This document shows, in pieces, positions 1 to 64,000 of a DNA stretch of 64,000 bases. How positions within the stretch are numbered: position 1 is the stretch's first letter; each line of letters opens with the position of its first letter. Under the pieces are notes generated by a model, which searched no databases, was not told the DNA's origin, and worked only from the letters and a program-made list of their open reading frames with translations. A program made the position numbers and the translations under genes. Location of the stretch: contig NW_026570258.1 of the NCBI RefSeq assembly GCF_019649055.1, positions 1,161,314 to 1,225,313 of the forward strand, given 5' to 3'. Origin of the DNA: Paramacrobiotus metropolitanus (taxonomy: Eukaryota; Tardigrada; Eutardigrada; Parachela; Macrobiotidae).

Positions 1-3000
1 TACAACAGAAATCTTACAACAATCGTAGAAAAAGTAAGCACGAAAGTCAGCTTTGTTGTAGCATTTTTGGTTTAATTCTTGAAAGCATTGACGCAAACAG
101 CTGTGAGAAACATTTTGTATTTCGAAAAATTTGTTGTAAATCGATGTTGTAGTAGAAGAAAAAGGCTTTTCTTCTTTTTTATAGCAATCGTGGCAAACTG
201 GTCAATGGGCAGTTTTGTGAGAATCGCCGAATTACAACTAATTATCTGTATGCAGTTTCAATCCATGCAATTATGGATACGAGTTCAGACGTACTTGCTT
301 TTAATTATTGCTGATGACTCCACATCATAATTATGTAACATCTGAATTAGCGATACCAAACCTGAAACCGCACTGCACAACCAAACCACACTGTATGTAG
401 GTTGATTTTTCGAAATGGTAAAGCCGATTAACAAAATGGCCAAAAGCGTGCGCCCGTCAGCGTCCACGTCCAAAAAACCGCGTCGTAATGCGGACCAGGA
501 AATCTGTATGCATTTTACGCAAGCCGTTCACGAGCACCAAATATGTGGAAGCGAGCTTTGAAAGAATTTTGCGAGCGCGATAAAGGTGCCGGAAAACACA
601 GGGCCTGGAAACATTACTACAACATCTTGGAAACTGTAGTTCCCATTTTAAGACTACGATTTGTTGTACAACTTTGTCTTACAACTAAAGCATTGGCTTA
701 GCATAAGCCGAATCCTAAAACATCAGCTAGCTGTAAGCGCTGAGATCAGCAGTAGCGTGGCATGCAGTGCACATAAGCAGCAAGTTTTAATCGAAATCCC
801 TGTGCGAACAAAAGAAGATCGTGTCTTTCCCCAGCCATTGGCCAGCTGAGCTCATATTGGTCAGTTCGTGCACGCCAACTATGCTTACGTGACGTAGTGG
901 TCATTAGTGGGTGACGCTGGTGATTTTGCCAGATTGACGATGACATCAGTGTTATGGAGAGTAAATGTGTGCAGAGTCTGTACTTCGTAGAATGAACTTG
1001 TACTCAGGCAAAAGATGTAAGCGTACAGTGCGGGCCAATCAAAAGACAGTAATCAACAAACTTGAAATCTGACATAGTTCGAGCATAATTGAGTTCGAGC
1101 ATAACTGCCAGTATATTAGCTTGTTGTTGTACGTTCCATACTGTAATCTACGTTCGCGCAAAGGACAGAAACAAAAATGAAGAACGGACATCGTTACATC
1201 AGCAAACTGTTTGGAATATAATATTACTCGCATGATATTACGGAGCTACCTGTTAGTATAAAACTAACCTAAGCACCGCTAACAATTTCTCATTGAAAAA
1301 AACAGCTGAAAGAATGGCAGTTCCAAAAAAAATTGTTGTGAAAAGATTTAAAGTTTAAAAGGTAGTGCAACGCACATAAAGATAGTGCCGAATGTTTGTG
1401 TACGGAGTAAAAGGTCGTGCACAAAAACTTCGAGTGAAAGGTACCGGTTATGCACGGAAAGAAAGTATTGCAAAGGGTTGTGTACGGAGTAAAAGGTAGT
1501 GAAAGGTTGTGTACCGAGTGGTCACCTATAGCGGTTCCTATACATAATTTTTCTATGCTACAAAAAATGATCTCACAATTAAGATAACAAAATTCGATCT
1601 CGTTTTTTGGTGTGTCTCTAGCTTTCATGAATGTCAATGCAACTGATTCCTTATCTGGAAATTCTATTGCCACAATATCGCCGGCCGCTGAAGTAAGCAC
1701 TCCGGATCTGTCGCACAATTATTCATTCCGCGGCGACGAAGTTCCGGCAATTTCTGAACAGGTGAAACAAATAGAAACAAAGCCGTATCCGTATCCACAA
1801 AACTAAAATTGTTTTACTTAAACGATTTTATTATCTTGATATTTAAGATGGAATTTATAGGGTATCTGTAAATCACCTGCGGTATCTGCTCCGGTTTTAC
1901 ATTAGACCGAGTTTGTGCTGGTTTTATTATTTAGCACCAGTGAAGCTAATTTATCAGCCTTGCATTACAAAAACTGAGCGTCTTATTATAACCAAAGTGT
2001 ATTTTGTTACATAATTGCTTGAGTTCATACATGATTAATTTTGTTTCAGGATGTAATTTCCGAAGTGTCAGGCAGCACAACCGGACGAAACAAGGGGATC
2101 ATTCCCCTAGAAGAAGTGGACAGCTGGTAGATAAATTTGCGAACATTGCAACAAGAGACTGCTTATACTTATTTTACTAGTATTGTAGCTACAACTTACT
2201 AATTTTTTCAGGATTAGCGATAATTTTTTGCCTAGCAAGACAGCACAACTGAAAAGTGACCTGATTTGGCATTTCTTTGAAAGGTACAACGGCACCAAAG
2301 CCTCGTTGCATTAATAAAAGATCTATATAATATTGCAGATTTTGCGCAAGCAAAAATTATGTCCCAATGCCGAACTTTCGAAAAAGCCTTGGCCGGCGAT
2401 TGTCGAATCGGTTCAACGTAAGCGGGGGTTTCAACTGCGGAAACAAAAGTGCTAAGGGACAAAAAAGGTCCGGCATTAAGTTGTCCGAAGAAGGAACTGT
2501 TGCGTTTGAAAGTTTGACAGGGCATAATGTGACGAAAATTATAGTACGCTATTAACGTGCCGTTTTATTGTTAGCTTTAAGTGTACTTGTATCATGTGCT
2601 GTAAATCACATACAAGCTTGTCACATAAATTCCTGCGCATGAATGCAACAAAAAACACAAAAATTATTTGGTAACGACAGCTTTGCAACTGTAATGATTA
2701 CATTATCGCAGTAATTACAGATGTACAAGATATACTTGTACCGAACGCAAAGTAGTACTAGTATCGTACTAAAATAATCAGATTCTAGAGATAGATCTTT
2801 ATTACCATAAAAAAATTGAAAAGGGATAGCTAACCCAGCTTTACCGAACAGAATTAGCAAAAACCATTTCCACTATCTGAAAGCCCATATTCCAAAACTT
2901 CCAAAACTATACCAAAACAAATTGAAATGCCCTTTCATACTACATTTACATAAACTGCAACCACAGTACAACAGTACAACACCTAACAACAGTACAACTA

Positions 3001-4184
3001 ACAGTACAACACCTAACATGTAAATTAAAATGACGTTTCATACTATAATTACATACGCTAGTATTGTTTTTTATTGTCCAAGCTACTACTACTGTCAAAT
3101 GCACAGGTCCCGTTGGGTGAACGAGTGACTGAGCCGAGTTACCAATACTGTCCAATGCACAGAGCTAGTAAGTTATCGCGGTAAGTGAGCAGGTGACCGA
3201 GCTACCATCAAGAAATCCCAATGCTTGAAACAGAAAGATTCAAAACAGAAGTCTCAGTGTTTTTGCGCATTTGTGATGTAGCGATTCAGGTTCGAATTTA
3301 GATATTCATTCGAAATCAAATAAAGTGGCCAATGGCCATGGACCACAAGAAACGCGGCGGCGAGTTTCTTGTACTAAATAACAGTACATACAATGGCATT
3401 ATGCCTAGAAAAATAGCCTAAATAACGCTTTGATAAACTGAATCATTTGCTGTATGACACAAGCCAGCTATTTGTATTTATCATAACACCATGTTCAATG
3501 TCGCACCTTGCCGGTACTTGCCTCTAAAAGCGCTTTTGTGCCAGAATGCGTTGGTTCAGAAAATCTCAATTCGGGTACAGTGTATTTAGGCTAGGATATA
3601 ATTATTATGACTGTAACGTATCGTATCAACATTATATATATTCGGGGTTGTATATACTCGTACTGTGCATACTTTTACTACTGTATATGGATATACTCGT
3701 TACATTATACTCGTATTAGTATTATAATCGGCGTCCAGCAGAAAAACAGTTTCCAGGTGGTTGCTGGTCATAAAAAAATTAAACCAATTTGCAAAACAGG
3801 GCACCGGCGCTTCTGAGTACCGAAGTGATTTCCAGCTGTACAGCAGCCGGGCAGCATCCGTGTTCAGCGTGTTAAAGCCGACCGGCGTTGGGTGTGGTCA
3901 CACTGGATAATTTTGGTTATCAAATACTGATAAACTTTAATGCAGATACCCTTGTTTACGGACTAATAGCCTTGCTCAATGGTTCAGAAGTACACGTTAC
4001 CAGTACAAGCTAAATCTAAATAAAATCTGAGCAGCAAAGTTAGTATATTGAACGCAAGTCTACATCATAGTCTCAACCCGAGTGATAAAGCTATCACAAT
4101 GCAGAGGTTAAATTATAGTCCAAACCAGAGTAACAGAGTTAGTACAACTACAAACGTAATCCAACGTTATTCGCTTTGGGAACA
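1..4184. other. No supported gene; AT-rich intergenic DNA
   Basis: I see no reading frame here with recognisable homology or a plausible splice-linked structure; the open frames are short and of low quality. Positions of about 1370-1520 hold a degenerate short repeat in which the phrase GTGTACGGAGTAAAAGGT recurs with variations. Several stretches are rich in TTGTTGTA or GTACAGTA words. This may be decayed mobile-element DNA, but nothing identifies a family. Confidence 0.5.
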
Positions 4185-7100
4185 TTAAACTTGTTTAGTC
4201 TTCTTCTTGGACTTCTTAAATCTGCGCGGCTGACGTTTTAGTCTTGAATTTCTTGCTTTTGCTTCTCGAATTCCGGCTGTAGAAATCTGACTTAACAAAT
4301 CAGCTTTCGTCCGGTGTTTCTGAATTAACGCAGCACACTTCGACACCAGCTCCAAGTTTTCTGGACTCTTGTTGTCCGTGGCGTCATTTAAAAAATCGCG
4401 AAGTGTCTGCAACTGCATTGTATATTTCGACCCAGACGATTGTGGCACAGTTGAAGCGCTCTGTAGCGTGGACATTAGAAAGTCTGACCCCGCCTGGGCG
4501 ACATTTTCGAAACCGAAGAAGTCAGCCTGCAGATCAAAAAATTAATTTAGTAATGGTCATAATTAGAAGTACATGTCGCTCATACTGTTTGTTGGGAATC
4601 TTTAAGAAGAGAAGACGACTGCAGTTGTGCTTTTTTGGATAGACAGAGCAAATGGACGTGATTACAAGCCCGAAACCCTCCTACTGCAGAAGGACAGTCG
4701 CAAAGAAAACCGTGAATACAAATCGCAACATTGCATCCGGTGCAAACCGTTTCGCAGTTTCTTGTAGCACACTCAGCAAGGATAATGACATGTTCATTAA
4801 AAGTAATCAAGTTCTTGCAAACATATCGAGATTCTGCCTCTTTTTCAAACGAATACTTCGAAATTGATTTTACGGCCTCCCGGTGATTTCGCTTAATTTG
4901 CTGCTGTCGGTACGATGGACTGGCAGTCACGGTATCAGTAAAAAGCTTAATTTCAAGCTGCTCGATGAAGTCCAGTAGGCCGCCGTACAGCTCATCAATT
5001 CGAAGGCCGGTTTTTGCATTCAGATGTACGCGCTTAAGAACTCTGAAATAAACCACAAACTGCATTACAGCTACATAGACTGCAGAAAGAAACGCCTGAC
5101 TAATTAAATATTGAGATTAATCAATAGTGCTATTCGCCAGGCATTCCTTGCGCAAAACCATGCCGGCAATCAAGGCGCAAAGTCTATACCGGTAGCCCCT
5201 CCATGCGCCAGTGTTCATGTACGGTTCCCGCGATTGAGTGATAAGCGGACACCGTGACCTTCGCGCGGTTCTTTTCATTTAACAGTTCCGGTAAACACGC
5301 ACTACCAGCGAGCAGTTGGCCGGGCCCCGCATGGGTATCGGTCCCGCTCTCATACGGTCTTAATTCTGGGAACAGTAATACAAGTTCCTGAAATTTTAGC
5401 ATTTTAGCCTATTTCACCCCAGATGATGTAGCAAAATGTGCATTATGTTAAAATATTGCTAAACTTATCGTGAACTAAGCTCATCGTGAATAGCCGCATC
5501 AATATTTTCTTGTATTCCAAAGTCAAATCATTACGCTTTCGTTTGCCCATGATGATTGATTCATTTACGGTAATTCACTCAAATACTGCCAACAAGTGTA
5601 CTTTACTTTTTTATCTGCTTGACGTAGCTGAGTTCTGTCACTTATAAGTTACAAAGCATTAATCGCGGACGTATCGTTGTAACTTTGTCTGTTTCGGCCA
5701 GACTGTATGTAATCGGCAAATTCGTTTTCATGGATATTTTGCATCCGGTCCAAAATAAAAGTGTATGTAAGCCTAATTTGAAGGTGTATTCAGTGTGCAG
5801 GATGCCCCTGTGCCGGGACGCGCCGGTTAAAATTTCAGCGTATTATCTTTTCGGGTACAGTATTTATTTACTAGGTGTATGTAAAGGCAGGTTTTACTGT
5901 ACAGAAGCGATAGCAAATTTCAACGACAGATTATCGGGCGCGTTACAAACTGACTACGCGCCAGAAAAACGGCTTTGGCAGTTTTAGAAAAAAGAAGTAC
6001 TATAAAATTAAGTACTTACCTGTGGAAGCTTTCTATAAACGCACTGGTCGAAAAGGCAGCGCCGATGCGGTAAGGCAGTGACCACTCGCTTATGCGTTCC
6101 AGATACTGGGATAAATAAGAATACACCTTCTTGTCCGTGCTGACCAATCTAATCAGCTCAGCGCTTTCGGCTTCCGCTTCAGATATTCCGCGAGCATACA
6201 TAATATTGCCGAATCGCTTTTTCGCATCGGTAAACGAACGCGCGTGTCTGTCAAGCCACTGATTCACATTTTTCCGTACATGCCATGTACATAGTATTTT
6301 TTTGGCATTGCATCCAATCACTTGCTGGTAAGCGTTAAAAAACGCAGGAGCATCATCAGATAAAAACCACTCCGCATGGAAATTTAGGATTTGCTCTTTC
6401 AGCATTTTGAAAAAAGCCGAAACTGTTAATTCGTCTTCGTGATTTGCAATACAATGTGCAACTGGAAATCCGCGTTCTGCAGCATCGATACCCATTAGCG
6501 TTATAAGTTTAAATCCTCGCTGGCCACAAACACCATGTGTTGCATCAATACACAGACTTTTGCGGTTTAGTCTTTTAAACTGTGCCCTTTGAAAAGGCGT
6601 CTGAAGAACGGCAATAAAATAGGATTCGGGTAATTCCGGGAATTGCATACATTTTTGCGAGATGTTTTTTAAGTATAACAAATTCCTTTCCTGAAATGGA
6701 ACCGTGTTTTCGTACGCAGCTTCAAGTCCCATTGACTGGTATTCACAGGCTTTGCGTGGCTCCCAGTGCAGCTTTAGTTCGCGACGAATGTTGTATACAT
6801 CTTGCAATGTAATGTATAATGCACGCGAATGAACACCCTCTGCAAGGTTCGTATAATATCGTACTCAAGCAAAAATGACCGCCGTAAAAAATTTCTGTGG
6901 TTTTTACAAACCTTTCTCGAGCCTTTCCCATGCGCTTTTTCGCACATCTCGCACAATTACGCGTGGGTCTGCGCTCAAAGCCAGCCTACTTCCGATATCG
7001 ATCCGAAGTCTTTCGGGAATCTTTTGAGCATGAAGGTCAGCGTTGACATCGTGGCCATAATGTTGCTCACAATAAGACGCTACCACACTTTCACTGGTGG

Positions 7101-9028
7101 TTTTAACCTAAAAAATAAATTTGTCGTCATGTTACTGTTAAAGTTAGTGCTATGCGCCCTGACAATCCGGGCGTGGAATGTTGATTAATTAAAATTATGT
7201 ATATATTAGCTATGCGCTCCAAATACATGTACTGTATTTCCTTTTACAGAGTGTACATATCCCGAGGTATCCGTATTACCTTGCGACTTGCGTCATCAAA
7301 TTATTAGTTCGTGTTTTAATTTATGGATGCAAGTACTTTTATAGGCACGTCTTCCTACTTCCGTTTAATATTGGGATTGGAGGATTAGGACCCTCCGTAA
7401 GAGGCAGAACGTATGTCAGTAAATGTTTTTGCGCATGTACAAGGATTTGGTTTTATGTACCGAGTCACTTCCCAGTTCCCAGTAGCCTAATATTAAGCTT
7501 CGGTAATCGGTAAGCAGCAACGTTTGGGACATTTACTAACAGTAACAGTAAGTAAGGTTTTTAAAATAACAGCAAACTGTAAGTAGAAAGCAGGATGGTG
7601 TTTGAGTTTTTGCACACGTTTAGCTTAGAATGATGTTATTACCCACTCTGTCATTGTTTTTCCAAAAAATGAGCTCTTTTGCTGGTTTATTCCATTGAGC
7701 GCTCGTGCGCAAACGCTAAAGCGAAAGGGCACACTCGATTCCGTTTCTTTGATTTGACAGCCTTACACTGGCTTACAGCTAGCCGTTATCCGCTTTTCGG
7801 CAAGTCAAAATATACGTATAAGAGTATCTAGATCGTTATGCAACCCACCACTGTATGACTTCGAAACCACAAATTAACATAAGGTGGTGTTCTGATATTG
7901 CCGGTAGTAATAAAATATACATGATGGTGTCGCAGAAATGGCCCGAGACAAAACGTGGTGCAGACAGTGGTGTACAGAGCCTGGTGGTGGTCAAATGTGG
8001 TGTGCAGCGACTTTTGGTGGTACAACTTTACGGACTACGGAGCTTTCTCGTTATGTATGAATATGATGTTGTTACTAATAAGTATACTAGTACTGTACCT
8101 GCATGGCACAAACAGCACAGTAAGTACTGTAAGTACATACTAGTAGCAAAAGTCTTTTGAGTATGTTCGTACAAATAGATACCCGGCCTTTTGCAGTTGC
8201 GACAATTTTCTAAATAGCAGTTTTCCACACATAGTATTATGGTTATTCGTATAACGCATAAAGTGCAAGTAGTGCTTACCATTACCTAGCAGTAGGTATA
8301 AATCAAACTTTAATCAATAACAGAACGTGTTTTCCGCTTCGCTTTAGATGCAATTGTGCACTAACGTTAGCACTAATTAAACGCTTGTCTTCTCTACGCT
8401 CTTCTCTGCACTATGCTCTGCACTATGCTCTGCATGACCTTTGTTACTACCCCCAAGAATTGCACTGAGTTCTATCTGTAGACGCTAAATTGGTGAATGT
8501 TCTAGGCTCTAGCTAACAATGATTGATGACATACCTTAATAAAAGCGGTACATTTAAATTTTCGTTCTTTTTTCGAACTCCCGTCTCCGGTAGATTTGAA
8601 ATTTCGAAAGCAAGAATACATTCTGAGAGATTTTTCAGCTCCAGTTTTTTTCTCTCCATTCGCATGGTTGAATTGGCTGGCAGTCAAATCTTCGAAATCA
8701 GCTTTCCAAGATACAAATTCATCGAAATTTTGAAATGTTTTCTCCTTCACGCTGAATTCAACCCGATTATGGAAAGCACAGAGATGTGAAATCAAAGATT
8801 CAAGGTGATAAAAGACAAATTGGCATTCCGGCTCTTGACATTTTCCCGCTACGACACAAACATCTAAATCTTTACGAGTTCATCTTGCAATCATTTTTTA
8901 AAAAACCTACCAATTTTTGGAACAGAAAATTCTGGATGGTGCTTTTTAACGTGACGGTTTAAGTTTGACTTCGTCGTATAGGATTTTGCTCCAGTACAAT
9001 GATCACAGCGTAGATCTTTAGAGGACAT
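4185..9028 (-). CDS. MULE-type transposase with C2H2 fingers and SWIM finger (six exons)
   Basis: Exons read on the minus strand: 9028-8911, 8869-8535, 7107-6912, 6839-6020, 5042-4586 and 4526-4185. Every junction has a GT donor and AG acceptor and the phases agree, giving 755 residues with no internal stop. Exon 1 carries a C2H2 finger (CDHC, then HVKKHH) and exon 2 a second (CQEPEC...HLCAFH), followed by a basic FAR1/GCM-like stretch ending KCTAFIK. Exon 4 is the MULE DDE domain: the first Asp lies in CIDATHG, the second in FLSDDAP, and the Glu in FIESFHR at the exon end. Exon 5 has the SWIM zinc finger (CDCPS...CNHVH). The tail is Lys/Arg-rich, like a nuclear signal. MULE proteins cut and paste DNA. 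I found no clear terminal inverted repeats, so this is either an autonomous element with introns or a domesticated gene. The first intron (41 nt) is short and its acceptor is the weakest part of the model. Confidence 0.82.
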
Positions 9029-9424
9029 AGTGAAGGGAAGCCGACAGCGACAGTATTCCACCAATAAAATATGCAATTAGCATTGCAAGAAAGCATTCGT
9101 TCAAAATATCAAGATTGAGATAGAACCGTAAAGAATTCAAACAATTAATTATTGACTATTATGGCAATCATCAATCACCACGCAATTATTAATAAATTAC
9201 ATACCACATTCGCTTTTTTATTTTTTACAGTTTTATTGCAACCGTACGCTCAGAAGCGTTTACTAGTAGTTGAAACTTCCAATGGATTTTGTGGCAGATT
9301 GGATGTGTAAACGCTGCCACTGAGCACGACGCTCAAGTCCATAAAATGAACCGAAGTGCGTGAATAGCACCCATCCAATCCCTCCAGGAGGATTAGATCA
9401 GCCGTGATGTTTAGGTTACGAGCA

Positions 9425-9513
9425 GCAGTAGCAATACCAATGACTGTAGCAATAGCCGTCCCGTGGTCCGTCTACGAGACGGCTATGGCTATAGCCATTT
9501 GTATTGCTACTGC
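9425..9513. repeat. Imperfect palindrome able to form a long hairpin
   Basis: Outer arms GCAGTAGCAATAC (9425-9437) and GTATTGCTACTGC (9501-9513) are exact reverse complements. Inner arms 9452-9460 and 9478-9486 (ATAGCCGTC / GACGGCTAT) also pair exactly around a loop of about 17 bases. The intervening segment pairs imperfectly. It lies outside any gene I can support and could be a miRNA-like hairpin or part of a transposon end. Confidence 0.6.
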
Positions 9514-9959
9514 CGCACCTTGCCCAAATTGTCTAATATTTTTGTCAGACGGATGCGGAACCGCTTGTACGTACTGGTCACACCCAGCACGTGCAGTTGA
9601 GACAAAAGAGCCATGTTGATTGGGCAGCGTCAAACGCAGGCAAGCGGTGTAGCGCCAGCGCGTGCGGGCACACCGAGCGCAAATACGTAACAAAAGCAGA
9701 AAGCCGTTTAAAATTTTTTTGAAGTTTTGTCGGAAAAGTGTACGTACATTGTATGCTATACACATTTGCTTTTGATAATAATATTATTAGATAATCATGG
9801 TTGCACAGCCGATAGCGCCATGCATACGGGTGGGTTTGTATTACCTTCATTACGAGGTCCACTGCAATGAGCTGCTCGCACCCAGCGGCCAGCGTGACCA
9901 CTGGCCACCACTGCACATGGGATCAGATCCAAAAAAACAGCCACATTATTAGCGCTGGT

Positions 9960-10677
9960 CAATGCCATCACCGTATAAACGCGGTTCGAACCAGCCATTC
10001 GTCCAGCACATCATCCACTCTGAACCAGCATCGATACCGACCGGCATACTCCCACCGGAACAATCAACGCCACGTAGCAGACGCGCCCTTTGGCTTTCAA
10101 GAACCAGACGAGGTTTTCCGATTACGCACCCGGTGACGCAGATGGTCGGCGCCATGGCACAACTACATGAGAATGTCGCGTTCGTTAGTCCACATGAAGC
10201 GCGTCGCCAAATCGCCAAGCATCCGGTTAAATTTCACTTGACAGCACAGCTCCACACACTCACCAATCATGGCTGATACATTGTGCATGGGTGGCGTAAA
10301 GAGCTGTTGCGCGGTGAACGCAGCGCTAACAACATACCGCTGACTAATAAAGACATTGGTGCCGCTGCGCCACACACACTCATAAGTCATATTCCCGGGT
10401 ACTCGCGTGACTGAAATTCATCAACGTGAAACTGGCGAATGTGGAATTGTGATCAGCGACAATAAAGCCGATGAACGGTAATGTGTGCTTGTGCATCCAC
10501 AACTGCTACCACGGAGGACCGGAGGTGATCTGTGGTATAATTCCCCAGGGTATTTTCCCTTGTGTGCTCTATTCCGTTTCTGCGGACCGCTAGGTAGCGG
10601 TTTGGATAAAGAGGATGCGCAGTACGGTTGTCGTGGCAATGGAACGTTACCGGCGCTCCTTTCGCTGCCTTGATTAA
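9960..10677 (-). pseudogene. Decayed two-immunoglobulin-domain gene copy
   Basis: Read on the minus strand, three blocks follow the order of a two-Ig protein. Around 10677-10450 comes a block (GAPVTFHCHDNRT, then NRYLAV) closely matching the exon at 13254-12861. Then comes ECVELCCQV...FMWTNERD near 10270-10165, the B and C strands of a second Ig domain. Last is YRCWFRVDDVLDEWLVRTAF near 10050-9965, which parallels the last strands of the intact two-Ig gene at 11348 (IQCFIRP...HEWIFQTT). The blocks are in different frames and are interrupted by stops (for example the TGA ending the first block and a TAG after RDILM). The copy is therefore non-coding as it stands. It is a paralogue of its neighbours rather than a separate family. 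Confidence 0.6.
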
Positions 10678-10842
10678 TAATAATTAATGATTAATAATAA
10701 TTAACATACTGGTAAGAAATTATTTTTTAGATTTCGTGATACAACTATTTGGAACCTAGTTAGTGTTACTATTTAAAAGGAAGTAGTAGTTAAGTTAACT
10801 TAAGTAGTAGCTTGTGTTGTGAAACTGTAGAGTAATAGGCAT

Positions 10843-11084
10843 TTAAGGGATTTGGCCCGGTACATAGTACCAATTTCGGGCACATCCACGGCAACTTTCG
10901 CTGTCGTGCACTTTTAGTACACCTCCGCGCGTTTAAACTTTTGGAATTTTATTTCACTAATAACTTCCAAACCGGATGTATAAAAGCTCTTTGGCTACAA
11001 ATATCATAAAGCAATGCAAAAAAGTGTTTGGGAGTGCGCGACAGCGAAAGTTGCCGTGGCTATGTACCGGGCCAAATCCCTTAA
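10843..11084. repeat. Inverted repeat with 45-bp arms
   Basis: The left arm lies at 10843-10867 plus 10886-10906, interrupted by 18 extra bases. The right arm at 11039-11084 is its near-exact reverse complement (GACAGCGAAAGTTGCCGTGG, then CTATGTACCGGGCCAAATCC). About 130 bases of AT-richer DNA lie between them. A related sequence with the phrase GGCCCGGTA..GGTACCAA occurs at 56211-56250, so this is probably a dispersed hairpin-type element. Confidence 0.65.
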
Positions 11085-11347
11085 GGAAAACTCGTATGGT
11101 TTACTACCAGTACCAGAAGAAAAGGAAAGCCTTTTTCGCACTGGTGTAGACGTTAAGTTGATTGTGAGCAAACAAAATAATAAGTAAACACAGCATTTTT
11201 CTAGATACAGTACTCTGGCAAGATGACAATGTTGTGACATGACAACAGACAGCTAGGTAAATGTTCAATGGCATCGTACAAAAAACTGGGCGTACGTACG
11301 TACATGGTATGTACTTATCGTAAAAAAATATAAAAAAATTGGCATTA

Positions 11348-12543
11348 ATGCGTTTGTGGGTGGTGTGGAACGTAGCGTGCCTGCAGCTGAACGTGTGCTG
11401 GGGATGCCTGCCAGTGACACCTACTCTTACCATTCAATGGCCACTGTCACCGACCAGTGTGGCTCCGACGGACCGTAAGTGGCTATGATTTTTGGGTGGA
11501 GAAAACTACAGCATGGGCGACACTACAAAAACATTGCATGTAATTCGTTTCAACGCAGATTGCGCAAACCAGTGCTTCTCAGTTCCAATCCGATGCTGGC
11601 GACTGGCAAATCACATTAACAGGATTTTCTTACCTAATTTTTGAGCGACCGAATGCCCGATTTTCTTCTTTGTGTCCTACAGTGCATGTGACATACTGAC
11701 ATACCTTCTCCGTCTGCAGTGGCAGACATGATTACGGATGCGATGCGGACCGGCCGGCAGGACGAGCGCATCACTCTCCATCTGGCCCCGGATGAGGGCA
11801 TTATGCAGGGAGAACTTCGCCGGCCCCGTTTAGGCGAGGACGCCATGTTCAGCTGCGAAGCACCGCCCGGGGGCGACTGGCGCATGCTGACCTGGCTGCA
11901 CCGCGGACGGACCATTTTCGAAGGAGGCCACGCCCCCGCTCAGCCGCCCGATCCTGTACAGCGCTACAATGTCAGTCGTTCAGGTGACCGCGGCCTAGAG
12001 CTAGTGGTCCTCAACGTCACCGCCTACTCGGGCGGGCCAGTGCTGTGCGTGGATGCCACGCCCACCCGGCTCTACACCAGCCAACCGCGCATTCTGCGCC
12101 GCTTCACGCTCCTTCCACTAATTACACGCGCCAGCGAAGTCTTTGCGCCGCACTCCGAGGGCAGTGCGGCGCGCGTGGTCAACGAGGGCGGTCGCCTCAA
12201 CATCACGTGCCGCATCCGCTTGCCGCTCCCGGAGGCGGTTTTGCACAACCAGGATAATTATTTTTTCTGGCGCTACAAAGGCCGCATCATCAGCCAGTAC
12301 ACGGAGCCGCCGTACGGTGCGCTGTTCCACAGGAAAAACCCGCCCATCATCGGCTATTCAGTCGCGACATCGAACCACGAAGAATTCAAATTCAGCAATC
12401 TTCCCGGTCAATTTGTTAACTACACATTACATTTGGCGAATTTCCAAGCCAACGGTGACGGCGAGATTCAGTGCTTCATCCGGCCACACGAAGGCATCCA
12501 CGAGTGGATCTTTCAAACTACCACCATCACTGTTCTTGCCTAA
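11348..12543 (+). CDS. Secreted two-immunoglobulin-domain protein (two exons)
   Basis: Exon 1 (11348-11474) starts with MRLWVVWNVACLQLNVCWG, a likely signal peptide. A phase-1 intron leads to exon 2 (11720-12543), giving 316 residues. The first Ig-like domain has Cys in MFSCEAP, Trp in TWLHRG and Cys in VLCVDA. The second has Cys in NITCRI, Trp in FFWRYKG and Cys in IQCFIRP. Several N-x-S/T sites suggest glycosylation. There is no transmembrane segment or GPI-like tail, so it is probably secreted. Codon use is GC-rich, unlike the surrounding DNA. Its exact family is unknown to me. A decayed copy and a single Ig exon flank it on the opposite strand, which suggests a local, rearranging cluster. 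The start rests on the ATG plus the hydrophobic leader. An alternative acceptor at about 11691 would hit a stop. Confidence 0.72.
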
Positions 12544-12860
12544 TGGTGATACTGACGCATTAAGTCCATATACGAAGCCTGTCGTCTGTAAAGCACTGTA
12601 CGAGTACAGTATTTACAAGATAAACAGCAAGATCCCTTACGAGTAGACCGGACGCACTACTCTAGTTGTCGGCTCCGCTAAGATCAGTGGAAGTGACAAG
12701 TTAATGTACTTTGGCTAAGTTTTCGACCATGTCGCACACTGAAATGGTCTTATATTTTTATGCGGCTCCCGAACTAACGTAAAAACTAATATTTTTAATA
12801 TGTAATACGCTAGCTTCGTAATATTTCGTTGGTGCTAAAAAATTAATCAAAAAACTTTAC

Positions 12861-13254
12861 CGCAAGGCGACACTGGCAAATGTGGAATTATGATTATCGA
12901 CCATAGAGCCGTTGAAAGGTGGTGTTTCTGCATCCGCAACTGCTACCGCGTTGGTGAACTTGGGGTAATTCCCAAGGGTAATTTCCTTCGTATGCTCGAC
13001 TCCGTTCCCCCGGACCGCTAGGTAACGGTTGGGTTCACCCCAACCGTTCGTTCTACACATCCTCCCCACCCCAATCTGGTGAGGAGGATGCGTAGTACGG
13101 TTGTCGTGGCAATGGAACGTTACCGGCGCTCCTTCCGCTGCCTTGATTAATAAGCGCCATTGCTTAGATTCAGGCGAGGAAGGGTTGGTTAGGTTACCCA
13201 AGTATTTTGTCTCACTCGGGTTTAGCAGCACTGTTGCGTCTAATTGCTCTAATA
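12861..13254 (-). pseudogene. Lone Ig-like exon related to the neighbouring two-Ig genes
   Basis: A 394-base open exon has an acceptor (CTTTCAG just before 13254 on the minus strand) and a donor (GTAAAG after 12861), with phase 1 in and phase 2 out. It encodes a hydrophilic Ig-like stretch with WRLLIKAAEG, PVTFHCHDN and NRYLAVRGNG, and several N-x-S/T sites. Its second half is repeated at 10450-10677. I cannot find the other exons needed for a complete gene, so it may be a fragment or part of a gene with distant exons. Confidence 0.5.
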
Positions 13255-13497
13255 CTGAAAGGAAGAAACAATGGGAAGTACGAGGTATATGTACGAGTGC
13301 AGTCATAATATTACTAAAAATACTAGCATTTAGTAATATTATGGTACAGTCGTAATACTACTTAGCCATAATATTAGTAATATTATGGTACAGTATATTG
13401 TACGTTTACCATACTTAGCTAACTTGTCCAAAGTTTTAGACTACTGCCGTGACAGAGCACGCAAGGACGCTTTCCTGAAGAAAGCGTTTAAAAGACC

Positions 13498-13776
13498 AGA
13501 CCTGGGCAGTTATAACTTAACTCTATAACTTAACGCGAGTTATTTGCGAGTTATCGAGTTTTAACGTAACTCTGTAGCGTAACTCGCTACCCAAAAAACT
13601 TAACTCTAACGTAACTCGCCTGAAATTTGTATACGTTGTCTATGGTAGCGTAACTCGCGGTATAACTCGAAACTCGGTTTTACCTGCATAAATAGCGTAA
13701 CTCGTAGCGTAACTCGCACGCTACCTGTAACTCATAACTCTAACGGTGGGTGCATTTTCCATAACTGCCCAGGTCT
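13498..13776. mobile_element. MITE-like element with 16-bp terminal inverted repeats and GTAACTCG core
   Basis: Perfect 16-bp inverted termini, AGACCTGGGCAGTTAT (13498-13513) and ATAACTGCCCAGGTCT (13761-13776), enclose 247 bases. The interior is made almost wholly of variants of GTAACTCG / CGAGTTA in both orientations. There is no coding capacity. I see no obvious target-site duplication. Confidence 0.75.
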
Positions 13777-14969
13777 GAAAAGTACTGTAAGTTTTTCTAT
13801 TACAGATTTTTGTTTACTACAGAACTTCTTTACATTTTTTTAAAAGGTCCCTTTGACCACAAGAATTCTCTTCCTCAAATTTTTGCTCTTCCTTTTTGAC
13901 CATAAAATCTCCTTCCTTTCCTTTACTTTATTTCCTTTTTTATTTCCTTTATTTATCTGTCTAGCGGATGCCGCATGGCGCATGCACGAACCACTTTCAC
14001 GCCAAGTCATTTGGCTCCAGAATGTCATGAAGCAATAAAGAATTCCCAGGTCCCCGTTTTAGACAAGATGTGAGGCAAGGGATACAAAGACTGTACGTTA
14101 CAGACTGCAATAATTGCTTATTTAAAGGATCGCATCTGCTCGGCATGAAATTATGTTTTAAAAATGTATTGTAATCCTAATCAGCGACAGTAACTTCTGC
14201 TCCTCCTATCCTGCCCGGTTTGCTGCCGGCAGAGAACCCGCATGGTAACCTGAACAGATCGATATATTATCGTCTTTCAGGGCACATAATGAATGCGGTA
14301 TATTAAGGGCCCACGGAGTTGGCACGGCGAGGAGAAATTACACTATAGGTGGCATGAATTACGTTTAGTAATCACGTTGCAGATGCATTGCTGCAAATTG
14401 CAATTACTTAACATATCCCAAAAATATAATCCAAAAGAAAAAAGTATTCTGTAGTGAGGATGATTTCGGTTAATAATAAAATGGTAATGTAAAAATCGCT
14501 TTAGCCATTTAACGGTAACCTCATGCGCAGTAAGTACCGTCTGTAAATGTCTTACATTGATGATATTAGAGTACGGTACTTCAAGTAGTACATAGGCTCG
14601 AATCGGTCGAATGCCTTCGGTAACAGCCAAAAAGTAATTATTATTACTGTATTATGTATTTATTTATAGGGTTTGCTTAAAAGTTACACTAAAACTAGGA
14701 CAAGTCTCCTTTCTTACTTTATACATAATTGCTGAGTGGCAACGATAAGGTTAGGATAAGCGACACAAATACGCACAAAGTTGTACTGAATAACTGAGAA
14801 CAAAGACAAACACAAGAACTTCCGCAGTCAGTCCCATTTTTGAAAAAAAACCCGTGCCATTTCCAGACAATGATTCTGTAACTGTACCTTGTAAACAAAT
14901 CCCGGTGCAGCAAATTTCTAGCTATGCTATGAAAATCGGCAAGATCTGACTGTAACAGTACTGTAGTGT

Positions 14970-17206
14970 TTATGCCGATGCGCCGCTTTCGCCATCGTCA
15001 ATAGCCTGAAAACTGGACCGTACGTTTCCACTCATACGCTGTACATCCAGCTCCTTTCGCGTATGCTCCTCCAGCTCACGGATATCCTGCATGGTCAGTC
15101 CATACCAGTGATCAATGGAGCAGAATACTTGACGATGAAAGTTGGTAAATAAACGCTTCTCCGCCTAAAACAGCTGACAATTGTCGGCACAGCGTCTTTG
15201 TCACAAAATGTATAACAGAAAATGACTCTCCACCTTGTGAATAAAGTTTTCCACTTTGTTCTGCAGACCGGTCCATTTGAACTCCACCGTAACCAGTTTG
15301 TAGCAGCACATTACAGGAGTGGCTGAAGCCTATCAGAATAAAACCAGCCATAATTGTCAAAGTTGTACAGGCCGGTCCATAAAATAATTAAGCATGGATG
15401 TATTTTCAAACACTCCACTTCAGTCTTAAATTACAGAGGTAGTAACTTTATAAAAACCTCGACAACATACCTGCCAATCGCTGCCGAGAGGTCCTCTCCC
15501 AGTTTTTGTTGATCTGAACTTCTGAGGATCATACTGTAATTTGTAATCCTGTTGCGAACAACGAAAGCGCGATATATTACTATCAATAAATAAACAGGTA
15601 CCGTGTCCATGGTAGTACTCGATGGACATGTCAGCTGTGTTAAAATGTCTGCCGTCTATCTTATTAGACCGCGAAAAAGACGAATGCTGACATACTTTTG
15701 ATGATATCTTATCGTTGGCAATGTCGACGAATACAACATCCCGCTTTTTCAGTTTGTCGGGGGAAAGCTGGTGCACCTAAATGCACACGGCGAAACATCT
15801 TCAAACGTGTGGAAGAGTGCATTGGCGACAGTTAAGTAATAGTGCGCGAGAGAAAAATTCAGGCGGTTATTGACCTTTACCTTACATTGTATGAATTTCC
15901 GCGATCAGGGAGGTGGAGAGATTCAACGGTCAAAAGGAAAGCCTCTTTCATGTAAGATGGATTCTGCAATAGCCCAGCTGTAAAACGGTCCTCGGTGCGC
16001 AGCAGAAACCCGACAGTACAATACGAGTAGAAAACCGCTGAGGTTGCCAGTGCAGTATTATGCATTTTTATAGTACAGTTTAGCTGTATTACGATTGTCC
16101 GCGGTAACGCGGTAGCCGTGGTGGATACCTGGTCGCGATGACTTGAAAGATTTTAAGTGTATTTAAATGTTCTACTACCGGTCAACTTGAACTCCACCGT
16201 AACTGCAGCAGCAGTGTTTTGCTTGCCGCTTCTGTTATTACGAATGAGAATAAAATGGGGTGTTATGCAAGTGACAATTAAACCCGCAAACGACGGCCAT
16301 TGAACAACACTAAGGGCTTGCGAACAGGTCGCAACCAGGTACTAGTCGAGTACCTTACTTATCGTAGTTTTTAAATTTTGAGTTGTTAATTGTTGTTTCG
16401 TAGTAGTTTCATGATAATGCCCTTTTTGAAAATTTTGATATTTCACTGTTAAAACGGGACGGCTCAGCTGAATAAGACAACAGAACAGCATTTACAAAAC
16501 CAATCAAAGTGCTGACTTACGTACGCTAAACTCCGTCTTGCAATACGGATAGGCATTCCATGCTTTCTCCGTGAACTCTAGCGAACCTTTGGGAGCGATC
16601 GTGCGGACCCAGCTGGGTACTTTACTGTAAATACGGTAAAGCGTAAATTTCTCAATTTCAGCAGTCCTGGTTTTCAAGAAAATAAAAGCAAAATAGTGTT
16701 CCGAATTTTGAGATCACTATTTGTAAGTGTTTGCAGTTTCTCTATTTGCAGTTTAGAGATCCGATGATGTTAAATGCGAGCACTGGAAAGTTGCAGCATT
16801 TACAAAAGCCTCAGAAGTATTGACGCACAAGAGGAGTTTATCGTCACCTTTGAAGATAATACGTCTTGTGTGTGAACTGTCCACGATCCGGCTGACCATC
16901 CAGAAGAGGAAAATTCTCATAGGGCTCATTCTGTAGTACCTGCACGCCCTCGCCGCCACCCGTTTCCCCTTTGGACGCTTCGGCTACGGCGTACAACTGA
17001 CCAATTTGATACTGCAATAACCAAAAAGATCCACACCTTCGTTCGAAATTGGCAGTGTTAAGAAACTGAGCATAGAATAATGATATGATAAATACCTCTT
17101 CCACCGACATGGGCATCACAATGCGACTGAAAAAGGCAAATAAGCATAATCTGACGCACACATCTGGAACTCTAATTTTCGGAACTTACTATTCCTTGAT
17201 TATCAT
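14970..17206 (-). CDS. PITPNA/PITPNB-like: Class I phosphatidylinositol transfer protein (nine exons)
   Basis: Exons on the minus strand: 17206-17190, 17126-17096, 17011-16848, 16624-16525, 15963-15886, 15776-15696, 15548-15471, 15329-15234 and 15164-14970. All splice phases agree and give 279 residues, close to the usual 270. Family blocks appear in order: MIIKEY then [112 protein letters not shown] and [14 protein letters not shown]. Class I PITPs exchange PtdIns and PtdCho between membranes in the cytosol and at the Golgi, and feed phosphoinositide signalling. The lipid-pocket region is intact. A short insertion (FPLLDGQPD) sits in the loop after NEPYE. The first exon is only 17 bases. Identification is firm; alpha versus beta cannot be resolved and is probably not meaningful for an invertebrate. 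Confidence 0.93.
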
Positions 17207-19169
17207 TGTGGAAGAGTTGTGGCTAAAACAGTAGAATATAGAGCCGAAACAGCTTCTCAAAAACAATAATTATTGCACTATAAATTGTGCATAATCCTCA
17301 CTCATAATAAATTTCCGCATGCCCAACAATATTTTGCGGGGAACTTTCCAATTATTGATTGGAACTTGGTTAATCAATAAAATAAGACTGTCAACGTTGA
17401 CGTGCAGCACTGTGCTGTACACTTAGCAACGCGGAAAAATCGTTCTTTATACAGAAACTGCCGAACCAGACAGCTTTCAGTAGTCGCTTAAAACGCTTTC
17501 TTGGCAGAATAATGCTTTTATATTGTGGCATAAAATAAACAGATTTACTCGTAGCATCTTGACAATTTCGCAGTGTGGGCTGGACTCATTGCCCTTTCAG
17601 GATAGAGAGTGTTGTAGATAATAAATTTTGTAGGTCTTTTAATCGCAAATTCGCCTGATCTTGTGCTGCATTGGCAGAAAAATTTATGATTTCCCAGGGT
17701 TTTACGAGGAAGTATTACCCAAAAAGATTTTTAAAGAAATATTCTGCAAATCATATACAGGACGTGGTTGATTTTTTCAGTTATTTGCTTGAACTGTTGC
17801 CATGAGCTACCGCAACCGATTAGACTAATAATGGATATAATCCGTCCCAGACGGCTGCGACTGCTTTGGTACAATACTGACAGGTGCTGTGTTCGATGAC
17901 CTTTCGATCAGCTGTGCCATGCGCGGCAGCCCAAGCACTGTCGTCTGTCAGTCGACAGACTTCACAGAATGCATTTGTCTGGGAAAAGCTGATGTTTTAA
18001 GCTTGTACCCTTGAAATAAAGTTCTAGTGATATTACAAGAGGATTACGAGATTTGTGATACTTCGAGATTTATGACTTGTGCTGTAAATATAGGTTAACA
18101 AGCATTTTTGTTTTTTACTTGATTGAGGATTGCGCCGTACTGCCGCGCTTATTGCTAACTTGCCGCCAAAACTGAACCTTAATCATAACGCAAGAAGATG
18201 CACAACTTTCTATCTGAAGCGGCGCATGTAAAAGTTTAAAGAACACCGCATACCTATTTTATACTTCTAAGGCGAATAGTTGATACGTCTTTATACACAA
18301 CGTCGTAACGTATGTTCCTGTTAGTACAGTACATACTGGACTACACTTAAGTTTCGCATAGTACTGTGGCTGAATAAGGGATACCAAATAAAACACTGCC
18401 AACAATAACCTTAAACTGCCGTAATACGTGGCTCTGAAATCCACGGACCCGAATTTGCCGCGAAACCCATATTTCCTTTGGAAAAGGCTTGGTCAGACTT
18501 TTGCGTAACAATATTCGGTTTCGAATACAGGATTCCGTTTTATTTTGTCGATAGTATGAGCGTTTAATTAAGTCGCACGTGCATTTCTTGCCCAGAAGCT
18601 TTGTATTCAACAAGCTTTCCTGAAGCGGGGCTATTCATTCGAGCTCAACCAAGGTTTATCAGACTTTTTCGTAGTTCTTGCGACAGGCCAGGTGCCTGTG
18701 GGTCATCTTACCGTCAGCGCTTTATCGTGAACCTTGCAACCTTGTTTGATGATCTGCTAGTGTTATTCGTCTTCTCTGCCGGCTGTTCACTTTCTCATCT
18801 TGCCCGTACACCTCCAAAAATCAAAGCCCCCCACCGCGAAAAATATGGTGATCATGTTTTCCGTAAGGCTTCCTTAATCAGCTCTGCCACCGAATGTGTT
18901 CCTTACATGTGTCGCCCATGGAATGCAGAACGATAACACCGATGGTAAACCAAAAATTTTCGTAGTGTTAACTAAGCTATCGCGGTTAACCAGATATGTG
19001 GGCTACTGCGATTAACCACTCATTCTTAAAAACAACTCGCAACCTTGCCAATGAACGTAGCAATCGTGAATTTTCTGCTGCATTTTGATCAAGAGTCGAA
19101 CTTTATATTTTGCCAGAATACGACCAATTAAACGACGCTACATCATCTGCACCCAGTCCACAATCGCGG
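17207..19169. other. No supported gene
   Basis: About 2 kb upstream of the PITP start on the opposite strand. I find no open frame with family signatures or splice-linked coding character. It may hold the PITP promoter and the 5' part of the gene that begins near 19170. Confidence 0.4.
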
Positions 19170-20470
19170 ATGCCTGGATTATACAGTCTCCTGACCGCGC
19201 CCTCCATGTCTGCTTTTCCTCTCGTCAAATCCGAGCCCTACGAACCATCCCTTCCGTCAGATCTGTCCGGGAATGCTCACGCCGAGTTCCTCCATCAACG
19301 GTCTTTCGCTGGTAATAATTTAGCACAATTTTATTTACGTACGCGGGTCGAGAACCGCCGTGTGGCTAGGTCCTGAAGACGACAGTCTTACCGCCAGCGG
19401 GAGTAATGCTGGTACCACTGCCGTTCCTACATGCCTGGACGAGCTGGAGTGGAATACCTTCAAAGCGACCGCCTCGCGGCAGCTTCAAACCCTCTCGTCA
19501 GATGTCATTCATAATGCGGTACGGCAGAAAAGGTCACGAGGGTATATTGCCCGGATGCTGGCCGAACAGCAGAAAGATGTTACGGTACCGACTGCCGCAT
19601 CATCGGTGCCCTCGTCAGACAGCGAAGAGCCGGTGGTTAAAAAGAAACGGTGTACGAGAACGGCGACTCCAGAAACTGACTTTGCCCCGGTGGATAATTC
19701 ACTGCTTGATGATCCCATGGCCGCCATTAATATGCGCAAATGGCGGGTTAAAACCGTGGTGGATGAGCATATCTTCATGATGCGCTCGTTATCCGCCACG
19801 ACAGTTAGCACGTAAGCTTAATCATCCCAATTCCGCTTTTCCAAGTAATAAATGTTTTACAAAGTCAGCACAAAAACTATTTACAAAGTCAGCACAAAAA
19901 ACTTTTGATTTTACAAAGTCAGCACAAAAACTATTTTCAAAAGCAAAACTTTGAAAAGCGAAAGGTCAACAAATCTCATAGCACAATTTAAGCGCTTGCA
20001 TAAATATTTGTAGAAAGGAAAAGGTCAACAACTCTAATATACCGAACTAAATGAACGAATTGTTAAAGGTCAACTCTCAAAAATGTTTCGTAAGTGCTCT
20101 GTGAAACGTTTTTTTCGTCGATAAGATGTTAAAACAGTTTTTAACGCGTTAATTTCGATCTGGCAAATCTCTAATCAATTCCCGTATAACAAAATTTGGA
20201 ATTTTCAGGACGAAAATGCCCGGTGATTTAAAACACATGGATCTCAAACCGCGCCTGCTGAGCAGCGACCGCAGCGCCATTCTCCTGTATCAAGGCGAGA
20301 TGAAGAAACTGCTGGATAGTGAATATGAAATCCTGCAGCAGTTGCGCGAGTGTCTGCGTCCCGTAACGGTGACCAGTAGTATGGTGGATGAGCAGTTCTT
20401 AGCCACGGAAATCATCACCTCCTTCGATGCACCGCTGGGCTGGGACAATCCGTCCGATCTGTTATTGTGA
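19170..20470 (+). CDS. Unrecognised, probably nuclear protein (three exons)
   Basis: Exons 19170-19311, 19370-19811 and 20209-20470 join in frame (phase 1, then phase 2) to 281 residues. The first exon is open back to about 19089, so the true start may lie upstream; I used the first ATG. Visible features are FPLVKSEPYEP, which contains a SUMO-type VKSE site typical of transcription regulators; a conserved-looking block LDELEWNTFKATASRQLQ; a basic cluster (VVKKKRCTR) that could be a nuclear signal; and a C-terminal helical stretch rich in Leu and Glu (YQGEMKKLLDSEYEILQQL). It contains no DNA-binding domain that I recognise. The second intron (19812-20208) holds a short tandem repeat. A function is not assigned. 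Confidence 0.6.
19854..19945. repeat. Three-copy tandem repeat (TTTACAAAGTCAGCACAAAAA)
   Basis: Three copies of a unit of about 25-33 bases, each containing ACAAAGTCAGCACAAAAA, lie in the second intron of the 19170 gene. Just downstream are three AAAGGTCAAC words (19961, 20020, 20065). Confidence 0.8.
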
Positions 20471-21199
20471 CCTTTTCCTTATTTCGTGATCTGTGGCATG
20501 TGATCCCATACGGGCAACCGGAATTACCGGTTTTCGTATTTGACTGTAATCCTGTTTTCGTGATCCGCTTTTTACTGCCTTACCGTTTGTTACTGAAAGC
20601 TTGGTGTTCCTCTGTTTTGTCGCCGTCCATTTGGTTCGTCCGAAATTACCTTACGTGTTTTTGATTTTAAAAACCGAATTTCCTTGCGTTTGCTTTACTG
20701 ACAATGAATCCGTCGCATTTTGCGGTAAATCTCATCGCAAAGGTCATCGCCTGGGAGACTGAACGGTTATAGGCGATTTAGGGTTTTACGTAATCAGTGT
20801 ATATCTCGATAGAGTTACTCAAAGAGTGGAAACATTTTCCAGACACAACATTATCGAGTCTCAGCAGTTGACGAAACAAGTACTTACACGATCGCGGTTA
20901 AGATGGTGTACGAACTGCTCAATACGTGAATATTGTGGTTGCCATGCGGGCCATATGGCCATAATCCGTACCATGTTGTAGGCCAACTATAATGCACCGT
21001 CGTCGTACACTTTAATGGAACTGCGGTTCTAAGTGGAAGCCCAGCCGCACGGTAATGCGGCTGATCGCGGGTAATACATTATCCTCTCTGTTGAATTTGG
21101 ATACGGCAAAGTAAGCGTGCGAATTATCCCATGATAAGCGAGTGCTGTTATTCGAGAATTTAGTGGTTTTAGCAGGGGTCTTTAATGTGGTTACTGTAG
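20471..21199. other. No supported coding exon
   Basis: This gap separates two unrecognised plus-strand genes. A short ATG-led stretch at about 20704-20724 ending in GTAAAT could be a first exon for the gene at 21200, but its phase does not match the downstream acceptor. I therefore cannot place the start of that gene. Confidence 0.35.
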
Positions 21200-22433
21200 A
21201 TTAGCTGAACGCAAGAAACTCGATGAGGAGACCCGCTTACGCCGCTTAGCCCAGAACGCCAGCGTCCGCCGCATCTACCAGGGCACCACCACCCCCGCCG
21301 CCCCGCCCCCGCCCACCTCCAGTCGCTTCAGTCTCCCCGCGCCCACCCTGCACAAAACCTTCCCCGGCCGCCATGAACACGACCGCGTCCGCCTCCTGGA
21401 ACACAAGTTCACCAGTCTGGAGAACCTGGTGGAAACCCTCCGCGGGGAGCTCCAGGAACGCAGCGTCCAGTATGAGAAATCCCAACGGGAGTCCGCCCAC
21501 ATCTCCTCCAAGATCAACAGTCTCCACGAACTGGTGGACGACCTGATGCGCTCCATGGTGGTCCGCCCTTCCCAGACGGGCATCGTCACCCGCGCTGATT
21601 GCTGCTCGTTGTGCGGGCATCACGCGCAACACTACCCCACCGAGTGTCGGACAGCGGAGGGTCCCCAAGGTTCCGGGGACTCGGTGCTGCTGACCGACAC
21701 CACCACCGCGTCCTGCGATCAGGAGTCCGCGAAAACCGGGCATCTGTATCCGTCGCGCTTTGCCGCGCCCCCTTTGATAACGGTGATTGTGGATTCCGTG
21801 TCGTTCCGCGCCAATTGTGACATTTTTCTGGGTGCGTGCGGGAAGCGTGACCATGTGGCGCTGATTATTCGGACGACCTTTCTGGGACTGGAGCCGGATG
21901 CCAACGATATGGAATGCCAGCCGGGGATCGTGTTTAACACGCCGCGTCGACCTGATGAGATTGTTTCCATCGACAGCTTCGCTGGTTGGTTGATTACTGT
22001 ACAGCACTATTTGTATCACTTTTGTAAATTTAGGTGACAAACGTAGAGAAGTGGCTCACTAACGTCGTTTATCTAGCCGAATATGGTTTAATAAAGTAGC
22101 GCTTATTATGAGGTTGTACCAGTAAGGAAATTATATTTACAATTTTTTGTATCTTTTGAATAGCCCAGTTGCCTTTAAAAAAGTAGATTAACAAAATTTG
22201 AGCAGCAAGATTTCTTTGTAGATTTTACATTTTCTTCCAAAAAAGAACTCGACACACGATTAAGGCGCGCCCGAGCGGAGGGAAAAGAACCGATGGTGAC
22301 CTTTCGTATTGACACGTATAAGACCGACAAAAACCAGCTGGACCACAGGATAGGCGTGGCTAAGTTGGCTATTCTGCGATCGTTGAAAAGTCATCATGAT
22401 CCCGAGAAAGTGATTATCAAAAGTACGATTTGA
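21200..22433 (+). CDS. Unrecognised coiled-coil protein with CCHC-like cysteines (partial model)
   Basis: The exon at about 21200-21984 reads LAERKKLDEETRLRRLAQ, then a Pro/Thr-rich linker, then a coiled-coil stretch (LEHKFTSLENLVETLRGELQ and onward for roughly 70 residues). A cysteine cluster follows, CCSLCGHHAQHYPTEC, with spacing like a small zinc knuckle. A second exon at 22246-22433 joins by a G|GT donor and an AAAAAAG acceptor in phase 1 and ends VIIKSTI and stop. The 5' exon or exons are missing: the acceptor needs an upstream coding piece I cannot find. The coiled coil plus knuckle resembles some retroelement Gag proteins, but I see no protease or polymerase nearby. The high GC content matches the neighbouring host genes. 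Confidence 0.5.
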
Positions 22434-24364
22434 TCAAATAACTAGACATACCGCACCATATATCTTAAGTGCATTTTTTAATATAATTATTCGCCTTACC
22501 TGAATTACGTACCAAAAGATGTTCGTTTGTCCTGTCCAAATTCGCTGAATGTGCTGGCTTTAATTCCGTGCTTTTGTGTGTAGTACATCATTGTAAAAGT
22601 GGACTGGTGATTGGTGGACTGATGGTGTCGGCGCGTGCGTACGACACGCTGAGAAGTATGGATTGTGGTTGATGATTGCGGCGGCGGTTTTTTATACTCT
22701 TTTTTTTATAATTTGATTGTCTTGTTTGGCACCTGGGCGAAGATTTCCGAGAGTTCTCCGTTTTGCCGGCATGGGTGAATGGCAGTTATTTCCAGGCTTA
22801 ATTGCTACTCTAGTCATAATCTCGGTTAATTTTGTTTGATTCTTTTATTGTGATTAGTGTTTCGCCAGATGTTCCCACTGTACAGAAGCTTCAATGAAAA
22901 AATGCAGTTTTTAAACAGTTGGCAAAATTTTGCCAAAATATCGAAGCAGGCAATCGAAGGCGAGAAACATTGGTTGGAAGAAACTAGGCGGGACTGTCTT
23001 TGTTTCCTTTAGATGTTCCCAGAAACCTGTGCATACGATAAAGCAACCATTTGGTGGTTTGTGGCTTCTCGGCGAGCGCACAGATAAATTCCTTAGTAAA
23101 ATTAATTTTTACAAGTATTTTGTTGGTTCATTTTTAGCCCGAGAAAAGTTGAAATAACGTAGTAGTAACTGCATTCTACAAAATGGTTTTTAACAAGGGT
23201 TTACGGCGTCTTTATACTCTAAAGATATCTATAGTTCTTGTATAAAATAACTGTTTAGGAATTTTTTTGCAGAACAAAGGCACTGCATTAAAAATTCCAA
23301 AAATATTTTTATAATGTCCTTGGAAACTTTAATTACTGCTTATGCTCGAGGTTTATCGAATACGGGCGCTTATGATATCCAACGAAGCTTGTCTAGGCGT
23401 ACGCTACACTACGTTCTGTGCTTATTACACGGCCATCCTACTTTGCGCGGTGAAAACACCGTAATTCATTTTCAGGATCAGTAAGTACTTCTATGCAATT
23501 AAGTACGCATTCAAATCACGAGTATAGCGCGGGAACAGGGTTATGCCTCAAATTCTGGTAAACAAAATACTTACCGCGACGATGGTCAAAAACAAAAATC
23601 CGCCGAACGAAAGGTCGGCAATCTGTATCGGTTAGACGACTCGATTGACTTTAATACCATCTTAGTCAAACGGAAACGGTCGCGTATGGCGATGGTTCCT
23701 TATTGTGCACCACCATCATGCAACGAAATTCGCTTAAACTTATGAGGCTTGAGGGCATTAATAAAAAAGCATCAGTTGCGTAACCTTGACAACTAATTGC
23801 AGGCGTTGATGAACGACTGTGGACAGCTGAAATCAAAACTGTGCTGTATGTAAAGCAAATTGCGGACACCCAATGTAAATAAACACTTAAGTACAGTACG
23901 AGTCCGCACATCTGCAGATACCGTATTGCACGCACGGTGACTAGAAAAATACCAATTACGAAGAGAAAACATGGGCCCACAACCTTTTTTTGTAAACCTT
24001 ACGATAAAATGTTCCAATGTTCCCGTTGTTATTAACACTGGAAAGCTTTTAATTGGCTTTATGCACTTTATTTCACTCGCAAAATTGGACTCTTGTGACT
24101 TGGTCATTTAAAAATCTGGTGAACGAAGCGCGAGCTGACACAGGATGCCAAGTATTTTGAATTAGGCATTTCAGTCAATTTTTGCGTTCATTGTTCCTTG
24201 TTTACTGGGAATGATCTCTCATGTCATGCACACGCTTTCTGTTTTTCTGCTGGGTAATGCTAATCGATTCAGACTAACCCAGAGAATGTTACCTTACCAA
24301 ATCCGCTGTTTAATTGCGCGTTTGTGAGCCGTTTTTATCTGGGCATTAAGATTAAACTGCCCCA
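22434..24364. other. No supported gene
   Basis: AT-rich intergenic DNA. I see no frame above background and no family motif. Likely 3' and 5' flanks of the plus-strand genes on either side. Confidence 0.4.
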
Positions 24365-25684
24365 ATGACCTCATCGATCCAGCGCTCCCTGTGGGCGTTG
24401 GGCGACTTTCTGAGCTCCAAGAACCGCCTGATGCACAGCACCCCGCCCACCCCCACCGGCATCGCCCTGCTGACCCTGGACTATGAACGCGAGACCGATC
24501 CGGAATTTGAGATCATCCGCGAGAAACTCAACAAGGTGACGCAGCGCAGTCGCCGGGTCCGCCACATCCTCCTGTGGGACCGTTTGCACAACATCCTCGA
24601 CTCGCCGTTCCACCACACCATGCAGATCATGCAAAAGCACAATGTCCAAGCCTTGTGCTTACTCCTAAAGTACACCGAGGAAACGACCACCCTGCGCACG
24701 TTACGGAAGCTGGTCGGATGTTTCTGGTCCCGCAACATGGTCTCCATTGAGGACCAGTGTTTTCCGCCGCTTCCGCTCTGCGTGGTCGTCTACGTCCGGG
24801 ACGAGAAACACCTCCAGGCGCAGATCAGTAAATCCATGTTAAAGAAACTGATTTTACTGGAGATTGCGCCGGTACTCCCGGCGGTGTTCGCCTCCGTGCC
24901 TAAAGAGATGCATTTCATCAAAATCAAGTTTGTATGTAAACGGAAAGAGTACGACCTGATTGCCGATGAATCCGCGGAGTGGCTGGCGCAAGTGGCCAAA
25001 CGCTACGTTAAGTACTGCGAGGAACGGAATATCTGGGCGACCATCTCGTGGGACAAGGTTCTCCAGCGGGAACGCGGCCAGATGTGGAAGAACCTCGCAA
25101 AGTCCTTCGCGCTGGCCCCCAACCGCCTGCACCGTTTCAAACTGAAAAGGTCACAATCCGAACCGGCTATTGCACCGCGGCGGAAACCCTTCATCAGCGA
25201 TGAAATCTCGGCGAGTTTCGATGAGGAAGCGGCCGCTATCGCCGTGCAGTTGAAGCACTACCAGCGCCCCCAGGGAATCTGGGCGCATAAACATCCGCGG
25301 GCCGAATACCTGCATAAGATCTTTTTGGAACTGAATCATCTGCGGGAAGCGGCGCGGATTAAACTGATCCATCGACGACAGTATTTCCAGCGGAGTGGGA
25401 TGCACCGCGGTTTCACCAGTCCGATGGAGCGGTTCTACACGCGGTTCCAGTGGATTAAGAGCCATTCGCGGGATAAGACGGACCAGCTGATTATCTACTT
25501 TCACTATGGGACCGTGATACAGTTTAATATTGCCCGCATGAAGCAGCCGCTGACGCCGAGTGATATACAGATTCTGCGGCATCATCTCTTGGCGCACAGT
25601 GAAGCCAAGAAACACCGGAATTCGCGGATGCTTTTGAAGCATAGCGAACGGGATGGGAAAAAAGTGCAAACGAAGGAGACGTAA
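24365..25684 (+). CDS. Unrecognised single-exon basic protein, 439 aa
   Basis: A continuous frame starts at ATG 24365 and ends at TAA 25684. Codon use is strongly GC-biased and contrasts sharply with its AT-rich flanks, which supports real coding. It has no signal peptide. The N-terminal third is hydrophobic/charged alternating (TLDYERETDPEFEIIREKL). The middle has a beta-rich run (PLPLCVVVYVRDEKHLQ) and Arg/Lys-rich helices with Trp residues (NIWATISWDKVLQRERGQMW). The tail is basic. A phosphorylatable RSQSEP motif lies near residue 263. I do not recognise the family. Together with the genes at 19170 and 21200 it forms a group of co-directed genes of unknown function. Confidence 0.65.
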   Translation: MTSSIQRSLWALGDFLSSKNRLMHSTPPTPTGIALLTLDYERETDPEFEIIREKLNKVTQRSRRVRHILLWDRLHNILDSPFHHTMQIMQKHNVQALCLLLKYTEETTTLRTLRKLVGCFWSRNMVSIEDQCFPPLPLCVVVYVRDEKHLQAQISKSMLKKLILLEIAPVLPAVFASVPKEMHFIKIKFVCKRKEYDLIADESAEWLAQVAKRYVKYCEERNIWATISWDKVLQRERGQMWKNLAKSFALAPNRLHRFKLKRSQSEPAIAPRRKPFISDEISASFDEEAAAIAVQLKHYQRPQGIWAHKHPRAEYLHKIFLELNHLREAARIKLIHRRQYFQRSGMHRGFTSPMERFYTRFQWIKSHSRDKTDQLIIYFHYGTVIQFNIARMKQPLTPSDIQILRHHLLAHSEAKKHRNSRMLLKHSERDGKKVQTKET

Positions 25685-26176
25685 TTCTGGAAATTATTTT
25701 CTTAGCTTACAGTTATTTTGTAATTGATTGTGTTGTGCAGGTTTGCGTACTGAGCTTTATTTGCATATTCTTTCGAAAACTGGTATTCCTGAAAGATGAC
25801 CTTATGGTTCTGCCAATTCTGTATGCGTCAAAATGCCTTTTTATATATTATTGTAGTTTGGAACAAAATGAAAACAAATTCCTGATGGTGACCTTTACCT
25901 CCGGACAGCCTTTACTTTTTGTTGAAGAATTTCTTTGAAGCATTAATTATTTTGTTTGTGGATTTTATATTTTAATTTTGCGGTATACATAATAAAATCA
26001 GTTTGCTGATAAATTGCGACTGCTGACCTTTTGAAGCTTCCCAAACCGATTATTCTAATATTGTTTATTTTTATAAATTTATTTCATTATTGTGGCGTAC
26101 GAATAAAAACAACAAACCAAATTAATGTTGACCTATTGATTGAGACAAATGTTTTGAATGAATCCTTAACACAATT

Positions 26177-29100
26177 CTAATCACAGCTGTTCTCGTCACT
26201 ATCATCACAGGCTTTTTCGCCATATTCTTCCTCATTTTCCTCCGTGAGCCCCGGTTCCTTCCTTTCTTCCACTCGGACGATCTCACTGCGCTGGAACACA
26301 CTGCGGCACACCGGGCACCGGTTACCCACATTCTCCCACGCGGCAAAACACTCCGCATGAAATGTATGCCGACAACCGGCTAGTTTCACCAGCGGCCGCT
26401 CTTCCTCCGTGTCCATCCCGTAGCATAATCCACACGGATCTTCCTCCGCCGCCGCCGGGATACTGGTGGCGCTGTTGTGGTACGTGAGACTCTCGACATT
26501 GCGCAGCTTCTGCATGAGCTCCTCGTCGGACTCGCCGTTGACGGTGATGTAGATGAACGCCACCCGCGCCACGATTTGAAGAATGTTGTTAACCATGTCA
26601 CGGTAGCCGCAGATATCGTTCACCAGGGTGTCATGCAGACCGATCCCGTTGACTATCGTCAGGGAGACGGCCAGGACGCCCGTCAGGCTGGAGCGAAAGA
26701 GGGCGGTGCCTTTGTCCATTTGGGAGCGGGCGGTCGGGGTCACCAGACCCTGTAACAATAATTTACGATAAAAATAAACTTATTGATGATTTAATAATTT
26801 TCTTCAATTACAGTATATAAGTAAAGTTATGAAATAATGAACTATTTTATTTTGAATAATTTTTTTTTGGAATAGCGCAGCTGTCGAATTGCAAAGAGAG
26901 CCAAGTTTACTGCGCCTGGATTTTACAATACCTGGTACACGAAAATGGTGACGACTTCTACCAGGGCCACAATGAAATTGTAAGCAATCCACACCGAAGT
27001 CATCTTGTTGATCTGTCGCCCGAAGCACTCCGATACCAGCGGCGCTGCGATGGTAATATGTTTGGCAACAACACAGGCGTAGATAAAGTACAATGCGATC
27101 GCCATGACACCGCCCACGGATCGCCGCCAAATATTCTCGTCACACTGGCATTTGCGGCGCACGGTCTGTCCGATATTCTTGATCATTTTGCCGCAGAGGG
27201 GAATTTGTCCAAACATTACCGCATGCGCCAATAAACGAACCTAAACATATCGAATAGTAAGTTTTAAACAATTTTCTAATTGGTGAAAATAAATAATTAT
27301 TCTAGTACAGTATTATATTACTGTAATAATCATTTTATTAAAAAGTTAGTAAAACATTTTTTTAAAAATAAAATTCTTTAATTAAATAAAAAAATACAAA
27401 AATATGAACTAATTTAGTTAATTAAGTAATTTTTCGGTTTCTTAAGTTTATACACTGCATAAACAAAAATATTAAAAAGCCAGCATAAACACTCAAACGT
27501 GACCTTTATACAAAGATAATCATCTGTGCGGGAAATTTTTACAAAAGTCACCTGCAGTTCGGGCTTCACTTTCCAAGGAAAGGAATTCCACCGGATAACC
27601 TGGACGGTATCGAAAATCCCTTTGAGAAAGTTCCCTTTGGGAACGACATCACTGCTACACGTCAGCACACTAGCCACCGACGTCAGCAGCATCCCAGCCG
27701 CCAAACACGCAAAGTACACCGTGGCGGTAGCGGCGACAAAACTACTGGAAAGCGCCCGCGCCACATAACTCCCGTACCCCTCCCGCAGCGCCACCGGGGC
27801 GCTCGTACTCCACTGGGCACTGACCACCGTGACCTTTAACACCAAGTACACCATCCACGCCAGGTGCATCTGATCGGAGGGGATCGATTTCCAGCCGAGA
27901 TCCCGCAACATCAGCGTGTACGCTCCGGTGATATTTACCCGAAACATCCAGGCAATGTTATGTACGGAGAACTCGCAGACCGCCGTCCGCAGGGTCCCCA
28001 CCACCCGAGTGAGCACCACCAGTGCCACGTCCAGGTTCAGGCCGACGTACACGATGGCGTCCGTCATGCCCAGGCTGTAGCGGATCTTGGAGTAGGTGCT
28101 GACGTCGATGTAGGGCTCGGCTTTGAGGAGGACGGCGTACACCAGGGGTGTCAGCTGGATGAGCTGCAGGCCGCGGTCGGGGACGAGGGGGCGGCGGAGC
28201 TGGTCGAACTGGTAGAAGGTGCGCTCGGGGTCGAGAGTGCGCAGGGTGCAGGTGTAGCGGCGGTACAGGTCGACCAGGAGGACGAGGACGGCCGACACGG
28301 CGACCGGGTAGGTGGGAGTGGCGCTGGTGAAGGCCAGGTTGCTGAGGTAGCCCATGATCTGGATGAGGAGGAAGAGCTCTACGGCCAGACCGTTGTACCA
28401 TAGCTGTTTGGTCTTGAGGAAGTGGGCCATCCACCAGGAGAGAAGGAAGCCTGCGAAACCATCGCTGTATTTTACTTTGCTGACAATGATAATACGACAG
28501 TAATACATATTATTAGCAAAATTAAATTTATTTTCCAGGAACAAGAGCTTAAAATTTCCAGCTGTTCAAAAACAAGTTCAAAATGTTAATAAACACGTTA
28601 GTAATAAAATTTGGTTCTAAAACTTGCAGCTACAGTACTTAAAAGTAAGTTAAAAATGCTAATCATTCTCTCAATATAATCGAATAAACCACTATAATGG
28701 TTAATGTATTATTGGCCATTCCAAAAATTTACATAATGCTATAAAAACAATGCAAGCAAAAACATATTGTAAAAATTGCGCTGCGCTGCCAATCGCGACT
28801 GCTTCGCTTTCGAAAAGCAAAAAATAAAACGTCCGGGACATGGAATTGGGTAAACTAATGAGCAAAAACAAATGTTTGGTGTTTCCACCTACTTGTGCCC
28901 ACGGCATACCCAGTCCAGCCAGAACATGATGGCTGCTGTTCAGGTCAAATAAATACTGATAATCCGCTCCGAATAAAAAATCAATGGCCGCCGTAAAGTT
29001 ATTAATCAGGAACCAGCGCGAGCCGGCCAGGAAATCGGCAAGGAGTAAGAAAATGGCACGATGCACGAGACTGGCCACAATACGACTGAGGCATAATCCT

Positions 29101-29228
29101 AGCATGATCACATGACGCCCCGCCGGCGGGACCGAGGATGTTGCAGAACCAATAAGGGGAGCGGGCCATGGATCGCCTGTGCCCTTTGCAATACAAAGGG
29201 CACGCGACGTTACCCTAACTACATCGTG
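26177..29228 (-). CDS. TRC8/RNF139-like multi-pass RING-H2 E3 ubiquitin ligase
   Basis: Exons on the minus strand: 29228-28893, 28854-28733, 28479-27552, 27240-26932 and 26749-26177. Phases agree throughout and give about 755 residues from exon 29228. The N-terminal 560 residues carry about ten hydrophobic segments, for example LVHRAIFLLLADFLAG, LFLLIQIMGYLSNLAF and FVAATATVYFACLAAGMLL. The last exon carries a RING-H2 finger: CGLC, then CRHTFHAEC, then CPVC. An acidic tail follows. This layout matches TRC8/RNF139 and RNF145, ER-membrane ubiquitin ligases of sterol and protein quality control. The assignment rests on architecture and the RING, not on a search. The first coding exon is uncertain: an ATG-led frame at 29411 may supply it, but no donor in the right phase is visible. 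The gene is divergent from the giant gene that starts at 29983. Confidence 0.72.
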
Positions 29229-29982
29229 CTAAAGGGTGACCTTTCCACAAAAACTATGGAACTTTTGCGCCGATGAAAATAATCCACAGAATCCACACCC
29301 CCTCGGAAAATGCAGGTCTGGGTGAAATCGGCGAAATGCTGCGTATTCGATCAATAACTCGGCAAGAGCGCGTAGAATCCATTTATGTTGCTGATGACCT
29401 TTCAAAAACATTCAGAGCAATTGCTAACAAGGATCGGAATATTTAAAGTAGTCACTCAAAGCAACAAATCAGATGTATTTTGAGTATCTAGAGACTCAAT
29501 TGAAGATCTTCAATTGCAGTTTTGCTTCGGACGACATCTATAGTCTGCATTAACATCGTCTGCAGTTAGCACACTCCACTATTTGGCTAATCGTGCAGTT
29601 GCTATGCCATCCATTTCGAAAACTAGATGTATTATCGAATCGTAACAATTCTGTTTTATCGGCAGAAATTGTCTAGCGTACTTCATGTACAGTATATACA
29701 CACATCCACAGTAGTAAGCAAAAATCAACACCTTTGTACTGACCAAAACCTAACTTATTTTTGCACTAGCCTTCGAAAAAACGTGCGATTCGTACCATCT
29801 ACGCAAACACCTTTGTTGTACTCACAAATTCCGCTTGCGCTTCGTTTTGTTTTGTAATAAAAGTGTTGTTTTATTCCCAAGCACCTTGGAGATTGTGCGA
29901 TACGTCAGGGCGGTACAATTCCCGTTCCATCGCTGTTATCGCCATTTTGTGCTACTCATGACCATGACGATCTGATTCACCA
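29229..29982. promoter_or_regulatory. Shared upstream region between divergent genes
   Basis: About 750 bases lie between the TRC8-like gene (-) and the giant module-array gene (+). They probably contain both promoters and perhaps the first exon of the TRC8-like gene. Two copies of AAAGGTCA on the minus strand (near 29237 and 29393) are the only repeated words I noticed. No TATA box or initiator can be assigned with confidence. Confidence 0.3.
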
Positions 29983-30414
29983 ATGGGAAAACTCGTACTC
30001 GGATTACTCGTAACAGCGCTGATTAAGTATTTGTCCGTGGAGAGCTCCATACTCAGTATGTGTGACATTGACATGACCTTGAGCGACAAACCTCGTCGAT
30101 CTTACGTTTCTCTGCAGATTTCTGTTGGCCTTATAAAGATGTCACGGTGCCGCGTCCCGATGGTTCAGGCAGCAGCTCTGCCAAGCAGTTACTCGGTAAT
30201 TGTGACGGTGACCTTTCTTGCATATGGTAGTGGCGTGGGTGAAAAGTACATTGGTATGGTTGTGCAGGAAAGGGAACCTGTTATCAGAGCGCTGATGAAG
30301 CGGCGTGCAAAGCCAAGAACTATTCGGTATCGTGGAGTAATTTGGCGTGCGATACGTGTAATAAGGATAGCGAATTTTGCTGTTGGAGCCCCACGCCACC
30401 GTCTGATATGCCAG
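29983..30414 (+). other. Signal peptide and clip-like domain of the giant protein (exons 1-3)
   Basis: Exons 29983-30055, 30118-30207 and 30268-30414, all joined in phase 1. After the leader comes a six-cysteine clip pattern: FCWPYKD, then NCDGKGTC across an intron, then EAAC, LACDTC, and a CC pair in EFCCW. The GKGTC motif and the final double Cys are typical of clip domains. Introns are 62 and 60 bases. The donor at 30208 is GTGACC, embedded in the recurrent AAAGGTCA octamer. Confidence 0.72.
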
Positions 30415-33400
30415 GTATGGTGATGGATTTTTCAGATGTAGAACTGCAATACTTTTTACAGCATAAAACAACTGGTTTTTGAACTATTCTAAGCTTTTGA
30501 AACCTACGTTTTCTAAAATAATTTCCCGCTTTCTAAAAATTCATTTTTTTTGGAAATGTTTCATTTCATTTTAGTTTTACCTCATATAAATAAATATCAA
30601 AGCGATCTAATGGCATTACGCGAGCTGGTATTATTTGTGCGAGTTTATTTGGGGCAAATTTGATAACGCTTTTCCGTTAATCGATTTTGTCTAACGTATC
30701 GCTTAAAGTTTTACGTGATCCGTGCAAATGTTTCCAAATGTTATGCGCTTTGAACAGACTTAAGTTAACTAAATTTTAATTTAGTCTGCGTACATTCTAT
30801 AGCATGCAAGAATCAATGATAAATAGACGATAAATCGACGATATCGATGCATTTTAGGCCAGACTTCATAATCCCAGCAAAATCTCAATACTGTCTTACT
30901 ATAAACAGATTAAGACGGAATTTTAAGTACAGTTCTGTACAGACGGAATTTTAAGTTTTCTCAGTTTATTTTAAAAGGAAGTTGAGCGTAAGCGCTGAAA
31001 CACACTGTTAAGTACAGAACAATAAGCAGAATCATTTTGATAAACTGTTTTCGCAGATCCGCCCAAGACCTGCCCGGTGGCGCACAAAATTCCCTACGTC
31101 ATTGACGCTCTTTCGTCCACTTGCGGGAAGGCCCCACTGAATCCCAAAGCACCGAAATACTGCTACATGGCACAGATCGGTTTCTTAGGACGCTACGCCA
31201 ACGGTAGCGACAACTGGATCGAACTGGGCAACGCTCCCCAACCACGCAATCAATCACACGTCGGCGTGATCGTATCCGACCGGCTGGTTCTCAGCACCAG
31301 TGCCAGCGGAACTGACACAGCTGCCGGAATGTAAGGTCACCTCGACGTACAGACTTCTTCGTGACGAAAGCATCTCTGCTTACGCACATTCAGTCGTACA
31401 TTGGAAAAGTTTAGTGCTATAAAAATTAGATTGTTATCCTACAAATTAGTCTTTTGTAACACAAGATGCGTACCAGTGTATTAGTGTAATACTTTTAATT
31501 TACTTATTTTAGTAATTTATTTTTAATTTAATTTTAAGAGTGATTTTTTAAAATTTTTGTCTTTAATCTTATTTTTGATTACTGTATAAATAGTTAATCA
31601 ATGCTTAACCAGATACTATATAAATATTACTATATTACCAATACCAATAAATATTACCAATTACTATATATAGCTATTTTAACTTATTTCTTAATAACGG
31701 GAGACAGCCGCTCCACGCGTTTTCTGTTCAACATGAGAATGCTCAGAATATTTTAGGTACCATTCCTTTCTGTTTTAATTGGAAAGGATTTATTTTTCTT
31801 TTTTATGTGTCTCAACATGCGCACGAAGCGCAGCGCCATTCTTAGATTTCAGTGAAGTCACTTGCACATCTTTTACTTACTATTATGAATAATCTGCTAG
31901 AAAAAGCACCACCGATTCGTTTTTTAGTTGGGAAATGTACGGCGCAATCGCGGGCACTGACACCCGCCTGGCCGTGAAAATTAACGGTAAGCATTTCCCC
32001 GTGAAAGACATCCACATCCAGGCCGCCACCGGACCTAACCGACAAAGCCGCCTATTCGTTCTGGAACTATACGATAAGATCGACTTGATCAGCGACGCGT
32101 GCCCGGTGTGTTTCGGCAACATGACCGGCGTCATTCCCATGTCCAACCGTCCGTACTACGAATTCGGGGCCCACAAGGCGACATACCACGGGAAATGCGA
32201 GCTGGTCGGCCGGAAACCGGAGTTGTGGCATGCCCCGTTCACGTACCATGACTGCGATAAGGATTTCTACGGGATTGATAGCGCCGTGTGGAATCTGCAT
32301 ACATGTATCAGTGAGCTGAAGAATCCGGCGTACGGCACGGCGCCGTATAGCGATGAAGCCAATAAGGTCACGCTGAGCTCCATGGAGTTTTGTACAGGCG
32401 ATCCGGAATGGAATTACTGCATGGTATAGTTTGGAATTCGCTTTACTTTTGGTCAAGCCACACTAAATAATCTGTTATTTGTTTGCAGTGGGATTTGGGA
32501 TCCGCGCTGTAAGTCTTCGATTTGCTCGATCTGATCTGCTGTTTAAGGCGTAACGGTTGTAGTGTATGCCACGATACACCGACGTCCAAACCAAGACTCG
32601 TGGGACTGCAGTTTAGCAGCCAATGCGGATGTAAGTCAAGCTTGCTTTTCAAGAACTATGTCAAGATTTTAATCGATCTGTACTTTAGTTAACTACCAGT
32701 TCGGAGCGCTGATGGAGGATGTCATTGATCTGGACTGGCTCAACGAAATCTTGCCGAAGCGTAAACAATAAACCGTACATATCGAGCTTCGATAAAAAAT
32801 TATTATATGCGTCTGCTACAGCGACCGTGGAACCCACGACCGTAACGCCACCTGGAGACCAATCCAGCACGAGTTCTATATTGGGCGGCGGTTCGGATGC
32901 TACCAAAGGACCGCTGCCTCCCGGACCTCCAACACCGCCACCAAAACCCAAATGTAAGTTATGACGTTATTCCTCTGTCTTGATTTTTGAAGAGAAAGAT
33001 TGACGAATTACAAATTTTCAGGCGAACTGGTGGTCCAGAATAAGTACTCCCAGGAGATACCCGACCGCGGCGTCGTTACCATTACCATTCCAACCCGAAC
33101 CGGTCCCACAGTGGACTCTGTCTTGGCGGTGTGGATGCAGAAATCGGGATCTATTCGGGTACTACATGTGAATACCTTCTCTTGCTAATGAACACAGGAC
33201 GGAACAATTCGTAACAGGGTCCGCTGCCGCCCAGCGACGCCACCCTGTGCCAGAACTACGCATTCACTATTACACGGATGGATAGTAAGCAAAAGTGCGG
33301 GATCGAGGATGTGATACGGCACAGTGCGATCCTGGATGTCTTTGGCACGAAGCCCTCGTCCGACGCGTGTACGGTGCAGTGTTATAACGGCACGCAGGAG

Positions 33401-36400
33401 AGTTGTGGACCCTTCAAGTACTGGCTGGAAGCGCGACCAACACCGGCTGATGCGGCACGGGAACCAGACGTCTATGTACCGGCTTCCATGATTTACTGGG
33501 TAATTTATTAGTTACGTACATTATTCAGGTTTTCTCAAAAAGAGAAAAAATGGTTAATTAAACAAATTTTAACCTGATCGCGTACATAACAGGCGCGGAT
33601 CGATTATACACCACCAGGACCCTTACCGCAACCGCCGGATTCGCGAAAATGTATGTCCTAAACCTATTGCATGTATAATATGTGTTGTAGCATTTAACCG
33701 CATTTAACTTAGGGAGTTTTGAGAATTTGAAAGGTCAGGATGAGGCGGGATATGTTGCAGCTGTACTATAAAATTTTGCTGAAAGCGTTTTATTATACTG
33801 TAGGCGTCATCGCGTTGGCGGAGTTAAATCAACGCGGCCGACTATCGGAAGGCGAAACAATAACGGTCACCATTCCAAAAACCGGCCCATTGAACAACAC
33901 ATTGCTCGTAGCTTGGATGGAACGCGCGGGGAGCGATAGGGTTAGAGTATCTTTCTCGGTTTACTAGTAGTTTTTCCACGCTCGAAAGGTCATCGCGCAC
34001 GTAACCGGTTCTTTGTTTAGGAATTGTGCGACCATTATAACTTTAACAACCGTTTCCTGCGCCTGGTTAAACGTGCTGCGAAGGATTCGTGCGTAGTGGA
34101 GAGCCGAGTGGACTACACACCCCACGGTGCCGTTTTCAACCTCAACGTCCAACCGGGAGCGTGTGCGCAGCGATGCTATGAAGAGGGAGCGTGCGGACCC
34201 TATGAGTTCACCATGGAAGCCACACCCCCCGTGGCAGAAAGCACCGCCTTCCCGCTGGAGTTTGTCCGTGATGCGCGGCAGTATTTCGTAAGTGGTTGCA
34301 GCTTTGCAGTTACTTGCAGCTTATTCTGTAAGCTGCTTCTCATTGAGCTGGTTTTATAAAGGTCAAGTTTGAGAGAACGTTGTCAGCGCCATCATCAACC
34401 TCTTCACTGTCACCAACGACCACGTCGTTATCCCAAACTGTTTCGACCATAGATGCTCACCCGAGCAAACGTAAGGTCACGAAATATGATGAAAAACTCC
34501 GCGTGAATGTTTGTAAGGTCTAAATACGTGTAGCGACTGCCGCGCCACCTGGTACAAGCAGTGCCAAGCCCTCTGCAACAACGTCCACTGGCGGCTCAAC
34601 GATCTCTACCCCATCACCGCTTAAACGAAAATGTGAGCATCCAGAAAAACAGTCAGCGATGAATAGTTAATTCTGTGGGTTTTTTTAGGCGAATTAGTAG
34701 CCGTGAATAAATTCTCGGCGCACGTCCCCCACCGCGGTGTGATCACGGTTACCGTCCCGCAGAACGGTCCCGTACAGGACACCATCCTGACCGCCTGGAT
34801 GCAGAAATCCGGATCTGTCCGCGTACGAGCAAATTTTCTCGGGCTTCGGAAAATTCACGCGCAGAAGAATTCTTTTCCAGGGTCTCACGCCACCCGCTGC
34901 CGACGATCTGTGCGGGAACTACACTTTCACCTTGGTTCCGATGACCGACGGCCAGTCGTGTAGTATGGAGGAAGTTCTGGAGCAAAGCGATATATCCACG
35001 ACCTTTGGAACAATTCCACTGAGAGGGGACGCTTGCACCAGCAAATGCTACTACGCCGACCCCGGACTTTCGGGGATGGAACCGCGGGATGCCGGGGAAG
35101 CCTGTGGACCGCTGAAGTACTGGTTAGAAGCGCAGCCGGCGGCGTGGGATGCGGCACGGGAGCCGGATGTCTACGTTACGACCGGGATGTTGTACTGGGT
35201 TCGTTAGGTCTTTCGAGTGGTGAGTTTGGTGCGGATAGGTGCGTGATCGGTGTTATTTTAGGTACGGATTGATTACAAGCCGACCAAACCATGGCCGAAC
35301 GTACCGAAGCATCCTCCATGTAAGTTTTTGCCGCTTCTAGACAACATTACGATGAAATTTCCGAAAACGGTTTCTTGGTAAGAGGGGTGAGGACCTTGGC
35401 CGAGGCCATCAGTCCTCAAAGTCAAACAATTGTTTTCGTCAAAAACTGAGCTTGAGCCATTAAGGCGTTGGGAACATACCTTATACCAACCCTATTGAAT
35501 TATACTTAAAATGTACAACCTTATTGCTTGCAAACTTTTTAACGGGCGTCAATTTAGGCGTCCTCGGTATGACTGATAATCAGAACGTCAATCTACCGGA
35601 GAACGGTAACGTTACCATCAAGATCCCGAAAACCGGGCCGTTGAATGAGACATTAGTCTGGGCGTGGATGGAGCGGGATCTTGGCAGCAGTGATGGAAAG
35701 AAGGTATGCTCAACTTGACAACTGAGCAGTGTTGCAAGAAGGACTTTCTAACCGGTCGTCAACTACTGGTAGGATTACTGTACCAATTACAATTTTAACA
35801 ACCGATTCCTGCGACGGATGCGAGACACAAGCGAAACCTGTGTCATGGAGGCACGACAGTATTACACCGACGAAGCGGTACATTTCCATGTCAACATCGA
35901 GGCGGGATCGTGCGCGCAACGCTGCTATGAGCAAGGAGAGTGCGGACCATACGAGTTGGCCATGGAAGCCGTGCCGCCCATGGCGCATAATCACATCACA
36001 CCCGGACAATTTGTCCGCGACGAGCGGAGATATTTCGTAAGACGACATCTTGGCATTAAATGGTCTAATTCTCGACCGAGTACTATACAAAGCCAGAACC
36101 TTATTGGGAAAATATTCGAACGGTTACACATGCACACGATCTTGATTAATCGTGTAGGTGAAGTTCGATCCTGAAAAGCGAGATTTCCTGACCACTTCCG
36201 CTACACCGTCCACACTGACTCCGAGCAGAGACAAATGTACGAAAAGCATCCACATCAATCAAATCGTTTATTCCGCGTAATTATTCGTTGCAGAAACTTA
36301 GATCTATAATGTCGTTTTGTGCATTGCAGGCCGTATGGTCGTAGAGCAAGGTTTCGATCAGACCGTTATCAACCCCAAAGATCCCATCGTGATCCTGCTG

Positions 36401-39400
36401 GATGCCGGCTGGGACGGGGAAGAAGTGGTCGCCACAATGTTGACTGCGGACCGAGTATACCAGCGCTTCATCTCAATGACGTTCCCGCATGCTGATTGGC
36501 TGTCTTGACAGGTGGTCTGTCCTAACTACAAGTACAGCTCGACCGCGACGAACACCGTCACCAATCAGCTGCCCACGTGCGAACCGGCGGATCAGGAAGC
36601 CAATACGGCGCAGCGGGACGGAATGATGCTGGTGATGCACATGAATAAACCCCTGACCTGTGCGCAGCGGTGTTTGAAAGGGGAAGCGGCGGGATGTGGG
36701 CCGTTTGCCTTCAACTTGCTGGCCACACCGGATAAAGTGACGACCAACCGCGGTGTTGGAAGCGAAACGATTACGGTACGTTAACGAATGTGGAAGTGGA
36801 AAACCTTTTCCCTGTTCTCAGAGGACTATTTCGAATGACAATTATATCTAAATTTTAATCGAAATCTGTGGCGACTGAGCAAACTGTAATCAGATTGTTC
36901 TGTATTACCTACGTAAACCGAAAGGTCACTTGGTATATACCCGTCGCTTTAGGAGACGATTTTTCCGCTCAAGCAGAAGCGTCTTGTTTTCAGCGTTCAA
37001 TATGCAAAGTTGTACCAGAAAGTCAGTAAATACAGGCATGTTAACCTAAACAGAAAGAGCATAATTACAGTATATTCGTCCCTTTGTCTGTTTTTGCGCG
37101 CATACTACAGGAGAGCACAAACGGTTTCTTAATCTCAGTCGAAAGGGTTTTATTTTGCGCGACAACAGATCGTATACAAAGTTCGGCAACCGACGACGAG
37201 TTCCACGGCTACGACGACAACTACTCGACTGCCTGCGACAACAACAACATCAACAACAACAACAACCACATCCACCACATCGTTACCGGCAACAAGCGCA
37301 TCGACAACCAAACTGACCACAACCGCTCTGTCCACAACAACCGCCGGAAACAGATGTACGTGATAGACGATTACAATAAATAAGTTGTATTGAAATATCG
37401 TGGAGGTTTTCGCCGCTTACAAATGGACAATTTATCTTCCTAGGCAAAATGTTGCTGGAACTAGGCGCTTTTGACCAGACACCCATCGACCCTGGCGAGC
37501 CCCTCATCCTCCCGCTGACGGCAGATCTGGAATCCGAAACATTTTACGCGACCATGACTATGAACAATCAGGTACTTCGGACACCGGCTCGTTTGTGCAG
37601 GAATCTTTCGTTAACGCCTGGAATTTGTGCTCTAGGTCTGTCGCAAGTACGATTACGCCATCACCGACACGCGCTACTCTAGTCAGCAGCCGGCGTCCTG
37701 TGAAGCCATGTATCCGTTCCTCAGCACATCGGTGCAGGACGGATTATCGGCGTACATCGGGGATGATGCGCCGACGTCCTGCGCACGCAAGTGTTTTAAC
37801 GGCGTGACCAGTGCGTGCGGTCCTTTGCTGGTGACAATCATGGCGACGCCCGATCAAGTGACGCCATCGCGTCCCGTCGAAAAGCAAACCGTTACGGTAA
37901 GGAATAACCGAGAACCCCGTTTAGAGATCGATTTTGTGGATGATCCGCTGAGGTGTTTAGATCATCTTCCAACTTCCGACGACAACGGGACCTACCACGA
38001 CCACGATGTTAACTACCACCACAACTGCCACAACAAGCACGGGCAGAACGACGAGTGAAACCACGTCGGCTTCGACCGCGACGCCATCAACAAGCCAGAG
38101 CACAGTAAGTTCAAGTAGCTTTGGGCCAACAGCGCTGCCACCCGGTCCCGAAACACCGACGGTACCAACTGGGTCCAGTACGGGCGCAACGGTAACTCCC
38201 TCGACTGCGAGTGCCGCCACTTCGTCACCGGTTCCCAGTAGCACGGCTTCCCCGACCACATCAACACCGGTACCCACGCCGTCCAGCGCAAAGCCGACCA
38301 CGGTGACGGTGTTACCGTCAACGGAGAGCACTACCACCCCAACGCCGACTACCGATAGCACGACCACATCGACGTCACCGACCACGTCTGCAAGTGCCGC
38401 TACAACGTCACAAACGACTAGCAGTAGCAGTACGACACCAACCACTACAAGTACCACCACTATGATGCCAACGACTGCAAGTACCACAACTACAACACCC
38501 ACAACGACAAGTGCCACCACCACAACCCCGACGACTACCAGCACCACCACTACGACACCAACTACTACAAGTACCACAACTACGACACCCACAACGACAA
38601 GTACCACAACGACAAGTACCACAACGCCAACGACTACCAGTACCACAACGCCTACCAGTACCACCACTACGATACCATCGACTACAAGTAGCAACATGAC
38701 GGCGACCCCGACTACGAGTTCCACTACTGCGACACCAAGTACTACCAGTACCACTACTACAACTTCAACTACGTTGTCAACCGGTACCACACCAGCACTG
38801 ACGCCACCGACTGAGACGGCCACCACATCAACCTCCACCACTGCGTCACCATCGCCGTCTCGGTCGACCACCACCACTCCGGCCGTATCATCCAGCTCCG
38901 AAAGCACTCCCGGTCCCGTGCCACCAAATCCACCGTCCACACCTTCCCGCGGACCGGACACTACGCCAACGGGATCATCGGTAACGTCCACAAGTCCGGT
39001 GCCAAGTTCCACATCGAGCGCCACAACGTCCAGTTCGGTTCCGGTCCCACCCGGTCCCGGTTCTTCGACCAGCATTGCGCCAGCACCGTCCACGGTGTCG
39101 CCATTGACCTCCGGATCAACGAGCACGACAGGCCCGGTGCCATCTGGATCGCCGAGTGGGGGAACGAGTGCTGCTCCCTACACCACGAAGGATCCAATGT
39201 CATGTACGCAACATTGCCCGTCCTCGCAATAACAGAACGGATACAGTCAAACAGACAAGGACTGTGTTTTGTAGGCGAAGTGTCTATGGACGCCGTTGGT
39301 AATAGTGCAAAGGACGGCATGATGTTCGTCGACATCCAGCCAACCGGTCCGCAGGAAAACGGTTTACCGTTGGCATTATGGTCAATGCGACGCCATGGTT

Positions 39401-42400
39401 CCAGGGCAAGTCACGTCCTACTATACATGTGCTCGCAATACGAACACTTAATTTATACCTTTCACGGGTTCACCGCTAACTGAACAGCAAAAATAAATAT
39501 TTATATTTCCAGCGAATTTGCTCTGGGTATCGGTTCCAGCTGTTAAGCGACATCTCCACCACCGGCTGCGAGCTGGGCACCATGATGGAGGGTTCGCCGT
39601 TCTTCGAGCAGGGCTGGATGATCAGCAAATCCCTCATATCCAGCAGCAACTGCGCGCTGCGCTGTTTCCGGGGTGAACGACAGCATTGTGGCCCGCTGGT
39701 GTATCCCGTCGGAATAACGCCGCCGTTTGCTGCTCCGTTAATCCGCAGATTTCTTAACGTACGTATTTAACCTGCAGTTTAAAACAACAGATTTCCGCAT
39801 CCGCTACGGAATTTTGTGCAAAGCGCAGCAAGTGATTCTGAGCGTACAGAGCGTAATCACCCAGTAGGAGTCGATGCGACGAAGGTAAACCCGGAAACCG
39901 GTTTTCTAAACGAAAAACGGTTTCAGTGGTTTAAACGGTTTAAAGAATAGTTTTCTCGTTTGACTAAAGAACATTTTACTCGCGCAATCAAAAGTGCTGA
40001 TGTGTTGCAGGTGACCTATCGCCCACCGTCACCGGATGCGCCAGTCATTGCCAACCTTTCAGACTGTTAGTCGACTATTTCTTCATTCAGTCTAATTTGA
40101 TTGGAACTCTCGAGCGCGACCGTGTCAACACGCCACTGATATTTATTAAACTTTCAGGCCGATATTTCGTTGTCAGCCCGTTAGGCGAAAATCTAAATTC
40201 CACCACCAGTACAACAGTGAATTTTGCTGTGCCCCTGCCAGCGGATGGACTGGGTTCCGGGTTAACGCTCTTCACCGCCGCTATGAAGAAGACCGTCGAG
40301 GTATATTCAAAATCTCCGATAGTCTAAGAAACCTAAGAAATCTAACAAACCAAGAAACCACACATACGCACTTTCGCATTCAGCCGTACAGTTTAACAAA
40401 CACTGTAATTTTTAGTGTGGCTCCCTAAATTCTAATTTATATGATATGCGAGTAGCGCTGGTAGATAGCCTAATCATTATTGCGGTAATCCAACAATTAT
40501 TCTGTACAGGGGCCGTTCTGTCTGGACTACACGTACAGCCAGACCAGCGTCTCCACCAGCAACGGCTGTTCGCTGGGCCAACTGAGACCGATCGGCTACT
40601 GGCCGGGCGTACAGTTCGCCGCGGATACGCAGTCGACGTGCGCTGTACAGTGCTACAACGGGATCACCGCCAGCTGTGGTCCCCATATCGTCACCATAGT
40701 GGCACGCCCCAATCCCGGTACTATCAACGGATTGGAGAGCTGGTCAACGATTACGGTAGGTAGCCATCCATACGGAAAACCTGCTACTGTGAACTTTACA
40801 AATGCTCATTACACTAGATGACGTTTACCCCTCCCGAAGTGACGACTGGTACCACCACGACCACAGTAGCAACGACTTCAACGACGATGTCCCCTGCGAC
40901 TACAAGTACCTCTACCACGACGCCAGCGACTACCAGTACCACTGCTCTTATAGCGTCCACAACGTGGCCAGCTCCATCCAGCACTACCGGCACCACGAGT
41001 GCTGTTTCCACAACCACGATTGACCCCATGTCGTGTACGTAAATTGGTCGATCTTCGTATAATGGAATGGGTAGAGACAAGATTTGTGCTATACAGGCCA
41101 AGCGTCCATGGATCGCCTTGGAAACGTTGTTATAGACGGCATAATGGTAATCGATATCCAGCCAACCGGTCCGCCAGAAAGCGGTATACCGCTGGCATTG
41201 TGGTCGATGCGACGCTATCGTTCCCAGGCAAGTCACATATAAATAGAATGTGCTCCTGTTACTGTGATTGCATAAGCTACCAGAGAAATTCCGTACAATG
41301 CAACCACCAATGGAATGTTTGTCCAACCTTTTCACGATTCACAGTACAGGCCACAGCATACATTACGCACCTGTACAAATACAAAATTTTTCCGACAGTA
41401 AAATACCAGACTGCATTTCCAGTAAGATATTAGCTCGTATGCCGTTTTTGGTGGTATGTTCTTGTGCAGCGAGTGTCAAACGCTGTACACTATCGTTACC
41501 TTTGCGCTGTAAATTTTTTCCTGATTATTTAATGTGACCTTTTCTAGTCCGATACGCAATAAATAGGTTTGGTTAAAATATGAAAACAAGTGTTTATTTT
41601 GCAGCAACTTTGCTCGGGTTATCGGTTTGAGCTGCTGAGCAGCATTTCCATCACCGGTTGCGAGCTGGGCACACTGATGACGGGTTCGCCGTTCGTCGAG
41701 CAAGGCTGGGTCAGCAGCAAATCGCTAATGTCCAACGGCAACTGTGCGCTGCGCTGTTTCCGGGGCGAACGACAGCATTGTGGCCCTTTCATGTACCCTA
41801 TCGCAATTACGCCGCCGGTTGTTGCTCCGCTGATCCGAAGATCGTTTAACGTACGTCAACGTCCGATTTAGAATATTCCGCTTCCACAAAATAATACGGC
41901 ATAGTACTGCATAAAACGGAGCCAGACGATTATCTGCTCATTCAAAGTGGATGCATGTCATGCGATATAGCCGGGTGAATCGGGAACCGATTTCTGTTTG
42001 TTAAACTGAAACAGTTTTATTGTGTGATCAAAATGTGCCTCGGCTTAGCTACTAAAATGTTATTTAGCTAGTCTGGTGGAACTATGGAACGGTTTTTTGT
42101 CTTAATTTGTATTGTGTGCCCCGTGATAATGAATTAATGATTACGCCACAAGGTATACCGTTTGCAGGTGACCTATCGTCCGCCGCCACCGGATTCGCCG
42201 GCCATTGCTGACCTCTCTGACTGTCAGTCGGGTTTGATGTGCTTCTAACTGAGATATTTTTATAATAAATAAACCATAGCTCAATTTAGAAGGATGAGAT
42301 TCCAGTTACCGCTAATTTCGACCTTCACTTTCAGGCATATACTTCGTCGTACTGCCGTTAGGCGAACACCGAAATGCCACCGGCCATCCCACAGTGAGTT

Positions 42401-45400
42401 TCGATGTCCCACTGCCATCTGAAGGACTAGGTGCTGGGTTAACGCTCTTCACCGCCGCTGTGAAGAAGACCCCCAAGGTGTGTTCAGAATTTTGCTTCTC
42501 GAAGAAACCAAAGAAATCAGAGAAACTGAGAGACCACGTTTACTGTCCCACAGAGTCATTTCGTTTAACAACCATTGGTATTCTCCAAACTATATTATAC
42601 GAGTAGCACAGGCGTGCATCCTACTAATTATTGCACTTATCAAAATTATTATCAAAATTCTTATTCTACAGGGGCAGTACTGTTTGGACTACACGTACAG
42701 CTTGGTCAGCATCGAGACCAACGATGGGTGCTCGTTGGGCCAACTGAAGCCCATCGGCTCCTGGCCAGGCGTACAGTTCACCGCGGATACGCAGTCCACG
42801 TGCGCTGTACAGTGCTACTATGGAGTCACCGCCAGCTGTGGTCCACATGTGGTAACTGTCATGGCGATCCGCAATCCGGATACTATCGGCGGAATCGAGG
42901 GCACGGCAACGGTTACGGTGGGGACTACTTTTCATACGAAAGCACGTTGACTTTTCAATACAGGAATCTGTACTGTATTAGATAATGTTCACCCCTCCCC
43001 CGGTGACGGTTAGCCCCATTACCACGACGATAGCAACAACTTCGACAAGTACTACAACTCCCGCGAGTACGACGACAACGACGCCCACGACTACGACAAC
43101 GACAACTACGCCCACAACAACGACAACTACAACCGCGCCCACAACAACGACAACCACGCCCACAACAACGACAACTATAACCACGCCCACAACAACGACA
43201 TCGACGCCTACGACAACAGCAACCACGCCCACAACAACGACAACCACGCCCACGACAACCACGACAACGACGACGATGCCAACGACTACAACGACACCGG
43301 CGCGAGCTACAACACCCTATCTTGGAGAATGTATGTTGAGATTGAAGATATCCTAATGAATATATTGATACGAGTAAATGATGGTCTTCAGCTTGAAGAT
43401 TTCTGGTCCAATTTTCAGGCGAAATAACCGTTGACCCGTTTGGCGCGCCCATGGGTCCGTCGTCGAAAGGGGCCGCCGTGCCGCTCATCAAACCGACCAT
43501 TCCCCGCGAAGGAGCCGTTAAAGGGTTCGCGCTGTTCCAGATTGTCATGCGGCGTAACGGTCCTGGCAAGGTACGTATACAGTACCGATACAATTTAAGA
43601 TAAATCGATCCGCTTTCCATTCCATCAAATATTACGGCCATGACAAGGGCTCACACAAAGCGTGCGCATGCGAGAAACGGTTTTTAACAAGAAATGCGGT
43701 TTTTAACAAGGAAAGCAGTTTTTAACAAGGAAGGCAAATTGTAGGAATACTGCCCCGAATATGGTTATTGGCCAATTACATGGACATCCGCACCATCCTG
43801 CTATCCCGGCAACTTCCGGGCCCCAGCGGCTACCTGGGGCTTCGACGGAATCGCCTTCACTAGCCGCACTTTGCTGCAATCGCAAAAGCAAAAAAGCTGC
43901 GCGGAGGAATGCTACGATGGCAGAGACGCGTCGTGTCGCGGTATCAGTTTTTTTATTACGATTACGGGAGGAACAGCCAATGTCACTAAAGAAGTTCAGG
44001 TACATCGGGTCGCTGTGTAGAAATCGGGGAAATATTTTTTTACTTTCGGCGTTTGCAGATCGAGTTCATTGATCCCCCGCACTACACCCAACCGGACAAT
44101 TCTGGATGTGAGGACCTTCGATTTCCGTTGCATCAGATCCGGTTCTTCCGGTTCTGAACAACTCTTTTACTTTTTAGGTTTCCCACAGGCACCTCATGTT
44201 GCCTTCTGGCACACCAGCTTCAACTCCGGCGAGTTCATCATTGTCAGCTACCCCGCTAATACCATCACGGTGCCGGTGTTCCACGTGGCGCTACGGAAAT
44301 CCTCCAATGTAAACCTGTTTCGTCACATAAAATGCAGGATTTACTAAACTGAATGATTGATGCGATATTTGTAGGTCTTCTGCCGTGGTTACAACTTCAC
44401 CGTTACCGTGACCTCTCCGGTGGTGTGTACTCTCGGCTCGCTGATGAATCTCAATCCCGAACTCTCGTTGGAAGGCGCAACGTTCATGCTGCAGAAAATG
44501 TGCGCGGCGCCGGACTGCAGTAATTTTTGTATGCAACAGTGTGTCAACGGGATCCAGGGTGCATGTGGCAACCACACGGTGACGGTGACAGCCTACCCGC
44601 CTCCGGGAACCGGTGGACAAGGCGTTATCTGGAATGTTGTGTTGTACTTGAGTAAAACGCTGACCGGGTCCACCACGTCCGCGCTGCCCATGTCGTCCAC
44701 GATGTCATCCACAACGACAACGACAACGGTCGCAAAAACGACGACAGTGGATCCTAATATTCCAACGGAATACATTGGCTGTATGTGACAAACTATCTCA
44801 ATTAGCTAAATGTGCATCCAGTGCAGCACAAAACAGTAGAAGCATCGTTTTAACGCATAGTGCGAAAACAAGGGCTTCTCTGCTCGAAACCAGTGCTGGC
44901 AATTTCTACAAACTAATATCGTTTCTTGACCGCGAACCGAGTGGCCGATTTCTGCATTTTTGGTCATTCATTGTGCACGCTATCAGTGACTATGACTGTC
45001 GATGATTAATGTGATCTAATATAGGCGAGACATATCTGGATCCTTTGGGAAATAATTACACCGCCACCAGTGACGTGGACGGGGCGTTAATTAATGGGAT
45101 GCTGAGCGTGGAAATTCCGGCGAACAACCCCGGGGGACTCCCGCTATTTGTCATCTCCATGCGGAATGACCGGGTACGATGCGTTGGCTGTTTGTTTTAT
45201 GGCGACAGTAATCGAGCCAAGCGAGGGTAATAATATAAAGCGCATTGCAGGGGATTTGTCCGGGATACCGCTTTCAGCAGGACCCAAACCCACCCATCGG
45301 CTGCTTTATGGGCTCACTGATGGAAGGACTACCGTATCCGGAGCAAGGCCGCATGTGGACTAATTCATGGGGGGCCATGGGCGGTTGTGCGCAGTCCTGC

Positions 45401-48400
45401 TACCAGAACGACACGAAATACTGTGGCCCGCTCGCCGTGCCGATCAACATCACGCCACCCTATAAAGCCCCGAAAATCCGTCGGGTGATCTCGGTGAGTG
45501 TCGCCTGTATAAACCAGTGGTGTAAGCATTTCACCGCAAACGATGCGATTGCGAATGTCTGCTTAGGTAACATTCCGGCCGAAACTGATCGTGACACAAG
45601 GACTACCCGGCCTTCCAGCGGACATAGCTGGATGTAAGTTCAGCCGTACATCAAGTGCTTTTAATAATAAAAAATAGACTGACCAATATTTGCGTAAAAT
45701 ACTTTATAAAAAATGATACATGCGCCGGGGATTGTAAGAAAATTTCCGAAATCGAGACGAACCAAACAAAGTCTGTAGTCAGCTGAATCAAATAGGTTTG
45801 CATATTTTTATCATCTTCATTCATTTCTGTCGTCAATTAATTCAACATATAACGGCGTCACTGAATGTGATTTAGTTGAAATACAGAGTACTGTATGCAA
45901 AAGTAAATTGTAAGTATTGAATGTTAAACACTCAATAACTGAATAAACCATGTAACGGCAGGTCGGCTGGTAATCGCCGAAGGTCCCAAGACAATCGTCA
46001 CCAGTACTACGCCTTTAACGCTTGACATCATCGTCCCTCGCGATCCCGGACCGGTCGACGTGTTCATTTTCCATGCCTTTATGCGCCGCGGCCGAAATGT
46101 AAGTAGGATTGTGCAGCGCCCATACCTTTTCGACATTTCCATTCACGGTGTCTACCGATTGCGCAGGGCACGATCTGTAAGGAGTATGACTGGAGTGTGG
46201 ATGTCAAGACCAACGTCTCCTGCTATGTGGGCGACATGGTTTTAATATATGCCTGGTATGGCATTAACTACCGCCCGGCGTCATACACGGGGATGGACTG
46301 TGTAACGCAGTGCCAACGGAACGTTCCCGGCGCTTGTGGACCGCATAACGTGTGGGTCCAAGGGAAACCCGGTGCAGGAACGGTGTACGGGGAGACGGGC
46401 CGGCAGGTTGTCATTGTAAGTTCACGCCTATGATTATGCGGTATGTGTTGACCATGGGTTACCAACGTTATTGTAGATTAACTACGTGCGCAACGGAACA
46501 GTCACTAGCGCTCGCCCAACGATCACTACAACAACAACGACCCCAACAACCACAGCAACGACAAGAACAACAACAACAACGCGACCAGCCCCGGTTTATA
46601 TCCCGACACCAGCGCCATCGCCACCACAACCACCTCCGCCCCCGCCACCAGTATGGACAGTCGCGCCAGTTCCCCCGCCACAACCATGGCCACCTTATCC
46701 TTATCCACCCAGTCCGTCACCACCGGGACCGTCGCCACCCGGTGGATTCGATTACAGCAGCTGTACGCTGAATATCAAACAACACTGACTTTCACCAGAT
46801 GTACTGTAATGTGACTGTTCAACAGGTCGCCTGAACTTTGATGTCTTGGGCAATCAGCTCACGAACTCGAACGGCTTCGAGATGATTAATGCATACATTC
46901 CGCGGGAAGGACCGCCGGCGGTCGGTTTGCCGCTGTTTAGTGTGGCCATGCGTTACGGTGTATTCGATCAGGTTTGTAACAGTCTACTTATTGAATTTTG
47001 GACATGATAAGCTACTTCTACAAGCCGAATGATTAATTTCTTGCGTAAAGGTACTGTTAAGATAAGCGCCATGCTGCCTCTTTGAAATCAGCCACTACAA
47101 CGCAGTTGTCGCAATGGTAAATCTAATTATACGAGGAGGTATACTTCAGAGTCAGTAACGGTACCACTGCGTCTAGTCGACCTTTTTTCCCGCACAATGT
47201 CTGAATATAAAAAAACACATTGCCGTTTTATTTTAACGCGTACTTTGGTTCTTCTCCTGTTAGATTTATCATTGAATTCTTGATCGGCCGACCGACTGGT
47301 AGATCCTTCCTTTTTAATCTTTCACTTTGACCGGTTACCGTAAGCAGTAGACGGGCTGCGATTTTCGTGTAGATAAAGAATATACTATTATCCTTTCCAT
47401 GCGTCAGTCCGTCATTTAGCAATCAGCATAATGATGTTGTTTCTGGAGAGGCGGTGGCATGTTCTGTGATTGCAGGCAATCTGTCCGGGATTCACCTTCA
47501 CATTCCAGCAGCGCCACAATCGCAACCCCTGCTCGTTGAGCAACCTCTTCGATGACCGGCGTCTGTATGTTGGGAAAGCATGGGTCACCACGCGTCCGCC
47601 ACCCGAGAACCCCTCGCAGAACTGCGCCCAACTGTGCTACGACCGGACGCCGGCGGGCTTGTCGGGCTGCGGCGACCACGATGTGGTCCTCACCATCACG
47701 CCGCCGCCACAATACCCCAGTCTAGCCGAAACCCGGAACTTCAAGGTAGAAATTGTTTTGCAGGCGTGCGACAATAAATGATGTCAGCTGTCTTTAGGTG
47801 ATGTTGACCCCGCCTGCTCCAGCCGATCGCCATCCGAAAGCCGACTTGCGTGGCTGTAAGTACCGCCGGGGTAAAGGCCGAGATAGGTTTCATGTATGTG
47901 AGTTTTGGGTTGCAGGTGAGACAGTTGTGGATCGTTTGGGCAATGGAGCTACAGTGAATCAATCATACCTCAGTTTTTACCAAATTGCGGGACTAGTGGC
48001 AGCGGACGGGCTGGTCGTGGTTGATCTTGTCTACAATGCCCCGAAAAGTCCGCTGCTGCTTTTCAACGTCGCCATGCAGAGAGGAAAATATGTACGTGAT
48101 TCTTCCGTATACTGTACTTATCAGCGGCTTACCGGTATGCAGAAACATGAGACTTAGTACAAAAAGGGGAATAACGAGTGCACCCACCCTGATTTGGGTA
48201 AAATCGAGTTACGCCAATAACATAAAGTTATGACCGTTTACCACCAGATCGTAAAAATGATGAAACAAACATCTAAGATATAAAAATTTAAAATTCTTAA
48301 ATCACAGAGCGTTTGCAGCTTGTAATACCGCAGCAGTTCTACCATGTGTTATCAGTGAACTTATTACAAATTAATACAATCTAACGCCAAAGGGTGAACT

Positions 48401-50674
48401 CGACCTCAAACAACAGAGTGGGTTCATTCGATATCCCTGCCCTTGTACAGTTGTACTGTAAACGGCAATTTTCTATTGCCATGTCAATATCTGTAGCCCA
48501 TTGGCGCTTATATTTTCAAACCGCCTTCGGGCTTTGATTTCGCGTGGGGGAAGAGGTGGTCTTGTACTGCGAAGCAATTTAGATTCGGTCATACGATATT
48601 CGTTGTACATTTCGTAAAACGACCAACTAATCGTACAAAAATCAAAATCTATGTATGCAGAGGTTGTTTAATAACAGTTTCTCTTCTCCTGTCATTCGCT
48701 GACGAATAACATATTTCTGTTGGCCACCACAGGGAACCTACTGCATGAACTACCAGTACACCCACAACATCGTTTCCAACGGCGGCTGTTCCCTGGGTTA
48801 TGCGGTCATCGGCTCCAACTGGTACCTCCCCGGCGTGCATGTGCGCGGCGACAATACCAACCCCAACGACTGTGCCACCCTGTGCAACAGCGGAAATCAA
48901 GCCGCCTGTGGCCTGCACACTGTCTCGATTACCGCTTATCCCCCGGATAATGACATCGGCGCTCTCATTGTCACAAAACGTGTCGATGTACGTCAGACGT
49001 GTGATGCCGTTTTGCCCGTAGCCGTTTAAAAGTGCCAGGCTGTACGTTTATTACCGTTTTAGGTGATATTTATCCGACCGGCGTCGGAACGAACGACACC
49101 ACAACCGCCGCCTTGGCAGTATCCCCAGACACCGGCGCCCTCGCCACCTGGAGGACAAGGAACATGTACGATATCTCTAAAAAAAACTTTTGAATCATTT
49201 AGCATACGAAGAAAACTTTTTTTGGTATTGCGCCGCAAGGCGAACTAATTATGGTGAAACGACAATTGCTATTGGCTGTAGTGAAAATTCCTATTGGATA
49301 TTGGTTGTGTCTAGAAAATAGATCTTATGTCTCGAAACCCAAGGGCGCTAATTGCATGGCGCTCTTTACGCTAATTTCAGTACATTTATGTAGCACGCTA
49401 CTTTTTTACCTTGTTATTATCCACACCAGTAAAGAAATCTTGGCAGTGACCTTTCTGGCTTACAGGCGCCTGGTATCCCTCATTTGACGGTAACCTCTTC
49501 ACGGTCAACGTTGTCCAAGGCCCGACTGACACCACGCTATTCCGCACCGCCGTGTATTACTTTGGACAAGTAAGTGTGATGCTGTACAAGCCTGTCCCGT
49601 AATTTCTATCGTAAAAGGTACAAATAGCGTAGTATTTGGCACGAAGTTTGCGCTGTGGACGATTGCTACTACGCTATGTCTACCACAACGGCAAATTTAT
49701 TCCACGCAATATTTAAGGTGAAGGATATTAAGGTGCAGAAGGTAATGGCGCCGTAGTGTGGCGTTTGGCGTAACCCGTGAATTTGTATTTGCCCTTCGAA
49801 TGGAAATTACGGGACAAGCTTGTACAATACTCGTGTCTGTCATACCACTGCCATGTGCTCCTTTCAATACATGGAAAAATGATTGATAGGTGTGCAGCGT
49901 CTATCAGTACAAAATCATCCGTGCTGATTGGTATAATCCCTCGAATTTCCGGGGTCCGTTGCCAGCCGAATGGGACTGTCTGCGGATCCTACCGCAGAGC
50001 GATGGAGCACAGGCGGTGAACAGTCTGTCCAATGATCCGTGCGCTCAACGCTGCTACCGGCAGCCGGAGTTCAACTGTCAGGTGTCATTTAAAATGGTGG
50101 CCTATGATCCTAACCCCAATAGTGCTATTCCTATCCTCACGCAGGAGTTCAAGGTACACATGCCATTGAATTCAACAAAGTCGTTAATTTATAATTTGCT
50201 TAGTATTATACATATATTAAGCTAGCCATTTTGATATATAGATATTTATTACTTCGACGTTTTTCACATTCCGGTCAGTTTCACATTTTTTGCGTATCGG
50301 ACACCAGCTTATGCAGCTTTCATACCAGCTGGTACACGAGATTAATAAATAGTTTTTAAGTTGTTCAATTTGGAGCTACGCAGAGAACACCGTGTCTCTG
50401 GTGTGCGGTACGCGAATCCATAATGTGAAAGTGTCCGGAATACATATGCGAAAAACTTCTTCCAAAAGTCGGCTTGGGTTTCTAATTTCTCAGCCAGGGA
50501 TTTTTTGGCTCTGCACTAACCAAATATGATACAGCACAGTAATGACGTCAGTTTACGTGTGATACTATCACGTGTCAAGCATCCTTAAACAGTGTTTTTA
50601 GTCGTCCATCCGTTTTGACAGCCTAACGTTGTAATTTACAGGTGGATTGGAGCAAATCGCCGTCCCTTGGCTAA
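29983..50674 (+). CDS. Giant secreted clip/pseudo-trypsin protein with 17 six-cysteine modules and mucin linkers
   Basis: About 60 exons join in frame to 11,355 coding bases, 3,784 residues plus stop (TAA 50672-50674). Order: signal peptide (MGKLVLGLLVTALIKYLSVE, about residues 1-24); clip-like domain (25-103); trypsin-fold domain without catalytic residues (104-395); Pro/Thr linker (396-439); 17 tandem modules (440-3784). Each module has an A exon (about 45 aa), a B exon (about 82-106 aa) and a linker exon (16-414 aa). A exons are entered in phase 1 through a split Cys codon, and A/B and B/linker junctions are phase 0. The frame closes at every junction, which is the strongest evidence that this is one gene. 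Clip-domain serine protease homologues act in extracellular cascades of arthropods; the array is not a domain I know. An adhesive, cuticular or mucus-like extracellular role is inference. Splitting into several genes is unlikely because only the first exon has a signal peptide and only the last exon a terminal stop. Confidence 0.85.
31057..32760 (+). other. Trypsin-fold pseudoprotease domain of the giant protein (exons 4-8)
   Basis: Exons 31057-31330, 31928-32423, 32489-32508, 32617-32630 and 32689-32760. The strand around the usual LTAAHC reads DRLVLSTSASG, so the catalytic His and its Cys are gone. The region of the catalytic Asp reads RLFVLELYDKIDL, without the D-I-A-L form. The GDSGGPL motif reads CMWDLGSAL across a splice junction, so the catalytic Ser is Leu. 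The IVGG activation site is absent. The end matches a chymotrypsin C-terminal helix (DLDWLNEIL). It is therefore a non-catalytic serine protease homologue. Assignment rests on motif order and spacing. Confidence 0.75.
32822..32953 (+). other. Pro/Thr linker exon between pseudoprotease and module array
   Basis: A 132-base exon, phase 1 at both ends, encodes a Thr/Ser then Pro-rich linker ending PPGPPTPPPKPK plus the first base of the Cys codon that opens module 1. It sets the phase used by all later linkers. Confidence 0.8.
33022..33650 (+). repeat. Module 1
   Basis: A exon 33022-33158 (ELVVQNKYSQ, then VAVWMQKSGS type), B exon 33218-33499 (LCQNYAFTI, KCGIED, DACTVQCYNG, SCGPFKYWLEA), linker 33593-33650 (IDYTPPGPL). 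Closest relative is module 3. Confidence 0.85.
33804..34632 (+). repeat. Module 2 (two linker exons)
   Basis: A exon 33804-33940, B exon 34021-34287 (LCDHYNFNNRFLR, ACAQRCYEEGACGPYEF), then two linkers, 34362-34470 (VKFERTLS, Thr/Ser-rich) and 34534-34632. It is the only module with a split linker. Closest relative is module 4. Confidence 0.82.
34689..35319 (+). repeat. Module 3
   Basis: A exon 34689-34822 (ELVAVNKFS...WMQKSGSVR), B exon 34881-35198, linker 35262-35319 (VRIDYKPTKPWP). The B exon is the longest (106 aa), with an insertion between the CYY and CGP motifs. The donor at 35199 is GTTCGT, a weak form. Confidence 0.82.
35558..36236 (+). repeat. Module 4
   Basis: A exon 35558-35703 (ends WAWMERDLGSSDGKK, longer than module 2), B exon 35773-36036 (YCTNYNFNNRFLRR, SCAQRCYEQGECGPYEL), linker 36158-36236 (VKFDPEKRDF). 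It is a clear sister of module 2. Confidence 0.82.
36330..37355 (+). repeat. Module 5
   Basis: A exon 36330-36454 (RMVVEQGFDQTVINP), B exon 36512-36775 (VCPNYKYS, TCAQRCLKG, GCGPFAFNL), linker 37169-37355, a Thr-rich mucin-like exon of 62 residues. Sister of module 6. Confidence 0.82.
37444..39203 (+). repeat. Module 6 with 414-residue mucin-type linker
   Basis: A exon 37444-37571, B exon 37636-37896 (VCRKYDYAI, SCARKCFNG, ACGPLLVTI). The linker exon 37961-39203 is 1,243 bases of almost pure Thr, Ser and Pro, with short TTTTPTTTST-type repeats in the middle and PGP-rich ends. It is very likely to be heavily O-glycosylated. The antisense strand is open only because the repeat lacks stops. Confidence 0.85.
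39275..40065 (+). repeat. Module 7 (GC-AG donor)
   Basis: A exon 39275-39405 ends ATTCCAGG-type sequence followed by GCAAGT at 39406, a GC donor. B exon 39513-39758 (ICSGYRFQLL, GCELGTMMEG, NCALRCFRGERQHCGP), linker 40011-40065 (VTYRPPSPDAPV). Nearly identical to module 9. Confidence 0.83.
40158..41034 (+). repeat. Module 8
   Basis: A exon 40158-40300 (RYFVVSPLGEN...LTLFTAAMKKT), B exon 40510-40755 (FCLDYTYS, NGCSLGQL, TCAVQCYNG, SCGPHIVTI), linker 40818-41034 (MTFTPPEVTT then Thr-rich). Sister of module 10. Confidence 0.84.
41097..42222 (+). repeat. Module 9 (GC-AG donor)
   Basis: A exon 41097-41227 followed by GCAAGT at 41228. B exon 41605-41850 (LCSGYRFELL, GCELGTLMTG, NCALRCFRGERQHCGP), linker 42168-42222 (VTYRPPPPDSPA). 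Copy of module 7, including the GC donor. Confidence 0.83.
42335..43330 (+). repeat. Module 10 with Thr-rich linker
   Basis: A exon 42335-42477 (IYFVVLPLGEH...LTLFTAAVKKT), B exon 42672-42917 (YCLDYTYS, DGCSLGQLKP, TCAVQCYYG, SCGPHVVTV), linker 42982-43330, 116 residues of TTTTTPTTTT-type repeat. Sister of module 8. Confidence 0.85.
43419..44107 (+). repeat. Module 11
   Basis: A exon 43419-43570 (EITVDPFGAP...FQIVMRRNGPGK), B exon 43745-43999 (YCPEYGYW, SCYPGNF, SCAEECYDG, SCRGISFF; the usual CGP is CRG), linker 44059-44107, only 16 residues. A tandem repeat of GGTTTTTAACAAG sits in the A/B intron at 43674-43735. Confidence 0.8.
44178..44780 (+). repeat. Module 12 (B and linker fused in one exon)
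   Basis: A exon 44178-44308. The exon 44375-44780 carries B (FCRGYNFTV, VCTLGSLMN, NFCMQQCVNG, ACGNHTVTV) and a Thr-rich linker without the intron found at this point in every other module. Frame and phase at the end (phase 1) are as expected. Confidence 0.78.
45025..45633 (+). repeat. Module 13
   Basis: A exon 45025-45173 (ETYLDPLGNN...PLFVISMRNDR), B exon 45251-45493 (ICPGYRFQQ, IGCFMGSLME, GCAQSCYQN, YCGPLAVPI), linker 45567-45633. Resembles modules 7, 9 and 15. Confidence 0.82.
45962..46762 (+). repeat. Module 14 with Pro-rich linker
   Basis: A exon 45962-46098, B exon 46167-46415 (ICKEYDWSV, SCYVGDM, DCVTQCQRN, ACGPHNVWV), linker 46477-46762: Thr-rich, then a poly-Pro stretch (PPPPPPPVW, then PPQPWPPYPYPP). 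Confidence 0.82.
46826..47855 (+). repeat. Module 15
   Basis: A exon 46826-46971 (RLNFDVLGNQ), B exon 47476-47745 (ICPGFTFTF, PCSLSNLF, NCAQLCYDR, GCGDHDVVL), linker 47798-47855 (VMLTPPAPADRH). The A/B intron is 504 bases. Confidence 0.82.
47916..49165 (+). repeat. Module 16
   Basis: A exon 47916-48091 is the longest A exon (58 aa plus split Cys; ETVVDRLGNGA...LLLFNVAMQRGKY). B exon 48733-48987 (YCMNYQYT, GGCSLGYAV, DCATLCNSG, ACGLHTVSI), linker 49063-49165 (Pro-rich). Confidence 0.83.
49466..50674 (+). repeat. Module 17 (terminal, shortened A exon)
   Basis: A exon 49466-49569 encodes only about 34 residues after the split Cys, shorter than all others. B exon 49890-50153 (VCSVYQYKI, DCLRIL, PCAQRCYRQ, NCQVSFKMV; the usual CGP is CQV). 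The last exon 50642-50674 encodes VDWSKSPSLG and the stop, in the place of a linker. Confidence 0.82.
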
Positions 50675-51513
50675 CTGGTTTAACAAGTTCTTGGTTGTGT
50701 TATCGCCGTTGTCGGCATTGGGTTCAACATGGATTTATGTTAGAAACTAACATCTCGGGAGACGATTGATCATTGAACAAAGGCGCAAACTGCAAAGACG
50801 TTGCTGTTGATCCCCTTTTAGTCACGCCGTTTCTCTCATAATAACGTGTGTTATATGATGCTGCTTTTACCGGTGTGTTAATCTATTTCCTTGGTTTCCC
50901 TCGATGCAGATGGGGATCGTACTGACATACGTAGTATTACAGTATTCGATGGTTGATGCTGTGGCTGTATTTAGAAGTCAGAATCACAGTGCCTTAACAG
51001 TAGCCCTATAACTTCAATTTTATGTGGAGACTGCATGGTTTCCTACGTTGTGTGTTAGGTATACACAGCTGTACCTGTAACAGTGTGTGAAAATTTCTTC
51101 AGCTATCAACGATTGATTCATCGCAATTTTATTTACTGCCGTGTAGAAACACATGTCCGCAATTTCAGTGTTCTTTTCAAAACAGGTTTTTGCGATATTC
51201 GAGGTACAGTTAGCAGGTCAACCGCCAAAGCACAAAAGCTCACGCAAAAAGCAAAACAAATATTTGGCTTGCTGCATTGATCAACTCTGACATTAGAGTA
51301 ACTTACTAACTGATACTTTAACACTGGATACATCCACTACTCTAGAAAACAAGTTATTACTTTAAAACAGCAACCCAGCGCACAACATGTTACATATCTG
51401 AAGAACTGTTGAGTACATTAACAAACTGAAAAGGGTGCATCGCACTAGCAGCACGGACTGTCCACCTCCTTTTGTAAACACGGGCTCTGCAAAGAAGGCT
51501 GTTAGAAATTTGG
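50675..51513. other. No supported gene
   Basis: Downstream flank of the giant gene and of the convergent Ly6-like gene; presumably both 3' UTRs. No frame of note. Confidence 0.4.
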
Positions 51514-52691
51514 CTAAAACCAATAAGTACATAAATGCAGAATGTCCTGTATTTGCGCAATTAACAACTTTATTTTGGCCATATTATAGGTACAATGTAC
51601 AACAGCAGTAGCGGAAGTACCTTCCTTCGGCATCACTCCTTGATCGTTGCAGTTGGCCTTGTCTTCACAGGCGCATAATTCGATCTTTTTGGCATCGTCA
51701 GCATACCAGCAAGAATATATAGATTTCCGTGTTGTCGCATTAAACGTGGCGCGCTCACGGAAGTAGCGTATAATATTCATACATCCTCGAGCCATCACCG
51801 TCCCTAATAGAACAAATTACGGTAAAATTTATTTCGAGACTTTCGTGTACAGATACTTCTTGAGGTGACAATGTGCTCTTAAGGTCTTGCCAAAAAGTGA
51901 TGTACGCAATACGACAGGATCGCGACAAACTTATCTACATGGCTGAAGTCTGTATCAGTGTAATCAACATATAAAAGGTCACTTCTAATGCCTACGTGGC
52001 TCAAAATAAGGCAAACAAAAACAAATAAAATATAATCATAATGAAAAACACAATTTCTCTACAGGGATCAGATCCACAATCCATAATTCAGACTTGAGTA
52101 GATATTACAAATTAAACATTTTAGGGAAACAGCGCGGTCAACAGCACGAGGAATAATTTGCACTTACTGTTATACATGACGGTGGCACAGCCGTAGCGCT
52201 CCACGATGCACCGAACAGACCTTGGCGTCACCGCATTCTCCGTGCACAGCGTCATGCTGCCCGCATTCTCGTATCCCGTCAAAAAATTCCTGAAATCCCG
52301 GTTGATAAACAGATTAGCGTCCGCTTTGGTTAGCTGCGGGCGGTCGGGATCGCGCGATGTCAGGGTCTCCACGTCGGAGAGACGAATGGATAGCTCCAGG
52401 GCGGTGTCGTTGGTGGCCACACATGCCAGACAAGTCGGCGGAGCGACAGATTGACACCGCACACCTGAAATCAAATTATACTGTTAAATACTTCGTGCCC
52501 AGCCAGATCCTTTTCCAAAATTAGTGGTTCTTGAATTTCTTAGGGTTCTTAGATTTGTTAGGGTTTTTTAAGGTTTCTTAGCGTTCCTTAAGGTTCTTAG
52601 AATTGAGGTTTTTTTAAAAGTTTTCTTTAGGATACGCACCGCGATCAAACAGCGGGATAAAGGTCACGAAGATGGCCCACAGTGTCCGCAT
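51514..52691 (-). CDS. Ly6/uPAR (three-finger) secreted or GPI-type protein
   Basis: Exons on the minus strand: 52691-52640, 52464-52168 and 51803-51514, joined in phase 1, giving 212 residues. Exon 1 is a signal peptide (MRTLWAIFVTFIPLF). The cysteine pattern begins RCQSV, CLAC and continues MTLC, RCIV, GCATV, RGC, YSCWYAD. It ends with the Ly6 signature CACEDKANCND. A moderately hydrophobic C-terminal stretch (MAKIKLLIAQIQDILHLC) may be a GPI-attachment signal. Such proteins act at the cell surface or as secreted ligands. The loop between the first Cys pair and the next is longer than usual. An AAAGGTCA word lies inside the signal-peptide exon (near 52660). Confidence 0.75.
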
Positions 52692-53436
52692 GGGGAAGCA
52701 CCGTCAAGACTGGCTGGACGAGATGGGAGCACATTTGTAGGGGGCCTGGATTGCACAGATTTAGGGCATATCGATCATGCTGTTGTTCGAATAATTATGG
52801 AATTTGTTGTTAGTACTCCCAATCGACCGCAGAGACAAAAACTGGTCACTTAAGATGCAGACTTGCTGTCTTCTGCAAAATTTTAACACAGATTACAGGT
52901 AGAGACTTGAAACACCAGACGCTTGTAGCAATGCTTGTAACAATGGTCAGTAATTTTTGCAAAGTCTAACATGCAAGCCTAAGTTTTTTGTCACTTAACA
53001 AAATTATCAGAAATCTAATGAATTAGTTAACCAATCTCGCTTCGTTGTACGAAAGTAATTTTCATAATAATATCGATATCTAAATCGGACACGCGACTTA
53101 AATGCAGTCCGAGTATTCTTGTACAGTACATCTACGTTAATCTACTTGTACATCTACGTTAACATACTTAGGCAAACACCAACAACAACAACAACTTACA
53201 ACAACTTACAGTACTTACAGTGACAACAACTTACAGTACTTCTATGCAACAAACAACAACAACATACTTAGACCGGCTGAGTCGATAAAATTTAAAATAC
53301 GACCTCGGTCACTTCAGAATATAATAAAGAAGTACAGTTCGTAGTACCTACTGTACGTACGATATACTGTAACCATCTTAATTTTCTCACTTTCCTCTCC
53401 ATATATTCGGCGTACCGGGTGCATTAATATTGTATT
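52692..53436. other. Intergenic, low-complexity AACAACA and GGTTCTTAG stretches nearby
   Basis: This interval holds a CAACAACAACTTACA-type simple repeat (about 53170-53265). Just beyond its left end, inside the first intron of the Ly6-like gene (about 52525-52610), is a degenerate run of TTCTTAGGGTT words. No gene is seen. Confidence 0.5.
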
Positions 53437-53808
53437 ATGCTTCGTCGTCAGAAAGTTAATACTTTACTGGTCTTGGCAGTGTTGGCCGGAACATCTGATG
53501 CGCAGCGCTTTCATCGGGATACCGATGTCTATGGACTCTCTGAATTCGTCCTGCCGGGTGTTGCTAATCCGTTCAACCTTTACCTCACCGTGGAATCACC
53601 GCTTGCCAAAGCCCGCTTACAGGAAATCTGTTTTCCGGTCAAAAAGCCGCTTACCGATGGCAGCGTAATGAACAGAGCTGAGCTCTTTAGAGTCAAAAGC
53701 TTTATCGATTTGACCAAGTTACGCAGATCTCCCGTAAAATTTCTCTGTCAGTATGTGTTTGGGAAGCCTGCGACCAATTCCGCAGCGTCGCTAAGTCTTG
53801 AGTTATAA
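53437..53808 (+). CDS. Small secreted protein, 123 aa, unrecognised
   Basis: A single-exon frame from ATG 53437. MLRRQKVNTLLVLAVLAGTS gives a good signal peptide with cleavage near SDAQ. The mature part (about 100 aa) is mixed charged/hydrophobic with only two cysteines (QEICFP and FLCQYV), possibly one disulfide. No family is recognised. It could be a first exon with an unseen continuation, since the stop falls after a Ser/Leu-rich stretch. Confidence 0.55.
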   Translation: MLRRQKVNTLLVLAVLAGTSDAQRFHRDTDVYGLSEFVLPGVANPFNLYLTVESPLAKARLQEICFPVKKPLTDGSVMNRAELFRVKSFIDLTKLRRSPVKFLCQYVFGKPATNSAASLSLEL

Positions 53809-54992
53809 CTTATAAGCTTTGCTCTCTAGTAAACAAATTTTTACGGTCACTCTTTCCTTAATGAGAATTTGAACACTGATGAAATTAAGTAATGTACAGT
53901 ATAAATGTACTCTGATTCGGTACGAACATGAAAAGTCAGTTTTGCTCCGCTTTAGTCTGAGCGCCAATTACCCAGAGACCATTTAATAACGAAGATCACT
54001 ACCCCGCACAATTTTTGTTTACAAACATAGGTTTACTGCTAAACAAGGGTAATCTTCGAAAGCCACGAATGCTACTGTGTCCAAATCTCATTTCCGTGGG
54101 CCTGCTGCTTAAACCCAAGGATAGTGCAACAAAAATAGCGGCAGTGAAATTTGTCAATTGGTAATCATTAATTTTGCTTGGTGGTTTGTGCTGTGTCTGC
54201 TTACACAGTGAGAAACAGATGTGCGCCTAATGATTTAGGTTATCTTCTTTCGTACTGCACAGTATTGTACGGGTATTTTTCAAACAAATCAATTTACTGA
54301 ATGTCGGAATTTAAAGAAAAGAATGAAACGTTGCCTGGATATTAAGGACTCCTGTACTCGAACATTATTAGCACATGGGACGAGTCCATTATGACTGCCG
54401 ATTTGTACGTACAAAATGCGTACAATGATTAATTTTATTATTATTTAGTACAATGCTGTACGTGTACTGCGAATTAAGTACAGTATGTTGGCTTTGCATT
54501 GCATACATGTGAATTGCGATAGAACCGTATATCCGATCAATATGAACCGTATACCGGTCTTGTCATCATAGAGCTAGTGAAATTACAGCATTAGCTGGTT
54601 TTCGATTCGTGTACATACTTATTATGTTTGATCGTGTTATTATCTGGTTTTATCGTTTTACCATGTTTATTTAAAAAATAAATAATGCACTCATATGTAT
54701 GCCTTTGGCGTTTATGACACAATGGAACTGTTCCATTACGGTTCAGTTTAAATAACAGCAATAGAGAGCAATGAGCAGTAAGAACAAAAGTACTACTAAC
54801 GCCGTATGCAGCACTAGTTACAAGCTACTGTAGTACTAGCAGTTATTACTCTATACAGTATTAGCACTGCCTAGGTATCTTTTGGTATTAATAAAAATAA
54901 GACATAGCCACATTCCATAATATCATAATTATCAGTAATCCAAGAAATAACATCAAAAATAGCAGCTAAAAGTTAAGTGATTCACGAATTTG
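53809..54992. other. No supported gene
   Basis: AT-rich DNA with many GTACAGTA-like words; nothing coding seen. Confidence 0.4.
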
Positions 54993-56193
54993 TCAAGCGA
55001 TGCACAACACAGAAAGGATAACCGAAGGGGTATAATAACGGGCAACGGAACCGGCTAATACTGCTAGAAATATTGATAACCCAACGACTAAAGTTACCGC
55101 AGGAAATACGTCGCTAAATGTACAGAACCGCTCGTACAGGAACAGGAAACACAAGAAGCGGGACAACCAGGCAGATACTCGTACATACTGATACATGTAA
55201 CATGAGACAGGAAATTGTCAGGAATACTGTAGCGATAGAAGTTGTACAACCATAAGACCACCCAGTTATGTTTCATCATTGCGTTATGAGTTTCTGTCAT
55301 TTTACCGGCTAGCTGTTCTTCTTCACAATTTCTAGAATTCAGTCTTGCCTTCGCTTGTTACAGCTTGCATCAGCTTGATCAGCTTGTTCCGCTTGTTAAA
55401 CCCTTGTCTAAACCTTGTTCCCTGTTTTGCATTGTTCTTGTCATTAAACATGCCGTGAACTTCCGTTGTTACGTTCTGTAATTGTGTTAACGTCAGTAAG
55501 AGCGTCTTCGGCCAGCATCGTTGCCGGCCCTGCCACCTTTCATCCCAACAGCCCATACAACATCGTAGTGCGGTTAACACGCCAACCCACTAGAACAGCA
55601 GCCAGATCGGCTACTGTTACAATACCGTTACAGTATACCGATTCACACAGCGCAAGTTTTAAGTTTCCTCCCACGTGAAGCAGACGCTTGCAATTTCCTG
55701 GACAGGCTAAACGTTCGTATACAAAGCCAACATCCATTGAAAATGACGGCAGCCAACAAGACCATCCATGTCGTTACCCAAACTTTGGCGATCGCCGCTT
55801 CAGATACTTGCTTCACGGTTAGGCAACCCTGTTTATCCTTTCCACTTTCCGAGAGATGAAACCGACCGACAATGCGCCACAAAATACCACAGTCGTGCAC
55901 CGAAGCGGCAGGTACACCAGCTCCAACCATTCAATGACCTCAATTAATCGTGCGCTTTCTGTCGCTGGACGCCATCCCAGAAGATGTTTTAGTATATGCA
56001 TATGCTTTAGAGACATTATCCACGCAAACAGAAAGACAATCCAAAAAAATGCATAGATAAACCATTCGATCCCGGAGGTTGGGTGTGCGCCATGATCGGT
56101 AACGGTATAATTATGGGTTTCGTTTATCTGCAAAATGCATGGCCTATAGCGGCTGCCAGCCGGCAAATAACATTTCCATTTCATTTTAGACAA
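54993..56193 (-). pseudogene. Multi-pass membrane protein, possibly receptor-like; fragmentary
   Basis: Minus-strand frames carry hydrophobic segments in order: WFIYAFFWIVFLFAWIMSL and LVYLPLRCTTVVFCGALSVGF (56193-55819), VWVTTWMVLLAAVIFNGCWL (about 55790), then further segments near 55196-54993 (FPAVTLVVGLSIFLAVLAG). An 84-base intron could join WLEL to DKQGCLTV in frame, but I cannot connect the remaining pieces without a break. The pattern of spaced transmembrane helices suggests a chemoreceptor-type protein. The family is not established, and the gene may be degraded. Confidence 0.4.
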
Positions 56194-56210
56194 GTAACAT
56201 GCTTAAGAGA

Positions 56211-56250
56211 AGTGGCCCGGTATATGGTACCAAATTCGCGTACATACACG
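56211..56250. repeat. Diverged copy of the 10.8-kb inverted-repeat element
   Basis: GGCCCGGTA..TGGTACCAAATTCG here parallels 10854-10880. This indicates a dispersed repeat with copies at both ends of the window. Confidence 0.45.
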
Positions 56251-56960
56251 AAATCTTCCACTTTCACACATTCCAAAAACTTTTTCTCTTGTTTTATGAC
56301 ATCCTGTAACTAAATGATTTGCACACTTGGGCGTGAAACCCATTTTTGCGCGCTACATCCTCTTGTGAAGGGTGACAAAATTTAAGGCATCGGTGTAAAG
56401 ACGATCTTATGGCAATGTGCACTTACCTATGTGCAAAATTTGAAGGAGATCGGTCCATAATGAGATTTGATACACCGAAATGCATTTAAACTTTTTGGAT
56501 TTCGTCACCGTTAATACCAGCTTCGCAACCGGGTGTTAGTTTTGCTCCTGGCATTTGTGCTTCTTTTCAGTGTGTGCCGAGAACAACAATTATGCGCATG
56601 ATCGGATCGACGAATCAGAAAGTTTTAAATATTAATACTTCAAACTTTTTCTTCACAATCAAGCTTCGCCACGCATCGCGGCACACATCCGGTCCAATAC
56701 ACAAGAATCCAAAAACTCCAAAATTTCAAAAACATCCCAAAAAACCCAGAGCGCGCGTCCCATGCGCAAAACATACAGTAAAATACACATTCGCAACCAC
56801 AGCAGCAAAAAACAACTGCGCATATCCACAAAAAAAGCGCGCCCCGCCCAAAAACCAACACCGTCCGCGCCGTGAAATCACCACAGAGAAAAAACTTCCA
56901 GGGGAAAATCAACACACCCCCACCCTCCACACCGAGGGTCCCCGTGACCTTTGCCCCGGT

Positions 56961-59900
56961 TCAATGCATCCGGCACACTTTCCAGCGCCGCAACGGCGTC
57001 GCACAGTCCTCCTTGACCATGTCGGGCTCCTCCGGGAGGGTCGCCGCCGGGGACACCGGCCGCGGCGTCCCATTGGGCGTCCCGTGCCCCGCCTCCAGGC
57101 CGCCGTTGGGCGCGTGCTCCCCCGCGGCGTCCGCGTAGTGGTAGTGCGCCTGGATGAAGGGGAGGAAGGTGGCGGAGGAGCGGGAGAGTTTGCGGTCGAT
57201 GCGCTCCTGACTGGCGGCGATCTTGGGGCAGGGATGGTTGCGGCGGATCCAGCCGTGGTGCAGGATGCCGTTGATCGTTAACCTGCCCAATGGATTACAC
57301 AATTATTAAGAGAAATTAATTACTAGATTTATTTACGGTGATTTGTTATGTCCAGATAAAACTGCACGATTCCGGTGAAATAAACTTGACAAAACTTTTC
57401 ATAATTTGAATTTAAATTGTTTGTCATAATTTTTATCAACTTGTCATACAAATTTGTTAATTTTAATTTAGATTTTAATTAATTATAACTTTTAACTGCA
57501 TTTTTTTGCAAATTTGTATGCAGATAAGAGTACACTAAAAGAAAAATTAAAAATATTGCAGCCTCGAACACACACAATCGAAAACAACCAAGGAAAATGA
57601 AAAACAGCACAACAGAAATCAGGAGATCACAAACACAGATTAAGATGCAACAACAATATTAAACAACAAATCAGCGACCAACAGTTTCCTGTAAACGGAA
57701 ATGCATCACTAAACATTCAAGTGATGCGAATCAATCGAAATCAACGACCTGGAAACTCAGCGAAAAAATAAATCAACACAAGAAAACTACGGAAATTTTT
57801 CGAACAAGCTAAGAAAATAAAAAAAGGTGGATAAATTTTGCATTGATTTCGTTAATACAACGCGCGAAACAGAAACGAAAAGTTGGCTGCATATTCAATT
57901 TTAATTACATACATGTATTACGGACAAAAACATATATTATCAGCACAGCCAATCAAACACATTTAAGACACTATTATCCAAAATAATAATTATTATTTAA
58001 AACTGTCCAGTAGTTTATCCGCGTTTGCACGTTTTATTATATTGATGGCTATTATATATGAAAAACATGTACTTATATATTTATATATATTTATATATAA
58101 ATTTATATATTTATAATATATAAAATATATTTATATATAAAATAACGAAATATATTTATATATTTTATAAAATAACGAAATATATAAGTATATATTTATA
58201 TATAAAATAACGAAAAAGTGTTAATACATCTCAAAACAGTTCAATCAGCTGAAATAAACTACATAACGATAATTACGGTATCAAACGCCATACTATAACT
58301 CCAGCCACTGTACTACAAAAGCCAGCAATTACTAATCTCACACTATTGCAACTGTATGATAATAACTGTATGTATGTATGTGAGATAATAATATTATTAC
58401 TGTATGTATGTATGTATGTATGTGAATTACTGTATGATTATGATTTTAACGAAGCTATTTTCTGTTAAGTGTGATACAGAAATTAACGCTATGTGTTTGT
58501 ATTTCACATTCTGTCATCTGAAAATGACACCGTACCTATCACATTCCTTCTTGGCCAGACACCCGTCCACGAGGGCACACAGATCGGGCTCGGCATCACG
58601 GACATCTTTGGGAATGGTGTGAGCACGCTCACAAATACTGGCAAACAGCTCGTACACGGTCTCCTCCTCGAAGGGGAACCGGCCGACCGCCATGTTGAAC
58701 AGCGTCACGCCCGACGACCACACGTCCAGCTTCTCACCGGAGAACGTCTCCACGCCTTCCGCCACTTCCGGCGACTGCACGGCCGGCGAACCTGCCAACC
58801 AAAAGCGTTCAGTCAACAAAACAAAAACAAAAAATTGGTAATTAGTCAGCAAGGCGATATAGTATAAAAGGTGGCTCAGAGAGAAGATTAGACACGCTCA
58901 CAGATCGCTGGGAAAACCCATCAAACTGCTGATTTGTTTTAACAGCTCACGAAACTGTTTCTCGTCATAGCCAGGCACATAATTTCATGAGATTTATCTG
59001 CAGAATATTACCGAAATATTATAATTATTAGGCGTATTACGTATATAATAATCATTAATAAAACTGTGCGATGTAACTGTGCATAAAACCTGTGCATGAA
59101 ACAAGAACAAATTGTTAAATCAACGATCAGCACATCTTCTTCCAAATAGAAATGTGCGTACTAACATTCACCCGATTCAGCAAGCAGAGCCAAAATTGAA
59201 GACTGAATCAAAAGATAAGAAAACACAAAATCACAAATATCGTTAAAGAATAATGCGTCCGCATATTAGCAAGAAAAGCAAGCAGAATTAAATCAAGATG
59301 AAAAAGCCGATCAGTCATTTTCGTTCAAACCTACTATTCATTCCATAATAATTTAACTGTTTATATTAAAGCAAAATAAGCGAAGAACTTCGAAACCGAA
59401 AAAAAATTGCACCAACACAAAGGTCAAGGTTTATTAACTGTATTAGTAAGAGATATCTACGAAGAGCTGTGGGCTTCCGTGCGGCTAGTCACTACACTAC
59501 GAAAGCTTTGCACTTACGAGGTTTTCTCGCTCACACTCAGCATAAAAATATAATAAATAACCAACAGTTTTTCATGTAACTGAAAGACGCATTCTACAGA
59601 CAATCGAAATCATGATCTGGAAAATAAGAAAAAAATCACCACAAGAATGTTGAAAAATTTTCAACAAAACAAATTCAAAAACATTCACAATGCGCGGTAG
59701 ACAAAAAATATTTATTGCTGTTAATTCGGCAATGAAAGCATGCCAAATTACGCTGGAAAACTGATGCAAAAGCCATTTCCATTAAGAGCTATTACCAGCT
59801 CAAATTTTAAAATAAAACGAGATGAATGCAAACCTTATGAAAAAAAGGAGCGGAAATGAAAACGAACAGACATAACATAGTGTTATGATATTACATTATA

Positions 59901-62900
59901 TCATATCGGACAACAACCGAAGGCACGAGTCGGACGAGCCACCGCACTACAAAACCCAGCAATAACGACAGTTTTTTACATTTACATCTACATTCCCATA
60001 TTCTGCCGCTTCAGCACAGTGAGCACACCCACCCACCTTGACTGCTGACAATCTGATCCGTGGTGACATACGGAGATATTTGTTCGGCCACGCCGAAATC
60101 AGTAATAATATTACAAAACAACTAAAATAAGTTATCGAAAAATAGGAACAAAATTCTGCAACACAAACATTATATGAAAAATTTCTGTAAAAAAAATTAA
60201 AGCATCACAAATGAAGTTCGCGCAAATTTTAATAACAGCATGCAAAAGTCGACACCAAGCTGAAAAGTCAACTGAAGAAACCTACACCGTTTATTGCCGT
60301 TTACAATGATTAAAAAATTTACACCTAATGAAAGAACCTAATGTACAAAACCTATAATGAAAGAACAATTATATACAACCATAAAACAAAAAGGGTGAAG
60401 GAAAATAACCCACAGACAAAGACTAGATTTCTTAACTGCATGACATCTGTAACTAATCGATTATCAGGCATCATTGCTTACGCGAGTCACTTCACTATGA
60501 AAACCTTATAACGACGAACCCATTCAGATCTATTTATACTGATTAAAAAAAATTGTGCATTCAAATTTGAGGAAGGACAAGCATATAGAAATGAAAAGGA
60601 AAACGAAATCCCACAGTCAAACACCGGATTTATCATCTGCAATTATTTAGCACTCGTTAACTTAAACTCGTTGTATGCGCGAGCCACTTCCCTACGAAAA
60701 TCCTAACACCGACGAAATTCTCCCACCTTGACTGCTGACAATCGTACTGTGGCGGCATACGCGGACTGCGCTACACTGACACAAGCTATCAATACCAATT
60801 AATGTAATTTATAATTAAAATTTATATAACTTATTTTAATTTATTTAATTTACAATTAAAATAAAATAATTTACATTAAAATGAATAATTATAATAAATA
60901 AACCGGTTAAAATATAACTAATATAATGTATAATTTTCTTATACAACACCTGAGCAACCCACCTTGACTGCTGACAATCTCATCCGTGGCGGCGTAGGGG
61001 GAAATCTGTTCAGCAACGCCGAAATCGATAATCTTCAGGACATCACACGTGGTCACCACCAGATTACTGGGCTTGATGTCCTTATGGATGACGCCCTGCG
61101 AATGACAGTACGCCAGACCGTGCATCAGCTGCAAAAAGTAATAGTGGACTTTGAAGAGCGGCAGGCGCTGCTGCGGGAACTCCTTGGCCAGATCGCTGAT
61201 GGTGCACACGCCCAGTTCGATGATCATGTAGGTCTTATTCTTGGATTGCTTGCGCACCACTTCCCGCAGGCCGCACACACTGCGGTGCGTCAGACGCCGC
61301 AGGATGCCGATCTCCGTTTTCACGTTCTGCAGGCCGTTGGGGATGCGTTTGAGTTTGTTGGGCGAGAAGATCTTGACGGCGTACCGCTGCAGACTGGTCA
61401 CGTGCAGGACCTCCTTGACTTTGGCATAAGAGCCTAGCTACAACAAGGGGATCGTATTATAGTCGCCACTCGCCACAGCATTTTTTTTGAAAAATTATTT
61501 ATCACTGGTTTTAATTTCTTAAAATTTAACAATGTTCACCACTTTAAATAAATCATTAAATTATTGATCACAGTGGTTTTAATTATTTGTTACAATGAAA
61601 TTATTCAGAAATTATCAGAAAAGAAAAAGCCGTATCCCTACAATTCGCCACCTTGAAAGCAAACAAAGAATATATTTTCTATTTTCGAAAGATAACCAGC
61701 ACTACGCCGCACCAACTGAAAACACTCGGAAATGGGTAACCGGAAAATTCGAAAGCAGGTATCTGTACTATTCGACAATCCTATCAACAAAAACACTTCA
61801 AAAATTCCAAGGTTGGGAACAACTTTGAAGTTCATTTTAAGTAGTGTCTTTATCATAATAGCGATGAGTTTTTTTCTCCCCTCGACCATTACACTACGGT
61901 AGTCTTCTAATTTCCGGAAATGGCTTCGCGCATTTTATGGCTATTTTCCCACTCCTGTTACTCTAATTATTCGTTTTAATAGGCAATAGCCATCAAATAA
62001 CAAAAAGGCAAGCGCGGGCAAACTACATCAGAGTTAAAATTTAAACAAAAAAACAACCAAAATCTCTATCCCCCCGCGGGTTAAAAGGCGAAGTACTTAA
62101 CACGGCAGTAGCATTTCCCTTAATGACAGCCAAACTAAAACGTTGCTTGATAAAAGCAGTAGAACGGGCTTCTCCAGTTAATTCACGAATTTTTCGGCCC
62201 ATAAAATGTACCAGTTCGCTCACAGCTGGGCCGAAAACTCCCAACGTTTCCAATCACTAGAGGATAAAAATGGTGTCGATTTTCTAGTGAAGAGTATTCC
62301 GTCTCTTTGCGTTTTATTCTAATTAAAGTGCAATAACCAAAATTACTAATTTTATAAAAAACCAAGATTACTAATTTTATAAAATGTCAATCAATCTGAT
62401 CACTTATTCTTACAGCAATACTATCAATGTCAATAATTCTATTTCATCAATATTTTATTCACGATAACCCTGAATATTTACAAATAAATCAAACATTTTA
62501 ACACAACAATAAAACATTCAAAACAGCAATATAGAAATAAACTAACTGATCTACAGTATATTTGTATTGCAAATTGGAACAAATTAAAAACGACTACCAA
62601 AAATTAGTCTCGATCAAGACGAAGTATGCCACACTGGCCCACACAGAAGTAACTTGCGTTGAACTTTCGTCAGTTAGACAACTTAGACTAGTATGACTCA
62701 GCAATTTCTCAGAAACTAGTGCTTCAAAATTAGGCCAGTCCATATGCCGACCAGCACATATTCGTTCCCGCGCAATTTGCAGACAGAATTAGCCGAACCG
62801 ATTACATCAGCGCATGCGGCAGGTGTACAGTCGGTAGACTGTAGCTTGCATTTGTAATCAGTTGAGCAACACTTTTCCAACTGTCACCGCTGACTAAAAG

Positions 62901-63988
62901 TCCGAATGATGCAACTTCATGTTGCGTTACATACTTTAATTCTACGTTAGAGAGACAGTGTTAAAAAACAAGAAATAAATACATAAAAAAGACAGAACGG
63001 AAAATAAAATATAATAGAAAAAAATTAAAATAAGAGATAAAAAAATGAAACAGAAAAAACAGAATAGGATGAAAAAGATAAAGTCATAAAGAAATAAATA
63101 TAGAAGAAATAAAATAAAAAAATTCAAAAATATGTTTACGCTTCCACGTTAAAAATAAGAAATGGTGAATCTTCTAAAATACACTTGAATAAAGTAACTG
63201 AAAGCACGACCGAGCGAATCGTTGCCATAATTTTGATCCACACAATGATCTCTGTAATCAGCAACAGAAAATTTTTCTACAAATTCAAAACTTTCCAAAT
63301 GAGTAAGTAAGTTCTGAACTATCGTAAAGATTTAATTAAACAAACCATTCGGAGAAATTTCCGTTCCAGTAAAAAAACACGTCAGAAATGTTTAAAATCC
63401 GTAATGAACAAACTGAATACAAAATTAATACAGCAAACACAAAAAATATAAAAATATGCGGAAAAATTCCTAAAAATATTGGAAATGCAACTGACCTTCT
63501 CCAATACATTCTCCCATGAGGTAATTGCCAATAAACTTGGCCTTCACCACGTTCTCATCGTAGGAATAATCATCGGGCTCCAGGTGATGGAAGAAATTCG
63601 GCGGACCCTCCTCCCCCACGCGCACGGCACTATACGGTTCCTGGAGGATCCGCTCATCCAGCAGCTCCTCCGAGACACTCTCCAGACTATCGCGTCGCGC
63701 GTACCCCCGCCCCGGTGGCTGCTGCACATACCCCGGCTGTACAAACTCCTCACGGCGCTCCACCGTCCGCTGGAACTCGTGGAACCAGCCGGGGGCCACG
63801 GGGGGCGAATGGGTGGGCTCATCGCTGTCCTCGGCGCTGCGCTGCCACAAGAGGAAATTGGGGCGCTGAAAATGCTCCTCGGGGGACTGGGGCGACGTCG
63901 GGTGGTGGGCGTGGGGGGCCAGGAGGGCGGCGGACGTCGGGACGGGCAGGGAACGGTGCGAGGGGGCATTCGCGGGCGCCTCGGCCAT
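56961..63988 (-). CDS. STK11: LKB1/STK11 serine/threonine kinase (four exons)
   Basis: Exons on the minus strand: 63988-63496, 61433-60963, 58791-58536 and 57282-56961, phases 1, 1, 2, giving 513 residues. The kinase domain begins FIGNYLMGECIGEGSYAKVK. The catalytic Lys is in YAVKIF, the HRD-type loop is VIHKDIKPSN and the metal motif is IIDFGVAE (canonical DFG; vertebrate LKB1 has DLG). LKB1-specific blocks include KRIPNGLQNVKTEI, SSQGSPAVQSPEVAEG, FSGEKLDVWSSGVTLFN and the end of the domain at GWIRRNHP. LKB1 with STRAD and MO25 activates AMPK-family kinases. The N-terminal 140 residues are disordered-like. The protein ends CRMH, placing a Cys four from the end, as in the prenylated tail of LKB1. 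The frame is open upstream of ATG 63988 to the window edge, so the true start may lie outside. Confidence 0.93.
58075..58215. repeat. TATATTTATATA simple repeat in LKB1 intron 3
   Basis: About 140 bases of near-pure A/T built from ATATATTTATATA and TATAAAATAACGAAATATA units. A TATG microsatellite follows at 58367-58425. Confidence 0.85.
60037..60121 (-). other. Duplicate of the 3' part of LKB1 exon 2 (open, with splice sites)
   Basis: On the minus strand an acceptor (TTATTTTAG) and a donor (GTGGGT) bracket 85 bases that encode a version of the DFG segment: TDFGVAEQISPY, then VSSQ. It is in an unbroken frame and ends in the same phase as exon 2. It begins in phase 0, so it cannot simply replace exon 2. 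It could be a decaying duplicate or an unusual alternative exon. Confidence 0.65.
60731..60776 (-). pseudogene. Second, degenerate duplicate of the LKB1 exon 2 end
   Basis: The sequence matching exon 2 (CTTGACTGCTGACAATC, then GTGGCGGCATACG) is retained with a donor-like GTGGGAG. A deletion shifts the frame and the DFG part is lost, so it is not usable as coding sequence. Confidence 0.6.
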
Positions 63989-64000
63989 CAAATGGAGATG

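Follow-up and report, generated by a model that had tools for sequence, protein, structure and literature searches.

A predicted tardigrade gene joining a catalytically dead trypsin-like domain to 17 copies of a six-cysteine module

The 64,000-nucleotide stretch of Paramacrobiotus metropolitanus DNA analysed here (the window) contains a gene that is real, conserved and unusual. As predicted from the sequence, it lies on the forward strand at positions 29983-50674 and encodes a head, made up of a signal-peptide-like start, a cysteine-rich N-terminal region and a trypsin-like domain that has lost its catalytic residues, followed by an array of 17 six-cysteine modules (Table 1). The best explanation of this layout, which we consider probable though well short of certain, is that a single fused gene specifies a secreted, multivalent extracellular scaffold.

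Table 1. Predicted features of the gene (positions in the window; A and B are the two exons of a module).
Feature	Position	Strand	Remarks
Exon 1, signal-peptide-like start, phase 0 to 1	29983-30055	+	First ATG after in-frame stop
Exons 2-3, cysteine-rich N-terminal region	30118-30195, 30268-30414	+	Similar Cys-rich stretches in relatives; CLIP not supported
Exons 4-8, catalytically dead trypsin-like domain	31057-31330, 31928-32423, 32489-32508, 32563-32630, 32689-32760	+	
Critical intron, head to array	32761-32821	+	Weak donor and acceptor
Exon 9, Pro/Thr/Ser-rich hinge from head to array	32822-32953	+	Gives first base of module 1 C1 codon
Module 1	A 33022-33158, B 33218-33499	+	
Linker 1, short	33593-33650	+	Joins modules 1 and 2
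Module 2	A 33804-33940, B 34021-34287	+	Paired with module 1
Linker 2, Thr/Ser/Pro-rich, two exons	34362-34470, 34534-34632	+	
Module 3	A 34689-34822, B 34881-35198	+	Relative of module 1, 54% identical
Module 4	A 35558-35703, B 35773-36036	+	Relative of module 2, 53%
Module 5	A 36330-36454, B 36512-36775	+	
Linker 5, Thr-rich	37139-37355	+	Start more likely 37169
Module 6	A 37444-37571, B 37636-37896	+	Closest to module 5, 35%
Linker 6, Thr/Ser/Pro-rich exon	37961-39203	+	404-aa spacer
Module 7	A 39275-39405 (GC donor), B 39513-39758	+	
Module 8	A 40158-40300, B 40510-40755	+	
Linker 8, Thr-rich	40818-41034	+	
Module 9	A 41097-41227 (GC donor), B 41605-41850	+	Duplicate of module 7, 71%
Module 10	A 42335-42477, B 42672-42917	+	Duplicate of module 8, 68%
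Linker 10, Thr-rich	42982-43330	+	106-aa spacer
Module 11	A 43419-43570, B 43745-43999	+	
Module 12, 8 Cys	A 44178-44308, B fused with linker 12 44375-44780	+	
Module 13	A 45025-45173, B 45251-45493	+	
Module 14	A 45962-46098, B 46167-46415	+	
Linker 14, Thr- then Pro-rich	46477-46762	+	
Module 15	A 46826-46971, B 47476-47745	+	
Module 16	A 47916-48091, B 48733-48987	+	
Module 17, most divergent	A 49466-49569, B 49890-50153	+	29.5 bits leave-one-out
Last exon, final strand-like segment of module 17 and stop	50642-50674	+	

The gene model was obtained with a simple splice-and-codon model in four refinement steps, and all of its introns are predictions. In the final version, the borders of the B exons were fixed, after which manual adjustments were made to four exons and to the first base of the last one. 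The model has 60 exons and 59 introns (57 GT-AG and two GC-AG) and a single stop codon at 50672-50674. The original prediction of about 60 exons with compatible phases and one terminal stop is reproduced, except in the length of the protein: 3,811 aa, or 3,801 aa with the alternative linker 5 acceptor at 37169, rather than 3,784 aa. The GC-AG introns use matching donors, those of A7 (39405) and A9 (41227), at the same place in the duplicated modules 7 and 9.

The array has a regular exon structure. All 17 A exons already entered in phase 1 in a less constrained run, in which B bases were barred from introns and borders were left free. In the final model, every A exon (17 of 17) runs from phase 1 to phase 0 and every B exon (17 of 17) enters in phase 0; 16 B exons also exit in phase 0, the exception being B12, which is fused with its linker and exits in phase 1. 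The common plan of a module is a linker exon (0 to 1), an A exon (1 to 0) and a B exon (0 to 0), with two departures: linker 2 is made up of two exons and B12 is fused to linker 12. The repeat unit is thus phase 1-1, the usual arrangement for shuffled extracellular modules. The C1 codon is split across the linker exon and the A exon, and each linker exon opens with the last strand-like segment of the preceding module and closes with the first base of the next C1 codon. Because linker exons span two neighbouring modules in this way, the array is predicted to read as one transcript. It is highly unlikely that the array is instead divided over two or more genes with only apparent continuity: the introns before B15 and B16 measure 504 and 641 bases, which is long, the array contains AATAAA motifs and its continuity is itself predicted, but neighbouring modules are tied together by their linker exons and two-module units are duplicated across the array. 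The coding sequence of this predicted continuous array is conserved: dN/dS is 0.17-0.62 in the 10 computable pairs among 12 duplicated exon pairs, the other two being saturated in dS.

A profile of the B exons recovers all 17 B exons in the window, and no further match is observed there at E≤1 among six-frame stop-to-stop segments of at least 25 aa. Exactly six cysteines are present in 16 of the 17 modules (M12 has eight), and all 17 share the C4-x3-C5 spacing, which in M12 separates the cysteines that correspond to C4 and C5. When each module was searched with a profile built from the other 16, all 17 were recovered, at 29.5-114.3 bits; the best of 2,000 Cys-fixed shuffles in each of the 17 tests scored 14.7-19.5 bits. 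The earlier count of 17 six-cysteine modules is upheld by these results.

Kinship of the module was searched in this genome (169,799,020 bases in 533 contigs, approximately 170 Mb), in Pfam and in the PDB. Queries with B8, B1, B4, B13, B6 and the joined A+B of module 16 gave no convincing copy outside the gene in the genome, a result to be read with the caveats that no single module query found all 17 modules and that distant copies may be missed. Two extra matches of B4, on contigs C69 and C404 (E 0.08), fall in another frame of an ORF whose letters we take to be P-loop-GTPase-like, and were judged to be chance. The B profile matches loci L006 and L007 at E 2.2 or worse. A partial match of 37 aa in frame 3535 (3535-3795) of L001, a relative of the head described below, has an E value of 0.0045 in a small set and 0.014 with the whole-module profile; it sits between, and outside, the recognised exons of that relative and is probably also due to chance. 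Neither Pfam (searched at E≤1 with the B exons and at E≤10 with whole modules) nor the PDB contains a significant match, and no kringle is found among the Pfam matches of the 17 modules at those thresholds. A match to angiopoietin-2 (E 0.11) falls short of significance; most of its 60 columns lie around a CGP motif. The module had been called unrecognised, and in these databases no named family matches its profile; by sequence, the module family appears to be new. Orphan domains are expected in thinly studied phyla. A fuller account, which we put forward tentatively, is that a six-cysteine extracellular domain arose, or diverged past recognition, within the tardigrade lineage and occurs in a single gene of this genome, where duplication of phase 1-1 exon units expanded it two modules at a time and where it became attached to a dead protease, which would make it an independent invention of the apolipoprotein(a) plan (discussed below) with a new module.

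Two other features of the window, both on the reverse strand, were recognised. Positions 61081-61437 hold a protein kinase domain exon (Pkinase, E 3e-16), presumably LKB1/STK11-like from its look, and positions 6019-6864 encode a MULE transposase domain (E 2e-7) belonging to a copy or remnant of a mobile element.

The linkers divide the array unevenly. The inner linkers 1, 3, 7, 9, 11, 13 and 15 are 6-12 aa in length, whereas the other nine are 16-404 aa and mostly rich in Thr, Ser and Pro. Overall, S, T and P account for 645 of 907 linker residues (78% in the 404 aa of linker 6), in agreement with the mucin-like composition noted originally, and the Thr/Ser/Pro-rich spacers are probably O-glycosylated. 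By this alternation in length the modules stand as seven pairs (1-2, 3-4, 7-8, 9-10, 11-12, 13-14 and 15-16), with modules 5, 6 and 17 as singles. Two linkers are exceptions to a strict short/long alternation (linker 5, with 52 aa, and linker 4, with only 16 aa).

Sequence identity follows the same periodicity. Among modules 7-16, modules of the same parity are 32.1% identical, compared to 22.7% otherwise, a separation reached by only two of 252 balanced labelings, namely the actual labeling and its mirror image. The values are 27.6% and 22.9% (two of 70 labelings) when M9 and M10 are left out, and 25.1% and 22.3% (two of 20) for modules 11-16 alone. In a tree of the modules, the groups 7-9-13, 1-3, 2-4 and 5-6 are well supported and 8-10 is found at 94/97; the placement of modules 11, 12, 14, 15, 16 and 17 is not settled, and the odd/even pattern is recovered in part. 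The kinship of 1-2 with 3-4, and of 7-8 with 9-10, indicates that the array grew at least twice by two-module copying. On this sequence evidence the array is mostly a series of two-module units and not 17 equal beads, a periodicity that the original prediction, correct in the number of copies, had missed.

Structure prediction of an A+B module, proposed as a check in the original prediction, was carried out with AlphaFold2 on A+B read through the intron (pLDDT 62.6) and on B alone (pLDDT 77.9). In both models, the first of them at the lower confidence, the domain is mostly beta and a helix is placed at the C-x3-C motif. Many Ig- and cadherin-like beta-sandwiches, together with other beta proteins, are found among the top 50 structural neighbours of each model. 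The best neighbour of the first model is a viral receptor-binding domain (Z 5.1, rmsd 5.0, 135 aligned residues), and that of the second has Z 3.8 and rmsd 3.1 over 77 aligned residues. A Foldseek search with the first model gave no match at E≤0.001, the best E being 0.37. From these models, the module is a probable beta-sandwich of uncertain kinship.

The C-x3-C-x7-C motif of the module, which is helix-like, resembles that of PAN domains, and there are weak Pfam matches to PAN_4 (E 0.048) and PAN_1 (E 1.4), in one module member each. If the module were a very divergent PAN/apple domain, the protein would consist of repeats of a domain already known for lectin-like or protein-binding activity. 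We regard this as decidedly unlikely, and reject such an origin at the sequence level: a profile comparison of the modules with 12 PAN exons of the same genome fails, giving a probability of 0.3% over 25 columns only. In addition, none of the 49 PAN_1 matches listed for the genome is on the contig of the gene (C38), and no apple domain is present among the 50 neighbours listed for each structure model, although the models are of low to middling confidence and the module may still have an apple fold. The genome is otherwise rich in PAN-domain exons, with at least 49 PAN_1 matches, 42 of them above the family cut-off and several clustered (contigs C63, C34, C45, C107, C76 and others).

The predicted protein begins with a signal-peptide-like segment, as claimed earlier: its hydrophobicity of 2.73 is the highest among the ATG frames scanned at 29500-33010. 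Hydrophobicity is a crude test for signal peptides, and 62 of the 1,158 ATG frames in the window reach 2.6. Searches with the 439-aa head did not identify any Pfam family at E≤10 or, as a single sequence, any PDB chain at E≤1, and the head is not among the PF00089 matches listed for the genome. Its sub-threshold PDB matches (E 0.43-1.6) are all thrombins (34 of 34). A profile of the head and five relatives from the same genome, compared to eight trypsin exons of that genome, gives a probability of 92.1% (E 6.2e-7, 207 columns); the match to the trypsin profile is weak when the head is compared by itself (probability 9.6%, 63 columns). All three catalytic residues are replaced: His57 by Ala, Ser195 by Leu, and Asp102 by Leu or Arg depending on the alignment. 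The dead trypsin fold of the original prediction is thereby supported, and the sequence identifies the head as a trypsin-fold pseudoprotease (an S1A serine protease homologue) that has lost the entire catalytic triad.

The main protease exon matches eight other places in the genome. Five of these loci were examined (L001, L003 and L005 on contig C194, L002 on C408 and L004 on C134); those at C134:176368, C278 and C33 were left out of the comparison. Their main exons are 25-33% identical to that of the window head, and five exon translations of the relatives have no Pfam match at E≤10. Like the window gene, all five encode a cysteine-rich N-terminal region, a dead protease-like domain and a long Thr/Pro-rich stretch. 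In contrast to the window gene, the Thr/Pro-rich stretch of the relatives precedes the protease domain, and the five loci showed no sign of a module array. At least three members of this protease-homologue family lie on one 165 kb contig (C194).

Serine protease homologues of arthropods, including those with clip domains, are secreted proteins with a trypsin fold that lacks catalytic residues, located behind a cysteine-rich N-terminal region; clip domains have six cysteines. The head resembles these proteins in having a catalytically dead trypsin fold after such a region, and differs from them in the lack of a CLIP match and in the attached array of 17 modules. The N-terminal region had been described as clip-like. 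This is not supported: the CLIP profile (PF12032) has three matches in the genome (E 0.2-1.0), none of them in the window, and none is found in the 439-aa head. With seven cysteines, including an extra C-x2-C, the region also departs from the clip pattern, although it may be a very divergent clip fold. The step from a clip domain to the arthropod cascades regulated by clip-domain protease homologues is therefore not supported either. It is accordingly unlikely that the protein is a clip-domain serine protease homologue serving as a cofactor in a proteolytic (melanisation-like) cascade with the array as a tether, even though a dead trypsin domain, predicted to be secreted, does follow a cysteine-rich region here and this layout is common to the five relatives. 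A paper on tardigrade immunity contains no occurrence of "serine protease", "clip", "protease" or "prophenoloxidase" (PMC7056985).

The weakest step of the model is the splice between head and array (32760/32822). Its donor and its acceptor each rank fifth weakest of 59, and the donor scored no better than 101 of 531 decoy GTs of introns. If the joint is left unspliced, the frame meets a TAA at 32769-32771, eight bases into the intron, which is overlapped by an AATAAA at 32767-32772. The relatives, when read on unspliced, likewise stop soon after the protease domain (within about 30 codons in four of five; within about 55 in L002). These observations allow a different reading, in which the protease homologue is complete at the TAA with the AATAAA as its 3' signal, and the array is expressed only by alternative splicing (for example, from exon 1 to exon 9) or as a separate gene. 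Exons 1 and 9 would be compatible in such a splice, both being phase 1: exon 1 ends in phase 1, so the frame would be kept if the head were skipped. Against this reading, AATAAA or ATTAAA occurs 19 times in 29000-52000, and the one at the joint may therefore be due to chance. Furthermore, only 50 bases separate the TAA from exon 9, which itself lacks a start codon, and a hydrophobicity scan found no signal-like ATG frame close upstream of the array; the only in-frame ATG just upstream (32719) lacks a hydrophobic start. The short gap, the lack of a start codon in exon 9 and the absence of a signal-like start nearby favour, on sequence grounds, a product in which head and array are fused. A head-only isoform or a second gene is possible, and we view this reading as doubtful but the most serious competitor to fusion. 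The original joining of head and array is thus retained, with the reservation that the splice is weak and is followed by a stop and an AATAAA.

The same doubt applies in a milder form to the C-terminal end. The frame of unspliced B17 closes at about 50222, and an AATAAA is present at 50344, within the last predicted intron; an alternative C-terminus after B17 is possible. Support for the predicted last splice comes from its good acceptor (rank 52 of 59) and from the strand-like segment of module 17, which it restores.

The original prediction knew of no described protein with this layout. Literature searches on tardigrade serine protease homologues, clip domains and secreted mucin-type proteases yielded no description of such a protein, and the module appears to be without a known family, but the layout itself has a known analogue, apolipoprotein(a). 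As described in PMC11555715, apolipoprotein(a) combines an inactive trypsin-like domain with a long array of repeated three-disulfide modules, which are N-glycosylated, and with O-glycosylated linkers. The order is opposite, the apolipoprotein(a) protease domain being C-terminal and the head here N-terminal, and apolipoprotein(a), according to the same source, keeps the catalytic triad residues that are lost here. Its modules are kringles, whereas those of the window gene are not kringles by Pfam. The likeness is one of analogy and not of kinship.

In the fused-gene explanation, one gene of about 60 exons would give rise to a secreted protein of about 3,800 residues, arranged in the order signal peptide, cysteine-rich N-terminal region, dead trypsin-like domain and 17 three-exon modules (linker, A and B). 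The modules would be disulfide-rich and probably beta-sandwich domains, 14 of them standing as seven side-by-side pairs, with most pairs separated by Thr/Ser/Pro-rich spacers. The dead protease head may bind a partner without cutting it, the module pairs would act as repeated binding units, and the spacers would keep the pairs apart and protect them. Concrete starting points for follow-up are the module profile and the M7-M8 pair. If this explanation is true, the plan of a dead protease with a repeated disulfide module and glycosylated spacers would have arisen a second time with an unrelated module, and the protein would be a very large candidate matrix protein for tardigrade biology.
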